A DNA stretch of 64,000 nt from an uncultured Prevotellaceae bacterium (lineage in GTDB: Bacteria > Bacteroidota > Bacteroidia > Bacteroidales > Muribaculaceae), in NCBI GenBank assembly GCA_900320055.1, contig ONQS01000003.1, positions 1-64,000 on the forward strand, written 5' to 3'. The notes below the pieces were generated by a model. That model saw only the letters and a list, made by a program, of their open reading frames with translations, made no database searches and was not told where the DNA came from. Positions 1-64,000 of this stretch are shown piece by piece. Both the position numbers and the translations under genes were made by a program. How positions within the stretch are numbered: position 1 is the first letter of the stretch; every line of letters begins with the position of its first letter.

Positions 1-52
1 GGGCGGTTAATACCACCAATGGGCCAACATCTATATCATTGCCTAAACGAAA

Positions 53-82
53 GCATCCGCGCCCCAATTTGAACGCGGATGC
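53..82 (-). terminator. Hairpin downstream of BspA-like gene
   Basis: Nine-base perfect arms (GCATCCGCG at 53-61 and CGCGGATGC at 74-82) with a 12-base loop. On the minus strand the stem is followed by a short T-rich stretch, so it could end the leftward transcript of the BspA-like gene, although the T-run is interrupted. It overlaps the start of the 61-bp tandem repeat. Confidence 0.35.
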
Positions 83-201
83 CCCTTTAAGCATTATCCA
101 TTATCCTTTATGCAGATCGCGCAGCGAGCGTAAACGCGGATGCCCCTTTAAGCATTATCCATTATCCTTTATGCAGATCGCGCAGCGAGCGTAAACGCGG
201 A
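72..201. repeat. 61-bp tandem repeat, two full copies
   Basis: A 61-base unit starting AACGCGGATGCCCC is repeated head to tail at about 72-132 and 133-193 with almost no differences, followed by a few bases of a third copy. It is non-coding and lies downstream of the BspA-like gene. With no unique spacers between copies it is not a CRISPR. Confidence 0.85.
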
Positions 202-231
202 AGCCTCTCTAAACTGCGAGCAACGCGAGCA

Positions 232-2373
232 TTACCAACGGCTGGAGAGCAGGTAGTCGATCAGAGCGGTAACGTCGCTGATGTTGACGCTGCTGTCCTG
301 ATTACAGTCGGCGGCCGGGTTGCTAATGGTGCCGCCGCCCAGCAGCAAGTCGATCAGGGCTGTCACGTCGCTAATGTTCACGCTGCCGTCGCCGTTCACG
401 TCGCCACGCAGGCTGGCGTTCTTATCGGTGAAGTAGCCCGGGTTGCTCGTGCCGCCGTCGATGTGGGCATAGTCCTTGTTCACATGGTTGGCATCATAGG
501 TCGTGCCCTGGCCACCCACCAGACTAGTGCAGTTATTGAACATATTTATGGAGCTCGTCACAGCAGTTGTGTTCCAGCCTCGGCCCACATAGATGGTCCG
601 CAGATTGTAGCAGTTATAGAACATACGGAACATATCGGTTACATTGGCCGTGTTGAAACCGCTCAAGTCAAGGCTTGTCAAACCAGTGCAGTTATTAAAC
701 ATGTCAGACATGTTGGTCACCTCGCTGGTTTTCAGGTACTCCATGCCTGTGACGGATTGAAGATTCTCCATCAGGCAGAACCAATAGTAGGTTGTCGTTG
801 GGCGGGCATCAGCGAACGAGGGATCAAAGACTACTTTGGTCACATTATGACAGGTGCCGTCGTTGTACCAAGCAGGCCGATCGTAGACGTATTTCATGTT
901 CAGATTGTAGGTTGTGCCCGTGCGGCTGTAACGCTGGTTGTCGTAGTAGAATGTGAGCGTCGTGTTCGACGACGTGTAGCAGGCATAGGCCATAGGCGAG
1001 TTCTTATCGGAGAAGTAGCCTGGGTTGCTGGGGCCACCATCGAGGTGGGCATAAGTGGCGTCATTGTGGTCGGAGCTATAGGTCGTGCCCTGGCCGCCCA
1101 CCAAGCTGGTGCAATTCCAGAACATGCCTTCAGAGTTAGTCACGGCCGCCGTACTCCAGCTACTGCTCGCATAGATAGTTTGCAAATTGCCGCAGTCATA
1201 GAACATGTAACTCATCTTGGTCACTTTGAACGTGTTGAAACTGCTCAAATCAAGGCTCGTCAATTTTGCACAGCCCCTAAACATCCAAACCATATTTGTC
1301 ACTTCATTAGTGCTCAGATAGCTCATGCCCGTGATGGATTCAAGATTCGTCATATCCAGAAACCAATCGAAGGTAGTCGTTGGGCGGGCATCAGCGAACG
1401 AGGGATCAAAGACCACCTTAGTCACATTCTCATAGGTGCCGTCCCTGTGCCAGCCGACACTATTTTCGTCCGTGTTCAGGTCGTAGGTCGTGCCCGGGCG
1501 GGAGAAGCGCTGATTGTCGTAGTAGAACGTCAGCGTCGTGTTATCAGGAGTGTAGCAGGCATAGGCCTCGGTGCAAGCAGTGAAGTAACCTGGGTCGCTG
1601 GGGCCGCCGTCGAGGTGGGCGTAGTCCTTGTTATAGTGGATGTAATCGTAGGCCGTGCCCTGGCCACCCACCAGGCTAGTGCAGTTATAGAACATCATCA
1701 ATGAGGACGTCACGGCCGCCGTGCTCCAACCACTGCCTGCATAAATAGTTCGCAGATTTTGGCAGTCAAAGAACATGTTTTTCATATCGGTCACCTTGGA
1801 CGTGTCGAAACTGGTCAAGTCAAGGCTCGTCAAGCCTGAGCAATTAGAGAACATGGAAAACATATCGGTCACCTTGGACGTGTCGAAACTGCTCAAGTCA
1901 AGGCTCGTCAAACCTGAGCAATAATAGAACATGGAAGACATATCAGTTACCTTGGACGTGTCGAAGCGACTCAAGTCAAGGCTCGTCAAGTTACTGCATA
2001 CACCGAACATACAAGTCATATCGGTCACCCCACTGGTGTTCAGGTATTCCTTCATGCCCACGATGGTTTGAAGATTTTGCATGCCATAGAACCAATAGTA
2101 GGTGGACGTTGGCCGAGCATCAGCAAACGAGGGGGCAAAGACCACCTTAGTCACACTGGTAAAGGTGCCGTCTGTTTTCCAACCGGGATCGTTGGCGCCT
2201 GTGTTCAGGTCGTAGGTCACTCCAGTGCGGCTGCTGCGGTAGTTGTCGTAGTAGAACGTCAGCGTCGTGTTCGACGGCGTGTAGTTGGCATAGGCCTCGA
2301 CAGCGCTGGCGCCGAGAGCACACATCATGGCCGCCACCAGGACGGCGAGTCTGAAAAGTAGTGCTTTTTTCAT
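232..2373 (-). CDS. BspA-like DUF285 surface protein with dockerin-like C-terminus
   Basis: A 713-residue secreted protein. Residues 1-27 form a signal peptide ending in an ASA-type site. The body is three large tandem units (about 27-267, 270-457 and 462-651), each starting AYAxYT and ending GGxSxPGYF. Each contains BspA/DUF285 leucine-rich segments with the pattern TSKVTDMxxMFxxC and LTSLDLS; unit 1 has extra copies. Residues 657-711 are two dockerin-type calcium loops (GDVNGDGSVNISDV and CNQDSSVNISDV), each followed by TALIDxLL. DUF285 proteins of this order are surface adhesin-like proteins of unknown ligand. The dockerin-like pair may mediate protein attachment or only bind calcium. No enzyme motif is visible. 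Similar dockerin-like modules occur in two other proteins of the window. Confidence 0.85.
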   Translation of the reverse strand: MKKALLFRLAVLVAAMMCALGASAVEAYANYTPSNTTLTFYYDNYRSSRTGVTYDLNTGANDPGWKTDGTFTSVTKVVFAPSFADARPTSTYYWFYGMQNLQTIVGMKEYLNTSGVTDMTCMFGVCSNLTSLDLSRFDTSKVTDMSSMFYYCSGLTSLDLSSFDTSKVTDMFSMFSNCSGLTSLDLTSFDTSKVTDMKNMFFDCQNLRTIYAGSGWSTAAVTSSLMMFYNCTSLVGGQGTAYDYIHYNKDYAHLDGGPSDPGYFTACTEAYACYTPDNTTLTFYYDNQRFSRPGTTYDLNTDENSVGWHRDGTYENVTKVVFDPSFADARPTTTFDWFLDMTNLESITGMSYLSTNEVTNMVWMFRGCAKLTSLDLSSFNTFKVTKMSYMFYDCGNLQTIYASSSWSTAAVTNSEGMFWNCTSLVGGQGTTYSSDHNDATYAHLDGGPSNPGYFSDKNSPMAYACYTSSNTTLTFYYDNQRYSRTGTTYNLNMKYVYDRPAWYNDGTCHNVTKVVFDPSFADARPTTTYYWFCLMENLQSVTGMEYLKTSEVTNMSDMFNNCTGLTSLDLSGFNTANVTDMFRMFYNCYNLRTIYVGRGWNTTAVTSSINMFNNCTSLVGGQGTTYDANHVNKDYAHIDGGTSNPGYFTDKNASLRGDVNGDGSVNISDVTALIDLLLGGGTISNPAADCNQDSSVNISDVTALIDYLLSSRW

Positions 2374-2412
2374 AATTGATAGGTTTTATAGGGTTAAAAG
2401 TGTTATTTGTCG

Positions 2413-2420
2413 CAAATTTA
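2413..2420 (-). promoter_or_regulatory. -7 element for BspA-like gene
   Basis: TAAATTTG on the minus strand, about 40 bases before the ATG, matches the Bacteroidota -7 consensus. I see no clear -33 TTG at the usual distance. Confidence 0.5.
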
Positions 2421-2629
2421 GTAAAGATTTGATTAAAATAAAAGAAAAAGACAAAAAAAGTTTCACTCGCTTTGCTCGTGCAAGGTGGGCTGCGCCTCAG
2501 CAATTGAAAGCAAACTTCCATTGCGTTCGGCTTGAACCACCTTTCTAGTTTGAATCCGCGCCCTTATCTCCCCCATGCCAAGCCGCCAAGATTTTTTGGT
2601 CGGCGAATTATAAGGATTAAAATTATTAT

Positions 2630-2792
2630 TGTCCGGGGAAAGTTTAGCAGGCCAGGAGGCCTGCACAAGGCCACGGCCTTGTGCAGGTCATTCGACCTGC
2701 CCGCCTGACATAGCAAGCCCCCTCGCGTAAGGCCGCCATAAAAGCATTGATTTCAATGTGTTTATGCACCCTTGGCGATTTTTCCCCGGACA
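2630..2792. mobile_element. 163-bp MITE-like element with 12-bp terminal inverted repeats
   Basis: TGTCCGGGGAAA at 2630-2641 is matched by its exact reverse complement at 2781-2792. Between them lie three hairpins that share arms: 2647-2664 (7-bp stem), 2661-2686 (12-bp stem, CTGCACAAGGCC, two-base loop) and 2683-2700 (7-bp stem). There is no coding capacity. The layout suits a non-autonomous transposon derivative, but I see no target-site duplication. Confidence 0.5.
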
Positions 2793-2952
2793 GCAGCGCG
2801 ATCATAATTCCCTCGTACGTGGTTTTGCAACAGCCTCATGGCGAAGCCCCGGGCTGATAAAGAGGTCTGATCAACAGATTTATTGATTAACTCGGTAGTA
2901 ACTATGAAGTAGCCGATGCCGTTGATTCTATGATGATTAGAAAAATGTTTTT

Positions 2953-2979
2953 ACATCAAAAATACCGTCCCCATTTTAC
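2953..2979 (+). repeat. REP-like repeat copy 1
   Basis: 27 bases beginning ACATCAAAA and ending CCCCATTTTAC. It differs from the copy at 4577 at three positions and is inverted relative to the copy at 4338-4362. The core (GGGACGGTTCT-like on the other strand) resembles repeats commonly found beside REP-associated tyrosine transposases. Confidence 0.7.
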
Positions 2980-3058
2980 TTGTTAAAAAGACTATCAAGT
3001 CCAACTATGAATATCATAATCTATGATGTATGGATATTTTCATAATAATCCTTTATCT

Positions 3059-3604
3059 TCATTGTTGAACAATATAAATACTCATATCGTTCTTAGATAC
3101 TTTAAACGAATGTTTCCATATAGATTGGCCCACACTCAGTATTGTCTTTGTCTCACAAATACAATTTTTTATCACGATTATTTCATCCCTTTTAAAATAC
3201 CGACTTGACAAATGATTAGCCCATTCACTTAATGCGTCTAGCTGGTTGAATGCTTGTAATTGTTTAACATAGGTACCCCCTTTGAAAAGCACAACAATCA
3301 CGAAAAATGATGGATTGCTAATTTGTTGTAAATCAAAGTGCTCAATAATATGCACATCAATTCTTTTGCCATTAATAATTTGAAACATATAACTTATATT
3401 CTTCATTCTTTGAAGACAACAAGTGTATGTAATGCCAGAGTTTATTTCCTCTCGCATTTTATTTTTCCCCTTTTCCTTTATAAATGGGAAACTAATATGG
3501 TCAATCCAAGAGAATAGTGCTTGCTTCTTACTCTCACTTTTAAGCTGCAGAACACTAATTGAATTTCCATATTCATAATCCGCAATAATTGTATATCTTT
3601 TCAT
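3059..3604 (-). CDS. AT-rich hypothetical protein with internal duplication
   Basis: A 181-residue protein that I do not recognise. The start is placed at the Met of MKRYTIIADYEYG, which has an AAGAAG-like ribosome site; a longer frame exists upstream but lacks one. Base composition is far more AT-rich than the neighbours, and AT-ending codons dominate, suggesting foreign origin. The two halves look related: a segment with QLKSESKKQALFSWIDHIS near residues 18-45 and one with QLQAFNQLDALSEWANHLS near 125-150 share spacing and key residues. No signal peptide or membrane segment is visible. It follows the gene at 3695-4300 by 90 bases in the same direction, probably in one transcript. Small-protein cargo such as an immunity-type factor is possible but unproven. 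Confidence 0.6.
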   Translation of the reverse strand: MKRYTIIADYEYGNSISVLQLKSESKKQALFSWIDHISFPFIKEKGKNKMREEINSGITYTCCLQRMKNISYMFQIINGKRIDVHIIEHFDLQQISNPSFFVIVVLFKGGTYVKQLQAFNQLDALSEWANHLSSRYFKRDEIIVIKNCICETKTILSVGQSIWKHSFKVSKNDMSIYIVQQ

Positions 3605-3694
3605 ATTATCTTCTTTTCTTGTGCTTATCCCTGTTAGCATGATTCTCACCATTAAAATCTTTTCGTTGACGAGCCCTATTCATTTATAAGATAA

Positions 3695-4300
3695 TCAAAT
3701 GATAATTCCCAGATTATTAATTGTAGTTTCTTGCCATAAAAGAAGTTTTTCTATTCCACTTATACGGTTTTCTGTTTGAATTTGTTGAAGCAAAAACTGA
3801 GCGCGCTCTTTTTCTGCATCATACCAATTTTCATTTGATTTATTGATAATATGCATCATTTTTAACAAATAAGTTTTTGCATCATTCATTTTATCAATGG
3901 CAAACAATGAGCAAGCAAGATCTTCATATTTTGCAACCTTATTACCATAATAATTATGTTTTGTTGCATAGCGAATGAAGTCTTCAAAAGATAACAAACG
4001 ATCAAAAACAGTAAAACTTTCAATCTCTGATTGTAATCTCTGAAGAGAATTCAATGTCCAATACGAACCAATCCTATCTCCCAAATTAAACGAAAATGTA
4101 ACAAAAGGTATAAAAAGACATTGAGTGAAGTATTGCAAAAAGAATGCATCTTTCATGTCTGTGGAATCAATGTAAAACCCATTGATAATAGCACAACCGG
4201 ATTCATGCTTTATAACTTGATATGCACAACAATTCTGCTTTAGAAATGAATCAGGCAGCTTAAGATTATTTATAATCTTTTGTTTATCTTTTTGTTTCAT
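3695..4300 (-). CDS. AT-rich hypothetical protein
   Basis: A 201-residue protein of unknown function. The start is set at MKQKDKQKIINN because AGAGG lies 9 bases upstream; the frame could extend 30 residues further but that part overlaps a transposase remnant and a repeat. No signal peptide. The C-terminal half (KYEDLACSLFAIDKMNDA onward) looks helical and TPR-like, ending in an IEKLLLWQE helix. Codon use is strongly AT-biased like the gene at 3059-3604. The ATG lies 4 bases beyond the stop of the truncated transposase frame, so it is probably expressed from the transposase promoter at 4498-4528. Confidence 0.6.
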   Translation of the reverse strand: MKQKDKQKIINNLKLPDSFLKQNCCAYQVIKHESGCAIINGFYIDSTDMKDAFFLQYFTQCLFIPFVTFSFNLGDRIGSYWTLNSLQRLQSEIESFTVFDRLLSFEDFIRYATKHNYYGNKVAKYEDLACSLFAIDKMNDAKTYLLKMMHIINKSNENWYDAEKERAQFLLQQIQTENRISGIEKLLLWQETTINNLGIII

Positions 4301-4304
4301 AACT

Positions 4305-4469
4305 CTATTTACCTCTGTCGCTGTGGTAGTAGGAATGAAAATAGGGACGGTTCTTTTGATGTAACTTGCCGCGGTCCTGATCGTCGGCAAAGATGTCTTG
4401 GCGGTCGATACCGCGCAGCATCACGTGGTAAACGCCAGTATCGCTATGTTGTCGGCTAGTGCGTGGCAT
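4305..4469 (-). pseudogene. Truncated REP-associated (Y1/IS200-like) transposase
   Basis: Reading leftward from the ATG at 4469, the first 34 or so codons give MPRTSRQHSDTGVYHVMLRG then IDRQDIFADDQDR, the typical N-terminus of RAYT/IS200-like tyrosine transposases. After DQDRGK the frame runs directly into the REP-like repeat (giving LHQKNRPYF) and stops after 54 codons, so the catalytic HUH and tyrosine regions are missing. The full family is usually 150-300 residues. The simplest reading is an internal deletion that joined codon 34 or so to a distal repeat copy. It retains a good promoter. Confidence 0.75.
4338..4362 (-). repeat. REP-like repeat copy 2 (inverted)
   Basis: On the plus strand it reads AAAATAGGGACGG followed by TTCTTTTGATGT, the exact reverse complement of bases 4577-4601. 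It is inverted relative to both other copies, so pairs 2953/4362 and 4338/4603 each have terminal-inverted-repeat geometry. Confidence 0.8.
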
Positions 4470-4497
4470 AGTTGGAAGAGTGACAAATGTTAGACCG

Positions 4498-4528
4498 CAA
4501 AGTTAGCCATTTTTAATCAAGAAACAAA
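4498..4528 (-). promoter_or_regulatory. Promoter of transposase remnant / AT-rich genes
   Basis: Minus strand: TTTG at 4528-4525 and TAACTTTG at 4505-4498, spaced 19 bases, a near-ideal Bacteroidota promoter. It reads into the truncated transposase and then the two AT-rich genes. Confidence 0.65.
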
Positions 4529-4576
4529 ATCGGGTCGCTTTTTTAGTACAAAGGGCAGATTGCTTCGTGAAAAAAT

Positions 4577-4603
4577 ACATCAAAAGAACCGTCCCTATTT
4601 TAC
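4577..4603 (+). repeat. REP-like repeat copy 3
   Basis: Starts ACATCAAAAGAACC and ends CCTATTTTAC, in the orientation of copy 1. It ends 5 bases before the -33 element of luxS. Confidence 0.8.
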
Positions 4604-4607
4604 CCTT

Positions 4608-4639
4608 TTTGGGGGATTGGGGGAAATTGATTACCTTTG
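4608..4639 (+). promoter_or_regulatory. luxS promoter
   Basis: TTTG at 4608-4611 and TACCTTTG at 4632-4639, spaced 20 bases, with the luxS ATG 28 bases downstream. The -33 element directly abuts the third REP-like repeat. Confidence 0.7.
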
Positions 4640-4667
4640 CCGGCGAGAATTTAACTATAAAAATAAT

Positions 4668-5162
4668 ATGGAAGTCATTCAAAGTTTTACAATCGACCAC
4701 ACGCGACTGAAGCCGGGCATCTATGTGTCCCGCGAGGATAAAGGATTCACCACATTTGACCTGCGCATCACCGAGCCTAACCAGGAGCCTGCTGTGGCTC
4801 CCGCTGCCATGCACAGTCTGGAGCACCTGATGGCCACATGGTTCCGCAACAGCGAGGCCAAGGATGACGTGGTCTATGTGGGTCCTATGGGTTGTCTCAC
4901 AGGCATGTATATCATCATGACGGGTAACTATACTGTCGAGGACATGCGCCGCCTCACCATCGAGTGCCTGCAGTGGATCCTAGAGCAGGACGAGGTGCCT
5001 GCCACGCGTCCCGAGGCCTGCGGCAACTACCTGCTGCACGACCTGCCCATGTGCAAGTGGGAGAGCGCCCGCTATCTCGACCGTCTGCAGCACGACTTCC
5101 ACAGCGAGTATGCCAAACTGCAGATCATCCTGGACGACGGCAAGGTGTTTGCCGACGCCTAG
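4668..5162 (+). CDS. luxS: S-ribosylhomocysteine lyase LuxS
   Basis: A 164-residue cytoplasmic enzyme that cleaves S-ribosylhomocysteine to homocysteine and DPD, the autoinducer-2 precursor, in the activated methyl cycle. The metal site is visible as H49-S-L-E52-H53 plus C118 (PEACGNY), and the catalytic cysteine is C76 in GPMGCLTG. Length and motif spacing match the family. The start at MEVIQSFT is chosen because the frame upstream overlaps the promoter and repeat. It is a single-gene unit with its own promoter and a strong terminator, so a housekeeping methyl-cycle role is as likely as signalling. Confidence 0.97.
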   Translation: MEVIQSFTIDHTRLKPGIYVSREDKGFTTFDLRITEPNQEPAVAPAAMHSLEHLMATWFRNSEAKDDVVYVGPMGCLTGMYIIMTGNYTVEDMRRLTIECLQWILEQDEVPATRPEACGNYLLHDLPMCKWESARYLDRLQHDFHSEYAKLQIILDDGKVFADA

Positions 5163-5202
5163 GCATCTCACACTTCATCCTGCTGCCTAGCCCGAATATA
5201 CG

Positions 5203-5249
5203 ACAGCACCGAACAACCTATCTGGATTGTCCGGTGCTGTGCCGTTTTT
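5203..5249 (+). terminator. luxS rho-independent terminator
   Basis: Nine-base stem ACAGCACCG (5203-5211) with CGGTGCTGT (5232-5240), an inner ACAA/TTGT pairing and a TTTTT run at 5244-5248. Confidence 0.85.
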
Positions 5250-5264
5250 GGACAGAGGTGGCGG

Positions 5265-6116
5265 TTAGTTGCGGAGGATTTTTTTGCCATCTTGGATGAC
5301 GATGCCGTGGGTGGCGTCCGAGGCCTGGATACCGTCCAGGCGGTAGGCCTGTCCGTCGGTGATGGTGGCGGGCTGCATCACCTCGGTAAGTCTTGAGGCC
5401 TGTCCCGTCTTTTCGAGGTACTCGGCTTGGGCCTTGGCCATCTGCTCGCGGAACTCAGCGCTGCCGTGCAACGCCGAGTAGCCGATGCTGGCTGCCACGC
5501 GGCTGGCATCCACGTCGCTCTGCCAGTGGGCGCCCACAATCACGCGGCTCTCGCCATACATCCATCCACGGGCAAAGATGGTGTCGGCAGCGGCCGGATT
5601 GACCTCGGCCAGCAGCAGGGCGGCGGTCCAGCCGCGCATGGTGTGGCCCGAGGGGTAGGAACCCTCGCCAGTGAGTTCGGCCTCCTCGTCGGTGAGCATC
5701 TTGTCCTGGAAGCGCTCAAAGGGGCGCTGGCGCTTGTAGAATGCCTTAGGGGCGACGCGCATGGCGTCGGTCGTGGTCAGGCTGGTGACCATCAGTTTCC
5801 AGATTTCGGGCGTGTTTTCGGGACTGATGTGCAGACCAAAGGGCACATCAAACTCGGCCAGCAGGGCCTCGTAGGACCACACGGCGTCGCGCTTGGCGAT
5901 CTCGGCACGCTCGGGGTCGAGGCGTTGCTGCTTGCCCCACGAGAAACGCATCATGTCGTTGGCAAACTCGGGACTGTCAAATGCCGGGGGAGCGGGCAGG
6001 CACTTGATGAGGTTAGGCAGTTGGTCTACAGTGAAGTAGGGTTGAACTTCGGTCTGGGCATTGAGCGTCATAGCGGCCATCAATGCGGCCATAACGATTA
6101 CAATATTCTTCTTCAT
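5265..6116 (-). CDS. Secreted PAP2-family (class A-like) acid phosphatase
   Basis: A 283-residue protein with signal peptide (residues 1-20, cleavage after LNA). The full phosphatase signature is present: K124-x6-R131-P132, P155-S-G-H158 and S190-R191-x5-H197-x3-D201, where H158 and H197 act on the phosphate. Family members release phosphate from varied monoesters in the periplasm or outside. The last 22 or so residues (THGIVIQDGKKILRN) resemble the short degenerate tail found at the end of many exported Bacteroidales proteins. Divergently transcribed from the MscS gene; tail-to-tail with luxS. Confidence 0.92.
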   Translation of the reverse strand: MKKNIVIVMAALMAAMTLNAQTEVQPYFTVDQLPNLIKCLPAPPAFDSPEFANDMMRFSWGKQQRLDPERAEIAKRDAVWSYEALLAEFDVPFGLHISPENTPEIWKLMVTSLTTTDAMRVAPKAFYKRQRPFERFQDKMLTDEEAELTGEGSYPSGHTMRGWTAALLLAEVNPAAADTIFARGWMYGESRVIVGAHWQSDVDASRVAASIGYSALHGSAEFREQMAKAQAEYLEKTGQASRLTEVMQPATITDGQAYRLDGIQASDATHGIVIQDGKKILRN

Positions 6117-6173
6117 AATAAAAAAGGATGATTGATAAAAAAGTATAAAAGGTTATGAATTGTTTTGATGCCC

Positions 6174-6181
6174 CAAAAGTA
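6174..6181 (-). promoter_or_regulatory. -7 element for acid phosphatase gene
   Basis: TACTTTTG on the minus strand, 57 bases upstream of the ATG. No clear -33 TTG. Confidence 0.45.
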
Positions 6182-6319
6182 CTACAAATAATTCATTCAG
6201 GTCATTCCCCTTCTCCAAAATCTTTTTATGGGGTGGACAAGGGGGCGGCAGAGCCGTCACTTTGTACCGTTTTCACGTTATTTAGTGTTGAATTAAGGGA
6301 TTTTTAGATGGGTTGATAT

Positions 6320-6327
6320 TATCTTTG
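6320..6327 (+). promoter_or_regulatory. -7 element for mscS-like gene
   Basis: TATCTTTG, 20 bases before the ATG. A GGAGG ribosome site (6340-6344) stands only 3 bases from the ATG. No well-placed -33 TTG. Confidence 0.5.
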
Positions 6328-6347
6328 CGGCTTAAAAACGGAGGATT

Positions 6348-7520
6348 ATGTTATTGAACAAGATATTGATGCAGATACCGATGGCGGCGCCCGACACGGT
6401 GGCGGCCAACAAGATCAAGGAGGCGACCAATGTGGTCACCTCGCATGTGGACTCGCTGACCAACCAGTTGCACCCCGACTCGATCGCGGCGTTGACTCCC
6501 GGCAAACTGGTGGACAAGTTCAAGTATCTGGATGTGGGCAGTCTGGTGACCTCGCTGTCTAACCAGATGATTTCGTTGGCGTTGCGCATCGTTGCTGCCA
6601 TCCTGATCTTCTACATCGGCAAGTTTATCATCAACAAGATCTACAGCGTGACGCGCGCCATCATGGTGCGCAAGGGCTTTGAGCGCTCGCTGACGTCGTT
6701 CCTGCTGTCGTTCATCAAGATGACGCTGCTGTTCCTGCTCATCATCACCGTGATCGGTGTGCTGGGCATCGAGACCAGTTCGTTTATCGCCATCTTTGCC
6801 AGTGCCGGTGTGGCCATCGGCATGGCGCTGAGCGGCACGCTACAGAACTTTGCCGGTGGCGTGCTCATCCTGTTGCTGAAGCCCTACAAGGTGGGCGAGT
6901 ACATCGAGTTTGGCGAGTACAAGGGCACGGTCAAGGAGATTCAGATATTCCACACCGTAATCAATACCTATAACAACGACCGCATCGTCATTCCCAACGG
7001 CGGTCTGGCCACCAGTTCGCTCAAGAATGTGAGCGCAGAGCCTTATCACCGCGTGGAGTGGCGCGTGGGCATCAGTTATGGCGACGATGTGTATGTGGCC
7101 CGTAAGGTCGCCCTCGACATCCTGGCCGCCGACGAGCGCATCGTGCATACCGATGCCGATGTCAAGCCGACCGATGAGCAACAGTCGCAACAGCCGACCG
7201 ACGCTGACAACGAGCGGACCGACGAGCGGCAGTCGTGGTGGCAACGCCTCTTCCACTGGCAACGCAAGCGCATCGAGCAGTGGAACGAGACCCAGGAGGC
7301 CCAACTCGCTGCCTTGGTGCCCAAGCCCAATTACCTGCCGTCGGTCAATGTGGAGAGCCTCGACGAGAGTCAGGTGACACTGATTGTGCGCGCATGGACC
7401 GAGATTGCCAACTACTGGCAGGTGCTCTATGACGTGAATGAACGCCTCTACAAGCAGTTGCCGCAGCATGGCATCCGCTTCCCGTTCCCGCAGATGGACG
7501 TGCATGTCAATAGTTTTTAG
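6348..7520 (+). CDS. MscS-family mechanosensitive ion channel
   Basis: A 390-residue inner-membrane channel. Three hydrophobic helices span about residues 70-165, with the pore-lining TM3 represented by FASAGVAIGMALSGTLQNFAGG, followed by the MscS beta domain (VGEYIEFGEYKGTVKEI and IVIPNGGLATSSLKNVS). Family members open under membrane tension to release solutes. Odd feature: about 55 hydrophilic residues (about 268-325, rich in Q, D, R and W) are inserted in the C-terminal alpha/beta domain, which then resumes with VTLIVRAWTE. The gene ends in a TAG belonging to a TTTTTAG heptamer run. Confidence 0.93.
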   Translation: MLLNKILMQIPMAAPDTVAANKIKEATNVVTSHVDSLTNQLHPDSIAALTPGKLVDKFKYLDVGSLVTSLSNQMISLALRIVAAILIFYIGKFIINKIYSVTRAIMVRKGFERSLTSFLLSFIKMTLLFLLIITVIGVLGIETSSFIAIFASAGVAIGMALSGTLQNFAGGVLILLLKPYKVGEYIEFGEYKGTVKEIQIFHTVINTYNNDRIVIPNGGLATSSLKNVSAEPYHRVEWRVGISYGDDVYVARKVALDILAADERIVHTDADVKPTDEQQSQQPTDADNERTDERQSWWQRLFHWQRKRIEQWNETQEAQLAALVPKPNYLPSVNVESLDESQVTLIVRAWTEIANYWQVLYDVNERLYKQLPQHGIRFPFPQMDVHVNSF

Positions 7521-7543
7521 TTTTTAGTTTTTAGTTGTTAGTA
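7510..7543 (+). repeat. Short TTAGTTT heptamer array at a stop codon
   Basis: About three to four copies of the 7-base word TTAGTTT (last copies diverged). The array overlaps the stop codon of the MscS gene. The same word forms a longer array at 59600-59676, also at a stop codon. Confidence 0.7.
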
Positions 7544-7565
7544 ATGACGTTTTAAGGTTTTGATT

Positions 7566-8525
7566 TTGAAGAATTTCACATATAGTATTTGGCCTGATTT
7601 GCTGTGCGTGGCACGGTTGCTGGCGGTGGTGGCCGTGATGCTGGCCTGGCAGCAGGGTGGGGCACAGGTGATTAACTCGATAGGTGAGGAGAACATGAAG
7701 GTGGAGCGTGGCATGAAGCCCAAGCCCAAACCGGCCGAGAGCCCCTATGTCGTTGACCTGAACACCGAGACGCCCTATTTCCAGTGTGTGGACTCGGCGC
7801 AGAACTATATCTACAGCCATGACTGGGCTATGGCCGAGCAATGGCTGCTCAAAGCCTTTGTCGCTGAGCCTGATAATCCAAACAACTCGCTGGTATTGAG
7901 CAATATCGCTACACTGCAACGCTATCAGGGTAAGTATGCCGATGCGGTAAAAAATTACACCCTGGCCCTGGACATGACACCCCACGCCGTGACGTTGCTG
8001 CTGAACCGCGCAGCCCTCTATTTTGAGATGGACAGCATCGGCCGTGCGGTCGACGACTATGAGCGCGTGTGTGAACTCGACCCTTACGACACCGAGGCCC
8101 GCTACTCGCTGGGCGTGATTGCCATGGAAGAGGGCGACACCAAGCGCGCCGAAGACCTGTTCAACGAGATCAAGCGCATCAACCCCAATTCTGGCCTGTA
8201 TCACGAGGGGATGGGCCTGCTGCACAAGCGCAACGGCAACTATAGCCGTGCGGCTGAGTTGTTCAGCCAGGTGATCAAGGTGCAGCCCAATGCCCAACTG
8301 CTGGGCAATCGGGCCGACTGCTACTTGATACTCAAGCGCCTCAACGACGCCGAGGACGACATACGCGCGGCCCTGGAGATGGCCCCAGACGATGCCTACC
8401 TGTATCTGCTACGCGCCAAACTCAACAAGTTGCGCTTTGAGCGCGACGAGATGCAGCGCGACATCGACACGGCTGTTGCCCTGGGCCTGAGCCGCGACTA
8501 CATCAAGCAGTCCCTCGAAGAATGA
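7566..8525 (+). CDS. Exported TPR-repeat protein
   Basis: About 319 residues. There is no ATG near the front: the likely start is TTG at 7566 (AAGG 8 bases upstream), giving LKNFTYSIWPDLL and a hydrophobic export segment ending GGAQ; TTG at 7560 is an alternative. From about residue 90 onward there are consecutive tetratricopeptide units (ALDMTPHAVTLLLNRAALYF, CELDPYDTEARYSLGV, KRINPNSGLYHEGMGLL, KVQPNAQLLGNRADCY, LEMAPDDAYLYLLRAKL). TPR proteins are scaffolds; no catalytic motif is seen. It follows the MscS gene by 45 bases and converges on the serpin gene. Confidence 0.8.
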   Translation: MKNFTYSIWPDLLCVARLLAVVAVMLAWQQGGAQVINSIGEENMKVERGMKPKPKPAESPYVVDLNTETPYFQCVDSAQNYIYSHDWAMAEQWLLKAFVAEPDNPNNSLVLSNIATLQRYQGKYADAVKNYTLALDMTPHAVTLLLNRAALYFEMDSIGRAVDDYERVCELDPYDTEARYSLGVIAMEEGDTKRAEDLFNEIKRINPNSGLYHEGMGLLHKRNGNYSRAAELFSQVIKVQPNAQLLGNRADCYLILKRLNDAEDDIRAALEMAPDDAYLYLLRAKLNKLRFERDEMQRDIDTAVALGLSRDYIKQSLEE

Positions 8526-8540
8526 AAATCCGGCTTGTTG

Positions 8541-9767
8541 CTACTGCTCTTCACCGCAGTAGGTGCCCATGAAGAAGATGGCTTGGGTGCTTCTCTCGAC
8601 GATGAAATAGACAAAAGGCCGCACGGCGTGGAAGTTGACATGGTTGGTCATCGCAGCGGCAGATCTGTTTCTTGTCTCTGCCACGGTGACGGCCGCAGCC
8701 TTGGTGCCTCGCTCATTGACCTCGATTCGGGCTCGTTGCAACATCTGGTAAACAAAGAGATTATGATCCTGAGCCATAAAGGGGAAGTCGGCGTCTTCCT
8801 CACTGAAGGCTAGTGGCATGCCCATGGCCGACAGCGGGTCATTGAGCATGTGATGGCTGCTTGTGGTGAATCGTGGCAGCAGGATGTCCACATTACAATT
8901 GCGCATGTTCTGGATCATGAGTTTAAGTTCCTGGGCCGTGAGTCTCTCAATGATGTCATCGGTAGTCTTGTCCCTGTCGGGCAGCAGGATGTACATGCCA
9001 TAAGATTGATTGCCATAGGGCAGATACAGCATCTGGTAATAGTCGTTGCTGCAGTAGTCCGCCTTCATGTTGCTGTGCATCATCATGCGGTTCTCGCTAT
9101 TGCCATCGGGCATGGTGAAGGCCATCTGGCGGGTACTGCTGGGGTCAAATTTGCTGGTCCAATTGGCCTTGAAGTAGATGGCATCCAGCAAGTACATGGC
9201 GGCTAGAGGGTTAATCCTGTCCAGAATGGTGGGAATCATGCCGTCGGTATGGGTGTAGCACCACTTGTTGATCTGGTTGAGGGCGTTATCATCGCGAAAG
9301 TCGAATGCATCGACCTCGGCCATATAGTAGTGCTGCATGTCCTCATCATACTGCGGGATGAGGCTTATGTTCAAGAACGAGTTGGCAACGATGCTGCTGG
9401 CTATCTTGATGGTCGCGGTTGGGTCAACCCGTGGTGCCTTGAGAATCATCCTGCGGCAATACTCGTTGATGCTCTGGACAGAGCCGTCCAGCCCCATGAC
9501 GTCGGTAATCTGTTGCCGCGTCTCGCCATTGGCCCCCGCGTTGAGCATTCCCAGCATGAACGTGACGCTGATGGGCGATGCGACAAAACTGCCCTCGTTC
9601 TGCTCGTTGAGGACGCGCAGCAGGTTGCAGGCAAAGTCATTGTTGTTGCCGGTTATCTGCTGGGCATGGCAGGTGGGGAATGCGGTGAACATGGCCAGGA
9701 GCACACACAGTGTCAGTAGCGTTTTCCTGCTCTTGCAGGAGGTAATGGTATTAAATGATGTCTTCAT
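8541..9767 (-). CDS. Secreted serpin with predicted P1 arginine
   Basis: A 408-residue serine protease inhibitor. Residues 1-36 are a signal sequence ending CHAQ. The serpin fold is recognisable from FVASPISVTFMLGMLNAGA near the front to FHAVRPFVYFIVE and FMGTY near the end. The hinge E352-RGTKAAAVT matches the inhibitory consensus (P17-P8), and counting 16 residues from the P17 glutamate as in alpha-1-antitrypsin puts P1 at R368 and P1' at S369. An Arg-Ser bond predicts inhibition of trypsin-like or other Arg-specific proteases, by the suicide conformational mechanism. It shares a 64-base divergent promoter region with the rRNA methyltransferase gene. Confidence 0.93.
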   Translation of the reverse strand: MKTSFNTITSCKSRKTLLTLCVLLAMFTAFPTCHAQQITGNNNDFACNLLRVLNEQNEGSFVASPISVTFMLGMLNAGANGETRQQITDVMGLDGSVQSINEYCRRMILKAPRVDPTATIKIASSIVANSFLNISLIPQYDEDMQHYYMAEVDAFDFRDDNALNQINKWCYTHTDGMIPTILDRINPLAAMYLLDAIYFKANWTSKFDPSSTRQMAFTMPDGNSENRMMMHSNMKADYCSNDYYQMLYLPYGNQSYGMYILLPDRDKTTDDIIERLTAQELKLMIQNMRNCNVDILLPRFTTSSHHMLNDPLSAMGMPLAFSEEDADFPFMAQDHNLFVYQMLQRARIEVNERGTKAAAVTVAETRNRSAAAMTNHVNFHAVRPFVYFIVERSTQAIFFMGTYCGEEQ

Positions 9768-9791
9768 AATAGGCTATAAATTGGTGATTGA

Positions 9792-9823
9792 TTGCAAAGG
9801 TAATGAATTTCTTTGTAATTTTG
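9792..9823 (+). promoter_or_regulatory. Promoter of rRNA methyltransferase gene, overlapping divergent serpin promoter
   Basis: Plus strand: TTG at 9792-9794 and TAATTTTG at 9816-9823. Minus strand: TACCTTTG at 9802-9795 for the serpin gene. The two promoters interleave, so polymerase binding at one should exclude the other. Confidence 0.6.
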
Positions 9824-9831
9824 CAGCCACG

Positions 9832-11238
9832 ATGAGAAAGAAAAAAGACATTCCGGTAATTGAGAATTTTGAGATAACGGGTGTGGCGGCCGAGGGCAAG
9901 AGTCTGGGCCGCTGGAACGACCTGGTGGTGTTTGTCCCCTTTGGCGCTCCGGGCGATTTGATCGACTTGAAGATCGACCGCAAGAAGCACAGTTTTGCCG
10001 AGGGCCACATCGAGCGTCTGGTCAAGCCCAGCGAGTTGCGCGTGGAGCCGATGTGTGAGCACTTCGGCCTGTGTGGCGGCTGCAAGTGGCAGCATCTGCC
10101 CTATGAGTACCAGTTGCAGTGCAAGCAGCAGCAGGTGGTCGATGCCATGGAGCGCATCGCCAAGGTGCCCATTCCCGCCATCAATCCCATCCTGGGCTCG
10201 GCGGTGACGACCCATTACCGCAACAAACTGGAATTTACCTTCAGCAACAAGTGCTGGCTCACCCGCGAGCAACTCGAAAGCGGTGAGGAGTTTCCCGACC
10301 GCAATGCGGCGGGCTTCCACATCCCGGGCGCCTTTGACAAGGTGCTCGACATCAAGCGATGCTGGCTGCAGGACGACATCAGCAACGAGTTGCGCCTGTT
10401 CATCCGCAACTATTGTGTGGAGAAGGGCTACCCGTTCTATGACATACGCGGGCAGCAAGGCTTCATCCGCATGACTATGACGCGCACCGCCAGCACGGGC
10501 GAGGTGATGGAGGTGATCGTCTTTGGCGAGGCCAACCAGGCCGCTATCGACGATGTGATGGGCGCCGTGCACGAGCGTTTCCCCCAGATCACGTCGCTGC
10601 TCTATGTCGTCAACCTCAAGGTCAACGACTCGCTGGCCGACCAGGAGTTCATCACCTACAGCGGCCGCGATTATATCGAGGAGGAGATGGAGGGGCTGAA
10701 GTTCCGCGTGGGCCCCAAGTCGTTTTATCAGACCAACTCCCGCCAGGCCTACGAACTCTACAAGGTAGCGCGCCGCATGGCTGCCCTCACGGGTCAGGAA
10801 CTGGTCTATGACCTGTATACCGGCACGGGCACTATTGCCAACTTTGTGGCCCGCCAGGCCCGCCAGGTGATCGGCATCGAGTATGTTCCCGAGGCCATCG
10901 ATGACGCCAAGTTGAACTCGCGCGTCAACGGCATCGGCAACACCCTGTTCTATGCCGGCGACATGAAGGATGTGCTCACCGACGGCTTCATTGCTGAGCA
11001 TGGCCGTCCCGAGGTGATGATCATCGACCCGCCCCGTGCCGGCATGCACGAGGATGTGGTCAACGTCATCCTCAATGCCGAGCCCGACCGGCTGGTGTAT
11101 GTGAGTTGCAACCCTGCCACGCAGGCGCGCGACATCGCCCTGCTCGACGCGAAATACCGCGTGGTGGAAATCCAGCCCGTGGACATGTTCCCCCACACCC
11201 ACCACGTCGAGAACGTGACCCTGCTCGTCAAGCAGTGA
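9832..11238 (+). CDS. rlmD: RlmD/TrmA-family 23S rRNA (uracil-5-)-methyltransferase
   Basis: A 468-residue cytoplasmic enzyme that transfers methyl from SAM to C5 of a uracil, most likely in 23S rRNA. Order: a TRAM-like beta domain (about 8-65), an iron-sulfur cysteine cluster (C75, C81, C84 in MCEHFGLCGGCKW), a central RNA-binding part, then the SAM domain (LVYDLYTGTGTIANFV, IGIEYVPEAIDDA, MIIDPPRAGMH) with the catalytic cysteine in YVSCNPAT. The start is the ATG 9 bases after the -7 element; the open frame continues upstream through the serpin region but has no support. Whether the target is U1939 or another U cannot be told from sequence. Confidence 0.93.
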   Translation: MRKKKDIPVIENFEITGVAAEGKSLGRWNDLVVFVPFGAPGDLIDLKIDRKKHSFAEGHIERLVKPSELRVEPMCEHFGLCGGCKWQHLPYEYQLQCKQQQVVDAMERIAKVPIPAINPILGSAVTTHYRNKLEFTFSNKCWLTREQLESGEEFPDRNAAGFHIPGAFDKVLDIKRCWLQDDISNELRLFIRNYCVEKGYPFYDIRGQQGFIRMTMTRTASTGEVMEVIVFGEANQAAIDDVMGAVHERFPQITSLLYVVNLKVNDSLADQEFITYSGRDYIEEEMEGLKFRVGPKSFYQTNSRQAYELYKVARRMAALTGQELVYDLYTGTGTIANFVARQARQVIGIEYVPEAIDDAKLNSRVNGIGNTLFYAGDMKDVLTDGFIAEHGRPEVMIIDPPRAGMHEDVVNVILNAEPDRLVYVSCNPATQARDIALLDAKYRVVEIQPVDMFPHTHHVENVTLLVKQ

Positions 11239-11282
11239 TGCGGGGCATGGCCAGGTGTTGATAACTATTCCGCCCGTCGGGC

Positions 11283-11312
11283 TTGATGATTCAAATAATT
11301 ATCCTATCTTTG
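11283..11312 (+). promoter_or_regulatory. Promoter of the envelope/muropeptide cluster
   Basis: TTG at 11283-11285 and TATCTTTG at 11305-11312, spaced 19 bases, 27 bases before the transglutaminase-like gene. It probably serves the next two genes too, since gaps are short (21 and 73 bases). Confidence 0.65.
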
Positions 11313-11338
11313 CCTATTAAATATTTAGTTCAGGTAAT

Positions 11339-12760
11339 ATGAAAGCAAAAAAATGTTTGTTAGCACTTGCAGCCAGCGCCATCGCGCTGACAGGAATGGC
11401 CGTTACCCCCGACTGGCAGGGCCAGGTCGATGAATTGATCGCTCAAGGTGAGTTTGCCCGCGCCGAGGAGGTGATGAAGTCGCTGCCCAAGCGGGTGCGT
11501 CAGGCCGATGCCGTGCGCATCGACTCGCTGCGCACCATCATGCAGCGCATCCGCACCGACTTCCGCATCACCCCCGAGCAGGGCGTGAAGATGATACGCG
11601 AGAAGATGCCCGAGGCCACCGATGCCCAGATCCAGCACTGGAAGGACACCCGTGCCCTGGAAGTGATGAACATCGATGGCAAGGAGATGTGGTTCCGCAA
11701 GAGTGTGGGCAACCTGTGGCTGCTGGGCAAAGAATTTGCCGCCCAGAACGCGGCCGACAATCACGAGTCATTCCTCACCCGCCGCAAGTATTACCTCGAA
11801 GCCATGCGCACCCCCGCCGACGCCAATGGCGTGCGTGACTGGCGTCGGGTCAACATCACCTTCACCCTTGATGTCAAAGCCGATGCGGTGCCCGCTGGCG
11901 AGACGCTCCGAGTGTGGATGCCGTTCCCCTACGAGAACCTGCGCCAGCGCAACATCCGTCTCGAGGGCAGTAACCGTCCCGTGACCATGAGCGAGGGCAG
12001 CAAGCATCACACCGTGTATATGGAGGCTGTTGCCGTCAAGGGCCAGCCCACCCACTTTGAGTACACCTTCTCCTATGATGTGGGTGAGCGCCACTATAGC
12101 CAGCAGGACCTCATCGCCATGCTGGAGCCTTATGACACTGCCAGCGACGAGTATAAGCGCTACACGGGCGACGAGCCGCGCCACGTCATCATCACCGACG
12201 AGATGCGTGCCCTGGCCCGCAAGATTGTGGCTGGTGAGACCAATCCCGTGCTGCAGGCCGCCAAGGTCTATGAGTGGATCGGCCATAACCTGCCTTGGGC
12301 CGGTGCCCGCGAATACAGCACCCTGGCCAACATCCCGCAATATGTGCTCGAGAACAATCATGGCGACTGCGGTCAGGTGGCCCTGCTCTACATCACGCTG
12401 GTGCGCTCGCTGGGCATCCCCGCCCGCTGGGAGAGCGGCTGGATGCTGCATCCCGGCGAGATCAACTACCATGACTGGGCTGAGACCTACTTTGAGGGCA
12501 TCGGTTGGGTACCCACCGACCCGTCGTTTGGCCGCAGTGCTGTCGGCACCGCGATGAACGACTACTATGCCACGGGCATCGACCTGTACCGCATGGCCAG
12601 CAACGAGGGCGTGGGTGACGTGCTCAGCCCTGCCAAGACTTATATCCGCAGCGAGACGGTCGATTTCCAGCCGGGTGAGGTCGAGTGGCGCAAGGGCAAC
12701 CTGTTCTATGACAAGTGGAACAGCCATCTGTCCGTCAATTCCATCACACCGATCAAGTAA
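11339..12760 (+). CDS. Exported transglutaminase-like (cysteine protease fold) protein
   Basis: A 473-residue protein with signal peptide (1-21). The C-terminal half is a transglutaminase-core domain with a complete triad: C344 in NNHGDCGQVALLY, H378 in INYHDWAETY and D394 in WVPTDPSFG. The N-terminal 150 residues are helical. Bacterial members are usually peptidases or amide-bond enzymes rather than crosslinkers. Its place at the head of a cluster with an NlpC/P60 endopeptidase and an Ala-Glu epimerase suggests action on cell-wall peptides, which is inference. Confidence 0.88.
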   Translation: MKAKKCLLALAASAIALTGMAVTPDWQGQVDELIAQGEFARAEEVMKSLPKRVRQADAVRIDSLRTIMQRIRTDFRITPEQGVKMIREKMPEATDAQIQHWKDTRALEVMNIDGKEMWFRKSVGNLWLLGKEFAAQNAADNHESFLTRRKYYLEAMRTPADANGVRDWRRVNITFTLDVKADAVPAGETLRVWMPFPYENLRQRNIRLEGSNRPVTMSEGSKHHTVYMEAVAVKGQPTHFEYTFSYDVGERHYSQQDLIAMLEPYDTASDEYKRYTGDEPRHVIITDEMRALARKIVAGETNPVLQAAKVYEWIGHNLPWAGAREYSTLANIPQYVLENNHGDCGQVALLYITLVRSLGIPARWESGWMLHPGEINYHDWAETYFEGIGWVPTDPSFGRSAVGTAMNDYYATGIDLYRMASNEGVGDVLSPAKTYIRSETVDFQPGEVEWRKGNLFYDKWNSHLSVNSITPIK

Positions 12761-12781
12761 TAACTCTGAACAATAAGAGAT

Positions 12782-13936
12782 ATGAGAATCAAATCGTTAA
12801 TCATTGCGATGGCGCTGGCTCTGACCAGCCTCGCTGCTCTGGCCGCCACGCCCGTCGAAACGCTGGCCGACCTCAAGCAGCGCATCGCTGCCGACAAGCG
12901 CACCGCCGTGTGGGATGTAACCGCCAAGCAGCAGGGCGGCAAGTGGGTGCTGGCAGGCACCGTGGGCACCAAGGCCCAGAAACAGGCCATCCTGGCTGCC
13001 ATGCTCAAGAATGGCTATAGCGGCTATACCGACAAGATCACCGTGCTCGAGGACGGCATCCCCGCTGCCCGCAAGTGGGCGCTGGTCAAGTTGAGCATCG
13101 CCACCTTGCGCACCGAGCCCAAGCACAGTGCCGAAATCGCCACTCAGGGCATCATGGGTGCACCGGTCAAGGTGCTCGAGGAGTGCGACGACTGGTATCG
13201 CGTGCAGATGGCCGACGACTACATCGCCTATGTGCCCGAGAGTTCGCTGGCCTTCAAGACCGAGGCGCAAATCAAGGCCTGGCGCAAAGCCAAGCGCTAC
13301 ATCGTCACCGCCTATGACTCGCGTCTGGTGACCGAAGCCCACGGCGACGAGACCGTGAGCGATCTGGTGATGGGCAACATCCTCGAGGTCAAGGCCGAAT
13401 CGGGCAAGTGGCTCAAACTCGTCACCCCCGATGGCCGCACCGGTTGGGTCGATGCTGCCGATGTCGCCGAACTCTCGCAATGGAGCCAGCAGCAATTCAG
13501 CGCAGCCCAGATCGAGAAGACCGCCCGTCGCATGATGGGCTCGAGTTACCTGTGGGGTGGCACCTCGACCAAGGTCACCGACTGCTCAGGCCTGTCCAAG
13601 GTGAGTTACCTGAGCAACGGCATCATCCTGCAGCGCGATGCCTCGCAGCAGGCCCTCACGGGCAAGATCTTTAAGCGAGGCACCGACTGGCACCAGTATG
13701 AGACCGGCGACCTGCTCTTCTTCGGCAACGAGAAGACGGGGCGCGTGACCCATGTGGGCATCTACCTGCGCGACGGCAAGTACATCCACTGCTCGGGCCA
13801 GGTCAAGATCAACAGCCTGGATCCCAAGGCCAGTGACTATCCCTATCTGTACTCCCCGCTCAGTGCCAGCCGCATCAGGGGCATGGTGGGTACCAAGGGC
13901 ATCACCGCCTTGCGCAACCACCCGTGGTACTTCTGA
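12782..13936 (+). CDS. NlpC/P60 endopeptidase with SH3b domains (YkfC-like)
   Basis: A 384-residue exported enzyme (signal 1-21). Two SH3b domains occupy about 95-160 and 170-240 (LRTEPKHSAEIATQG and LKLVTPDGRTGWVDAADV). The catalytic NlpC/P60 domain follows with C268 in TDCSGLSK, H324 in VTHVGIYL and H336 in YIHCSGQV. Relatives with this architecture (Bacillus YkfC and Bacteroides homologues) cut gamma-D-Glu-diaminoacid bonds in free muropeptides that start with L-Ala. The epimerase downstream would handle the L-Ala-Glu product, so this pair probably forms a salvage route outside the cytoplasm. Confidence 0.93.
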   Translation: MRIKSLIIAMALALTSLAALAATPVETLADLKQRIAADKRTAVWDVTAKQQGGKWVLAGTVGTKAQKQAILAAMLKNGYSGYTDKITVLEDGIPAARKWALVKLSIATLRTEPKHSAEIATQGIMGAPVKVLEECDDWYRVQMADDYIAYVPESSLAFKTEAQIKAWRKAKRYIVTAYDSRLVTEAHGDETVSDLVMGNILEVKAESGKWLKLVTPDGRTGWVDAADVAELSQWSQQQFSAAQIEKTARRMMGSSYLWGGTSTKVTDCSGLSKVSYLSNGIILQRDASQQALTGKIFKRGTDWHQYETGDLLFFGNEKTGRVTHVGIYLRDGKYIHCSGQVKINSLDPKASDYPYLYSPLSASRIRGMVGTKGITALRNHPWYF

Positions 13937-14009
13937 GGAATATCCCTATACTGAACAAACATCAATGAATAGTGAGGTTATTTAACCAAAATTTAAATCA
14001 AACAAGATT

Positions 14010-15179
14010 ATGGATCGAAGAAAATTTATCGCAGGTATGGGTCTCTCGGCGATTGCTGCAGCATCGCCCGTGTCGGTCAATGCTGTGGATCGCCTGACCC
14101 GCAATGGTCGCCGCCGCCGTGCGGTGCCCCGCGTCAACCAGGTGCCCAAGACCGGCAAACTCAAATTGTCGTTCTTCCCCTACGAACTGAAGTTGCGTCA
14201 CGCGTTCAATCTGGCCCGTTATAGCCGCACCACCACGCCCGACGTGCAAGTCAAACTGGAGTATGAGGGCATCACCGGTTATGGCGAGGCTTCCATGCCG
14301 CCCTATCTGGGCGAGAGTGTGGAGAGTGTGACCACCTTCCTGAATAAACTCGACCTGGAGCAGTTCAAAGACCCCTTCTGCATCGAGGACATCCTCGACT
14401 ATGTGGACAAGGTGGACGAGAACAACCGTGCTGCCAAGGCCAGTATCGACATCGCTCTGCATGACCTGCTGGGCAAGATCATGGGACAGCCCTGGTACAA
14501 GATCTGGGGCTACAATCCCGAGAAGACGCCCGTGACCAGTTTCACCATCGGCATCGATACCCCCGAGGTTGTCCGCCAGAAGGTGGAAGAGGCCCGTCCC
14601 TATAAACTCATCAAGGTGAAGATGGGACTCGACCGCGACCAGGAGACCATCGACATCATCCGTGAGATGATGCCCGATGTGCCCATCTGTGTGGACTGCA
14701 ACCAGGGCTGGGACAACAAGGAACACGCGCTGGAGATGTGCCACTGGCTGGCCGAGCGCAACTGCCTGTTTGTCGAGCAACCCTTCGACAAGACTTGGAT
14801 CGACGAGACCGCCTGGCTGCGTGAGCGCTCGCCGCTGCCCATCATCGCCGACGAGGCCTTCCAGCGCCTGCCGGATATCGTCAGGTTCAAGGGCGTGTAT
14901 GACGGCATCAACATCAAGTTGATGAAGAGCACCGGCCTGTACGAGGCCCACAAGATGGTGACCCTGGCCCGCGCCCTCGACATGAAGGTGATGATCGGTT
15001 GCATGACCGAGACCTCATGTGCCGTGACCGCTGCCGCCAACCTGTCGCCCGTTGTGGACTTTGCCGACCTGGATGGCAACCTGCTCATCGCCAACGACCG
15101 CTTCACGGGCATGACTGTCGAGAACGGCAAGATCACCCTGCACGATCGTCCCGGACTGGGCATCGAGTTGCTCAAATAA
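14010..15179 (+). CDS. L-Ala-D/L-Glu-type dipeptide epimerase with Tat signal
   Basis: A 389-residue enolase-superfamily enzyme. The motifs are complete: K202-V-K204 (acid/base), metal ligands D229 (CVDCNQ), E256 (FVEQP) and D281 (IADEA), and K303 on the opposite face (NIKLMK). Family members interconvert L-Ala-D-Glu and L-Ala-L-Glu from peptidoglycan. The N-terminus MDRRKFIAGMGLSAIAAASP is a twin-arginine signal, so the folded enzyme is probably exported, unlike cytoplasmic YcjG/YkfB. Neighbouring NlpC/P60 and transglutaminase-like genes fit muropeptide processing in the periplasm. Confidence 0.92.
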   Translation: MDRRKFIAGMGLSAIAAASPVSVNAVDRLTRNGRRRRAVPRVNQVPKTGKLKLSFFPYELKLRHAFNLARYSRTTTPDVQVKLEYEGITGYGEASMPPYLGESVESVTTFLNKLDLEQFKDPFCIEDILDYVDKVDENNRAAKASIDIALHDLLGKIMGQPWYKIWGYNPEKTPVTSFTIGIDTPEVVRQKVEEARPYKLIKVKMGLDRDQETIDIIREMMPDVPICVDCNQGWDNKEHALEMCHWLAERNCLFVEQPFDKTWIDETAWLRERSPLPIIADEAFQRLPDIVRFKGVYDGINIKLMKSTGLYEAHKMVTLARALDMKVMIGCMTETSCAVTAAANLSPVVDFADLDGNLLIANDRFTGMTVENGKITLHDRPGLGIELLK

Positions 15180-15202
15180 TCGTATCAACCCATGACAGAT
15201 TG

Positions 15203-15245
15203 CACGCGCCGGTGCATGTCACCGCATCGGCGCGTGGGATTTTTG
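15203..15245 (+). terminator. Terminator after epimerase gene
   Basis: Stem CACGCGCC (15203-15210) with GGCGCGTG (15229-15236), an inner GGTG/CACC helix and TTTTT at 15241-15245. It separates the muropeptide cluster from the SGNH/MBOAT pair. Confidence 0.8.
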
Positions 15246-15285
15246 TCGCACCGACGCTATCATCTCAAGACACCCTACTCGACTA

Positions 15286-16086
15286 ATGAATAAATCTTAC
15301 TGGGGACTCTGGGCATTGCTGCTGGCCGCGCTTGTGCTGTTTGCCGCGCTGTCGGTCAAGTCCGACGGCTTGCGCCTGGGCAATGTCCAACTCAAGACGG
15401 CCACCTTTGCCCGCGACGTGGCAGGGCTGTTCAGTGGCGCTGATGCCGCTGCCGACAGCCTGGATGCCGATGGCCGCCTGCCCAACGGCCGCCATCCCAA
15501 GGGGTGGCGCGCCCCCATGGACACCACCGCCAAGACCATCCTCTTTATCGGCGACTCGATGCTCGAGGGCCTGGGACCGCGGCTCGCTGCCTACTGCGAC
15601 GTCAGCGGTCACACGCTCATCGAGGTGATCTGGTACAGCAGTTCCACCCTGTGCTGGGGTGAGACGGCTCGCCTGAGTGAACTCATCGGCAAGTACCATC
15701 CCAACTACATCATGGTGTGTCTGGGTGCCAACGAACTCTATATCCCCGACATCAAAAACGCACGACGCCCCTACTTGAAGAAGATGCTCGCCGAGATGGG
15801 CGACATCCCCTATGTGTGGATCGGCCCGCCCAACTGGGACGAGGACACGGGCATCAACGACCTGCTGGCTCAGGAACTGGACGAGGGCTGCTTCTATCTG
15901 AGCGCCAACGACCGCTTTGAGCGCAGCCACGACGGCGCGCACCCCACGCGCCAGTCGGCCCAGCAGTGGATGGACCGCGTGGTCAAGTGGATGCGTACCA
16001 CCGGCTCACACCCCATCCGCCTCAACCAGCCAGGCGACACTATCAGCCGCGCCTCGCGCATCGTCGTTTACCAACCTCCTGTTTAA
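15286..16086 (+). CDS. Membrane-anchored SGNH/GDSL-family esterase or acyltransferase
   Basis: A 266-residue protein with one N-terminal membrane anchor (about 5-25) and an SGNH domain outside: block I GDSM with nucleophile S91, block III GANE, and block V D216-GA-H219. Its partner immediately downstream is a membrane-bound O-acyltransferase, an arrangement like PatA/PatB, AlgI/AlgX-J and DltB/DltD, in which the MBOAT passes acyl groups across the membrane and the SGNH protein places them on a polymer. The polymer here (peptidoglycan or exopolysaccharide) is not shown by the sequence. Confidence 0.85.
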   Translation: MNKSYWGLWALLLAALVLFAALSVKSDGLRLGNVQLKTATFARDVAGLFSGADAAADSLDADGRLPNGRHPKGWRAPMDTTAKTILFIGDSMLEGLGPRLAAYCDVSGHTLIEVIWYSSSTLCWGETARLSELIGKYHPNYIMVCLGANELYIPDIKNARRPYLKKMLAEMGDIPYVWIGPPNWDEDTGINDLLAQELDEGCFYLSANDRFERSHDGAHPTRQSAQQWMDRVVKWMRTTGSHPIRLNQPGDTISRASRIVVYQPPV

Positions 16087-16090
16087 TGCC

Positions 16091-17566
16091 ATGATTCTGA
16101 ATGCTATCGATATGACCCGAGTGCTGTCGCTGTTTGCCTATAACAGCGACGAGCCCATGCTGTTTACCAGCGGCCTGTTCTGGGTGCTGTTTCTCGTCTT
16201 CTTGCCGGTGTATGCCTTGCTCAAGTCGCGCCGCAAGCAGATGATGCTGTTTGTCATTGCCTTCAGCCTGTTCTTCTTCTACAAGTCGAGCGGATGGTAC
16301 TTCCTGCTGCTGGTGGCCACCTCGCTCATCGACTGGTGGCTCGCGCGCTGGATCGACTCCCGCCAGGATCGTACCGGGCGCCGTGTGGCGCTGACGGCGT
16401 CGCTGGTGATGTCGCTGGGCGTGCTGCTGCTGTTCAAGTACAGCAACTTTGTGATGGCCAACCTCGAAAGCCTGATCGGCGGCAATTTCCAGCCGATGGA
16501 TCTGATTCTGCCTGTGGGCATCTCGTTCTATACCTTCCGCACCATCAGTTATGTGGTGGACGTGTACAAGCGGCGCCTCCAGCCCGTCGAGGACTATGTG
16601 GACTACCTCTTCTTCCTGTCGTATTTCCCCTGCTTGGTGGCCGGTCCCATCGTCAGGGCCCGCGACTTCATGCCCCAGTTGCGCGCCAACAAGCCCGCCT
16701 CGCGGCAGCTGATCTATGGCGGCTTGTGGCTCGTGATGCTCGGTGTGCTCAAGAAGGCCGTCTTTGCCGACTACATCGCCCAGTACAACAACATCGTGTT
16801 TGGCAACCCCTCGGGCTACACCGGCTTTGAACTATTGATGGCGGTGCTGGGCTATACCATGCAGATATACTGCGACTTCTCGGGCTATAGCGACATGGCC
16901 ATCGGTCTGGGCAGCATCATGGGCTTTGACCTGGGCATCAACTTTGATTATCCATATCGCTCGCTCAATGTGACCGAGTTTTGGCGTCGCTGGCACATCA
17001 CGCTGTCCCTGTGGCTGCGCGACTATGTCTATATCCCGCTGGGCGGCAATCGCAAGGGTAGGGCGCGTCAGCACTTCAACCTGATGGTGACCATGCTGCT
17101 GGGCGGTTTGTGGCATGGCGCCGCATGGACCTTTGTCGTGTGGGGAGCCGGACATGGCTTGGCCCTGTGCGTGCACAAGTTGTGTAAGCCCTGGCTCGAC
17201 CGAATCGAGAGCACGCCCGTGACGCGCTTCGTCTCATGGCTGATGACCTTCAGCCTCGTGGCCCTGCTGTGGGTGTTCTTCCGCGCCAGCACCTTTGAGG
17301 CGGCGGGACAGGTCATCGGCGGCATTTTCACTGACTTTGAGTGGGCCTATCTGCCCGTGTTCATCGCTCGTCGCCTGACGTGGTGCCTGATGCTGGCCAT
17401 CATCTTTGGCCTGCACTTCGTGCCCCGCCGGGTGTGGGACAAGGCGCGCGACTGGTTCATCGCTGCCCCCTGGGTCGTGAAACTGCTCGTCTTCATTGCC
17501 CTGGTGCAACTCGTGCTGCAGTTTGCCAGCGCCACCGTCCAGCCCTTCCTCTATTCCAAATTCTAG
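16091..17566 (+). CDS. MBOAT-family O-acyltransferase (AlgI/PatA-like)
   Basis: A 491-residue polytopic membrane protein. The MBOAT hallmarks are present: SYFPCLVAGPIVRARDF, CDFSGYSDMAIG, FWRRWHITLSLWLRDYVYIPLGG and the catalytic histidine H342 in GGLWHGAAWTF. The start is taken as the first ATG after the SGNH gene (gap 4 bases); an ATG 21 bases later is also possible. Working with the SGNH protein it should export acyl groups (usually acetyl) for O-modification of a surface polymer. Confidence 0.92.
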   Translation: MILNAIDMTRVLSLFAYNSDEPMLFTSGLFWVLFLVFLPVYALLKSRRKQMMLFVIAFSLFFFYKSSGWYFLLLVATSLIDWWLARWIDSRQDRTGRRVALTASLVMSLGVLLLFKYSNFVMANLESLIGGNFQPMDLILPVGISFYTFRTISYVVDVYKRRLQPVEDYVDYLFFLSYFPCLVAGPIVRARDFMPQLRANKPASRQLIYGGLWLVMLGVLKKAVFADYIAQYNNIVFGNPSGYTGFELLMAVLGYTMQIYCDFSGYSDMAIGLGSIMGFDLGINFDYPYRSLNVTEFWRRWHITLSLWLRDYVYIPLGGNRKGRARQHFNLMVTMLLGGLWHGAAWTFVVWGAGHGLALCVHKLCKPWLDRIESTPVTRFVSWLMTFSLVALLWVFFRASTFEAAGQVIGGIFTDFEWAYLPVFIARRLTWCLMLAIIFGLHFVPRRVWDKARDWFIAAPWVVKLLVFIALVQLVLQFASATVQPFLYSKF

Positions 17567-17582
17567 AAAGGAAATCATCCCT

Positions 17583-17696
17583 GTGCGTGACTGCGGACTA
17601 TTACAAGAGATTGCACGCACATTTGGCTGGGCCTGCATGTTGTGGCTCTCATCCTTTATGGTCATAAACCTTCTAGGACTCGTCGCTGGGTTTTGA
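17583..17696 (+). CDS. Possible 37-residue single-span membrane peptide
   Basis: A GTG-initiated frame 16 bases after the MBOAT gene with AAAGGAAA upstream. It encodes a short hydrophilic start and then a strongly hydrophobic segment (CMLWLSSFMVINLLGLVAGF). It could be a small accessory subunit of the acyltransferase, but short hydrophobic frames also arise by chance. Confidence 0.25.
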   Translation: MRDCGLLQEIARTFGWACMLWLSSFMVINLLGLVAGF

Positions 17697-17782
17697 TACA
17701 CTTTCAAGCGCGATCTATCTCCGGCGGTCTTGGTTGGGCGACGGCCCTAAATAGGCGCTTTTTAGGGAAAACCATAGCCGAA

Positions 17783-17816
17783 TTGGAGCGGGTGTGGGAA
17801 ATAAGTGTTAATTTTG
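17783..17816 (+). promoter_or_regulatory. Promoter of SCFA transporter gene
   Basis: TTG at 17783-17785 and TAATTTTG at 17809-17816; spacing 23 bases is slightly long. The transporter ATG is 32 bases downstream. Confidence 0.5.
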
Positions 17817-17848
17817 CGCCATTAATCTAAAATGAAGACCGTATAATC

Positions 17849-19198
17849 ATGATAAAATTCTGCGTCCGATTAGTGCAACGTTGGTTGCCGGAACCGTTTA
17901 TATTCGCCATATTACTCACCTTTGTTGCCGCACTGGTAGCGATGCCGCTGTGCCATCAGACACCCCTCGAGGTGGTAGAGCACTGGGGTGGCGGTGTGTG
18001 GAATTTGCTGGCCTTTGCCATGCAGATGGCTCTGGTGCTTGTGTGCGGGTCGGCCCTGGCTGCGGCGCCTGTTGTCAAGCGTGCCATCGATGCAATGGCC
18101 CGCGTGCCCAAGAGTGCCCCCGCTGCCATCGCTCTTGTGACAGTCGTGTCGGCGTTATGCTGCTGGCTCAACTGGGGCTTCGGCCTGATTGTGGGCGTGA
18201 TCTTTGCCAAGGCGATAGCGCGCCAGCGTGCCGATGTCGACTACAGGCTTCTTATCGCGTCGGCCTATAGTGGCTTCGTCGTGTGGCATGCCGGCATCTC
18301 TGGCTCCATCCCGCTGACAATGGCCACTCCTGGCGACTCACTCGCCATGGCTACCAATGGAGCGCTGACCGACCCTGTGCCCTTGGCTCAAACCATCTTA
18401 AACTGGCACAATCTGGTGATGGTGCTGTTTGTGATTATCGGCATCACTGTCGCTAACACTCTGATGCACCCCAAGCAGGGCGCGCTCACCATCGATCCCG
18501 CGCTCCTGAAGGACAATGATAGCATGGCGACCGAGGTTTCTGCCTCTGTGACTAAGACACCGGCTCAGCGTCTCGAACACAGCAAATTACTCTCGTGGCT
18601 CGTGGCTCTGATGCTCGTGGCCTATCTGGTGATCCATCTCGGCCTGCGCGGTGCCGGTCTGGACTTGGGCGGCGTCATTATGATCTTCCTGGCGCTGGGA
18701 CTCATGCTGCATCCCACACCGGTCGAGTATGTGCGAGCCTTTGGTAAAGCGACGACCGGTGCTGCTGGCATCATCTTGCAGTTCCCCTTCTATGCGGGCA
18801 TCATGGGCATCATCACGGGTGTCGGTGTCAGCGGCATCAGCCTGGGAGGTGTCCTGGCCGACGCTTGCATCCGCATCAGCAATCCCGTCACCTATCCGTT
18901 GCTCACCTTCCTTTGTGCCGCTGTGCTCAACATGTTTGTGCCGAGCGGTGGCGGTCACTGGGCAGTACAGGCTCCGGTGATGTTCACCGCCGGCGCCAAC
19001 CTCGCTGTGGACCCCGGCCTGACGGGCATGGCAATCGCGTGGGGCGACGCTTGGACCAACCTAATACAACCGTTTTGGGCGCTCCCGGCACTGGCAATTG
19101 CTCGCCTCGACGCCAAAGATATCATGGGCTACTGCCTCATCGATCTGCTCATCACCGGAGTTATCATCTGCGCGGGTCTGCTGATATGGGCCATATAA
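17849..19198 (+). CDS. AtoE-family short-chain fatty acid transporter
   Basis: A 449-residue inner-membrane protein with about 11-12 hydrophobic helices. It matches the AtoE/SCFA transporter family: an opening like RWLPEPFIFAILLTFVAAL, the CCWLNWGFGLIVG motif, GFVVWHAGISGSIPLTMATPG and NMFVPSGGGHWAVQ. Family members carry acetoacetate, butyrate or similar acids. The hydrophilic loop near 220-245 is the usual cytoplasmic loop. It stands alone with its own promoter, so the substrate cannot be inferred from neighbours. Confidence 0.9.
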   Translation: MIKFCVRLVQRWLPEPFIFAILLTFVAALVAMPLCHQTPLEVVEHWGGGVWNLLAFAMQMALVLVCGSALAAAPVVKRAIDAMARVPKSAPAAIALVTVVSALCCWLNWGFGLIVGVIFAKAIARQRADVDYRLLIASAYSGFVVWHAGISGSIPLTMATPGDSLAMATNGALTDPVPLAQTILNWHNLVMVLFVIIGITVANTLMHPKQGALTIDPALLKDNDSMATEVSASVTKTPAQRLEHSKLLSWLVALMLVAYLVIHLGLRGAGLDLGGVIMIFLALGLMLHPTPVEYVRAFGKATTGAAGIILQFPFYAGIMGIITGVGVSGISLGGVLADACIRISNPVTYPLLTFLCAAVLNMFVPSGGGHWAVQAPVMFTAGANLAVDPGLTGMAIAWGDAWTNLIQPFWALPALAIARLDAKDIMGYCLIDLLITGVIICAGLLIWAI

Positions 19199-19413
19199 CG
19201 GCATCATCACGGTAAGTACCGTCTGACGTGAGTGGCTCTCTACGGGGGCAAGCGCGATCGTTCCACGACGATCCGTGTTGTGCAATCGCCTAATGTGTGT
19301 TTCCCCAACTGAAACTTGGTTTCCTTTTTGTCTGGTGGAGGTTGGAGTGTATCATAGCATCAATCCCGTTAAATAACCCTAATATCTGTCAAGGTGTTGT
19401 GCCTTTGAGGGAT
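19199..19413. other. Intergenic region before the repeat array
   Basis: About 215 bases without a gene. An imperfect ACGG/CCGT hairpin follows the transporter stop codon. Nothing else is recognised until the first repeat-borne promoter. Confidence 0.5.
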
Positions 19414-19693
19414 TTTCACTACCTTTGCCAATTAAATGTGGCGAAGGTAGGATGCGTTTCGGCATAAAAAACAAGTAAACTTGTTTTGTTCTGCGCTCAA
19501 CTTTCACTACCGCTGCCACAATAGATGTGGCGAAGGTAGGATGCGTTTCGGCATAAAAAACAAGTGAACTTGTTTTGTTCTGCGCTCAACTTTCACTACC
19601 GCTGCCACAATAGATGTGGCGAAGGTAGGATGCGTTTCGGCATAAAAAACAAGTAAACTTGTTTTGTTCTGCGCTCAACTTTCACTACCTTTG
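19414..19693 (+). repeat. Three 89-bp tandem repeats bearing promoter copies, upstream of glyS
   Basis: Three near-identical units of 88-89 bases, followed by the first bases of a fourth. Each contains a 9-bp palindrome (AAAACAAGT, two-base centre, ACTTGTTTT; first copy 19468-19487), a TTTTG -33 element and, 19 bases on, a -7 position. The -7 is intact (TACCTTTG) in the first site (19420-19427) and the last (19686-19693) but reads TACCGCTG in the two inner sites (19508, 19597). Units differ by only a few bases, so the amplification looks recent. Confidence 0.9.
19663..19693 (+). promoter_or_regulatory. glyS promoter (last repeat unit)
   Basis: TTTG at 19663-19666 and TACCTTTG at 19686-19693, spacing 19 bases, 48 bases before the glyS ATG. 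Confidence 0.7.
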
Positions 19694-19741
19694 CGGCTTG
19701 GTTACAAGATTATTATCAAAAACAACTATACAAACAGAACA

Positions 19742-21286
19742 ATGGCAAAACAGGAAGACGTTTTCAAGAAGATCGTATCGCACGCCAAGGAATATGGCTT
19801 TGTGTTCCCCTCAAGTGAAATCTATGACGGCCTGGGCGCAGTCTATGACTATGCGCAGAATGGCGTCGAACTCAAGAATAACATCAAGCGCTACTGGTGG
19901 GAGGCCATGACGCTGCTGCACGAGAACATCGTGGGCATCGACAGCGCCATCTTTATGCACCCCACCATCTGGAAGGCTTCGGGCCACGTGGACGCGTTTA
20001 ACGATCCCTTGATCGACAACCGCGACAGCAAGAAGCGCTACCGCGCTGATGTGCTTATCGAGGACGAGATTGCCAAGATCGAAGAGAAGATCAACAAGGA
20101 GTGTGAAAAGGCTGCGAAGCGCTTCGGCGACAAGTTTGACGAGGCGATGTTCCGCCAGACCAATCCCCGCGTGCTCGATAATCAGAAGAAACGTGACGAG
20201 TTGCATGCCCGCTACGAGAAGGCGATGAACGACAACGACCTGGCGGAGTTGAAGCAGATCATCTTGGACTATGAGATCGTGGACCCCGTGAGCGGTACCA
20301 AAAACTGGACCGACGTGCGCCAGTTCAACCTCATGTTCAAGACCCAGATGGGCAGTAGTGCCGACTCGACGATGGACGTGTATCTGCGTCCCGAGACCGC
20401 TCAAGGCATTTTTGTCAACTTCCTGAATGTGCAGAAGACCGGCCGCATGCGCATCCCCTTTGGCATCGCACAGATCGGCAAGGCTTTCCGTAACGAGATT
20501 GTGGCCCGTCAGTTCATCTTCCGCATGCGCGAGTTTGAGCAGATGGAGATGCAATTCTTTGTACGCCCCGGCGAGGAGTTGAAGTGGTTCGACTTCTGGC
20601 GCGAGACCCGTCTGCGCTGGCACAAGGCTCTGGGCCTGGGTGACGAGAAGTACCGCTTCCACGACCACGAGAAGTTGGCCCACTATGCCAACGCTGCCAC
20701 CGACATAGAGTTCAAGATGCCGTTTGGCTTCAAGGAGGTGGAGGGTATCCACAGCCGCACCGACTTTGACCTGAGCCAGCACGCCAAGTTCTCGGGCAAG
20801 AAGATCCAGTACTTCGATGCCGAACTCAACGAGAGTTACACCCCCTACGTCATCGAGACCTCGATCGGCGTGGACCGCATGTTCCTCTCGGTGATGTGCT
20901 CCAGTTACGAGGAGCAGAAACTCGAGGGCGGCGACACCCGCGTGGTGCTGCATCTGCCCAAGGCTTTGGCTCCCATCAAGTGCGCCATCCTGCCCCTCGT
21001 GCGCAAGGACGGCATGCCCGAAAAGGCTCATGAGATCATGAACCTGCTCAAGTTTGACTTCGCCTGCCACTACGAGGACAAGGACACCGTGGGCAAGCGC
21101 TATCGCCGCCAGGATGCCATCGGCACCCCCTATTGCATCACTGTCGATGGCCAGACCCTCGAGGACAACACCGTTACCCTGCGTGACCGTGACACCATGC
21201 AGCAGGAGCGCGTCGCCATTGCCGACCTGCCCGCCATCCTGACCCGCGAGTGCAGCCTGAACAACGTCCTGCGCAAACTGATGTGA
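19742..21286 (+). CDS. glyS: Glycyl-tRNA synthetase, single-chain type
   Basis: A 514-residue class II synthetase of the alpha-2 type shared with archaea and eukaryotes, not the alpha2-beta2 bacterial type. Visible motifs: EIYDGLGAVYDY and YWWEAMT near the front, class II motif 2 region FRNEIVARQFIFRMREFEQMEMQFF, RPETAQGIF, and the C-terminal anticodon-binding domain (LPKALAPIKCAILPLV onward). It charges tRNA-Gly. The start MAKQEDVFKKI is chosen because the frame upstream runs through the repeat and promoter. Confidence 0.97.
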   Translation: MAKQEDVFKKIVSHAKEYGFVFPSSEIYDGLGAVYDYAQNGVELKNNIKRYWWEAMTLLHENIVGIDSAIFMHPTIWKASGHVDAFNDPLIDNRDSKKRYRADVLIEDEIAKIEEKINKECEKAAKRFGDKFDEAMFRQTNPRVLDNQKKRDELHARYEKAMNDNDLAELKQIILDYEIVDPVSGTKNWTDVRQFNLMFKTQMGSSADSTMDVYLRPETAQGIFVNFLNVQKTGRMRIPFGIAQIGKAFRNEIVARQFIFRMREFEQMEMQFFVRPGEELKWFDFWRETRLRWHKALGLGDEKYRFHDHEKLAHYANAATDIEFKMPFGFKEVEGIHSRTDFDLSQHAKFSGKKIQYFDAELNESYTPYVIETSIGVDRMFLSVMCSSYEEQKLEGGDTRVVLHLPKALAPIKCAILPLVRKDGMPEKAHEIMNLLKFDFACHYEDKDTVGKRYRRQDAIGTPYCITVDGQTLEDNTVTLRDRDTMQQERVAIADLPAILTRECSLNNVLRKLM

Positions 21287-21340
21287 TATTAGCAATCAGG
21301 AGCAGGCATCGCTGTGCCGGCTCTTGCAAAACCAATGATT

Positions 21341-21877
21341 ATGAAAAAGTTTTTCTATACCGTCATCATGGCCGTCATGGCCGTCACGATGCTGGACTCC
21401 TGTCTGGGCAAGAGCATCGAGGACGAGTACAAAGACTGGCGTGAGAAGAATGTGGAGTGGTTTGAGCGTCAACAGGCGTCGGGCCAGTACACCCTGGTCA
21501 CCGCTGCTTGGGATCCGTCGGCCAAGACTTTGATGCGCTGGCACAACGACACGATGTTGACCCGCAACAACCTCAAGCCGCTCATCACCTCGACCACCGA
21601 TGTGAAGTATCACCTCAGGCTCTATGATGGCACGCCCGTCGATTCGTCTTACTACATGACCTCGCCGGCCGACAGCATCTACCGCGCGATGGTCAACGCT
21701 AACGTCGAGGGATGGATGATTGCCCTGACCCGCATGCACGTGGGCGACAGTTGCACCGTCATTGTCCCCTATGAGCAGGGCTATGGCTCTCTGAAGAAGA
21801 CCGACGTGCTGCTGCCTTATAGCACGCTCGTGTTTGACATCAAACTGGTCGACATCTACAAGTACAGAGCCAACTAA
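21341..21877 (+). CDS. FKBP-type peptidyl-prolyl isomerase lipoprotein
   Basis: A 178-residue lipoprotein (MKKFFYTVIMAVMAVTMLDS, lipid cysteine next). The C-terminal 100 residues match the FKBP fold in outline: LRLYDGTPVDSSY, VEGWMIALTRMHVGDSCTVIVPYEQGYG and LVFDIKLVDI. These enzymes catalyse cis-trans isomerisation of proline bonds; as an envelope lipoprotein it would act as a folding helper. It starts 54 bases after glyS with no evident promoter, so cotranscription is likely. Confidence 0.85.
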   Translation: MKKFFYTVIMAVMAVTMLDSCLGKSIEDEYKDWREKNVEWFERQQASGQYTLVTAAWDPSAKTLMRWHNDTMLTRNNLKPLITSTTDVKYHLRLYDGTPVDSSYYMTSPADSIYRAMVNANVEGWMIALTRMHVGDSCTVIVPYEQGYGSLKKTDVLLPYSTLVFDIKLVDIYKYRAN

Positions 21878-21979
21878 GAGCAGATTGCTTTGGGATCACC
21901 CGATAGAAGGTGGGGATGAGCCTTGCTTCTTGCTTTGTGGCCCTGAGTGCTTCGGCACAGTGCTCAATTACATGTCCAG

Positions 21980-22024
21980 AAAAATAATAATCCCAGCACA
22001 CTTGGCGGTGTGGTGGGATTATTG
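21980..22024 (-). terminator. Terminator between convergent units
   Basis: Long stem AATAATCCCA plus CACAC pairing with GTGTG plus TGGGATTATT, loop of about 6-8 bases. The T-rich tail (ATTATTTTTCT) is on the minus strand, so it mainly ends the sigma-factor operon and may also stop glyS-side transcription. Confidence 0.75.
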
Positions 22025-22155
22025 TTGTGTGATCACGGTATCGGACTCAGCAGTTATATTAATGTTATTATTAAATTCATAATGAAAAAACTCTCTCTCC
22101 TTGTTTCTGAATCGATGCGTTGGGGATGCTCCGGTGAGCAGCAGCGGCAATGCTG

Positions 22156-22599
22156 TTAGTTCTTGCGCTTTTTGTTCTTGTTGAGCATCTCGCGAGTGAA
22201 TTTCACCTCGGCCTGCTTGAGCAGGAACAGTTGTTTCTTGGTGAGAATCTTAGAGAACTTGTCGAAATACTTGGCCTCGATCTCGCCCTCGCGCATGCGG
22301 GTGCTGGACAGAGCCGATGCGGCAGCCTCATAGTCACGATCGGTGGGATTCTTCTTCTTCTCCACTTCCCTGGCCAGGACGCGTGCGTTGCGGTTGACTT
22401 GATAAATCTCGCGCTCCATCTGCTCATAGATGGGCAGGAATTGGCTGGCTTGGGTCTGTGTCAGCCCCATCTCCTCGATAATCATCTCGTGCTTGGCCTG
22501 ATACATGTCGGTCGCAAACTTGGTGCGCCCAGAGTTTTGTGCCATCAGGCTTGTGGCGACGGCCAGCACAGTGATCAGTATTGCTACAGTTCTCTTCAT
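22156..22599 (-). CDS. Periplasmic Spy/LTxxQ-like protein
   Basis: A 147-residue exported helical protein (signal 1-20, cleavage after LMA). It contains MGLTQTQASQFLPIYEQME, similar to the LTxxQ motif of Spy/CpxP-type periplasmic proteins, and a charged lysine-rich tail. Such proteins buffer envelope stress or bind metals. As last gene of a sigma factor/membrane regulator operon, a sensing or feedback role is plausible but inferred. Confidence 0.65.
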   Translation of the reverse strand: MKRTVAILITVLAVATSLMAQNSGRTKFATDMYQAKHEMIIEEMGLTQTQASQFLPIYEQMEREIYQVNRNARVLAREVEKKKNPTDRDYEAAASALSSTRMREGEIEAKYFDKFSKILTKKQLFLLKQAEVKFTREMLNKNKKRKN

Positions 22600-22625
22600 A
22601 GGGATGCTCTCCTTTCTCTGCTTTA

Positions 22626-23030
22626 TTACTTGCCCTCGTCGGTGATGTCCTCCTCGTTACTCATCATCACGGAGTCCTCGTAGTTGAGGATGTCGTAATC
22701 ACTCACAGCACCGCTCATGATGAATTCCTCGACGTTGCTGTTGTCGTCGCCCATCTTCTCGGCCACCGCCCTGACGCTGTCCAGATTGCCAGAAGCGGTG
22801 AAGTGGCTGAACACCGACATCATGCACCACACGCCGGCAAACATGGCGGCCATGTAGGCAAACGGCTTGACGCGCTGCCACATCGAGGGCTTGACGTCGA
22901 TGGGAGTGATCTCAACATCGGGCAACATGTCAGCCATGCGACGATTGAAATCATCAAAGTAATTCTCCGGCACTTTGAAGCCCGGATTCTTACCGTATTT
23001 ATTCAATATTGTGGAGTCTTCGTGTTTCAT
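22626..23030 (-). CDS. Single-span membrane protein, probable anti-sigma factor
   Basis: About 134 residues, start at MKHEDSTILNKYG. The N-terminal cytoplasmic part has GFKVPENYFDDFNRRM, a sequence style common in Bacteroidota proteins encoded right after ECF sigma factors. One membrane helix (about 65-85, FAYMAAMFAGVWCMMSVF) and an acidic C-terminal tail follow. No zinc-binding anti-sigma HxxxCxxC motif is seen, so the anti-sigma role rests on gene order. Confidence 0.6.
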   Translation of the reverse strand: MKHEDSTILNKYGKNPGFKVPENYFDDFNRRMADMLPDVEITPIDVKPSMWQRVKPFAYMAAMFAGVWCMMSVFSHFTASGNLDSVRAVAEKMGDDNSNVEEFIMSGAVSDYDILNYEDSVMMSNEEDITDEGK

Positions 23031-23083
23031 AACGCCTATTTGACTGACATGTGTCAAAAAAGTTTAATGATGTTACCAAAAAA

Positions 23084-23644
23084 TTATTCTGATTCACCCA
23101 AAAATTGTTCTATTTTCTTCACTGCATGATGATAGGATGCCTTGAGTGCGCCCTCGCTGGTGCCGAGTATCTCGCTCATCTGGTCATACTTCATCTCATC
23201 ATAGTAGCGCAGGTTGAACACCAGCCGTTGCTTCTCGGGTAGTCGGGCGATGGCCTTCTGCAGGTCGATTTGCGCTTGGTCGCCGTCAAACCACTCGTCG
23301 CTCTCCAGTTGGTTGACCAGGAAACTCTCGTCATCGTCGATCGAGAGTTGGTTCATCACCTTCTTCTTGTTGACAAACGTGATCGACTCGTTGATGGCGA
23401 TCTTGTAGAGCCACGTCGAGAGTTTGGCATCGCCACGGAAGTTGTCGATGCTTGTCCACGCCTTCATAAAGGTGTTCTGCAGCACGTCGTTGGCATCGTC
23501 ATGGTCGATGACCAAGCGGCGGATCTGCCAGTAAAGTTGCGAACTGTAGTGTTCGATCACCTTACCGAAAGCCGCTTTGCACGTTGCCTGATTGTGCAAC
23601 TGCTCGATGACTCGAGCCTCGTCATATTTCTCTCGTGCTGCCAT
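23084..23644 (-). CDS. ECF-type RNA polymerase sigma factor
   Basis: A 186-residue sigma-70 family protein. Region 2 includes DANDVLQNTFMKAWTSIDNF and AKLSTWLYKIAINESI; region 4 includes ARLPEKQRLVFNLRYYDEM and MSEILGTSEGALKASYHHAV. There is no region 3. It heads a three-gene unit with a membrane protein and a Spy-like protein, the usual sigma/anti-sigma/effector layout for envelope signals. The start MAAREKYDEA is preferred over an in-frame Met 15 codons upstream. Confidence 0.93.
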   Translation of the reverse strand: MAAREKYDEARVIEQLHNQATCKAAFGKVIEHYSSQLYWQIRRLVIDHDDANDVLQNTFMKAWTSIDNFRGDAKLSTWLYKIAINESITFVNKKKVMNQLSIDDDESFLVNQLESDEWFDGDQAQIDLQKAIARLPEKQRLVFNLRYYDEMKYDQMSEILGTSEGALKASYHHAVKKIEQFLGESE

Positions 23645-23818
23645 GCAAATATCGTTTTGAGCGTGTAAAGTTAGCAATAATTTTGCCAATTGGTGATAAT
23701 ACCTCCGTTTTTTATGTTTTTTTTTGCATTTGGCCTGCTGTTTATCGCTATCAGGGTCAGCCCGGCGGTCACACTATTAAGAATCACGCACGATGTGTAA
23801 AGGGCGGTTTGGCACCGG

Positions 23819-24709
23819 CTACTGGCGGAAACTGCGCGGAGTCATGCCCGTCATGCGCTTGAAGAATTTGGTCATGAACGACGGGTTGGGGAAGTTCATA
23901 TCGTCGGCGATGCGTGCGATGGGCTTGTCGGTGTGCTTCAGGTCGATTTTGATGCGGGTGACCAAGGCGTCGTCGATCCACTGCTTGGCGCTCTTGCCGC
24001 TCACCTGGCGTATGATGGTGCTCATGTAGCGCGGGGTGATGCACAGCCGTGAGGCGTAGGAGTCGATGGTGTGGTGGGCGGGAGCATACTCGCTCACCAG
24101 CGCGATGAAGTCGGTGAACAGGCGCTGCTCGCGCGTCTGGCTCTGGCGGCCGGTCTGCTCGTGGCGGCTCCACAGGTGGTCCACATACCACAGGAATGCG
24201 CTCAGCAGGTTGAGTGTCACCTGGCTGCTGCCGTCCTGCTGGCTCAAGTGCCGATAGAGCAAGAGGTGTAACTGGTCGAGATAGTCCTGGTCGGCGGGCT
24301 CCAGATGCATCTGGAAGTCGCGCAGGTGACCGTCAAAGGCCGCCGGCACGCGGTTGCCGATGGCTAGAGCGAAGAGTTCGTCGCTGACCGACAGGCCGAT
24401 GCCCTGTATGTCGTCGGAGGCCTCCTGATACTCCAGAATGCCTCTACTGCCCAGAAACACCAGGTCGCCAGGCTCAAAGCGGCGCTCCATCATGTTGATG
24501 ATGGGCGTGGCCCAGCCCTGCTTGATGATGAGAATGCGCATCTCGGGCATGAGCGTGGGCTGGCCGATGAGTTGCTTTTTGATCAACTGGATGCGCACGT
24601 TGCGCGCCACGGCCAGATTCTGTGTAATGTAGTTATTGGCCAGCATCCCGTCTTTGCCGGCGATCAGTTGCTTGAGTTGGGTCAGGTTAAATTGTCTTAA
24701 TTGCGCCAT
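23819..24709 (-). CDS. AraC-family transcriptional regulator
   Basis: A 296-residue regulator. The C-terminal about 100 residues hold two helix-turn-helix units: IDSYASRLCITPRYMSTIIR and IARIADDMNFPNPSFMTKFF, ending KRMTGMTPRSFRQ. The N-terminal domain (about 1-180, with FEPGDLVFLG) is cupin-like and probably binds a ligand. It is divergent from the TolC-HlyD-ABC efflux operon 157 bases away and is its most likely regulator. Confidence 0.93.
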   Translation of the reverse strand: MAQLRQFNLTQLKQLIAGKDGMLANNYITQNLAVARNVRIQLIKKQLIGQPTLMPEMRILIIKQGWATPIINMMERRFEPGDLVFLGSRGILEYQEASDDIQGIGLSVSDELFALAIGNRVPAAFDGHLRDFQMHLEPADQDYLDQLHLLLYRHLSQQDGSSQVTLNLLSAFLWYVDHLWSRHEQTGRQSQTREQRLFTDFIALVSEYAPAHHTIDSYASRLCITPRYMSTIIRQVSGKSAKQWIDDALVTRIKIDLKHTDKPIARIADDMNFPNPSFMTKFFKRMTGMTPRSFRQ

Positions 24710-24730
24710 CTGTACTGCTGTTTTTGAACG

Positions 24731-24760
24731 CAAAGGTAAGTAAACTTGGCTAAAACCAAA
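24731..24760 (-). promoter_or_regulatory. Promoter of araC-type gene
   Basis: Minus strand: TTTG at 24760-24757 and TACCTTTG at 24738-24731, spacing 18 bases. Confidence 0.6.
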
Positions 24761-24834
24761 AAAATATTTTGATTTTTGTACAAATGGGACATTTTCTTCT
24801 TGATTTGGATAGATGATGGCATGGAATTAGGCTG

Positions 24835-24842
24835 TAACTTTG
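24835..24842 (+). promoter_or_regulatory. -7 element for efflux operon
   Basis: TAACTTTG 24 bases before the TolC-like ATG. The nearest TTTG upstream (24804-24807) is 27 bases away, too far for a good -33, which would suit an activator-dependent promoter. Confidence 0.5.
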
Positions 24843-24866
24843 CGGTATCAAACAATTTACAACGAT

Positions 24867-26141
24867 ATGAAACGGTTATTATACATCTATCTTATGATTG
24901 GTGCCTGCGTGACGGTGACCGCCTCGGGACAGACGCTCGAGGAGTGCCAGCAGGCTGCTGAGCGCAACTATCCGCTCATCGCTCAGCACGACCTGATTGC
25001 CCGCACGACCGACATCACCCTGTCCAATATCCAGAAGGGGTGGCTCCCTCAAGTGACGGCGACCGCTCAGGCGACTTACCAGAGCGCTGTCACCTCATGG
25101 CCCGACGAGATGCAGTCGCTGATGCGGACCATGGGCGTGGCAATGCAGGGTCTGAAGCGGGACCAGTATCGCGTGGGCCTGGATGTGCAGCAGACGGTCT
25201 ATGACGGTGGCGCCATCAGCGCCCAGCGCGAGGTGGCGCGGCGACAGGGCGAGGTGCAGCAGGCTCGCCTCGACGTGGACCTGTATGCGGTGCGGCAGCG
25301 GGTCAACGAGATGTACTTTGGCCTGCTCATGCTCGACGATCAGATCAGTCTGAGCGGTGACCTGAAGAACCAACTGGAGGCCAGCGAGAAAAAACTCACC
25401 TCGATGGTCAAGCACGGCACCGCAGCCCAGTGCGACCTGAACAGTGTCACTGCCGAGCGCCTCAATGTCGTCCAGCAGATGACCACCCTCGAGTCGCAGC
25501 GGCGTGTGCTGGCCGAGATGCTGTCGGCCTTCTGCGGCCTAGAGGTGACAGCAGTGAGCAAACCCCGGCCCGTGCAGGCGGGCTCTGGCAACATGCGGCC
25601 CGAGTTGGCCTTGATCGACAGCCAGTTGAGTCTGGCCGACGCCCAGGAGCGTGCCTTGAACAGCGTCTTGCTGCCCCGAGTGGGCCTGTTTGCCCAAGGC
25701 TATTACGGCTATCCGGGCTACAACATGTTTAAGGACATGATGGGTCGCGAGTGGTCGTGGAACGGCATGGTGGGAGCCCGCGTGACGTGGAACATCGGTG
25801 CCCTGTACACCCGTAGCGGCGACAAGGCCAAAATCGAGTTGCAGCGCGAGACCGCCCGCAACCAGCGCGAGGTGTTCCTGTTCAATAACCGGCTGGAACA
25901 GATGCAGCGGCAGGAGGACATCGACCGCTATAGCAGCCTGATGGCCCAGGACGACGACATCATCGCCCTGCGGCAGCAGGTCCGCAAGGCCGCCGAGTCC
26001 AAACTCTCCCATGGCATCATCGATGTCAACGACCTGGTGAGGGACATCAACAGCGAGAATGCCGCCCGAGTGCAGCGCTCCCTCCACGAGATCGAGATGC
26101 TCAAGGGCATGTATGACCTGAAGTATACCACGAACAATTAA
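24867..26141 (+). CDS. TolC-family outer membrane efflux protein
   Basis: A 424-residue protein with signal peptide (MKRLLYIYLMIGACVTVTASG). It has the two long helical repeats typical of TolC proteins (TLEECQQAAERNYPLIAQHDL, IQKGWLPQVTATAQATYQ, and VGLFAQGYYGYPGYNMFKDM in the second half). It would form the outer-membrane channel for the transporter encoded by the next four genes. First gene of the operon. Confidence 0.9.
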   Translation: MKRLLYIYLMIGACVTVTASGQTLEECQQAAERNYPLIAQHDLIARTTDITLSNIQKGWLPQVTATAQATYQSAVTSWPDEMQSLMRTMGVAMQGLKRDQYRVGLDVQQTVYDGGAISAQREVARRQGEVQQARLDVDLYAVRQRVNEMYFGLLMLDDQISLSGDLKNQLEASEKKLTSMVKHGTAAQCDLNSVTAERLNVVQQMTTLESQRRVLAEMLSAFCGLEVTAVSKPRPVQAGSGNMRPELALIDSQLSLADAQERALNSVLLPRVGLFAQGYYGYPGYNMFKDMMGREWSWNGMVGARVTWNIGALYTRSGDKAKIELQRETARNQREVFLFNNRLEQMQRQEDIDRYSSLMAQDDDIIALRQQVRKAAESKLSHGIIDVNDLVRDINSENAARVQRSLHEIEMLKGMYDLKYTTNN

Positions 26142-26165
26142 AATCAAACAGCATAAAACACTAAG

Positions 26166-27143
26166 ATGAAACAGTTCAAGATCATGGCAAGCGCGGCTCT
26201 GCTGCTGCTGACCGCTTGCGGCAAGAAGGATAAGGCGTTTGACGCCACAGGAACGTTCGAGGCCACCGAAGTCACCATCAGTGCCAAGGCCACGGGCGAG
26301 TTGAAGTCGCTCGATGTGACCGAGGGACAGACCATCGACAACGGCGCCATGGTGGGTCACATCGACACCTATCAGTTGGTGCTCAAAAAGCAGCAACTCG
26401 AGACGCAGCGCAGCCAGTTGCAGGCCAGCAAGCGCCAATTGTCGTCTAACCGGTCGGCCACGAGCAGCCAGCAACTGGACCTGAACAAGCAACTGTCGTC
26501 GGTCCAGCAGCAGATTGCCAATGCCCGGCGCGAGCGTCAGCGCTACAGCGAACTGGTTAAGGACGGCGCCGTGCCCCGCAAGCAACTCGACGACATCGAC
26601 AATCAGATCAAGGTGCTCAACCGCCAACTCGAGGCCACGCGCGACCAGTTGCGCAGCAGCAATGCCGCCCTGGCCGAGCAGGGCAAGGGCCTCAGCGCCC
26701 AGATGGACGGTATCGACGCCCAGGTGGCAGGCATCGACTCGCAGCAGCGCCAACTCGACGACCAGATCGCCAATGCCGACATCGTGGCTCCCTTGGCGGG
26801 AACGGTGCTTGAGAAGTATGTCGAACAGGGCGAATACGTGACCACAGGCAAGCCGCTTTTCAAGATGGCCAACGTGGAGCAGATGTACATCCGTGCCTAT
26901 GTCACCTCGGCCCAGTTGCAGGGTATCAAGGTGGGCCAGACGTGCAAGGTCTTTGCCGACTATGGCGACGGCAACAAGAAGGAGTATGCCGGCACGGTGA
27001 CTTGGATCTCGAGCCGCTCGGAGTTCACGCCCAAGACCATCCTGACCGATGACGAGCGCGCCGACCTGGTGTATGCCGTCAAAATCGCTATCCACAACGA
27101 CGGCTTTGTCAAGATAGGCATGTATGGTGAAGTGAAGTTTTGA
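26166..27143 (+). CDS. HlyD-family membrane fusion lipoprotein
   Basis: A 325-residue adaptor with a lipoprotein signal (LLLLTAC, lipid Cys18). Order: a short biotinyl-lipoyl half (FEATEVTISAKATGELKSL), a long Q-rich coiled coil (about 65-205), the second lipoyl half (ADIVAPLAGTVLEKYVEQGE) and a beta-barrel domain. It links the inner-membrane ABC transporter to the TolC-like channel. It lies 24 bases after the TolC gene. Confidence 0.92.
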   Translation: MKQFKIMASAALLLLTACGKKDKAFDATGTFEATEVTISAKATGELKSLDVTEGQTIDNGAMVGHIDTYQLVLKKQQLETQRSQLQASKRQLSSNRSATSSQQLDLNKQLSSVQQQIANARRERQRYSELVKDGAVPRKQLDDIDNQIKVLNRQLEATRDQLRSSNAALAEQGKGLSAQMDGIDAQVAGIDSQQRQLDDQIANADIVAPLAGTVLEKYVEQGEYVTTGKPLFKMANVEQMYIRAYVTSAQLQGIKVGQTCKVFADYGDGNKKEYAGTVTWISSRSEFTPKTILTDDERADLVYAVKIAIHNDGFVKIGMYGEVKF

Positions 27144-27203
27144 ATCCCGTGAGCCATACAGATTATCGGAAATCTCTGAATCATCCAAGACAGTGACTAG
27201 CCA

Positions 27204-28664
27204 ATGAATGCAATCGAGGTACATAACGTGACCAAGCACTATGGCCAGGTGACGGCGCTCGACGAAGTGACGTTCGCCGTGGGCAAGGGAGAGGTGTTTG
27301 GCCTGATCGGGCCTGACGGCGCCGGCAAGACGACGCTGTATCGCATCCTGTGCACCCTGTTGCTGCCCCAGTCGGGGACAGCGACGGTCGATGGCTATGA
27401 TGTCGTGACCCAGATGAGCGAGATACGCCGCAGGGTGGGGTATATGCCTGGCAAGTTCTCGCTTTATGAGGACTTGACCGTGGAGGAGAACCTGCGGTTC
27501 TTTGCCACCCTGTTTGGCACGACGGTCGAGGAGGGCTATGACAGCATCCGCGCCATCTATGGCCAGATCGAGCGCTTCAAGGACCGCAAGGCGGGCGCCC
27601 TGTCGGGTGGCATGAAGCAGAAACTGGCGCTCTCGTGTGCCCTGGTGCACCAACCCAGTGTCCTGTTTCTGGATGAGCCCACCACGGGTGTCGACCCCGT
27701 GAGCCGCAAGGAGTTGTGGGACATGCTGGGCGCCCTCAAGGGACGCGATATCACCATTGTGGCTTCGACACCCTATCTCGACGAGGTGCGCCGCTGCGAG
27801 CGTGTGGCCTTTCTCGACCATGGCCAGGTGCGTGGCGTGGGGTCGCCCGACGAGATACTGACCCGCTTTGCCGACATCTTCAACCCGCCCGGCCTAGACC
27901 ATCAGCAGGGTGGCGAGGTCAGGGACGAGAATGTCATCGAGGTGGAGCATCTGGTCAAGGCCTTCGGCAGTTTCCATGCGGTGGACGACATCAGTTTCAC
28001 CGTCAAGCGCGGCGAGATATTCGGTTTTCTGGGAGCCAATGGTGCCGGCAAGACGACTGCAATGCACATGCTCACCGGTTTGAACCAGCCCACGAGCGGC
28101 ACCGGCCGTGTGGTGGGCTATGACATCCGCACCGAGCATGAGCAGATCAAGCGGCACATCGGCTACATGAGTCAGCGCTTCTCGCTCTACGAGGACCTGA
28201 CGGTGAGCGAAAACATCCGCTTGTTTGGCGGTATCTACGGCATGGACGACCGTGAAATCGCCCGCAAGACCGACGAGTTGCTCGAGCGGTTGCGCTTCGG
28301 CGAGCACAAGCACACGCTGGTCGCTTCGTTGCCCCTGGGGTGGAAGCAGAAACTGGCCTTCTCGGTGTCGATCTTCCATGAGCCGGGCGTGGTCTTTCTG
28401 GACGAGCCCACAGGCGGCGTCGATCCGGCCACGAGGCGACAGTTCTGGGAACTCATCTATGACGCGGCGTCGCGCGGCATCACCGTGTTTGTCACCACCC
28501 ACTATATGGACGAGGCCGAGTATTGCGACCGCATCTCGATTATGGTCGACGGCAAGATCAAGGCCATCGGCACCCCCGATGAGTTGAAGCACAAGTATAA
28601 CCAGCCCGATATGGATCATGTGTTCACCTATCTGGCGCGTCAAGCCACGCGTAGCAGCGATTAA
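27204..28664 (+). CDS. Tandem ABC ATPase (YbhF-like)
   Basis: A 486-residue protein with two complete nucleotide-binding domains. Domain 1: Walker A GPDGAGKTTL (Asp where Asn is usual), signature LSGGMKQKLAL, Walker B VLFLDEPTTGVD. Domain 2: Walker A GANGAGKTTA, Walker B VVFLDEPTGGVDP, but the signature is SLPLGWKQKLA rather than LSGG, as in YbhF-type pumps. Together with the two ABC-2 permeases, the adaptor and the TolC protein it matches the E. coli ybhG-F-S-R plan for drug or cation export. The two domains may not be equivalent in ATP hydrolysis. Confidence 0.92.
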   Translation: MNAIEVHNVTKHYGQVTALDEVTFAVGKGEVFGLIGPDGAGKTTLYRILCTLLLPQSGTATVDGYDVVTQMSEIRRRVGYMPGKFSLYEDLTVEENLRFFATLFGTTVEEGYDSIRAIYGQIERFKDRKAGALSGGMKQKLALSCALVHQPSVLFLDEPTTGVDPVSRKELWDMLGALKGRDITIVASTPYLDEVRRCERVAFLDHGQVRGVGSPDEILTRFADIFNPPGLDHQQGGEVRDENVIEVEHLVKAFGSFHAVDDISFTVKRGEIFGFLGANGAGKTTAMHMLTGLNQPTSGTGRVVGYDIRTEHEQIKRHIGYMSQRFSLYEDLTVSENIRLFGGIYGMDDREIARKTDELLERLRFGEHKHTLVASLPLGWKQKLAFSVSIFHEPGVVFLDEPTGGVDPATRRQFWELIYDAASRGITVFVTTHYMDEAEYCDRISIMVDGKIKAIGTPDELKHKYNQPDMDHVFTYLARQATRSSD

Positions 28665-28670
28665 GTGATT

Positions 28671-29729
28671 ATGAAACAGTTCATCTCATTCGTTATCAAG
28701 GAGGCCAAGCACATCTTGCGCGACAAGCGCACGATGCTCATCCTGTTTGGCATGCCGCTGGTGCTGATGCTGCTGTTTGGCTTCGCCATCACCACCGATG
28801 TGCGCAACGTGCGCACCGTGGTGGTCACCAGCAGCATGGATCACTTGACGCAGCAGGCTGTCGATCGGCTGGCCGCCTCGGAGTATTTTACCATTACCGC
28901 CACGGTAGCCGTGCCGCGCCAGGCCGAGCAGGCCATCCGTGACCAGCGGGCCGACCTGGCCATCGTGTTTGGTCCCAACTTCGCCTCCAAGCGCAGCGGC
29001 GTGCAGTTTATAGTCGATGGCGCCGACCCCAATATGGCCCAGATGTGGACAAACTATGCCACCGCGGTGATTCTCAATGCCGATGGCGGCGCAGTCAACA
29101 CCAAGATGCTTTATAACCCGCAGTTGCGCTCGGCTTACAACTTTGTGCCCGCCATTATGGGCATGCTGTTGATGCTGGTGTGTGCGATGATGACGTCGAT
29201 CTCGATTGTGCGTGAGAAGGAGAAGGGCACCATGGAGGTGCTGCTCGTCTCGCCCGTCAAGCCCCTGATGATCATTATTGCCAAGGCCATTCCCTATCTG
29301 GCGCTCGCCTTTGTCATCCTAGTGATAATTCTGCTGATGGCCCGCTTTGTCCTGGGTGTGCCGCTGGCGGGCTCGCTAGGGTGGATTCTGGTCATTTCCA
29401 CCATCTACATCCTGCTGGCACTGTCGTTGGGCCTGCTCATCTCCAGTGTGGCCCGCACCCAACTTGTGGCGTTGCTGCTGTCGGCGATGGTGCTGCTGAT
29501 GCCCATCGTGATGCTGAGCGGCATGCTGTTTCCCGTTGAGTCGATGCCTGCCATCCTGCAGTGGATATCTGCGGTGATACCCCCGCGGTATTACATCGAG
29601 GCGATGCGCAAGTTGATGATTATGGGTGTGGGAGTCGGCCAGGTCATGCGCGAGATGGACATCCTGTTGCTGATGCTTGCCGTGTTGCTGGCTCTGGCCC
29701 TAGCCTCATTTAAGAAACGACTTGAATAA
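28671..29729 (+). CDS. ABC-2 type permease (YbhS-like)
   Basis: A 352-residue inner-membrane permease: one helix near the N-terminus (TMLILFGMPLVLMLLFGFA), a periplasmic domain of about 130 residues, then five helices including SIVREKEKGTMEVLLVSPVK, the ABC-2 signature region. The ATG 6 bases after the ATPase stop codon is chosen over GTG at 28665. It should pair with the next permease. Confidence 0.92.
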   Translation: MKQFISFVIKEAKHILRDKRTMLILFGMPLVLMLLFGFAITTDVRNVRTVVVTSSMDHLTQQAVDRLAASEYFTITATVAVPRQAEQAIRDQRADLAIVFGPNFASKRSGVQFIVDGADPNMAQMWTNYATAVILNADGGAVNTKMLYNPQLRSAYNFVPAIMGMLLMLVCAMMTSISIVREKEKGTMEVLLVSPVKPLMIIIAKAIPYLALAFVILVIILLMARFVLGVPLAGSLGWILVISTIYILLALSLGLLISSVARTQLVALLLSAMVLLMPIVMLSGMLFPVESMPAILQWISAVIPPRYYIEAMRKLMIMGVGVGQVMREMDILLLMLAVLLALALASFKKRLE

Positions 29730-29743
29730 ACGCACAGATTGTT

Positions 29744-30829
29744 ATGTCACTGAAATATCTCATACAGAAGGAGTTTACACAGATACGCCGCAATGCCTTC
29801 CTGCCGCGCCTCATCGTGGCATTTCCCATCATGATCATGTGTGTGATGCCGTGGGTGATGAATATGGAGGTCAAGAATGTCAAGGTCGCCGTCGTGGACA
29901 ACGACCGCTCGACCCTCTCGCAGCAGTTGGTGCATAGCGTGGAGGCCAGCAATTACTTCATCTTCAAGGGGCAGCAGCCCACCTACCACGGCGCGCTGCA
30001 GCAGGTGGAACGCTCCCAGTGCGACGTCGTGATGGTGATTCCCCAGGACTATGAGCACGATGTGGCTCTGGGGCGGCACCCACAGGTGATGATTGCCGCC
30101 AACGCCGTCAACGGCACCAAGGGCTCGATGGGCTCTTCCTACCTGTCACAGATTGTCACGGCCCATGTCAACCCCGATGTCGCGTCGATGCAGTCGCGGG
30201 TGTCCACCTTGTTCCTGTATAATAAGCACCTGAATTTCAAACTCTTTATGATACCCGCCCTGTTTGCTATCGTGATGATGCTGATGACGGGTTTCCTGCC
30301 AGCGCTCAACATCGTGGGCGAGAAAGAGGCGGGCACCATCGAGCAGATCAACGTCACCCCAGTGAGCAAGTGGGCCTTTATCCTGGCCAAACTCATCCCT
30401 TACTGGATCATCGCCCTGTTTGTCATCACGGTGTGTCTGTTGCTCGCTTGGGCCGTGTATGGCATCACCAGTGCGGGTCCGCTGGCGCTGATCTATCTGC
30501 TGGCTTTGCTGCTGGCTTTGTTCTTCTCGTCGTTTGGCCTGATTGTGTCCAACTATAGCGACACTATGCAGCAAGCCATCTTTGTGATGTGGTTTTTTGT
30601 CGTGGTGATGCTGCTGCTCAGCGGCCTGTTCACGCCCACGCGCTCGATGCCGTCGTGGGCCTATGCCACGACCTATGTCAACCCGATGTGCTACTTTATC
30701 GACGCGATGCGCACGGTGTTTGTGCGTGGTGGCGGCATAGCGAGCATTTGGCACCAGGTGTTGGCTTTGCTGGGCATCGGTTCGGTGATGGCTGCATGGG
30801 CCGTAGTCAGTTACAAGAAAAACACCTGA
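29744..30829 (+). CDS. ABC-2 type permease (YbhR-like)
   Basis: A 361-residue permease with the same plan as its upstream neighbour: N-terminal helix, periplasmic domain, then helices with NIVGEKEAGTIEQINVTPVS. The two likely form a heterodimeric channel driven by the tandem ATPase. Last gene of the operon; a GC-rich hairpin follows. Confidence 0.92.
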   Translation: MSLKYLIQKEFTQIRRNAFLPRLIVAFPIMIMCVMPWVMNMEVKNVKVAVVDNDRSTLSQQLVHSVEASNYFIFKGQQPTYHGALQQVERSQCDVVMVIPQDYEHDVALGRHPQVMIAANAVNGTKGSMGSSYLSQIVTAHVNPDVASMQSRVSTLFLYNKHLNFKLFMIPALFAIVMMLMTGFLPALNIVGEKEAGTIEQINVTPVSKWAFILAKLIPYWIIALFVITVCLLLAWAVYGITSAGPLALIYLLALLLALFFSSFGLIVSNYSDTMQQAIFVMWFFVVVMLLLSGLFTPTRSMPSWAYATTYVNPMCYFIDAMRTVFVRGGGIASIWHQVLALLGIGSVMAAWAVVSYKKNT

Positions 30830-30886
30830 CGCCCCCTTTGCCCCCTCTCAAAAGGCAACAATAAGTCCAGTCAGTCCTGCCCATAT

Positions 30887-30931
30887 CTCAAAAAGCAGTC
30901 CCCGTGGTCGCCGGCAGCGGCCACGGGGACT
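30887..30931 (-). terminator. Terminator between convergent units
   Basis: Eleven-base perfect stem AGTCCCCGTGG (30897-30907) with CCACGGGGACT (30921-30931). On the minus strand it is followed by GCTTTTTGAG, so it mainly ends the lipoprotein transcript. Confidence 0.75.
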
Positions 30932-30952
30932 GGTGTGGAATCGTTGTATCAA

Positions 30953-31747
30953 TTAGTTTGATTGGGCGGGGAACAGGCTGCCAGTTACCTTGTATTCCAG
31001 GCCGTTGCATTTAAACGAACCGTTGATGGACAGGCACTGCTCATAGAGGTGGAACTCTACGTCGGTGAGCGTGTAGAAGCCCTTGTAATCAGACTCAATC
31101 TTGTCGGCGGTAATCGTGTAACCTGTGCTGGTGGGGGTTACCGTCAAGCCCTCGTATTGCAGTTCGGGGGCGTCGACCGAGCCGTTGAGGGTCGATACAA
31201 AGTTGGACAACTTCAGGATGCAGGTCTCGCCTCGGGTGTCGAGGGCAAACAGGTAGGCCGACTGCTGGTGGCTGCCTGAGTTGCCGTTGGCGGGATTGCT
31301 GATGGCTGTGGTGGTGTAGGCATACAGCAGTTGGGTGGTCATGATGGCGCTAACGCCCGGCGTGGGGGTGTCGGTGCGGTACCACATCATGCCGCTGGCA
31401 AAGTCAATGATCAGGGGGGTTGAGCCGACATTGCCGCTCGTGGTCTCAGCATAATAGACCGAACCATTCTGTCTTGTGAGTTTCATATCGGGCGAGTTGA
31501 CCGATTGGGTCTGGCCGTTCTCGTCGATGAAGGTGGTGTTGAGTCTGATCTTCATGTTGGTGTAGTCCACCTCGATCTTGCCAGTGCTTTGCGAGAAGGT
31601 GACGGTCTCGTCGTCGTTGTTGACCAGGCGCGTGTTGATGGTCGCGCTGACGGTCTGCTTGTTTTCGGGCTCATCATTATCATCGCCACAGGCGGTGAAC
31701 ATAACCATGCCCAGCAGTGTGAGCATCAGGAATGATAATTTCTTCAT
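30953..31747 (-). CDS. Surface lipoprotein 1 of three related lipoproteins
   Basis: A 264-residue lipoprotein of unknown function. The signal ends MVMFTAC (lipid Cys20), followed by GDDNDEPEN, an acidic stretch like the Bacteroidota surface export signal. The rest is predicted beta-rich with no catalytic motif. Segments such as LTVTPTSTGYTITADKI and LSINGSFKCNGLEYKVTG align by pattern with the next gene upstream. It is 47 bases downstream of that gene with no promoter of its own, so it is the distal gene of a pair. Confidence 0.75.
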   Translation of the reverse strand: MKKLSFLMLTLLGMVMFTACGDDNDEPENKQTVSATINTRLVNNDDETVTFSQSTGKIEVDYTNMKIRLNTTFIDENGQTQSVNSPDMKLTRQNGSVYYAETTSGNVGSTPLIIDFASGMMWYRTDTPTPGVSAIMTTQLLYAYTTTAISNPANGNSGSHQQSAYLFALDTRGETCILKLSNFVSTLNGSVDAPELQYEGLTVTPTSTGYTITADKIESDYKGFYTLTDVEFHLYEQCLSINGSFKCNGLEYKVTGSLFPAQSN

Positions 31748-31794
31748 TGTCGTTGTATTGTGTTGAATTAATCGTTTGGATTCTGGTTGATCAA

Positions 31795-32649
31795 TCAATA
31801 GGCGGTGTAGTCGGGGTAGGTTCTGCCGCCAGCCACTACCGTAGCGCTGCTTCCGATCATGTAGTTGATCATGAGGGTGTCGTTGACCAGATCGACGTTG
31901 GCGTCAAAGGTCTTGAACGGATACTTGTCGGTGGTCTTGGTGTTGTAGCCGGTGCTGTCGGTCCAGGCCTTGTACAGGGCCGATGTCGACAGGTTGGTGC
32001 CTGTCAGGCTATAGCCGTTGGGGGTGACGGTGCAGGGCACGCTCATCGCCGTGATGCTGATGAATCGTCTCAAGTCCTTGGCATGTACGATGTCCATTAC
32101 CTTGACGACGGCGTTGGACGTCGTGGGCGACAGGGTGAACTGGTAGATGGCATTGTCGATTGTGGTAGCCTTGGTCGTGTCGTCATAGGTGATGACGCTC
32201 CTGGTCTTCAGGAAGAACACATCTGCTATGGTCGAGATGATGCGGATGCCGTCGGCTGTGGTGTAACGGTAGCGCATCGAGGCCTCGTTAAAATCGACAT
32301 AACCGCTGAACTTGCTGTCCTTGGGCGAGCGCAACTCGTAGAATCCCAGTCGCTTGGGTGTTGCGGTGAGGTCGTCGAGACGGATGGTCTTGTCGCCGTT
32401 ACCGTCGTTGTAGTTGAGTTCGAGCGACGCCTTGTGGTTGGTGGTGTCGAGCGTCAGGCGGTTGTGGGTGCTGCTCATGCCCAGCACTTGGCCATTGACC
32501 GTGTTGTACAGGTGGTTGACCATAGGAGTGTTGACGACAAACACGCCATCGCCTCGCTTGTCATTGCCGCCAGAGGGCTCGTCGTTGCCGCACGAGATGA
32601 CTCCCAGGATCAAGCCTGCAGCGGCTATCATCAGTAAAATCTTCTTCAT
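31795..32649 (-). CDS. Surface lipoprotein 2 of three related lipoproteins
   Basis: A 284-residue lipoprotein: signal MKKILLMIAAAGLILGVISC (Cys20) followed by GNDEPSGG. The body resembles lipoprotein 1 in layout: a lipid anchor, an N-terminal beta domain, then TVTPNGYSLTGTNLS and a strand NDTLMINYMIG near the end. Function unknown. The start is at the Met giving a proper lipoprotein signal; the frame continues 30 codons upstream through the promoter region and is not used. Confidence 0.75.
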   Translation of the reverse strand: MKKILLMIAAAGLILGVISCGNDEPSGGNDKRGDGVFVVNTPMVNHLYNTVNGQVLGMSSTHNRLTLDTTNHKASLELNYNDGNGDKTIRLDDLTATPKRLGFYELRSPKDSKFSGYVDFNEASMRYRYTTADGIRIISTIADVFFLKTRSVITYDDTTKATTIDNAIYQFTLSPTTSNAVVKVMDIVHAKDLRRFISITAMSVPCTVTPNGYSLTGTNLSTSALYKAWTDSTGYNTKTTDKYPFKTFDANVDLVNDTLMINYMIGSSATVVAGGRTYPDYTAY

Positions 32650-32693
32650 GTCTGTGTTGGATGTAGTTGAAAAAATCTGCCTCATTGGCGCGG

Positions 32694-32701
32694 CAAAGAT
32701 A
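32694..32701 (-). promoter_or_regulatory. -7 element for lipoprotein 2
   Basis: TATCTTTG on the minus strand, 45 bases upstream of the ATG and directly after the terminator of lipoprotein 3. The -33 spacing is poor. Confidence 0.5.
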
Positions 32702-32704
32702 CAT

Positions 32705-32742
32705 TTAAAAAACAAATGGTGCACCGAATCTTGCACCATTTG
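32705..32742 (-). terminator. Terminator of lipoprotein 3 gene
   Basis: Perfect 11-base stem CAAATGGTGCA with TGCACCATTTG (32713-32742), 8-base loop, followed on the minus strand by TTTTTT. It lies just before the promoter of the next gene. Confidence 0.85.
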
Positions 32743-32777
32743 TAATGTTTTTTATGAAAATATATGTTAATTGACGG

Positions 32778-33239
32778 TTACTTGAGTTTGCCACTATCGG
32801 CAAAGTGGCCTCCGTGACAGTCAAATGCGATGTCATAGGTGCGGTTCTTGGTGTCGACGGTACACGTGAGGTTGGTCACCAGATAGCGGTCGTCGGTGAG
32901 TTGCATCATCGTGCTGCCACGCTGCATGTAGGGGTGCATGCCTGTGCCGGCATAGGTGAATACGTTGCCCGTCTTGTCAACGGTGAGGGGGGCGTCCACG
33001 CGGATGCTCATAGCGGGCGACTGGGCTTCGCCGATGGTAAACACGATGTTATACATGTAGATGCTGCTTGAATCCTTCTCGGTGTTGATGGCGAACAGGA
33101 AGTGCAGATCGGTCTCGTTGTCATAAGCGCTCTCCAGGTCGGCGCTCACGGGCTTGTCGGGTTCATTGTCCTTGCCACATGCGCTGAAGACCAGGCTCAG
33201 CATGGTGACAACAAACAACAGGGTGAAAATCTTCTTCAT
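32778..33239 (-). CDS. Surface lipoprotein 3, short relative
   Basis: A 153-residue lipoprotein (MKKIFTLLFVVTMLSLVFSA, Cys21, then GKDNEPDK). It looks like a shortened relative of the two downstream lipoproteins: FLFAINTEKDSSSIYMYN corresponds to YLFALDTRGETCILKLSN in lipoprotein 1, and the terminal strand pattern is kept. It has its own promoter and terminator and follows the TonB receptor gene by 216 bases. Function unknown; a ligand-binding partner of the receptor is possible. Confidence 0.75.
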   Translation of the reverse strand: MKKIFTLLFVVTMLSLVFSACGKDNEPDKPVSADLESAYDNETDLHFLFAINTEKDSSSIYMYNIVFTIGEAQSPAMSIRVDAPLTVDKTGNVFTYAGTGMHPYMQRGSTMMQLTDDRYLVTNLTCTVDTKNRTYDIAFDCHGGHFADSGKLK

Positions 33240-33324
33240 TACTCTCTTGTTTATATAAAAATGATTGATAAAAATGATTATTCCGTTGATTGGACTAAAT
33301 GGGTCTTGACGCAGTTAGCGGGTG

Positions 33325-33355
33325 CAAAAGTAGATGCTTTTGTTTTAATCTGCAA
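33325..33355 (-). promoter_or_regulatory. Promoter of lipoprotein 3 gene
   Basis: Minus strand: TTG at 33355-33353 and TACTTTTG at 33332-33325, spacing 20 bases. Confidence 0.6.
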
Positions 33356-33455
33356 GTTTTTTTGAGAAGAATTATTAATAATTATCAGTCTGTGCGCTTC
33401 GCTCAATCTTTGGGTGAACGGTATGGGCTGCTGTGACTTAAAGGCCCGAAAAGGC

Positions 33456-35690
33456 TCAGAAGTTGAGCCGTAGTGTGGCGCCCATCGACCGTCCGTGTCC
33501 ACGCTGCAGGAAGTGATGCTGGATCGACACGAAGTAGAACGTCTTGTAGTCTGTGTCGGTGAGGTTGCGTCCCCACAGTTGCAGGCTGTAACGTGCCTGT
33601 TTCCAGGTGATGGATGCGCCCAGCAGGGCGTAGAAGGGCTGGCGCATGGTGTTGGCCTCGTCCCAGTAGATGTCGCCCGTGGCACGCACGTTGGCCGCCA
33701 GCGTGAGCAGTTTGTTGCTGTCGCCGCCTATCTCGAGCGAGTGGCTGGCCTCGGCAAACAGGGTGTGCATCGGCGCATATGGAACGCGGTTACCGCTATG
33801 ATCCTGCTTGCCGTCGTTGTAGTCCTTGAAGGTGGAACGAGTGAAACCATAACTTAAATTCAGGTGCGACAACTTGCTGGGATTGACCGACATGGTGAAC
33901 TCAAAACCCCAACTGCGGGTCTTGCCCGCATTGGTCATCATGCGCCCTGTGGTCGTGCCCGGCGGGAAGACGGTCAACTGGCGGTCACGGCAGTCCATAT
34001 AGAAGATGTCCATGTCGCTCTGCACACGAGCGTCCCAGCACTCGAAGTGTCCACCCAACTCATAGTTCCAAGCCTTCTCGGGCTTATAGCCCACCATCTT
34101 GTCCACATCGTATTGCGCCCCGATGCCCATCATGCCCATCAGTCGCTGCTGCAGCACGTCGCTGAACATCTGAGTGTTGAACCCTCCGGCCTTGCTGCCG
34201 CGTGAGGCAGCGATATAGACGGTGTGGTTCTTGCCGGGCCAGGGATGCCAGCACAGGCTCACATTGGGCAAGATGCCCACAAAGTCCTTGTTGAGCGTGC
34301 CCCGCTCGTCGATGTCGATGTTCTCGTGGGCATAGAGTTGGCCCGTGGCGCCCTTCAGGATGCTGTAGCCCGTGTGGGTCTCGCTGTGGTAGTTGAGGCG
34401 TGCGTGCTCATAGTCGATGCGCAGGCCGGCCGACAGTGTCCATTGGCCCCAGTTGTAGTGCGACTCGTGATAGAGCGCGGCACCCCAGTTGGGGCTGGTG
34501 AACTCGCTGCCTAGCAAGAAGGTGCGCTCATCCCAGGCGATGGGATACTCGGGCAGGGCCTCATTGGCATGGCGCTCAATCAGGTCGGCGATGCCGTAGT
34601 CATAGAAGTTGACTGGTGCCCGCATCGTGTAGCGGCGATAGAAACCGCTCATGCCGGCCAGCCAGTTGTAGCCTTGGGCACGGTTGTGACTGCGGGCAAT
34701 CAGATCTTGGGTCACGGCATGCTCACGTCGAGCCTGGGTGAGGGTGAAGTAGTCGCGCGGCGTAAAGTCCTGGTCCAGTGTCATGTTGTCGTCCAGAAAC
34801 TGGTAACTGGTGATGCTGGATAGGGTGAAGCGGTCCAGCGACTTGCGCACCGTCAGGCCATCGGTGACCGAGGTGCGGCGGTAGAAGCAGGTGTCGTTAT
34901 AGGCGATGCTTCCGGTCTCGACCCACTCATAGGGGTAACCTCCCTGACGGCTTGTGGTCACCGAGGCTACGTTCGACACATACCAGCCCTGTCGGTCGCG
35001 CCATTCCACCTTGGCGCGGGCGCTCAGCATGCGCTCCCAGTCGCAGCGCTTGCCGTTATGCTGGTTGCGGAACTCGCCCAGCGTGCTGCTGTACTGAGCC
35101 GACAGCGACACGCCCAGGTTGTCGTTGAGCAGGCGGTAGTGGCTTGCCCCCACGCGCCATGAGCCGTGAGAGGCGCTCTCGACCAGGGCGCGTGTGCCCT
35201 GGTAGTTGAGCGGCGACAGGGTGTAGATGTTCATCAGGCCTCCCAGCGTGTTGCGGCCGTAGAGGGTGTTCTGCGGGCCGCGCAGCATCTCAAAGCGGGC
35301 CACGTCGGCCAGATCAAAGTCGTAGTTCTCTTTGGTCATCACGGGCACGTTGTCGATGGTCAGACCCACTGCGGGCTGGTCGATGCGTGTGCCGATGCCG
35401 CGCACATACACCGTCGAGGTCATGCGGCTGCCATAGTCGGGAATAAACAGGTTGGGTACCAGGTCGGCGGCGGTCTTGACCGACGTCACCTGGTTGCGCT
35501 CAGCCTCCTGACGGCCGATGACTGTCAGGGCCGTGGCCTGCGTGCGCAGGTCGGCGCTCTGCTTGATGGCGGTGACGGTGACCTCGTTGAGCGATAGCGT
35601 GTCGCTCAGTGTGCTGGCGTTCTCGTTGGGAACCGCCAGGGCACTCACCCCCATGCTGATGGCCAATAGGAATGAAGTCGTTTTTTTCAT
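33456..35690 (-). CDS. TonB-dependent outer membrane receptor
   Basis: A 744-residue receptor with signal peptide (1-19). The segment LSLNEVTVTAIKQSADL serves as TonB-box region, followed by a plug domain (about 50-155, with STVYVRGIGTRIDQPAVGL and FEMLRGPQNTLYGRNTLGG) and a beta-barrel ending in the aromatic residue of GATLRLNF. There is no N-terminal carboxypeptidase-like domain and no SusD neighbour, so it is more like siderophore or cofactor receptors than SusC. Three lipoproteins follow in the same direction. Confidence 0.93.
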   Translation of the reverse strand: MKKTTSFLLAISMGVSALAVPNENASTLSDTLSLNEVTVTAIKQSADLRTQATALTVIGRQEAERNQVTSVKTAADLVPNLFIPDYGSRMTSTVYVRGIGTRIDQPAVGLTIDNVPVMTKENYDFDLADVARFEMLRGPQNTLYGRNTLGGLMNIYTLSPLNYQGTRALVESASHGSWRVGASHYRLLNDNLGVSLSAQYSSTLGEFRNQHNGKRCDWERMLSARAKVEWRDRQGWYVSNVASVTTSRQGGYPYEWVETGSIAYNDTCFYRRTSVTDGLTVRKSLDRFTLSSITSYQFLDDNMTLDQDFTPRDYFTLTQARREHAVTQDLIARSHNRAQGYNWLAGMSGFYRRYTMRAPVNFYDYGIADLIERHANEALPEYPIAWDERTFLLGSEFTSPNWGAALYHESHYNWGQWTLSAGLRIDYEHARLNYHSETHTGYSILKGATGQLYAHENIDIDERGTLNKDFVGILPNVSLCWHPWPGKNHTVYIAASRGSKAGGFNTQMFSDVLQQRLMGMMGIGAQYDVDKMVGYKPEKAWNYELGGHFECWDARVQSDMDIFYMDCRDRQLTVFPPGTTTGRMMTNAGKTRSWGFEFTMSVNPSKLSHLNLSYGFTRSTFKDYNDGKQDHSGNRVPYAPMHTLFAEASHSLEIGGDSNKLLTLAANVRATGDIYWDEANTMRQPFYALLGASITWKQARYSLQLWGRNLTDTDYKTFYFVSIQHHFLQRGHGRSMGATLRLNF

Positions 35691-35695
35691 GGCCG

Positions 35696-35711
35696 CAAAG
35701 GTACAAAGTTA
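35696..35711 (-). promoter_or_regulatory. Two abutting -7 elements for TonB receptor gene
   Basis: Minus strand: TAACTTTG (35711-35704) immediately followed by TACCTTTG (35703-35696), with the ATG at 35690. Initiation from either would give a very short or absent 5' leader. Confidence 0.55.
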
Positions 35712-35976
35712 TCGGGGATTAAAGTGAGGAATTAAGATTTTTTTTGGCTATGCTACAAGTGCCTTGCTCATCGGTTACCGCTTGTCTTGACCCGGCCAGC
35801 CCACTGGAATCCCTGGCGGAATGTGTGGCGGATGGCAACTGCATAACCGCCTGCGATTCAGGTCGCCTGGCGCTGCCCGTGGGCGCAGCGGCCGGTCCCC
35901 GACGGCGATGGGCCTTGTGGTGTGGAAATTGAGCGGAGTGCGGTGTGTATGATTTTGTCATTTTTTTTCGCGTTTA
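35712..35976. other. Intergenic region between divergent genes
   Basis: About 265 bases between the receptor promoter and the promoter of the dockerin-like/FGE-fold gene. Contains GC-rich imperfect inverted sequence around 35868-35890. No gene is supported. Confidence 0.5.
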
Positions 35977-36008
35977 TTGTGATAATTAAAATTTTTGCTC
36001 TAAATTTG
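35977..36008 (+). promoter_or_regulatory. Promoter of dockerin-like/FGE-fold gene
   Basis: TTG at 35977-35979 and TAAATTTG at 36001-36008, spacing 21 bases; ATG 50 bases downstream. Confidence 0.65.
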
Positions 36009-36058
36009 CCGAGTTTTTTTAAGGCAATCTCACATTTAACCAATTAGAATAGACCAAA

Positions 36059-37042
36059 ATGAAGACCCTGTTTAGAGCCATATTCGGCCTCTGCCTTATG
36101 GCGATGTTCTGGATGCCGATGAGTGCTCAAGAGAGTGCCACACGCGGCGATGTGGATAACGATAAAGATGTGACAATCAGCGATGTGACGGCATTGATCG
36201 ATTACCTGCTCAAGGGCAGTGACGACCCGCGCATCGCAGTGGCGGCCGATGTGGATCAGGACAATGCTGTCACCATCAGCGACGTGACGGCTCTGATCGA
36301 CTACCTGCTCAAGGGCGAGTGGCCCTATGTGGCCCAAGTCGAGGAGATTACTGTGGGCACTGTCACTTTCAGGATGATTCCCGTGCAGGGAGGCACCTTC
36401 ACCATGGGAGGGCGCGAGAGCGACCCCTATGTGAGGCCTTGGGAGACACCGGCCCACGAGGTGACCCTATCGGATTACTACATCGCCGAAACCGAGGTGA
36501 CACAGGCGCTGTGGAAGGCTGTGATGGGCAACAATCCTAGTTATTTCAGATCCTATAACGGTTATACCGACGACTTTCAGCGTCCCGTTGAGAGTGTGAG
36601 TTATAGTCAGTGCAAGGCATTCATCAACAGACTGAACCAGAAGACGGGCAAGGTGTTCCGCATGCTCACCGAGGCCGAGTGGGAATATGCCGCACGTGGC
36701 GGCCGGCTGAGCAAGGGCTACCTGTATGCCGGCAGCGACAGTTCTGAACTGGTGGGGTGGTACAACGGCACCGCCGGCAAGATGCCGCACCCTGTGGCTT
36801 CGCTGCAGCCCAATGAGTTGGGCCTGTATGACATGAGCGGCAATATCGAAGAGTGGGTCAGCGATTATTATGGCCTCTATACCGAGGAGCCGCAGACCAA
36901 CCCCCAGGGACCCGCATCGGGCACTTATCATGTGTCCCGTGGTGGCAACTGGGACAGCGCCTTCAGGGGTTGCCGTGTGACCTACCGCTATGATGCCTAC
37001 GATGCGGCATCGTCGCACTATGGCCTGCGACTGGCCATGTGA
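36059..37042 (+). CDS. Exported FGE-sulfatase-fold protein with N-terminal dockerin-like domain
   Basis: A 327-residue secreted protein. After the signal (1-24) come two dockerin-type loops at about 29-86 (GDVDNDKDVTISDV and ADVDQDNAVTISDV, each followed by TALIDYLLKG). Residues 97-327 are a formylglycine-generating-enzyme-like (SUMF1) domain: FRMIPVQGGTFTMGGRES, YYIAETEVTQALWKAVMG, RMLTEAEWEYAARGG, LGLYDMSGNIEEWVSDYY and SRGGNWDSAFRGCR. The paired active-site cysteines of true FGE near the C-terminus are not present, so sulfatase activation is unlikely. Such domains often serve as binding modules. No sulfatase gene is nearby. Confidence 0.87.
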   Translation: MKTLFRAIFGLCLMAMFWMPMSAQESATRGDVDNDKDVTISDVTALIDYLLKGSDDPRIAVAADVDQDNAVTISDVTALIDYLLKGEWPYVAQVEEITVGTVTFRMIPVQGGTFTMGGRESDPYVRPWETPAHEVTLSDYYIAETEVTQALWKAVMGNNPSYFRSYNGYTDDFQRPVESVSYSQCKAFINRLNQKTGKVFRMLTEAEWEYAARGGRLSKGYLYAGSDSSELVGWYNGTAGKMPHPVASLQPNELGLYDMSGNIEEWVSDYYGLYTEEPQTNPQGPASGTYHVSRGGNWDSAFRGCRVTYRYDAYDAASSHYGLRLAM

Positions 37043-37070
37043 TGCCAGGCAAAATAGCCGTAACCTTATA

Positions 37071-37106
37071 GCCGGAGGGAGCCGTGACTGTGCGGTTCCC
37101 TCCGGC
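37071..37106 (+). terminator. Hairpin after FGE-fold gene
   Basis: Ten-base perfect stem GCCGGAGGGA (37071-37080) with TCCCTCCGGC (37097-37106). No T-run follows, so termination would be weak or factor-dependent. Confidence 0.45.
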
Positions 37107-37211
37107 CGCTGTTGCCAGGGTGGGGCAGGGGCGGCAGGCGCTTGGGCTATCCCAGCCGGTCCCCGTGTGTGAGGAGTTGTTAACAACTATGAAATTTAGG
37201 AAGTGAAAAGG

Positions 37212-37242
37212 TTGGTCAGTTCATAATATTTATGTATATTTG
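37212..37242 (+). promoter_or_regulatory. Promoter of nuo-atp-nuo operon
   Basis: TTG at 37212-37214 and TATATTTG at 37235-37242, spacing 20 bases. Transcription from here would give a leader of nearly 200 bases before nuoA. Confidence 0.65.
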
Positions 37243-37445
37243 CACCGCATTTTGGAGCGTCGCTGTGGCAATGATTTGCGCCCGATGGGCGTAAGTGGTT
37301 GTGCAGTAGAGGCTTTGATGTGTTCGTGTGAATTAACCTGCCAAAAATTAAAACCGATTTTGTGCAAGCCTCGCGACCTGAAAGCCCGCTTTCACTAACT
37401 TAGGCACCGCCAGAATTATTAAAACAACTACATACAACTTCTTTT
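37243..37445 (+). promoter_or_regulatory. Long structured 5' leader of nuoA
   Basis: About 200 untranslated bases. Visible: hairpin CGCCC/GGGCG (37279-37291) overlapped by a 7-codon frame (ATG at 37271), and a GAGGCTT (37309-37315) to AAGCCTC (37366-37372) pairing. I do not recognise a known riboswitch. Confidence 0.4.
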
Positions 37446-37820
37446 ATGGATTTATCAATTTTCGGAGTACAGAGTACCACACTCGCCATCACAGCGGCCT
37501 TGACCGGTGTGTTGCTGGTAGTCGGCGCTCTGGTTATCGCGTGGCTTATCGGCCCGCGCAGTTACACTGAGAAGAAAGGCGAGCCCTTTGAGTGCGGTAT
37601 CCCCACCAGGGGCGACTCGATGGCCCAGTATCATGTGGGCTATTACCTGTTTGCCATCCTGTTCCTGATGTTTGACGTGGAGACGGTGTTCCTGTTCCCC
37701 TGGGCAACCATCTGTAAGGGTATTGGCAGTCAGGCCCTGCTCGCCGTGGGCACTTTCCTTGTTATTTTGGTTTTAGGTCTGGCTTATGCCTGGAAGAAAG
37801 GAGCGTTGAGATGGAAGTGA
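37446..37820 (+). CDS. nuoA: NADH-quinone oxidoreductase subunit A
   Basis: A 124-residue membrane subunit of complex I with three helices. The conserved loop KGEPFECGIPTRGDSMAQYHVGYYL and FLMFDVETVFLFPWA identify it. It forms part of the quinone-end membrane arm. First gene of the 18-gene unit; its end overlaps nuoB by 10 bases, implying coupled translation. Confidence 0.97.
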   Translation: MDLSIFGVQSTTLAITAALTGVLLVVGALVIAWLIGPRSYTEKKGEPFECGIPTRGDSMAQYHVGYYLFAILFLMFDVETVFLFPWATICKGIGSQALLAVGTFLVILVLGLAYAWKKGALRWK

Positions 37821-38422
37821 AAATCAAGTCGATGAAGTATGAGGACTTCAAGGACAACGAGTATATCGAAAACCTGGTAGAGCAACTGCGCGCTGGCGGC
37901 ACCAACATCATCGTTGGCAAGTTGGACCAGTTGATGAACTGGGGCGTGAGCAACTCGCTGTGGCCGCTGTGCTTCGGCACCAGTTGCTGCGCCATCGAGT
38001 TTATGTGCCTGGGTGCTGCCCGCTACGACATGGCCCGCTACGGCTTTGAGGTGGCGCGCAACAGCCCCCGCCAGGCCGACTACATCATGTGCCAGGGCAC
38101 GATCAACTACCGCATGGCACCGGCCCTCAAGCGCCTGTATGAGCAGATGGCCGAGCCCAAGTATGTCATCGCCTGCGGCTCGTGCACCGTCAGCGGCGGC
38201 CCGTTCAAGAACAGTTACTGCGTGGTTAAGGGCGTGAACGAGATCATCCCCGTGGATGTGTATCTGCCCGGCTGCCCCCCGCGTCCCGAGGCCTTCTTCT
38301 ATGCCCTGATGCAGTTGCAGCGCAAGATCAAGGTGCAGAAGTACTTTGGCGGCGTTAACCGCAAAGAGAAACTCGAGGGCCTGAAGTATGACGGCAAGGT
38401 CCTGCAAGAGGAAGCCAAATAA
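37811..38422 (+). CDS. nuoB: NADH-quinone oxidoreductase subunit B
   Basis: A 203-residue peripheral subunit carrying the N2 iron-sulfur cluster next to the quinone site. Ligands are visible as tandem C59-C60 (FGTSCCAIEFMC), the cysteine in IACGSCTVSGG and the cysteine in YLPGCPPRPEA. Overlaps nuoA by 10 bases. Confidence 0.97.
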   Translation: MEVKIKSMKYEDFKDNEYIENLVEQLRAGGTNIIVGKLDQLMNWGVSNSLWPLCFGTSCCAIEFMCLGAARYDMARYGFEVARNSPRQADYIMCQGTINYRMAPALKRLYEQMAEPKYVIACGSCTVSGGPFKNSYCVVKGVNEIIPVDVYLPGCPPRPEAFFYALMQLQRKIKVQKYFGGVNRKEKLEGLKYDGKVLQEEAK

Positions 38423-38449
38423 TTTAACCCGACAAAAATCCATTCAGAT

Positions 38450-40084
38450 ATGGCAGATATACAAGAAAAAATCACTCAGTTGTGCCTCCAGGCTCAAGTC
38501 GACACCACGGGCGAGTTCCCCATGGTGACCGTCGATGACGCTCAGTGGCACGACCTGGCACGCGCCTTGAAGGAGCAGTTGCACTACGATGTGCTGAGCG
38601 CCGTCGTGGGCATGGACTGGACCGAGGCCCTGGGCTGTGTTTATTACCTGACCAACACCAGCACCCATGAGTTGCTGCACGTGAAGGTGGCTACCGCCGA
38701 CCGCGAGAATCCCCGCCTGCACTCGGTGGTGGACCTGTGGCCCGTGGCCAACTTCCAGGAGCGCGAGGTGTATGACTTCTTCGGCATCGTGTTTATCGGC
38801 CACCCCGACATGCGCCGCATGTTTCTGCGCACCGACTGGGTGGGCTACCCCCTGCGCAAGGACTATGATCCCGCGAGCAATCCCCTGCGTCTCGACGACG
38901 AGACCAACGAGGACTACACCTGCCGCTGGGTCGAGGACGAGCAGGGCAATGTCAAGAAGATCGACGGCAAGGTGTTTGAGGACGACGAGTATGTCGTGAA
39001 CGTGGGCCCGCAGCACCCGTCCACCCATGGTGTGATGCGCTATCGCGCCAGCCTCGACGGCGAGATCGTCAAGAAGATCGACGTCGTGAGCGGATACATC
39101 CACCGCGGCATCGAGAAGTTGTGTGAGAACCTGACCTATCCCCAGATGCTGCTCTACACCGAGCGCATGGACTATATGGCCGCCCACATCAACCGTCACT
39201 GCATGTGCATGTGTGTGGAGAAGGCCCTGGGTCTGGAAGTGCCCCGCCGTGCCGAACTCATCCGCCTGATGATGGACGAGTTGATGCGCCTGTCGTCACA
39301 CCTGCTCAGTTACGGCTGCTTGACGATGGACCAGGGCGCTACGACCGCCTTCTTCTACGGTTTCCGTGAGAGGGAATTGATCTATGACATCTTTGACCGC
39401 ACCTGCGGCGCCCGCATGTCGATGAGTTACAGCACCATCGGCGGTGTGGTGGCCGACGTGCATGAGGACTTTATTAAAGATGTGCGCCACGCCTGTGACG
39501 TCATCGAGAAGAATCTGGCCGAGTATCACAAACTCTTTACCGGTAACGTCATCGCCGTGAACCGCATGACGGGTGTGGGCATCCTCACCAAGCAGGAAGC
39601 CATCGCCTATGACATCACCGGCCCCTCGGGTCGCGCCAGCGGATGGCACTGCGACGTGCGCAAGACCAACCCCTACTCGCTGTATAACGAGTTTGACTTC
39701 GACGAGGTGACCTACGAGCATGGCGACTCGATGGACCGCTACATGGTGCGTATGCGCGAGATGGAGCAGTGCATCAAGATTCTGCGCCAGGCTTGCGACA
39801 AACTCGAGGCCGAGGGTATCCAGGGCGAGTACTGCGCTGCAAAGGTGCCCAAGGTGATGAAACTGCCCGCCGGCCACTGGTACCAGCAGGTAGAGGCTAG
39901 CCGCGGCGCCTTCGGCGTGTACATCGAGAGCGATGGCGGCACCAAGCCCGTGCGCGTGCACTTCCAGTCGCCGTGCTACAACCTGATCGGCGTGGTCGAC
40001 CTCACTTGCAAGGACAACATGATCGCCGACCTGATCACCATCACGGCATCGCTCGACTTCGTAATCCCCGATATCGACCGCTAG
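38450..40084 (+). CDS. nuoCD: Fused NADH-quinone oxidoreductase subunit C/D
   Basis: A 544-residue fusion. Residues 1-165 are the NuoC (30-kDa) domain (HSVVDLWPVANFQEREVYDF, FFGIVFIGHPDMRRMFLRTDW); from about 180 the NuoD (49-kDa) domain begins (YVVNVGPQHPSTHGVMRYRA) with YIHRGIEKLCENLTY and the C-terminal DFVIPDIDR. NuoD lines the quinone cavity with NuoB. The fusion is usual in several bacterial groups including Bacteroidota. Confidence 0.97.
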   Translation: MADIQEKITQLCLQAQVDTTGEFPMVTVDDAQWHDLARALKEQLHYDVLSAVVGMDWTEALGCVYYLTNTSTHELLHVKVATADRENPRLHSVVDLWPVANFQEREVYDFFGIVFIGHPDMRRMFLRTDWVGYPLRKDYDPASNPLRLDDETNEDYTCRWVEDEQGNVKKIDGKVFEDDEYVVNVGPQHPSTHGVMRYRASLDGEIVKKIDVVSGYIHRGIEKLCENLTYPQMLLYTERMDYMAAHINRHCMCMCVEKALGLEVPRRAELIRLMMDELMRLSSHLLSYGCLTMDQGATTAFFYGFRERELIYDIFDRTCGARMSMSYSTIGGVVADVHEDFIKDVRHACDVIEKNLAEYHKLFTGNVIAVNRMTGVGILTKQEAIAYDITGPSGRASGWHCDVRKTNPYSLYNEFDFDEVTYEHGDSMDRYMVRMREMEQCIKILRQACDKLEAEGIQGEYCAAKVPKVMKLPAGHWYQQVEASRGAFGVYIESDGGTKPVRVHFQSPCYNLIGVVDLTCKDNMIADLITITASLDFVIPDIDR

Positions 40085-40148
40085 AGCGCCGCCTGATGAC
40101 GAGAGTTAATATCACAAGAGAACAAAACCACTAAAAGAGACAAGAGAT

Positions 40149-41231
40149 ATGTTTGACTTCGGAACAGTCACGAGATGGTTAGATGAGTTGCTCAACAGTG
40201 TGATGCCCGCATGGCTCACGACGACGATCGAGTGTGTGCTGGTGGCCGTTGGCCTGCTGGTGGCTTATTCGCTCATCGCCATGTTCTACATCTTCTATGA
40301 GCGCAAGGTCTGCGGTTGGATTCAGTGCCGCCTGGGCCCGATGCGCGTGGGCAAGTGGGGCTTGCTCCAGGTGTTTGCCGACGTGATCAAGATCCTGCAG
40401 AAGGAGTTGATTACCCTGTGGCACACCGACAAGTTCCTCTTCAAGTTGGCTCCCTATCTGGTGCTCATCGCCTCGATGCTGACCTTTGCATGCCTGCCTT
40501 GGGGCAAGGGCCTGCAGATTGTGGACATGAACATCGGCGTGTTCTTTATCATCGCTGTGTCGTCGATCGGTGTGCTGGGCATCCTGCTCGCCGGTTGGGC
40601 CAGCAACAGCAAGTACACCCTGATCGGTGCTATGCGTAGCGGAGCCCAGATGATCAGTTACGAACTGAGTTGTGGCATCTCCATCCTGACGATCGTGTGC
40701 CTGGCTGGCACCATGTCGATCACCGGCATCGTCGAGGCTCAGGCCGACGGCTGGTTCCTGTTCAAGGGACACCTGCCCGCCATTCTCGCCTTCATCATCT
40801 ATATGATCGCCGCTAATGCCGAGAACAACCGTGGCCCGTTTGACCTGCCTGAGGCAGAGCACGAGTTGACCGCAGGCTACCATACCGAGTATTCGGGTAT
40901 CCACTTCGGCTTCTTCTATCTGGCCGAGTACCTCAACCTGTTTATCGTGTCGGGTATCGCCACGCTGCTCTTCCTGGGTGGCTGGATGCCCCTGCACATT
41001 CCCGGCTGGGAAGGCTTCAACCATGTGATGGACTTCATCCCCAGCGTGGTATGGTTCTTGGGCAAGGCCTTCTTCATCACCTTCATCTTCTTCTGGATCC
41101 GCTGGTCGTTCCCGCGCGTGCGCATCGACCAGATGCTGGCTCTGGAGTGGCGTTACCTGATGCCCATCGGCCTGGTCAACCTGGTGGTTATGGCCATCAT
41201 CGTGACCCAGGGCTGGTACTTCGGCGCCTGA
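40149..41231 (+). CDS. nuoH: NADH-quinone oxidoreductase subunit H
   Basis: A 360-residue membrane subunit with about eight helices, forming the quinone entry and the link from redox arm to pump. Motifs: [39 protein letters not shown] and [13 protein letters not shown]. In typical Bacteroidota operons nuoI would come next; here atpD follows after 101 bases. Confidence 0.97.
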
Positions 41232-41290
41232 TCTCCGACAGCGCGATATATTAATTATATAAGGAGAGACTAACACAGAATTATCTATAA

Positions 41291-42832
<1,542 letters not shown>

Positions 42833-42902
42833 TGACCGCTCGGCCCGCGTGCAGTTGAGAAAAAGATTATTATAACTGAGTTATACATTATTAATATATA
42901 AC

Positions 42903-43136
42903 ATGACACTCAAGATCATATCGGCTGAACAAATCGAGTTTGAAGGCACTGTCGAGCAGGTGACCCTGCCTGGCGTCATGGGACAGTTCCAGGTGCTGAA
43001 AAACCACGCCGCCCTCATCGCCGCCCTGCAGGCCGGCAAGATGAGTTATGTGGCCGATGGCAACACCGTGGAGCGTGACATTCACGGCGGTGTGGCCGAT
43101 GTCAAGGATAATGTGGTGTCGGTGTGCTTGTATTGA
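42903..43136 (+). CDS. atpC: ATP synthase F1 subunit epsilon, short form
   Basis: A 77-residue protein containing only the N-terminal beta-sandwich (EQIEFEGTVEQVTLPGVMGQ, LKNHAALIAALQAGKMSYV). The C-terminal two-helix domain that inhibits ATP hydrolysis in E. coli epsilon (about 138 residues) is absent. Short forms are known in Bacteroidota, so this is probably not a truncation. Confidence 0.93.
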   Translation: MTLKIISAEQIEFEGTVEQVTLPGVMGQFQVLKNHAALIAALQAGKMSYVADGNTVERDIHGGVADVKDNVVSVCLY

Positions 43137-43143
43137 TACAGGA

Positions 43144-44220
43144 ATGAAAAGCAAGATTATTACTGCGATTGTGGCCCTCGTGATTGTGGCACTGATGGGA
43201 CTGGGCTATTACAGTTCGGCCCAGCACCGTGCCGCCGGTCACGCCAGCGAGTTGGACCCCAAGGAGACCATCTTTGAGCACTTGGGCGACGCCTACGGCT
43301 GGGAGGTGCCCTTCAATCACAACGCGCGCATCCCGTTGCCCATCATCGTGTGGGGACAGGATGGCCTGCACTGTTTCATGAGCAGCCGCATCACCGGTGG
43401 GGAGACCTATGAGGGCTACAAGATCTCGACCAGCGAGCAGTATCACGGCAAGGTCGTGCAAGTGCTGCCCGACGGTGGCGAGTACCGCCCCTGGGACTTC
43501 TCGATCACCAAGAATGTCGCCGCCCTCATCATCGCCGCCCTGTTGGTGCTGTGGATGGTGCTGTCGCTCAAGCGCTGGTATGCCCGTCAGGGCATGAAGG
43601 CGCCTCGTGGCGGTAAGGGCGCCCTGGAGTTTGTGATCGGATTTGTCTATACCGACACCATCCGTCCCATCCTGGGCAAGCATGCGCCCAAGTATGCCCC
43701 CTACTTGCTGACGGCCTTCTTCTTTATCTTGACGATGAACCTGCTGGGACTGATCGTGATCTTCCCCGGTGGCGCCAACCTCACGGGCAATATCGCCGTG
43801 ACGATGGTGCTGGCCGTGCTCACCTTCCTGATCACGACCTTCAGCGGCACCAAGGAGTACTGGAAGGAAATCTTCTGGCCCGAGGTGCCCATGGCACTGA
43901 AGTGCCCCGTGCCCATGATGCAACTCATCGAGGTGCTGGGTATGTTCACCAAGCCGCTGGCCCTGATGGTCCGTCTGTTTGCCAACATGATGAGCGGCCA
44001 CATGGTGGTCCTCGTCCTCGTGTTGCTTATCTTTATCTTCACCAACCTGTTTGGGGTCGGTGTCGGCATCGGCACGAGCATCTTCTCGGTGGCTTTCACC
44101 CTGTTTATGCTCCTGCTCGACACCCTGGTGAGTTTCATCCAGGCCTATGTGTTCACCATCCTGAGCACCATCTTCATCTCGATGGCGCTTGTGGAGCCGC
44201 ATGAGCATGAGGCCAAGTAA
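43144..44220 (+). CDS. atpB: ATP synthase F0 subunit a
   Basis: A 358-residue membrane subunit with the proton half-channels. The essential arginine is in KPLALMVRLFANMMSGH. Ahead of the usual five-helix core lies an extension of about 140 residues with an N-terminal hydrophobic segment and a soluble part, ending with a helix (IIAALLVLWMVLSL); long N-termini of this sort occur in Bacteroidota. The start MKSKIIT is chosen 8 bases after atpC; the gene for a small AtpI-like protein seen here in some relatives is missing. Confidence 0.95.
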   Translation: MKSKIITAIVALVIVALMGLGYYSSAQHRAAGHASELDPKETIFEHLGDAYGWEVPFNHNARIPLPIIVWGQDGLHCFMSSRITGGETYEGYKISTSEQYHGKVVQVLPDGGEYRPWDFSITKNVAALIIAALLVLWMVLSLKRWYARQGMKAPRGGKGALEFVIGFVYTDTIRPILGKHAPKYAPYLLTAFFFILTMNLLGLIVIFPGGANLTGNIAVTMVLAVLTFLITTFSGTKEYWKEIFWPEVPMALKCPVPMMQLIEVLGMFTKPLALMVRLFANMMSGHMVVLVLVLLIFIFTNLFGVGVGIGTSIFSVAFTLFMLLLDTLVSFIQAYVFTILSTIFISMALVEPHEHEAK

Positions 44221-44272
44221 CAAAGACCAAACCGGAATTTCAAAACAAACAACAAAAAATATTAACAATTAA

Positions 44273-44524
<252 letters not shown>

Positions 44525-44539
44525 TTTCCCTGAACTCAG

Positions 44540-45037
44540 ATGGAACTTTTCACGCCTGAATTTGGCCTGGTCTTCTGGATGTTCCTGGCATTTCTGTGCC
44601 TGTACTTCATCCTTGCCAAGTGGGCATGGCCCTTCATCATCAAGTCGATTGAAGAGCGTGCCGAACTGATCGACAAGGGTGTGGCCTATGCACAGGAGGC
44701 CAAGTCGCATCTCGACAATGCCAAGGCCGAGGCCGACAAGTTGCTCGCCCAAGCGCGTGACGAGCAGGCCGACATCCTGCGTGAGGCCACCAAGATGCGC
44801 AACGAACTCATCGAGCAGGCCCGCGGCGACGCTGCCGAGGAGGCCAAAAAGGTGGCTCAGGCTGCCCAAGTGTCGCTCGAGCAGTCGCGCAAGGAGGCCG
44901 AGAAGCAACTGCGCGAGCAGGTGGGCGACTTGGCACTGCAAATCGCCGAGAAGGTCATCCGCCGCAACATTGCCAGCGATGATGCCCAGCGGGCGCTTGT
45001 TGACCAATATCTGAGTGAGGTTGAGACTAAAAACTAA
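44540..45037 (+). CDS. atpF: ATP synthase F0 subunit b
   Basis: A 165-residue stator subunit: one N-terminal membrane helix (GLVFWMFLAFLCLYFILAKW) and a long charged, alanine-rich coiled coil that reaches F1. 15 bases after atpE. Confidence 0.95.
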   Translation: MELFTPEFGLVFWMFLAFLCLYFILAKWAWPFIIKSIEERAELIDKGVAYAQEAKSHLDNAKAEADKLLAQARDEQADILREATKMRNELIEQARGDAAEEAKKVAQAAQVSLEQSRKEAEKQLREQVGDLALQIAEKVIRRNIASDDAQRALVDQYLSEVETKN

Positions 45038-45043
45038 CGCGAT

Positions 45044-45589
45044 ATGAGTGACGGACTGATTCCACGCCGATACGCTAAAGCGCTCTACAAGTACGCCGTC
45101 GAGAACGGTGACGCCCAGGAGATCTATGAACTCCTGAAGACGCTCAGTTTCCGCTACACCGCTATCGACGAACTCAAGCGCGCGGTGCTCAACCCCGAAA
45201 TCTCTGACGAGGCTAAGGGGGCCTATATGCTCAATCTCGTGGGCGGCAAGCCCGGCAGTTCGCTGGACAAGTTCCTGCTGCTGTGCGTGCGCAACGGCCG
45301 CGCCGAGTATCTGCAGAAGATATCCCTGGCCTATGTCGAACTCTATCGCGAGGCGCATGAGATCGCCCACGTGGTCATCACCACCGTGGTGCCCATGCCC
45401 GAGCAGGAGGTCAATGCCATTATCGACATCGTCAAGAAGCGCCTGGGGGCCATGACGCTCGAGATCGAGCAGGTGATCGACCCCAGCCTGATTGGCGGCT
45501 TCACCGTCAAGATCAACGGCCTGGTGCTCGACGCGTCGGTAAAGAGAGAGTTGAACGAATTGCGATTACAACTGCAAAAGAAAAACTAG
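45044..45589 (+). CDS. atpH: ATP synthase F1 subunit delta
   Basis: A 181-residue stator protein joining subunit b to F1. The N-terminal IPRRYAKALYKYAVENG and the C-terminal IDPSLIGGFTVKINGLVLDASV are typical OSCP/delta segments. 6 bases after atpF. Confidence 0.95.
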   Translation: MSDGLIPRRYAKALYKYAVENGDAQEIYELLKTLSFRYTAIDELKRAVLNPEISDEAKGAYMLNLVGGKPGSSLDKFLLLCVRNGRAEYLQKISLAYVELYREAHEIAHVVITTVVPMPEQEVNAIIDIVKKRLGAMTLEIEQVIDPSLIGGFTVKINGLVLDASVKRELNELRLQLQKKN

Positions 45590-45601
45590 AATTCTACAGA
45601 G

Positions 45602-47197
45602 ATGATTAATCCCAGTGAAATATCTGACATACTGAAACAACAACTCGTCGAGGACATCGCCAAGCGGCAGGCCGCCTTTGAGGAAGAAGGCACCGTCCTG
45701 GAGGTGGGTGACGGTGTGGCTCACGCCTATGGCCTGCACAATGTCGAGGCCAACGAACTGGTGCAGTTCGAGAATGGTGTGACCGGCGTCGCTATGAACC
45801 TGGAAGAGAGTGATGTGGGTATCATCCTGCTCGACGAGGTCGACAGTGTGACCGAGAACATGAAGGTGCGCCGCACCGGCGAGATCGCCTCCATCGAGGT
45901 GGGCGAGGGCTTGCTGGGCCGCGTGATCAACGTGCTGGCCAAGCCCATCGACGGCAAAGGATCCATCGAGGGCAAAAAACTGCGTCTGCCGCTCGAGCGC
46001 AAGGCTCCTGGCGTTATCTTCCGCCAGCCCGTGAACCAGCCGCTGCAGACCGGCCTCAAGGCCATCGACTCGATGATCCCCATCGGCCGCGGACAGCGCG
46101 AACTTATCATCGGTGACCGCCAGATCGGCAAGACCGCCATCGCGGTGGACACCATCATCAACCAGCGTGCTGGCTACGAGGCCGGCAAGCCGGTATACTG
46201 CATCTATGTCGCCATCGGTCAGAAGGCTTCGACCGTGGCAGCCCTGGTCAACAAACTCGAGGAGAGCGGCGCACTGCCCTATACCATCGTGATTGCCGCC
46301 ACCGCTGCCGACTCGGCATCGATGCGCTATTATGCCCCCTTTGCCGGTGCAGCCATCGGCGAGTACTTCCGCGACACCGGCCGCGACGCTCTGGTCATCT
46401 ATGACGACCTGTCCAAGCACGCGGTGGCCTACCGTGAGATCTCGCTGATCCTCAAGCGCCCCTCGGGCCGTGAGGCTTATCCCGGCGACATCTTCTATCT
46501 GCACAGCCGTCTGCTGGAGCGTGCAGCCAAGATCAACGAGAACCAGGCTGTGGCCAGCGTGATGAACGACCTGCCCGAGCCGCTCAAGCCCATCGTCAAG
46601 GGCGGCGGTTCTCTCACGGCACTTCCCATCATCGAGACGCAGGCCGGCGACGTGAGCGCCTACATCCCCACCAACGTGATTTCGATCACCGACGGTCAGA
46701 TCTACCTCGAGTCGGCCCTGTTCAACTCCGGTATCCGTCCTGCCGTCAACGTGGGTATCTCGGTATCCCGTGTGGGTGGTAACGCTCAGATAAAGTGTAT
46801 GAAGAAGGTGGCTGGTACCCTCAAGATCGCCCAGGCGCAGTACCGTGAACTCGAGGCCTTCACCAAGTTTGGTGGCGACATCGACCCCGTTACGGCACGC
46901 ACCATCGACACTGGCCGCAAAAACGAGCGCCTGCTCGTGCAGCCCCAGTACACTCCCATGCAAGTCGAGGAACAGGTGGCCATCATCTACTGCGGTGTGA
47001 ACGGTCTGTTGCGCGACGTGCCCCTGGACAAGGTGGGCGAGTTTGAGAAACTGTTTATCCAGTACCTGCGTGGCAAGCACCAGAGCGATGTGCTCGACGT
47101 GCTGCGCAGCGGCAAGATCGACGACGATGTCATGAGCAAACTCAAGGCTGCCGCTGCCGAGATTTCGGCTAAGTATACCGAGGCTCCTGCCAAATAA
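45602..47197 (+). CDS. atpA: ATP synthase F1 subunit alpha
   Basis: A 531-residue non-catalytic nucleotide-binding subunit. Walker [36 protein letters not shown] and the alpha signature [19 protein letters not shown] are visible. 12 bases after atpH. Confidence 0.98.
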
Positions 47198-47224
47198 AAT
47201 TTCAGCAATCATTTAGTTCGCAAG

Positions 47225-48103
47225 ATGTCAACATTAAGAGAACTCAAAACGCGTATAGGCTCGGTGGCCTCGACCCAGAAGACGACAAGCGCCATGAAGA
47301 TGATCTCGTCGTCCAAGATGCGCAAGGCTACCGGCCAGTTGCAGCGCCTGTCACCCTACCGCCACATGGTGCAGCACGTGATCAGCCACCTGCTGGTGAC
47401 TGACCAGCAGTTTGACTCGCCGCTCATCGCCGAGCGCGAGGTGCAGCGTGTTGCCCTGGTGGTGTTTGGCAGTGACGATGGCCTGTGCGGCGGTTTCAAC
47501 GTCAACATCTTCAAGCAGTTGCTCGTCACTATCGACGAGGTGCGCCGCCAGTATGGCGACCAGGTGGGCATCACCGTGGTGCCCGTGGGCAAGAAGATGG
47601 CTAAGGCTGTCGACAAGATCGGCGGCGTCCAGGTGGAGCGCGTGGCCCTCAACACCCGCAGCGGCAGCGAGGACCTGTATGCCTTTACCGACCTGATGAA
47701 GACCCGTTTCCTGGAGCACACGTTCGACCGTGTGGAGATGCTCTACATGCACTTCATCTCCACCGGCAAGCAGGTGTTCACGCGCGAGCAGTTGCTGCCC
47801 GTGAGTTATCAGGGTCTTGCCGACAATGTTGACCCGCGTGCCGCCAACAGCCCTTGCCTGTTTGAGCCCGACGCCAACACCATCTTCAACACGGTGCTGC
47901 CCCTGCACGTGAAGTCGATGCTCCAGGATGTGTTCATCCAGAGCGCGGCCAGCGAGCAGAGCGCGCGCGTGATGGCGATGCAGGCGGCGAGCGACAACGC
48001 CAAGGAGTTGCTCGACGAGTTGCAACTGGAGTACAACAAACTGCGTCAGCAGGGCATTACCACCGAGTTGCTCGACATCCTGGGCGGCCAGGTGGAACGC
48101 TAA
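47225..48103 (+). CDS. atpG: ATP synthase F1 subunit gamma
   Basis: A 292-residue central shaft. The N-terminal STLRELKTRIGSVASTQKTT and C-terminal RVMAMQAASDNAKELLDELQ helices that form the rotor coiled coil are clear. Last gene of the ATP synthase block; nuoI follows after 44 bases without a promoter-like sequence. Confidence 0.96.
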   Translation: MSTLRELKTRIGSVASTQKTTSAMKMISSSKMRKATGQLQRLSPYRHMVQHVISHLLVTDQQFDSPLIAEREVQRVALVVFGSDDGLCGGFNVNIFKQLLVTIDEVRRQYGDQVGITVVPVGKKMAKAVDKIGGVQVERVALNTRSGSEDLYAFTDLMKTRFLEHTFDRVEMLYMHFISTGKQVFTREQLLPVSYQGLADNVDPRAANSPCLFEPDANTIFNTVLPLHVKSMLQDVFIQSAASEQSARVMAMQAASDNAKELLDELQLEYNKLRQQGITTELLDILGGQVER

Positions 48104-48147
48104 CGCGAAGTAGTAACACATCAGCATCTAAGTAAAAACATTGAAAT

Positions 48148-48729
48148 ATGAGCATCAAGGAGTATTTCGTCTCAATCTTTAAAGGCTTTTACAGCCTGAT
48201 CAAGGGCATGGAGGTGACCGGTAAGGAACTGGTGACCCCCAAGGTGACCGAGCAGTATCCCGAGAATCGCGCCACACTGCACATTCCGGAGCGATTCCGT
48301 GCGACATTGGAGTTGATCTATGTTGACGGTTACCACAAGTGTATCGCCTGTGGCAGTTGCGAGCGCAACTGTCCCAACCAGACCATCAGCATCACCAAGC
48401 GCATGGTGGAGCAGCCCGACGGCAAGAAGAAAATGAAACTGGACAAGTACATGTATGACCTGGGAAGTTGCACCTTCTGCGGCCTGTGTGTACAGGTGTG
48501 CCCCACCAACGCGATCCGGTTCAGCAACGATTTTGAGCAGGCCGTGTTCACGCGTGACAAACTCGTTAAGCGGCTCAATTACCTGCCCGAGAAGGACGAC
48601 GCTCCCGCACCCGCCGCCAAGCCTGTGGCACCCGCTGCGCCCAAGGCTGCTGCCGAGCCCAAGCCGGCTTCCGCGGCACCCGCTGCTGCCGACGAGACTA
48701 AACAAGAACCTAAAGAAAACAAGGAATAA
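48148..48729 (+). CDS. nuoI: NADH-quinone oxidoreductase subunit I with Ala/Pro-rich tail
   Basis: A 193-residue ferredoxin-like subunit carrying two 4Fe-4S clusters: CIACGSCERNCP and CTFCGLCVQVCP. It passes electrons toward NuoB. The last 45 or so residues form a low-complexity Ala/Pro/Lys/Glu tail not needed for clusters; its role is unknown. The stop overlaps the nuoJ start by one base. Confidence 0.96.
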   Translation: MSIKEYFVSIFKGFYSLIKGMEVTGKELVTPKVTEQYPENRATLHIPERFRATLELIYVDGYHKCIACGSCERNCPNQTISITKRMVEQPDGKKKMKLDKYMYDLGSCTFCGLCVQVCPTNAIRFSNDFEQAVFTRDKLVKRLNYLPEKDDAPAPAAKPVAPAAPKAAAEPKPASAAPAAADETKQEPKENKE

Positions 48730-49244
48730 TGGAATCATTAGGTAACATCATTTTGTATTTTATCGTTGCGATCGCCATCATCGTCTTTTCGGTGCTGACG
48801 GTGACCACGCGCAAGATTTTGCGCTCCGCAACCTATCTGCTGTTTGTGCTGTTTGCCACAGCCATCATCTACTTCCAGATGGACTATCAGTTCCTGGGAG
48901 CGGTACAGATTGCCGTCTATGCCGGTGGCATCCTGGTGCTGTTTGTGTTTGCCATCATGCTCACGCATCAGCCGGGCAAGAATGCCGAGGCGCTGTCCAC
49001 GCATCGCCGTTGGCTGGGACTGACGGCCGCGCTGGCAGGTGTCGCCGTGTGCGGCTATAGCCTGTTCAGTTATGCCGGATTCGGTGGCAGGCTGCTCAGC
49101 GGCGATGTGGACGTCAATATGGAGAAGATAGGCCAGTTCTTGTTGAGTACCGACAAGTGGGGCTATCTGTTGCCTTTTGAGGCCATCAGTGTGTTGTTAT
49201 TGGCTTGTATCATTGGAGGTGTGGTTATTGCCCGTCGCCGCTAA
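48729..49244 (+). CDS. nuoJ: NADH-quinone oxidoreductase subunit J
   Basis: A 171-residue membrane subunit with five helices; YLLFVLFATAIIYFQMDYQF and AVQIAVYAGGILVLFVFAIM hold the conserved pi-bulge helix region. Overlaps nuoI by one base (TAATG). Confidence 0.94.
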   Translation: MESLGNIILYFIVAIAIIVFSVLTVTTRKILRSATYLLFVLFATAIIYFQMDYQFLGAVQIAVYAGGILVLFVFAIMLTHQPGKNAEALSTHRRWLGLTAALAGVAVCGYSLFSYAGFGGRLLSGDVDVNMEKIGQFLLSTDKWGYLLPFEAISVLLLACIIGGVVIARRR

Positions 49245-49260
49245 ACATGAAGTTAAGATT

Positions 49261-49572
49261 ATGGATTTGACACTGTTTATGTATCTCATTCCCAGCCTGA
49301 TCATGTTTGGCTGTGGCGTTTATGGTTTCATCACCCGCAAAAACATGATTGCGATCATGATTTCCCTGGAGTTGATGCTCAACTCGGTGGATATCAACTT
49401 TGTGGTGTTTAACCGTTACCTGTTCCCTGGTCAGATGGACGGCATGTTCTTCTCGCTGTTTGCGATTGCTATCGCAGCGGCCGAGACGGCGTTGGCCCTT
49501 GCCATCATCATCAATGTGTTCCGCTTGGCCAAGAACGTGGACATCAACCAAATCACTAAACTGAAATTCTAA
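49261..49572 (+). CDS. nuoK: NADH-quinone oxidoreductase subunit K
   Basis: A 103-residue three-helix proton-pathway subunit. The conserved glutamates lie in MISLELMLNSVDINF and AIAAAETALALAIIIN. Start at MDLTLFMYLIPS; an upstream in-frame Met lies inside nuoJ and is rejected. Confidence 0.96.
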   Translation: MDLTLFMYLIPSLIMFGCGVYGFITRKNMIAIMISLELMLNSVDINFVVFNRYLFPGQMDGMFFSLFAIAIAAAETALALAIIINVFRLAKNVDINQITKLKF

Positions 49573-49577
49573 CGATT

Positions 49578-51575
49578 ATGCCATTAAGTTTAGCAATAGT
49601 AGTTGTAGCATTGCCCCTGCTGATGTTCCTGTTCCTGGGACTCGTCGGGGTGAAGATGGGTAGAAAAATCACGGGTGTGATTGGCGTGTTGGCCATGCTG
49701 GTCGATACCGTTCTGGCCTATGGCGTTGCGTTGACCTACTTCTTCGGCAGCGGTCAGGGTCAGATGGTGGATGGCGTGCGTCAGGCCGTCGTCGTAGCCA
49801 ATCCCGCCTGGCTGTCGTTTACCGACACGCTGGTGGTGCGCATGGGTGTCCTGGTGGATCCCATCGCAGCCATGATGCTTGTGGTCATCACCACGGTATC
49901 GCTGATGGTGCACCTCTACAGCCTCGGTTACATGAGCGACCATGAGGGCAACGCCGAGAAGGGATTCCAGCGTTACTATGCCTTCCTGGCCCTGTTCACG
50001 TTCTCGATGCTGGGTCTGGTGGTTGCCACCAACATCTTCCAGATTTTTATCTTCTTTGAGATGGTGGGTCTGTCGTCCTACCTGCTCATCGGTTTCTATT
50101 ATTCCAGTCCTGCAGCCAATCATGCCAACAAGAAGGCCTTTATCGTCACCCGTCTGGCTGACTTGTTCTTCCTGTTGGGTATCATGATCCTGAGTTACTA
50201 CACGGGCACGTTCGACTTCGACAAACTGGTCTTTGGACCCACGATGTCGGGTAGCCTCGAGACGGCTCAGAGCGCCATCAGCACTGCCGGAGGCGCCACC
50301 TTTATGGGCTGCTCGGTAATGGCTTGGGCGCTGACCTTCATCTTCATTGGCGGCGCTGGTAAGAGTGCGATGTACCCGCTGCACATCTGGCTGCCCGATG
50401 CCATGGAGGGTCCCACGCCTGTGTCGGCCCTGATCCATGCTGCTACGATGGTTGTCGCCGGTGTGTTCCTGGTGGCTAGGCTCTTCCCGCTGTATGTGCT
50501 TGTGCAGGGTGCTATGAACATCATCCTGGTCGTTGGCGCCTTCACGGCATTCTATGCAGCCGCCATCGCCTGCACCCAGAGCGACATCAAGCGAGCGCTG
50601 GCCTTCTCGACCATCTCTCAGATTGCCTACATGATGACTTCGCTTGCCGTTAGTTCGATGAACAATAGCCTGATCGAGATACACGAGGGCTATGGTCTTG
50701 GCTACATGGCATCGATGTTCCATCTGTTCACCCACGCCATGTTCAAGGCGTTGCTCTTCCTGTGCGCCGGTGCTATCATCCACGCCGTTCACAGCAACGA
50801 GAACAGCAAGATGCACGGTCTGCACAAGTTCATGCCCATCACCAGCATCGCCTTCCTGATCGGCTGTCTGGCCATCGCGGGTATTCCCCCGTTTGCCGGC
50901 TTCTGGAGCAAGGATGAGATCCTTGTCGCTGCCTACCAGCGCGGTCTGGGTTGGGGCCTGTGGATGTCGATGGTGGCTGGTATGACCGCCTTCTACATGT
51001 TCCGCATCTACTACCTCATCTTCTTCTGGAAGAAACATGAGGTACACGATCCGCATCACGCTCCCAAGGATCAGCCCTGGACGATGACGCTGCCGCTCAT
51101 TATCCTGGCATCGATTTCGGTTGTGGCTGGCTTTGTTCCCTTCCACGACATGGTGACTTGGGACGGCAAGGCTCTGCACACCGCCCTCGACTGGACGGTT
51201 GCCGGCTCGAGCGTCTGCGTTGCCCTGGTGGGTATCGGCTTGGCCACGGTGATGTACTACAAGGAGAACCCGCTGCCCGAGCGCATGGCCAATGCGATGC
51301 GCGGCTTGTGGACCGCTTCCTACAAGCGCTTCTACATGGACGAACTCTACCAGTTCATCACCCACAAGGTGATCTTCCAGGCCATCTGCGTTCCCATCGC
51401 CTGGTTCGACCGTCACATCATCGACGGGTTCATGAACCTGCTGGCCGATGCGACCAACTCGTTCTCCTACTCGATCCGCCGCCTGCAGTCGGGTAGCATC
51501 CAGTCCTACGTGTTTGTGTATCTGCTGGGAGCCCTTCTGCTCGCCGCAGTCACTATGGTGTGTGTGTTACTCTAA
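49578..51575 (+). CDS. nuoL: NADH-quinone oxidoreductase subunit L
   Basis: A 665-residue antiporter-like pump subunit with about 16 helices and the long lateral C-terminal helix. Motifs: FEMVGLSSYLLIGFYY (with the key Glu), KSAMYPLHIWLPDAMEGPTP, SALIHAATMVVAGVFL and DIKRALAFSTISQIAYM. Confidence 0.97.
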   Translation: MPLSLAIVVVALPLLMFLFLGLVGVKMGRKITGVIGVLAMLVDTVLAYGVALTYFFGSGQGQMVDGVRQAVVVANPAWLSFTDTLVVRMGVLVDPIAAMMLVVITTVSLMVHLYSLGYMSDHEGNAEKGFQRYYAFLALFTFSMLGLVVATNIFQIFIFFEMVGLSSYLLIGFYYSSPAANHANKKAFIVTRLADLFFLLGIMILSYYTGTFDFDKLVFGPTMSGSLETAQSAISTAGGATFMGCSVMAWALTFIFIGGAGKSAMYPLHIWLPDAMEGPTPVSALIHAATMVVAGVFLVARLFPLYVLVQGAMNIILVVGAFTAFYAAAIACTQSDIKRALAFSTISQIAYMMTSLAVSSMNNSLIEIHEGYGLGYMASMFHLFTHAMFKALLFLCAGAIIHAVHSNENSKMHGLHKFMPITSIAFLIGCLAIAGIPPFAGFWSKDEILVAAYQRGLGWGLWMSMVAGMTAFYMFRIYYLIFFWKKHEVHDPHHAPKDQPWTMTLPLIILASISVVAGFVPFHDMVTWDGKALHTALDWTVAGSSVCVALVGIGLATVMYYKENPLPERMANAMRGLWTASYKRFYMDELYQFITHKVIFQAICVPIAWFDRHIIDGFMNLLADATNSFSYSIRRLQSGSIQSYVFVYLLGALLLAAVTMVCVLL

Positions 51576-51610
51576 TATCAACGGTCTTGACAAAATAGAA
51601 AGGATATACA

Positions 51611-53140
51611 ATGGAAATTTTCAATAATATACTGATTTACTTTGTGATCGTGCCTCTGTTGACACTCGGAGGTCTGGCCTTGTGCAGCAACCGCGGCATC
51701 AAGGCCATCAGGACCGTTGCCGTCGTTGGCGCCAGTGTGCTTGTGGTGCTGGCAGCGATGCTCGTGAGCATCTTCCTGCAGGCCCGCGGCGCTGGTGACA
51801 CCAGCGAGATGATCCTGCGCAGCGACGTGATGTGGTATGCCCCGTTCAACGTGCATCTGGCCCTGGGTGTGGATGGCGTCAGCGTCGTGATGATCCTGTT
51901 GTCGGCCTTTATCGTGTTTGCCGGCGTCTTTGCCTCGTGGAAGATGAACCCGCTGCCCCGTCAGTTCTTCATGTGGTTCTTCCTGCTGTCCACGGGTGTG
52001 TTTGGCTTCTTTATCTCGATCGACCTGTTCACGATGTTCATGTTCTATGAGGTCGCTCTGATTCCCATGTACCTGCTTATCGGTGTGTGGGGCAGCGGCA
52101 ACAAGAACTACAGTGCGATGAAACTGACGCTGATGCTGATGGGTGGCTCGGCCTTCCTGATGCTCGGCCTGATCGGTATCTACTTCCACTCGGCTCCCGA
52201 GGGTCAGCCCTTGACGATGAACATCCTGGACATCGCCCATAACAATGCGATTCCCCACGGCTGGCAGTATGTGCTGTTCCCGCTGACGTTTGTCGGCTTT
52301 GGCGTGCTGGGTGCCATGTTCCCGTTCCACACATGGTCTCCCGATGGTCATGCCTCGGCGCCCACCGCGGTGTCGATGCTCCACGCCGGTGTGCTGATGA
52401 AGTTGGGTGGTTATGGCTGCTTCCGCATCGCCATCTATCTGATGCCGTTTGCCGCCAACGAGTTGGCTTGGATCTTCCTGCTGCTCACGGGCTTCAGCAT
52501 CGTCTATGGTGCCTTGAGTGCCTGTGTCCAGACCGACCTGAAGTACATCAACGCCTACTCGAGCGTGAGCCACTGCGGTATGGTGCTGTTTGCCATCCTG
52601 ATGTTCAACACCACGGCGATGACGGGTGCTGTGCTGCAGATGCTGTCTCACGGTCTGATGACGGCCTTGTTCTTTGCCCTGATCGGTATGATCTATGGCC
52701 GCACCCACACGCGTGACATCCGCGACATGGGCGGTATGATGCACATCATGCCTTACCTGGGCGTGGGCTACGTGATTGCCGGTCTGGCATCGCTGGGTCT
52801 GCCGGGTCTGAGCGGTTTCGCTGCCGAGATGACCATCTTCTTCGGCTCGTTCCAGCACACCGACATGTTCCACCGTGTGCTCACCATCATGGCGACCACG
52901 TCGATTGTCGTGACGGCGGTCTACATCCTGCGCGTTGTTGCCAAGTTGCTCTTTGGCGAGGTACAGGACGAGCATCACCGCACGCTCACCGACGCCAGTT
53001 GGGAAGAGCGCCTGTCGACGGCCACGCTCATTCTGGCCGTGGCTGCCATCGGTTGCTTCCCCAACTTCTTTATTAACATCATCAGCAGCAGTTTTGACCC
53101 CGTCGTTAAGGCGCTGCAGGCTGCTCTGCCCGTGTTGTGA
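51611..53140 (+). CDS. nuoM: NADH-quinone oxidoreductase subunit M
   Basis: A 509-residue antiporter-like pump subunit with 14 helices. Motifs: FMFYEVALIPMYLLIGVWG, FPFHTWSPDGHASAPTAVSM and DLKYINAYSSVSHCGM. Confidence 0.97.
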   Translation: MEIFNNILIYFVIVPLLTLGGLALCSNRGIKAIRTVAVVGASVLVVLAAMLVSIFLQARGAGDTSEMILRSDVMWYAPFNVHLALGVDGVSVVMILLSAFIVFAGVFASWKMNPLPRQFFMWFFLLSTGVFGFFISIDLFTMFMFYEVALIPMYLLIGVWGSGNKNYSAMKLTLMLMGGSAFLMLGLIGIYFHSAPEGQPLTMNILDIAHNNAIPHGWQYVLFPLTFVGFGVLGAMFPFHTWSPDGHASAPTAVSMLHAGVLMKLGGYGCFRIAIYLMPFAANELAWIFLLLTGFSIVYGALSACVQTDLKYINAYSSVSHCGMVLFAILMFNTTAMTGAVLQMLSHGLMTALFFALIGMIYGRTHTRDIRDMGGMMHIMPYLGVGYVIAGLASLGLPGLSGFAAEMTIFFGSFQHTDMFHRVLTIMATTSIVVTAVYILRVVAKLLFGEVQDEHHRTLTDASWEERLSTATLILAVAAIGCFPNFFINIISSSFDPVVKALQAALPVL

Positions 53141-53180
53141 TGAAAGTGTTTAACCTGATAAAAATTGCACAATAATAGAT

Positions 53181-54650
53181 ATGATGGATTATTCACAATT
53201 CTTGTTGATGCCGCAGGAGATAGGCCTGTTGCTGGTTTTCCTGCTTGTTTTCATCTATGACACTTTCATGCCAGAGCGCTCACAGCGTTACATGCCCGTG
53301 TTCTCGGTCATCATGATGGCGCTCTACACGATATACTGTTTCTGCTGCCCCGCTGGGGTGGGAGAGGCCTTTGGCGGAATGTTTGAGTCTAACGCGGCCA
53401 CCTGGGTGATGAAGAACATCCTCAACGTGGGTGTCGTGCTGGTACTCCTGCAGGCCGTGAAGTGGACCAACAGCGACTTTGTGAGTGTTCGCCGCGGCGA
53501 GTTCTACGAGTTGACGCTGTTGACGCTGCTGGGCATGTTCCTCATGATTTCGGCACGCCACTTCCTGCTGTTTGTCATCGGTCTGGAGACGGCTTCGCTG
53601 CCCATTGCCGCGCTGGCCGCTTTTGAGAAGCGCTACTATGAGTCGCACGAGGCAGCCGCCAAGTACATCTTCACGGCTATCTTCTCGTCGGCGATCTTCC
53701 TGCTGGGCATCTCGTTTGTCTATGGTATGAGCGGTTCGCTCTACTTCAAGGACATCGCCACCGCGCTCATCGGCAACGGCTCGGCCCTGCTGATCGCTTC
53801 GCTGGCCTTTGTCATCGCCGGTGTGGGCTTCAAACTCTCGCTGGTACCGTTCCACCAGTGGACAGCCGACGTCTATCAGGGTGCTCCCACCGCTGTGACC
53901 AGTTATCTGTCGGTCATCAGCAAGGGCGCTGCCGCGTTCTCGTTCCTGGTGATTCTGGTGCAGGTGTTCGGCTCGGCCTACTCTCAGGTGTGGGAGTGGA
54001 TGCTCTATGCCGTGATTATCCTCACCATCACGCTGGGTAACCTGTTCGCCATCCGTCAGCGCAACCTCAAGCGCTTCCTGGCCTTCTCGTCGATCTCGCA
54101 GGCCGGCTACATCATGCTCGGTGTGATTGCCGTCAACGTGATGGGCATGTCGTCGATGATCTACTACGTGCTGGTCTACATCTTCAGCAACCTCGCCGCC
54201 TTTGGCGTGATTGCCGCTATCGAGCGCCACACGGGCCGAGTGACGATGGACGACTATAACGGTCTGTTCAAGACCAATCCTTGGCTGGCCTTCGCGATGA
54301 TGCTTGCGATGTTCTCGCTGGGCGGTATTCCCCCGTTTGCAGGCTTCTTCAGCAAGTTCTTCATCTTTGTGGGCGCATGCCATCAGGGTTCTGTTGCCAT
54401 CTATGCGCTGGTACTCATCGCCCTGGTCAACACCATCATCTCGCTGTACTACTACCTGCTGGTGGTTAAGGCCATGTTCCTGCGTCAGGACGATTGCGTG
54501 ATCGAGCACTTCACGAGCCACTGGACCGAGCGTCTGGGACTCATCCTGTGTGTGCTGGGCATCATCTTCATCGGCTTGGTATCCTGCATCTACGCCAGCA
54601 TCAATGGCGCTGTGGATGCCATCGGCGCAATGTTTGCAGCCGTGCAGTGA
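53181..54650 (+). CDS. nuoN: NADH-quinone oxidoreductase subunit N
   Basis: A 489-residue antiporter-like pump subunit. Motifs: IGLETASLPIAALAAFEK, KLSLVPFHQWTADVYQGAPT and NLKRFLAFSSISQAGYIM. Two tandem ATG codons (53181 and 53184) could start it. Last gene of the unit; a strong terminator follows. No nuoE, nuoF or nuoG is found, so the NADH-oxidising module is missing here and the electron donor is unknown. Confidence 0.97.
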   Translation: MMDYSQFLLMPQEIGLLLVFLLVFIYDTFMPERSQRYMPVFSVIMMALYTIYCFCCPAGVGEAFGGMFESNAATWVMKNILNVGVVLVLLQAVKWTNSDFVSVRRGEFYELTLLTLLGMFLMISARHFLLFVIGLETASLPIAALAAFEKRYYESHEAAAKYIFTAIFSSAIFLLGISFVYGMSGSLYFKDIATALIGNGSALLIASLAFVIAGVGFKLSLVPFHQWTADVYQGAPTAVTSYLSVISKGAAAFSFLVILVQVFGSAYSQVWEWMLYAVIILTITLGNLFAIRQRNLKRFLAFSSISQAGYIMLGVIAVNVMGMSSMIYYVLVYIFSNLAAFGVIAAIERHTGRVTMDDYNGLFKTNPWLAFAMMLAMFSLGGIPPFAGFFSKFFIFVGACHQGSVAIYALVLIALVNTIISLYYYLLVVKAMFLRQDDCVIEHFTSHWTERLGLILCVLGIIFIGLVSCIYASINGAVDAIGAMFAAVQ

Positions 54651-54746
54651 TCTGCCGGCACCGTACTGATATGAATACATTACTTCTGATATCATTTAGC
54701 ATAACCAAACAACTAAATTAATCAGGTTTATTCATAACAATGATTG

Positions 54747-54790
54747 GGAGAGCATCGTGGTGGTCCACTGTGCTCTCCTCTCTTTTTTTC
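54747..54790 (+). terminator. Terminator of nuo-atp-nuo operon
   Basis: GGAGAGCA (54747-54754) pairs with TGCTCTCC (54771-54778), with an inner GTGG/CCAC helix and a TTTTTTT run at 54783-54789. Confidence 0.9.
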
Positions 54791-54810
54791 TGAATTCATT
54801 AGCCCTTTAC

Positions 54811-54841
54811 TTGCGAATTTGACATTTTCTTGCTATATTTG
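54811..54841 (+). promoter_or_regulatory. Promoter of LRR/dockerin-like gene
   Basis: TTG at 54811-54813 and TATATTTG at 54834-54841, spacing 20 bases; ATG 55 bases downstream. Confidence 0.65.
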
Positions 54842-54896
54842 TGGCGAATAGTAATTGGATATACTAAAATTTATTAATTTTTAAACATATTGTGCT

Positions 54897-57194
54897 ATGA
54901 ATAGAAAACTACTCCTCTCAATGATGATGGTGCTCACGGCATCGTTGACCCTGTGGGCTGATGTCACCATCAACAGCACCAACTTCCCCGATGCTAACTT
55001 CCGCAGTTACCTGCTGAGTGAGTATCCCAGTGGAACGATCACTACTGCGCAACTGCAGGCCCGCACCACGCTGAACATGCCTTACAAGAGCATCTCTAAT
55101 GCCAAGGGCATCGAGCATTTCACCCAGTTGACGAGGCTGGACCTGTATTCCAACAACTTGACCACGGTTGATGTGAGCGCCAATACCAAACTGACTTACC
55201 TCAACGTGGGAGGCAACAAGTTGACGTCGATCGACGTGAGCAACAACACTGCACTGGAGCAGTTGTACCTGCAAAAAAATAACTTGACCGGCACTGTTAT
55301 AGTAACGGAACATTCCGCTTTGCGCACCTTGTGGGTGAATAATAACCCTGACTTGAAGGGGATTAACTGCTGGCGCAATGTGTTGACCAATTTTGATGTA
55401 AGTGGCTGTACCGCTTTGCAGGACATCAAGTGCTTCTCGAATAGAAATCTGAGCACCATCACGGGCCTGGCCGACTGCACGGCCATGAAGTATCTGGACT
55501 GTGAGGATTGCTCGATCACCGACTTGAGCGCCACACAAGGTATGAGTAATTTGGAGGTCCTGTATGCGCAAAACAACAAGTTGACGACACTCACGCTCAC
55601 CTCGAAGAGCAAATTGAGAAACCTCAGGGTGCTGGGTAACACGTCGCTGACCGAGTTGAATTGCTATTCCAACGTATTGACCTACCTGAATGTGACGGGT
55701 TGCTCGGCGCTGAAGACGCTCAGGTGCTATTACAACTCTGGCCTCGAAACGATCGTCGGCCTGAATGACTGTGTAGCGATGGAGTATCTGGATTGTGAGG
55801 ATTGCTCAATCACTGGCCTGGGCGGTATCGACAATTTATCTAATCTGCAAACGCTGCTGGCACGTAACAACAAGTTGACGGCACTCAGTGTCAACAATAA
55901 GAGCAAGTTGACCAACCTGCGAGTGTCGGGTAACACGTTGCTCACTGAATTGGGTTGCTATAGGAACGCATTGACCATCCTGAATGTGACGGGCTGCACT
56001 GCCTTGAAGATGCTCAAGTGCTATTACAACTATGGCCTCGAAGCGATCACTGGCCTGAATGATTGTGTAGCGATGGAGTATCTGGATTGTGATGGCTGCC
56101 CCGTTACCGACTTGAGTGCCGTGCGCAACATGCCTAATTTGCAGACTTGCTATGCTAAAAATACTTCCGTGGCAGAACTAGACGTCTCAGGTCTGAGTCA
56201 TCTGCAAGAATTGCTAGTCGATGGCTGCACTAAATTGACCACGCTGAAATGTCAAGACTGCGCCCTGTCAGGACTTGGAGTGACCAATTGCACGGCAATG
56301 ACCGTCTTGTTATGTTATAATAACAACCTGAAGTCACTTGACCTGACGGGATGTGATGCGGTAAAGGAAATCTATTGCCGGAGTAATAAGATCAACGGAG
56401 AAGGAGCCACCACGCTGGTCAACAGTCTGCCTTCTCGCCCCCGCACTTCTCCTGGCGAACTCTTGTTTAAACAAACTTTCAATGATGATAATAATGATTT
56501 GACTCAACTCGATATAAAGATCGCGAGACTGAAGAATTGGTGCCTTTATTACAGTTTTTCCGAGTACGTATGGGATCTTGTCTACTCCTTGGACGAGGCT
56601 CTGAATGTCGGCGGTGGCGACATCTTCTTTATCAGTGAAGGTGACTATCCATGGTTGGGCGTGAATTTGGATGGCCGAATCTGTGCAAAGTCAGGCAATG
56701 CAGGTGTCGGCGGTTCGTCGTCGGTATTGAAGGCCAACGTCAATTTGGCCAGAGCAGGCACCTTGTCGTTTGACTTTAAGGCTTGGGGCGAAGGCACCTC
56801 TTCGTTCTGGGACAAGTGTGCGTTCAGCATCGATGGCGTGGAGAAACTGGCCTATGGAGCCTATGCTAACGAGGAGTGGGAGACCGTTACCGTCGATGTG
56901 CCGGCTGGCGCCCACACCCTTACCTGGAGTTATGCCAAGGATAGCAGCGTCAATCCTGATGGTGACTACTTTGCGGTAGATAACGTATTCATCACCCAGA
57001 AGACTATGACACGCGGCGACGTGGACAACGATGGCAGTGTCAACATCAGCGATGTGACGGCTCTGATCGACTATCTGCTGAGTGGTAACGCCTCGGGTGT
57101 CAACCTCGGTGCGGCCGATTGTGACCAGGATGGCAGCATCAACATCAGTGACGTGACTGCCCTGATCGACTTCCTGCTCAAAGGCAGTTGGTGA
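54897..57194 (+). CDS. Exported leucine-rich-repeat protein with dockerin-like C-terminus
   Basis: A 765-residue secreted protein. Signal 1-21. Residues about 40-510 are leucine-rich repeats (LTRLDLYSNNLTTVDVSANT), grading into a cysteine-rich variety with a higher-order repeat of about 90 residues seen three times (CxAMxYLDCEDCSITxL). Residues about 515-700 look like a jelly-roll binding domain (GELLFKQTFNDD, AGTLSFDFKAWGEG, DYFAVDNVFITQ). The last 60 residues are two dockerin-type loops (GDVDNDGSVNISDV and CDQDGSINISDV, each followed by TALIDxLL). A surface adhesin or carbohydrate-binding role is likely but unproven. Confidence 0.87.
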   Translation: MNRKLLLSMMMVLTASLTLWADVTINSTNFPDANFRSYLLSEYPSGTITTAQLQARTTLNMPYKSISNAKGIEHFTQLTRLDLYSNNLTTVDVSANTKLTYLNVGGNKLTSIDVSNNTALEQLYLQKNNLTGTVIVTEHSALRTLWVNNNPDLKGINCWRNVLTNFDVSGCTALQDIKCFSNRNLSTITGLADCTAMKYLDCEDCSITDLSATQGMSNLEVLYAQNNKLTTLTLTSKSKLRNLRVLGNTSLTELNCYSNVLTYLNVTGCSALKTLRCYYNSGLETIVGLNDCVAMEYLDCEDCSITGLGGIDNLSNLQTLLARNNKLTALSVNNKSKLTNLRVSGNTLLTELGCYRNALTILNVTGCTALKMLKCYYNYGLEAITGLNDCVAMEYLDCDGCPVTDLSAVRNMPNLQTCYAKNTSVAELDVSGLSHLQELLVDGCTKLTTLKCQDCALSGLGVTNCTAMTVLLCYNNNLKSLDLTGCDAVKEIYCRSNKINGEGATTLVNSLPSRPRTSPGELLFKQTFNDDNNDLTQLDIKIARLKNWCLYYSFSEYVWDLVYSLDEALNVGGGDIFFISEGDYPWLGVNLDGRICAKSGNAGVGGSSSVLKANVNLARAGTLSFDFKAWGEGTSSFWDKCAFSIDGVEKLAYGAYANEEWETVTVDVPAGAHTLTWSYAKDSSVNPDGDYFAVDNVFITQKTMTRGDVDNDGSVNISDVTALIDYLLSGNASGVNLGAADCDQDGSINISDVTALIDFLLKGSW

Positions 57195-57253
57195 GAACCG
57201 TTGACAGAGCATGGATCATAGAAGGTATCCGCACTGTTGACTGCGACCTGTGT

Positions 57254-57297
57254 GCCCTGGTGACGCCTCCAGCGACGTTCACCAGGGTGCCACAACA
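57254..57297 (+). terminator. Terminator-like hairpin after LRR gene
   Basis: Nine-base stem with 15-base loop, followed by a weak T-rich run; about 60 bases after the stop codon. Confidence 0.45.
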
Positions 57298-57353
57298 TTT
57301 TGTGGCGCGATTGCCCTTAATTTGCGGGCATTTGGTTGGAGGCCTGAAGAGGC

Positions 57354-57412
57354 TGCCCTCAAAACTCTACCGCCAGGCCGACCTGGGCCGCGACGGTTGA
57401 GTTTTGAGGGCA
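57354..57412. other. Long stem with 14-bp perfect arms
   Basis: TGCCCTCAAAACTC (57354-57367) pairs perfectly with GAGTTTTGAGGGCA (57399-57412). The 31-base loop extends it with ACCG/CGGT and contains an inner CCAGG/CCTGG hairpin. It has no T-run on either side. Could be a processed RNA, a protein-binding palindrome or a mobile-element remnant. Confidence 0.55.
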
Positions 57413-57462
57413 ACCACTACTATAACAAATTGTGAAGTGGTAGTAGCATCCGGAAAAAAAAG

Positions 57463-57492
57463 TTGGAATGCCACGTTTTTTTTGTACTTTTG
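57463..57492 (+). promoter_or_regulatory. Promoter of propeller-amidase gene
   Basis: TTG at 57463-57465 and TACTTTTG at 57485-57492, spacing 19 bases, giving a leader of about 190 bases. Confidence 0.6.
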
Positions 57493-57534
57493 CCTTGGCA
57501 ATGATATGGAAGTCCTGCCCGAACCCTGTGGGGC

Positions 57535-57621
57535 TAATGCGAATTACGCGAATCAAACTGATTGAATGAGAGATATTTAATTGATTCAGTAAAATTCGCT
57601 TGATTAGCGAAATTAGCATTA
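57535..57621 (+). promoter_or_regulatory. Imperfect 22-bp inverted repeat in the 5' leader
   Basis: TAATGCGAATTACGCG plus AATCAA (57535-57556) pairs with 57600-57621 at 19 of 22 positions. It sits between promoter and start codon, so the transcript would carry a long AU-rich hairpin. Confidence 0.5.
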
Positions 57622-57689
57622 AATAGTCTGACAGGGTCAACTGCTATATCGTATCCCTTGCCTATGATAACCAAAATGATGATAAAAAG

Positions 57690-59603
57690 ATGAAAAAGCG
57701 TTTGATCCTAGCCATAGTAGTGTGTTTTTGTTGCCTGGGCGCATCGGCAGCCGGTGTGAAGCCAGGTAGTGCAGTGACGCTGGTGGACAGTTGCGGCTTC
57801 TTCCCGCAGATGAGTGCCGACGGCCAGTGGTTGCTGTATTCGCCCACCGAGGGCACTAGCCTGATGCTGAAAAATCTGGCGACCGGGGCTGTGACCACGG
57901 TGGCCACGACGGGTTATCCCGGCTTTGACGCCATCGTGGCCAGCGACGGCAAGGTGTACTATGTCACCCAGCAGCGTAAAAAGAATGGCCTGCTCTATCG
58001 CACGGGTCACTGCTATGACCCCGCCACGGGCAAGGACCGCGTGGTGCTCAAGGCCCAGCATGGCCGTGTGCAGCCCCTGCATGCGGCGAGCGGCGTGGTA
58101 ATCAATGGTGAGCACCGCATCTACCGCAGCAGCGCGCAAGTGGGCTCCTATTGCTACACGCGTGGCGATAGCCTGCTTGTGGTCGACCCGGCAGGCGTGA
58201 CGCGCGCCTTACAGCCGGTAGCGGGCAGCAACGGCTATCTGTGGGCGTCGCTATCGCCCGATGGCCGGCGGGTACTCTTTGAAGCCGCGGGCAAGGGTCT
58301 GATGGTGTGTGACCTGAATGGCGCGCTACTGGCCAACCTGGGCCAATTCCTGATGCCGTGCTGGTATGACAACGACTACATCGTGGCGATGAGCAACGCG
58401 GGCAACGTGCGCACTAGCGGCAGCCGCATCTGGCTGCTCTCGGTCGACGGCAGCGTGTGTGAGCCCATCACCGACGAGGGCGAGCGCGCCGTGCAGCCCA
58501 TGGTGGCAGGCGACAAGGTGGTCTACAGTGTGATCTATGGCGGCGAGGTCAAGCAAGTGCAACTGGACATCCCGGCAGCCACCCGCCTCGTGCCGACCGC
58601 CGGCAAGGGTATGACCGTCAAGGCTGCGGGCCAAGCCGGGCGCAAGGCCGTGCCGCGCATCTATATCAATCCTGGCCACGGAGGTCACGACAGCGACGAC
58701 CGTCCCATTCCCACGTGGGTGATCGGCTGCCAGGACACCGTGGGCTACTTTGAGTCCAACTCCAATCTGACCAAGGGACTTGCCCTGCGCGAGATCCTGG
58801 GTGAGAAGGGCTATGAAACCGCGATCTCGCGTGTGACCAACACCACCGACGACGATCTGGACCTGTTTGAGATCGTATCTCTGGCGGCCAACAGCGGCGC
58901 TGACGTCTTCTTTGCCATCCATAGCAATGCCACGGGCATCGACAAGCGCATCAATTTCCCCCTGGGCCTGTATCGCGGTTGGGACGGACAGCCCGCCGTG
59001 GAGGGGAGCCTGAGGCTGAGCGATGCCGTGATGCGGCATGCCATCAGCAATGAGTTGGCCGTGTGGACCCACGGCGAGCGCAGCCGTGGCGACTGGTCGT
59101 TCTATGACTGGGGCTACAAGGTGGGCCTGGGTGTGCTGCGATTCAACAAGTTGCCCGGTTTTTTGAGCGAAGGCTCATTCCATGACTATCTGCCCGAGCG
59201 TGAGCGCCTGTTCAACGACAGTTACTGCTGGCTCGAGGCCTGGAACCAGTCGCTGGGCATGGATGACTATTTTGGCCGCAAGGGCAAGTACCAGAACGGC
59301 GTGTTGGCCGGTACCGTGCGCTGGCAGAACGTGATGCGTCAGGACGAGGATCAGCGGCGCTTTGGCAAGGACGAGTTGCAGCCCGTCAATGGTGCCTTGC
59401 TGCGCCTGTATAACAGCCAGGGTACGTTGGTACGCACCTACACGACCGACCATCTTGACAACGGCGTGTTTGTGTTCACGCGGCTGAAGCCCGGCAAGTA
59501 CCGTCTGGAGTTGTACTATGGCGACCAGTCGCCCCGCAGTGTGACCCAGATCAAGGTGAAGAAAAACCAGGCTGCCTACTGCAATCTGGAGATTAGTGAT
59601 TAG
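57690..59603 (+). CDS. Fused beta-propeller / N-acetylmuramoyl-L-alanine amidase
   Basis: A 637-residue exported protein (signal 1-20). Residues about 25-310 look like a WD40/TolB-like propeller (DGQWLLYSPTEG, DGKVYYVTQQ, GYLWASLSPDGRRVLF). Residues about 323-535 are an Amidase_3 domain with all zinc and catalytic residues visible: the His in INPGHGGHDSDD, the Glu in YFESNSNLTKGLALREIL, the His in FAIHSNATG and the Glu in LSEGSFHDYLPE. The C-terminus (about 555-637) is a carboxypeptidase-regulatory-like beta domain (LDNGVFVFTRLKPGKYRLEL). It should cut the muramic acid-L-Ala bond of peptidoglycan. The next two genes encode the same domains on separate proteins. Confidence 0.9.
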   Translation: MKKRLILAIVVCFCCLGASAAGVKPGSAVTLVDSCGFFPQMSADGQWLLYSPTEGTSLMLKNLATGAVTTVATTGYPGFDAIVASDGKVYYVTQQRKKNGLLYRTGHCYDPATGKDRVVLKAQHGRVQPLHAASGVVINGEHRIYRSSAQVGSYCYTRGDSLLVVDPAGVTRALQPVAGSNGYLWASLSPDGRRVLFEAAGKGLMVCDLNGALLANLGQFLMPCWYDNDYIVAMSNAGNVRTSGSRIWLLSVDGSVCEPITDEGERAVQPMVAGDKVVYSVIYGGEVKQVQLDIPAATRLVPTAGKGMTVKAAGQAGRKAVPRIYINPGHGGHDSDDRPIPTWVIGCQDTVGYFESNSNLTKGLALREILGEKGYETAISRVTNTTDDDLDLFEIVSLAANSGADVFFAIHSNATGIDKRINFPLGLYRGWDGQPAVEGSLRLSDAVMRHAISNELAVWTHGERSRGDWSFYDWGYKVGLGVLRFNKLPGFLSEGSFHDYLPERERLFNDSYCWLEAWNQSLGMDDYFGRKGKYQNGVLAGTVRWQNVMRQDEDQRRFGKDELQPVNGALLRLYNSQGTLVRTYTTDHLDNGVFVFTRLKPGKYRLELYYGDQSPRSVTQIKVKKNQAAYCNLEISD

Positions 59604-59676
59604 TTTTTAGTTTTTAGTTTTTAGTTCTTAGTTCTTAGTTTTTAGTTCTTAGTTTTTAGTTCTTAGTTTTTAGTTC
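59600..59676 (+). repeat. TTAGTTT/TTAGTTC heptamer array
   Basis: Eleven consecutive 7-base units of TTAGTTT or TTAGTTC. The array begins in the last codon of the amidase gene and includes its TAG stop. Confidence 0.9.
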
Positions 59677-59681
59677 AACAA

Positions 59682-59830
59682 ACAACTACACAACTAACAA
59701 CTACACAACTAACAACTACACAACTAACAACTACACAACTAACAACTACACAACTAACAACTACACAACTACACAACTACACAACTAACAACTAACAACT
59801 ACACAACTACACAACTAACAACTACACAAC
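59682..59830 (+). repeat. AACTAAC/AACTACAC low-complexity array
   Basis: Built from two words, AACTACAC (8) and AACTAAC (7). The first part is about five copies of the joined 15-mer; the rest mixes the words irregularly. It is purine/C-only with almost no G. The AACTAA core is the reverse complement of TTAGTT, the core of the array just before it, so the two could pair. Confidence 0.9.
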
Positions 59831-59845
59831 AAAACAAGATAAAGT

Positions 59846-60736
59846 ATGAAAAAACTGACGATTTTGATTATGTTGGCCGCGCTGGTGATGCCAGCGATGA
59901 GCCAAGAGGTAGAGGTGACCTCGCAACGCCGACTGCTCGACGGTGTGGAGTCTCCGGCCTATTATCCCGTGCTTAATGCTACGGGCGACCGCTTGCTCTA
60001 TCTGACCGAGGCGGGCGCCCTCAAGTGTTATGACCTGACCGACAACGTGACCCAAGTCATCAGCCACGACTATGTGGCAGGCCATGATGCCTGCTGGGGT
60101 GGGGATGGCAAGGTGTACTACGTCACGCAGCAGGCCGATGAGAACCATCTGGTGTACCGTACGGGCCACTGCTATGACCTAGCGACACGCCAGAGCATCC
60201 AGGTTACCGAGCCACAGCATGGAGCCGTGCGCGCCGTGAGTGCCACCCGCGGTGGTGCGTTGAAGGCGCCGGGCAGGGGCTATGCTTCGTCGGCCGACAT
60301 CGGCAGTGCCGCCTGGACCGAGCAAAACCGCGTGCATGTGACCGTGGGCGGCGAGGAGCGCGTGTTCTCACCTGTGGACTGCTGGGCCGGCTACCTGTGG
60401 GCTTCGCTCTCGCCCGATGGGCAGAGGGTGGCCTTCTTTGCTGCTGGCAAGGGCATCGTGGTCATCGACCTGCGAGGCCAGATTCTGGCCATGCTCGGCA
60501 ACTACGAGATGCCGTGCTGGTACAACAACGACTACCTGGTGGCACAGAACGCCAAGGACGATGGTCACCAGTTTACCTCGTCACAGATCGTGCTGCTCAA
60601 GGCCGACGGCACCTGGCAGTCTGAACTGACGCGTCCCGTCTCGATGACGATGCAGCCCACCTGCGGTGGCGGCAAGATCGTGTATACGACCATCGACGGT
60701 CTGCTGTATGAAATCAGAATCAACATTTACGAGTAA
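59846..60736 (+). CDS. Stand-alone beta-propeller protein, relative of the fused protein's N-terminus
   Basis: A 296-residue exported protein (signal 1-19). It closely matches the propeller half of the protein at 57690-59603: GGDGKVYYVTQQADENHLVYRTGHCYD and GYLWASLSPDGQRVAFFAAGKG correspond to near-identical segments there, in the same order. It ends where the amidase domain would begin. The next gene, 15 bases downstream, supplies the amidase, so the two products probably work as a pair. The propeller may bind the wall or regulate the amidase; function is inferred. Confidence 0.85.
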   Translation: MKKLTILIMLAALVMPAMSQEVEVTSQRRLLDGVESPAYYPVLNATGDRLLYLTEAGALKCYDLTDNVTQVISHDYVAGHDACWGGDGKVYYVTQQADENHLVYRTGHCYDLATRQSIQVTEPQHGAVRAVSATRGGALKAPGRGYASSADIGSAAWTEQNRVHVTVGGEERVFSPVDCWAGYLWASLSPDGQRVAFFAAGKGIVVIDLRGQILAMLGNYEMPCWYNNDYLVAQNAKDDGHQFTSSQIVLLKADGTWQSELTRPVSMTMQPTCGGGKIVYTTIDGLLYEIRINIYE

Positions 60737-60751
60737 AAACCGCCTGAAGTC

Positions 60752-63145
60752 ATGAAGAAGAATCTGTTACAATCAGCGATGATGGTGTTGCTCGCCGCGC
60801 TCACCGTGAATGTGGCCAGCGCCCAGCAGCCTCACGTATACATCAACCCCGGCCATGGCGGCTACGACAGCGACGACCGCAACATGGTCATCTATCCCTT
60901 CACTCAAGGCGACAGTGCCGGTTCCTGGGAGAGCAAGTCCAACTTGCGCAAGGGACTCGCCCTGCGCGAGATTCTGCAGAATAAGGGCTACAAGACGAGC
61001 ATCTCGCGTGTGACCAACACCACGGCCGACGACTTGGCCCTATCGACCATCGTCGCACTGTGCAACCAGAGCGGTGCCGACGTGTTCTACTCGATCCACA
61101 GCAACGCTACGGGCACCAGTTCGGTGGCCAACTTCCCGATGGTGTTCTACCGCGGCTATACCGGATCTCCCCAGATTGCCAACGCCGATGTGCTGGCCGC
61201 CGACCTGGAGCCTTACCTGTATGCCAGCACCAACACCGTCTGGACCAGCAATTACCAGATATGGGGCGACTGGTCGTTCAGGCCAGAGTGGGGCACCCAG
61301 GGCTATGGCGTGCTGCGCGGCAACTATGCCGTGGCCAACCTGAGCGAGGGCTCCTTCCACGACTATATCCCCGAGGCCTACCGCCTGCTCAGTTTCTATT
61401 ACTGCTGGATGGAGGGCTGGAACATCTCGCTGGGCGCCGACAAGTACTTCGGCCGTCTGGATCAGTTCGACAAAGGCGTGGTCACGGGCAACGTGCGTGA
61501 CGACCGCATCAAGCGCCTGCAGGAGTGTGCCCAGCCGTTTATCGTCTATGGCGACGACAACCTGATGCCTATCCACAGCGCCACTGTGCGCCTGCTGGAT
61601 GGCTCTGGCAACGAGGTGCAGCGTTGTGTGACCGACACGTTGCGCAACGGCATCTACGTGTTTAAGTATGTTGAGCCGGGCGACTACACCGTCGAGGTGA
61701 GCGAGCCGTCACACTTCACCCAGACTGCCGCCGTCACGGTCCGCGCCAATGAGCCGACCTACCAGAACTTCTACCTCAAGCGCGTGCGCGACACGCCTCC
61801 CGTGGTCGTGGACTACAGCCCCGTGTGGAACGAGGGCGACCCTGCCGTGAAGTGCAGCGAGCAGGTGGCGCTCACCTTTAACTGGGACATGGATAGCGTG
61901 ACCACGTGCGACGCCTTCACGCTCGATCCGCCCGTGGAGGGCACCTTCCGCTGGGAGGATTCCTACTACCGCCTGATCTTCACGCCGACCGATGCCTTTG
62001 ACGTGAACACCCTCTACACACTCACGCTCAAGCGCAGTGCCGAGCATGGCGGCGGCACGCCGATGGACGAGGACTTTGTGATGCGCTTCTACACGCAGCA
62101 CCGCAACCATCTGGAGGAACTGGCCGTCTTCCCCTATGAGGGCGCGCCAGTGCATTACAAGACACCCACCGTGGAGTTGCGTGTCGACTCGATGCTCAAC
62201 ACCTACAATCTGTTCCAGCGACTGCGCGTTCTCGACAATGCGGGCAACGAACTGGCGTGGAATAAGCGCAGCATCAAGTATAACAAGAAGGGCGACGACT
62301 ATGGCTACATACGAGTGCCGCTGGTGAGCAACATCGTGCCCGGCCAGGACTACACGCTGATATTGGATGTGGATATCGCCGACACGGCCGGCATACACCT
62401 GCCTGCCGAGCGCGTCATCCCCTTCAAAGGTGTGGACGCCGGGGCCGACAAACCCGGTATGGAGGTCATCGACGGCTTTGAGAGCGCCGATGGCTATAAT
62501 TGCTCGAACAACACGATTACCGCATCGAGCGAGAGGCTCTTTGGCAGTAAGTCGATGCAGGTGGCTTATGCCCTGGCTTCAGGCATGGACGGCTATCAGG
62601 CCACCGTCACGGCTCCTGGCTATCTCGAGTCGTTGAGCCATCAGTATGCCAGCGGCGACACGCTGGGCATCCACGTGTGGGGCGATATGAGCATGAACAA
62701 CCTGTATGCCATCCTGTGGGCTGACGACGAGGCTTGTGAGAAGCAGGTCGCTTTGGGCAAGATCGATTACCACGGCTGGCGCTATGTGGAAGTGCCCGTC
62801 GGTGAGTTGCCCGAGGGCGATTTCAGGTTTGCCGGCTTCAGGATTGATGGCGGAGAGGATCCCATGTGCGAGAGCGGCACCATCCGCTTCGACAACCTGC
62901 TCAAGAAGGCCTCCAGCGGCATCAACGAGGCACGCCTGGCCAACATGCAGGTGCGCGTCGCCGGCGACTACATCGTCGTGAGTGCCGACACCTGGGTACA
63001 GGGCGTGGAACTGATCGACGTCAACGGACGCGCCATCAAGTCGGCTGGCGGCAACTGCTTGAACGTGGCCGACGTGGAGCATGGCGTCTATCTCGTGCGC
63101 GTGCACATCAACGGTCGCACAGCGACGCACAAGGTCGCCATCTGA
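60752..63145 (+). CDS. N-acetylmuramoyl-L-alanine amidase with Ig-like domains and T9SS tail
   Basis: A 797-residue secreted protein with its own signal peptide (1-24). Residues 27-240 are Amidase_3 with a complete site: INPGHGGYDSDD, WESKSNLRKGLALREIL, YSIHSNATG and LSEGSFHDYIPE. Then a carboxypeptidase-regulatory-like domain (about 265-335, LRNGIYVFKYVEPGDYTVEV), a Big_5-like Ig domain (about 340-445), further beta domains including a DUF4465-like or carbohydrate-binding part (FESADGYNCSNNTITASSER onward), and a type IX secretion C-terminal domain (ELIDVNGRAIKSAGG, GVYLVRVHINGRTATHKVAI). The tail predicts export by T9SS and attachment to the cell surface or release, unlike the fused paralogue. 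Confidence 0.9.
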   Translation: MKKNLLQSAMMVLLAALTVNVASAQQPHVYINPGHGGYDSDDRNMVIYPFTQGDSAGSWESKSNLRKGLALREILQNKGYKTSISRVTNTTADDLALSTIVALCNQSGADVFYSIHSNATGTSSVANFPMVFYRGYTGSPQIANADVLAADLEPYLYASTNTVWTSNYQIWGDWSFRPEWGTQGYGVLRGNYAVANLSEGSFHDYIPEAYRLLSFYYCWMEGWNISLGADKYFGRLDQFDKGVVTGNVRDDRIKRLQECAQPFIVYGDDNLMPIHSATVRLLDGSGNEVQRCVTDTLRNGIYVFKYVEPGDYTVEVSEPSHFTQTAAVTVRANEPTYQNFYLKRVRDTPPVVVDYSPVWNEGDPAVKCSEQVALTFNWDMDSVTTCDAFTLDPPVEGTFRWEDSYYRLIFTPTDAFDVNTLYTLTLKRSAEHGGGTPMDEDFVMRFYTQHRNHLEELAVFPYEGAPVHYKTPTVELRVDSMLNTYNLFQRLRVLDNAGNELAWNKRSIKYNKKGDDYGYIRVPLVSNIVPGQDYTLILDVDIADTAGIHLPAERVIPFKGVDAGADKPGMEVIDGFESADGYNCSNNTITASSERLFGSKSMQVAYALASGMDGYQATVTAPGYLESLSHQYASGDTLGIHVWGDMSMNNLYAILWADDEACEKQVALGKIDYHGWRYVEVPVGELPEGDFRFAGFRIDGGEDPMCESGTIRFDNLLKKASSGINEARLANMQVRVAGDYIVVSADTWVQGVELIDVNGRAIKSAGGNCLNVADVEHGVYLVRVHINGRTATHKVAI

Positions 63146-63175
63146 CCCGCGCCACAATACCGTCAAAACCCAATA

Positions 63176-63206
63176 ACCGCGCTGAAGGCCCGCCCCTCAG
63201 CGCGGT
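63176..63206 (+). terminator. Hairpin after amidase gene
   Basis: Ten-base perfect stem ACCGCGCTGA (63176-63185) with TCAGCGCGGT (63197-63206), followed by a weak CATTTCAT tail. Confidence 0.6.
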
Positions 63207-63255
63207 CATTTCATAAGTTGAAGGCGGAAGCAAAACCACATAGTCTCGAACTACT

Positions 63256-63292
63256 TACTTTTGGCGAAAAACTGACAAAATGGCAGTTTTAT
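63256..63292 (+). promoter_or_regulatory. Possible hsp20 upstream promoter and palindrome
   Basis: TACTTTTG at 63256-63263 matches the -7 consensus but lacks a good -33. Just downstream lies a near-perfect palindrome, AAAACTGACA AAA TGGCAGTTTT (63268-63290), a candidate operator. The leader to hsp20 would be about 200 bases and contains a GCGGG/CCCGC hairpin. No CIRCE element is seen. Confidence 0.4.
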
Positions 63293-63461
63293 GATTTAAA
63301 ATTGTTTAAAAACCTGACACTGTGGCTCGGACTTTTAACGGTGCTTAAACTTTGGGCCCTTGGCATCGGTTTTGCTCTATCGTGAGGTGCAAGCGGGTCG
63401 CAAGGCCCGCGACAGAGAGCAAACAATATTAAATCATCAAACAACAAAACAAAAATAAAAT

Positions 63462-63469
63462 AAGGAGGT
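63462..63469 (+). promoter_or_regulatory. Strong Shine-Dalgarno site of hsp20
   Basis: AAGGAGGT, complementary to the usual anti-SD, 7 bases before the ATG. Most genes of the window have weak or no such sequence. Confidence 0.85.
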
Positions 63470-63476
63470 ATTTACT

Positions 63477-63926
63477 ATGTTATTTCCGGTAATTCGTAAC
63501 AACAATCGTAACAATTGGTTAGACACCGCATTTAATGACTTTTTTGAAACAGATTGGATGCCCAGGACCGCATCGACCGCTCCTGCCGTCAATGTCAAGG
63601 AGAGCGAGAAGGCCTTTACCATGGAGGTCGCCGCTCCTGGCTTGAAGAAGGAATACTGCAAGGTGAACATCAACAACGAGGGCAATCTGGTCGTTAAGAT
63701 CGAGCATAAGGCCGAGCACGAGGACAAACAGCCCGAGGCCGAACAATTCCACTACGTGCGCCGCGAGTTCTCCTACACCAACTATGAGCAGACCTACATC
63801 CTGCCCGACGAGGTGGACAAGGAGCACATCAGCGCCAAGGTAGAGGACGGCGTCCTGACCGTGGAACTGCCCAAACTCGCCCCCGAGCCCGAGAAGAAGA
63901 TGGACCGCGTCATTGAGATTGGCTAA
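63477..63926 (+). CDS. Hsp20/alpha-crystallin family small heat shock protein
   Basis: A 149-residue cytoplasmic chaperone that holds unfolding proteins. The alpha-crystallin domain spans about 37-135 (PAVNVKESEKAFTMEVAAPG, LVVKIEHKAE, FSYTNYEQTYILPDEVDKEH, ISAKVEDGVLTVELPK). The short N-terminal arm contains NDFFETDWMP. The C-terminal I-x-I/V anchor is seen as RVIEIG. Single-gene unit with its own terminator. Confidence 0.96.
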   Translation: MLFPVIRNNNRNNWLDTAFNDFFETDWMPRTASTAPAVNVKESEKAFTMEVAAPGLKKEYCKVNINNEGNLVVKIEHKAEHEDKQPEAEQFHYVRREFSYTNYEQTYILPDEVDKEHISAKVEDGVLTVELPKLAPEPEKKMDRVIEIG

Positions 63927-63955
63927 GGAGTGTAAGGCACACATTGTTATCGAAT

Positions 63956-63994
63956 AAAAAGCCATCCGCACCATCAGGTAGCGGGTGGCTTTTT
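63956..63994 (+). terminator. hsp20 rho-independent terminator
   Basis: AAAAAGCCA-CCGC pairs with GCGG-TGGCTTTTT around a loop of about 11 bases, ending in TTTTT. Confidence 0.85.
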
Positions 63995-64000
63995 AGGTTT

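Follow-up and report, generated by a model that had tools for sequence, protein, structure and literature searches.

In operon fusions, or superoperons, functionally linked operons have been joined and then conserved. The locus described here resembles superoperons in general in that two functionally linked operons, nuo for complex I and atp for F-type ATP synthase, were joined and then conserved, but differs from them in that one operon lies whole inside the other, so that the complex I genes are split into two blocks. Its two components are best compared with the Bacteroidales operons nuoABCDHIJKLMN and atpDCBEFHAG. The nuo genes of the window (the 64,000-nucleotide stretch of DNA analysed here) match the former in gene content, in order apart from the insertion, in the fused nuoCD, and in the lack of nuoEFG at the locus; however, the gene after nuoH is atpD, with nuoI 6.9 kb further on. 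Similarly, the atp genes of the window share their order with 13 of the 16 non-nested atp regions read and include a short epsilon subunit, but they sit within nuo and have neither a promoter motif nor a strong terminator of their own. PMC4154653 gives the B. fragilis atp order as similar to IB-IE-I-R-0A-0C-0B-IA-IG without atpR, and ascribes a short epsilon to Bacteroidetes. No published description of a nested nuo-atp locus was found in a literature search that covered few subscription journals and included passages of PMC7366714, PMC4154653, PMC10197588, and PMC3816614.

The block occupies positions 37446-54650 of the plus strand and reads nuoA-B-CD-H, atpD-C-B-E-F-H-A-G, nuoI-J-K-L-M-N. 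All 18 genes of the initial annotation (nuoC and nuoD being fused) were found again in this order, on one strand, with intergenic gaps of at most 101 nt, the widest being that between nuoH and atpD. The lone promoter claimed before nuoA, as a promoter-like motif, and the strong terminator claimed after nuoN, as a hairpin, also reappeared, as follows.

37235..37242 (+): TATATTTG, -7 element (TAnnTTTG) of the sole canonical promoter-like site upstream of nuoA
37446..37820 (+): nuoA, NCBIfam NuoA models, best E 1.5e-29, under curated cut-off
37811..38422 (+): nuoB, NF011391, 344.7 bits, above cut-off
38450..40084 (+): nuoCD fusion, NuoC stretch about 22-141, NuoD stretch 181-544
40149..41231 (+): nuoH, NF004741, 335.3 bits, above cut-off
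41232..41332 (+): nuoH-atpD junction, 101 nt, AT-rich, no TAnnTTTG, weak hairpin over the nuoH stop (dG -8.5, T-poor tail ATTATATA)
41333..42832 (+): atpD (beta), TIGR01039, 766.5 bits
42903..43136 (+): atpC (short epsilon, 77 aa), TIGR01216 positions 2-76 of 130, 57.9 bits, below the cut-off of 67.25
43144..44220 (+): atpB (a), TIGR01131, 118.1 bits, above cut-off
44285..44524 (+): atpE (c), TIGR01260, 49.5 bits, above cut-off
44540..45037 (+): atpF (b), TIGR01144, 108.2 bits
45044..45589 (+): atpH (delta), TIGR01145, 108.1 bits
45602..47197 (+): atpA (alpha), TIGR00962, 724.6 bits
47225..48103 (+): atpG (gamma), TIGR01146, 242.7 bits
48104..48147 (+): atpG-nuoI junction, 44 nt, no TAnnTTTG, no terminator-like hairpin at dG <= -6
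48148..48729 (+): nuoI, TIGR01971, 105.9 bits, below the cut-off of 113.05
48729..49244 (+): nuoJ, NF005168, E 9.6e-23, under cut-off
49261..49572 (+): nuoK, NF004320, 86.5 bits, above cut-off
49578..51575 (+): nuoL, NF005141, 578.2 bits, above cut-off
51611..53140 (+): nuoM, TIGR01972, 411.8 bits
53181..54650 (+): nuoN, TIGR01770, 371.1 bits
54747..54789 (+): terminator hairpin as read from the sequence, perfect 8-bp stem GGAGAGCA/TGCTCTCC, loop >8, T-run

NuoA, NuoI, and NuoJ scored under the curated cut-offs, yet the NuoA, NuoI, and NuoJ models were their best matches. Comparison with relatives moved the atpB start from the mechanical ORF start at 43048 to 43144, 7 nt past the atpC stop, and the nuoK start was reset to the ATG at 49261. 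The whole genome contains one NuoH match and three PF00006 matches, i.e., atpD and atpA of the block and a 700-aa frame on contig 21 that is probably Rho. The complex I set (nuoA, B, CD, H, I, J, K, L, M, and N) is complete at the locus, from which nuoE, nuoF, and nuoG are absent. The single genomic match to PF10589, a NuoF domain, belongs to a protein that also carries 2Fe-2S and 4Fe-4S domains and is encoded beside an iron-only hydrogenase gene, and the single NuoG match, which scored under cut-off and spanned 204 of 606 positions, falls inside the iron-only hydrogenase stretch; this genome (92.8% complete) yielded no nuoF or nuoG attributable to complex I. The eight ATP synthase subunits and their D-C-B-E-F-H-A-G order are of the Bacteroidales type. 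As regards proton versus sodium coupling, the c subunit (atpE) lacks the Na+ ligands of the Ilyobacter motif. An Rfam search over 35000-56000 returned no match.

Gene-order comparison gave the outcome that the initial annotation had named as refuting, a nested order common among close relatives, and so argues against the layout being an anomaly of this genome. In the window's family, probably Muribaculaceae, atpD comes straight after nuoH in 139 of the 147 genomes with NuoH, at distances of 9-176 nt (median, 55), and in the remaining eight nuoH lies at most 631 nt from a contig end; every family genome whose contig extends far enough beyond nuoH has the nested order. Because of this conservation, chance is excluded as the cause of the layout. 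Among the contig loci, atpD follows nuoH in 76 of 80 (three are not nested and one is too short to tell), and the nested order also occurs in the single-contig genomes G112, G406, and G378. In one locus, L056, a 717-aa open frame separates nuoH from atpD. These loci leave practically no weight for a misassembly or for a rearrangement confined to the window genome. Six further families contributed 20 loci, 18 of which contain the whole block to nuoN, while one ends after atpE and one after nuoL. Nesting was found in 26 of the 74 genomes of the order sample with both loci among the matches listed, all in seven families, and in none of the 121 genomes of the phylum sample outside the order.

The nested genomes formed one clade in each of three trees: RpoB (26 rows; SH-aLRT, 99), Nuo (29 rows; 100/100; without G387 and G014), and ATP synthase (29 rows; 100/98; without G240, which was too little filled), each sequence stretch being assigned to its best query only in the latter two. 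The clade was less well supported (88/99) in a wider ATP synthase tree whose outgroup rows consist of atpD only and are about 25% filled. Since the RpoB, Nuo, and ATP synthase trees each give a single nested clade, the block goes back to one ancestral event and has been inherited vertically, and no case of the two operons becoming free again was observed within the clade. The rearrangement is an old one, common to a set of related families rather than peculiar to the window genome. Horizontal transfer of the nested block between families is very improbable: atp operons may move, and the ATP synthase of family f96 is sister to that of the nested clade whereas RpoB puts f96 far off, but the three trees concur on one clade and all support the grouping of f1 with f99 and f18. 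The nested ATP synthase sits on a long stem (0.35) that it shares with f96. A test for an origin foreign to Bacteroidales gave no support, as it groups among Bacteroidales operons of the same atpDCBEFHAG order. The tandem order of UBA1754 (L099), in which atpD-C-B likewise lie behind nuo genes on the same strand, differs in that atp starts 264 nt after nuoN and nuoI is next to nuoH; it finds no support as an intermediate because L099 falls outside the nested clade in the RpoB and Nuo trees.

The proposal of an ancestral insertion is supported both by the single clade and by the position of nuoI, which, as the initial annotation assumed, directly follows nuoH in all 19 non-nested nuo loci from the order, and does not in the window. 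An identical final gene order would also have resulted if nuoI-J-K-L-M-N had moved behind atpG and nuoA-B-CD-H had joined ahead of atpD. We consider this reverse route decidedly unlikely, as it requires two joins of nuo pieces, and the outer limits of the block, with TAnnTTTG ahead of nuoA and a terminator behind nuoN, resemble those of an original nuo operon.

Judged by TAnnTTTG, which is the -7 element of the main sigma factor only and would let promoters of other kinds escape detection, the block in the window looks like one operon: one strand, short gaps, a promoter only in front, and a strong terminator only behind. Between 37000 and 55000, the motif occurs on the plus strand at 37235, at 40148, where it overlaps the start codon of nuoH, and at 54834 (before the next gene), and nowhere on the minus strand. 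Across nested loci, which in the family are closely related and do not yield independent counts, the motif lies upstream of nuoA in 77 of 90 (versus 8 of 17 non-nested loci) and within 300 nt upstream of atpD in 5 of 97 and of nuoI in 6 of 78. Non-nested atpD genes carry it within 250 nt upstream in 12 of 16 cases, or 12 of the 15 in which atpD is the first atp gene. Terminator-like sites at dG <= -9 follow nuoN in 17 of 18 scanned loci, a set made up of the window and 17 loci from sister families.

Alternatively, the 18 genes could be adjacent but carried on two or three transcripts, with atp and/or nuoI-N under non-canonical promoters of their own, or with a terminator or processing site in between. 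The AT-rich 101-nt gap with its weak hairpin over the nuoH stop would accommodate such a division, as would TAnnTTTG in 3 of 96 nuoH-atpD gaps (both f80 genomes among them) and 3 of 78 atpG-nuoI gaps, and a strong terminator-like hairpin with T-run in 11 of 77 atpG-nuoI gaps, 8 of the 11 in sister families. However, none of 96 nested nuoH-atpD gaps has a terminator-like site at dG <= -9, and motif density at the junctions (0.45 per kb for nuoH-atpD and 0.32 for atpG-nuoI) falls far short of the 3.19 per kb ahead of nuoA and comes closer to the 0.18 per kb of the coding background. We therefore regard separate transcripts as unlikely. In non-nested loci, a terminator-like site follows atpG in 7 of 13, excluding G014, a poor control in which atpD comes after atpG, so that the hairpin counted behind atpG falls inside atpD. 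The motifs favor a single unit in the window genome, but the atpG-nuoI hairpins and the motifs at a few junctions elsewhere make the notion of fixed co-expression an overstatement.

Taken together, the data probably reflect an old fusion by one ancestral event that left a complete native atp operon inside nuo, most likely read as one long transcript in the window genome. This would have happened in an ancestor shared by seven or more Bacteroidales families, that of the window among them, whose nuo operon, one with no nuoE, nuoF, or nuoG, came to hold the native eight-gene atp operon between its nuoH and nuoI genes. The motifs suggest that the atp promoter was lost, so that transcription in the window genome would begin before nuoA, extend over ~17.5 kb, and stop after nuoN. 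Complex I and F-type ATP synthase would then be made from one message, and the membrane antiporter arm (NuoJ-N) would be expressed only via read-through of atp. Shared transcription of nuo and atp appears likely. Several sister families have retained or regained a hairpin behind atpG, and this may attenuate transcription, which would make the ATP synthase message more abundant than the distal complex I message. More tentatively, the ratio of pump to ATP synthase might be set on the single ~17.5-kb message. A tunable attenuator behind atpG, kept by several sister families as a terminator-like hairpin, would reduce nuoI-N compared with atp; its erasure in the window lineage would make the two complexes co-regulated, and complex I assembly would depend on atp read-through.

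In this gut bacterium, the proton pump encoded by nuo can help power the ATP synthase encoded amid its gene row. A single order contains both nested and free-standing versions, some with a hairpin at the inner junction and some lacking it, and the nested gene order provides a clean shared derived marker for a group of families. Should transcripts span the junctions, a large clade of gut bacteria would have hard-wired the expression of its respiratory proton pump and its ATP synthase to each other, which would allow a direct test of whether selection keeps operons together for stoichiometry.

In the window, nuoA-B-CD-H, atpD-C-B-E-F-H-A-G and nuoI-J-K-L-M-N follow one another on a single strand, as the initial annotation had described. 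NCBIfam models confirm the gene families, with AtpC, NuoA, NuoI and NuoJ scoring under the curated cut-offs but still matching those families best. The start of atpB lies at 43144, which is not the mechanical ORF start, and that of nuoK at 49261. The gaps are short, as had been claimed, nuoH-atpD being the widest at 101 nt. The promoter motif TAnnTTTG, given as the Bacteroides -7 consensus in a passage of PMC7366714, was found before nuoA, and a plus-strand scan of 37000-55000 detected it at neither nuoH-atpD nor atpG-nuoI. The proposed terminator after nuoN is present as a hairpin with a T-run.

37235, plus strand, TAnnTTTG before nuoA (motif scan)
37446-54650, plus strand, nuo-atp-nuo block, each gene named from NCBIfam models
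40148, plus strand, TAnnTTTG overlapping the nuoH start codon (motif scan)
54747-54789, plus strand, hairpin with T-run 3' of nuoN
54834, plus strand, TAnnTTTG ahead of the gene downstream of the block (motif scan)

The nuoH-atpD junction of the window holds one weak structure (dG -8.5) with a tail poor in T, and its atpG-nuoI junction lacks a terminator-like site (a hairpin followed by a T-run, dG -9 or lower). The operon is devoid of nuoE, nuoF and nuoG; genome-wide, the sole NuoF-like domain is in a protein adjoining an iron-only hydrogenase, and the sole NuoG-like match, under cut-off, lies inside that hydrogenase stretch. The genome (92.8% complete) has three PF00006 places, with nothing that points to a second rotary ATPase. 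The genes flanking the block (36059-37042 and 54897-57194) both encode dockerin type I domain proteins, one carrying an FGE-sulfatase domain and the other leucine-rich repeats.

The nested order is not peculiar to this genome. A NuoH scan of named genomes yielded 80 loci, with record titles of Muribaculaceae, Muribaculum, Duncaniella, Prevotellaceae, Porphyromonadaceae or Bacteroidales alone and a few odd ones; atpD is the next nuo/atp gene after nuoH in 76, one is too short, and L096, L098 and L099 are non-nested. L056 (UBA2720), counted among the 76, has a 2.4-kb insert at 11078-13454, the sole one over 200 nt at nuoH-atpD among the loci read; it holds a 717-aa open frame, leucine-rich surface protein-like by eye, and may be an assembly join. 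In the window's family, NuoH is present in 147 and AtpD in 144 of 149 genomes, and the two genes are adjacent on the same strand in 139 of the 147 (gaps 9-176 nt, median 55). In the other eight a contig ends 0 to 631 nt from nuoH, so none shows a different order.

The comparison across Bacteroidales proposed in the initial annotation shows nesting to be clade-wide in seven families. Among the matches listed with both places in the order sample (295 genomes), 26 of 74 are adjacent, all in f1, f99, f18, f54, f61, f80 and f24, and 48 are not. The phylum sample, with the window's genome excluded and none from its order, gave 0/121 among the matches listed with both places, nine further NuoH genomes having no place listed. 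The order was confirmed by reading 20 regions of nested genomes spread over six families (18 reach nuoN, one ends after atpE and one after nuoL); 19 of 20 non-nested regions are nuo loci, all 19 with nuoI directly 3' of nuoH.

An ancestral event had been suggested, and the trees bear this out. Nested rows form one clade in a quick RpoB tree of 50 genomes (26/26, SH-aLRT 99), in the concatenated Nuo tree (n=29, support 100/100) and in the ATP synthase tree (n=29, 100/98). Therefore, the nested state had one origin and was then inherited vertically; no loss was seen within the clade. Inner branching broadly agrees, f99 and f18 adjoining f1 in all three; f80 is outermost in the Nuo and ATP synthase trees and groups with f54, with weak support, in the RpoB tree. 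In a wider ATP synthase tree, with lower nested-clade support (88/99), the inserted enzyme branches among those of Bacteroidales operons that share its gene order, and it is thus probably native. The atp order of B. fragilis is given in section 8 of PMC4154653.

The ATP synthases of f96 (L128, L176) and of the nested clade are sisters that share a long stem (0.38 changes per column in one tree, 0.35 in another), RpoB puts f96 far off, and the f96 atp operon is free-standing, beginning in G253 24 kb from nuoH on the opposite strand. This pattern suggests either transfer of the atp operon, earlier than nesting or at roughly the same time, or a rate artefact. G014 (f3; L019, L186), sister to the nested clade by RpoB, has a NuoH only 55% identical to the window's and the atp order B-E-F-H-A-G-D-C; both of its gene sets, nuo and atp, may be replacements. 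L099 (UBA1754) is an independent nuo-atp neighborhood, with atpD-C-B 264 nt 3' of nuoN on the same strand (8932-12090) and a long nuoH-nuoI gap (222 nt). In at least 10 phylum-sample genomes outside the order (G590, G527, G523, G577, G484, G585, G504, G515, G488, G472), atpD starts 7.5-15 kb away from a nuoH, on the opposite strand of the same contig, a separate convergent neighborhood.

Across nested loci, which are related and not independent in these motif and hairpin counts, TAnnTTTG occurs within 300 nt before nuoA in 77/90 (42 of 86 sites at 125-149 nt), at 3.19 per kb versus 0.18 in coding sequence. It precedes atpD in 5/97 and nuoI in 6/78 within that distance, resembling the remaining genes inside the block (0 to 12 of 75-96; nuoM 4/19, nuoN 1/19). 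Among non-nested loci, the motif lies within 250 nt upstream of atpD in 12/16, and in 12/15 where atpD leads the atp genes; nuoA has it within 300 nt upstream in only 8/17. Since the motif is common before non-nested atpD and rare before nested atpD, the data are most naturally read as a loss of the atp promoter after these genes came inside nuo. Of 18 loci (the window plus 17 from sister families), all but one have a terminator-like site after nuoN; such sites occur in 0/96 nuoH-atpD gaps and in 0/94, 1/73, 1/77 and 3/96 control gaps. They occupy 11/77 atpG-nuoI gaps versus 4/231 shuffles: 8/19 in sister families (L103 and L104 of f99, L111 and L112 of f54, L114-L117 of f61) and 3/58 elsewhere (L076, L077, L079), L112 and L076 also having TAnnTTTG. 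Because such sites also follow non-nested atpG in 8/14 (7/13 without G014, whose site falls in atpD), this junction may bear a relic or renewed terminator in some lineages.

We found no description of a nested nuo-atp locus in the open-licence literature. In the window's genome, one predicted transcript would run from about 37.24 to 54.79 kb and carry the ATP synthase message between both complex I blocks; in some sister families, expression may be attenuated downstream of atpG. The nuo and atp parts are ordinary Bacteroidales operons; their nesting is not a new kind of system but an old, testable operon fusion across the whole clade.
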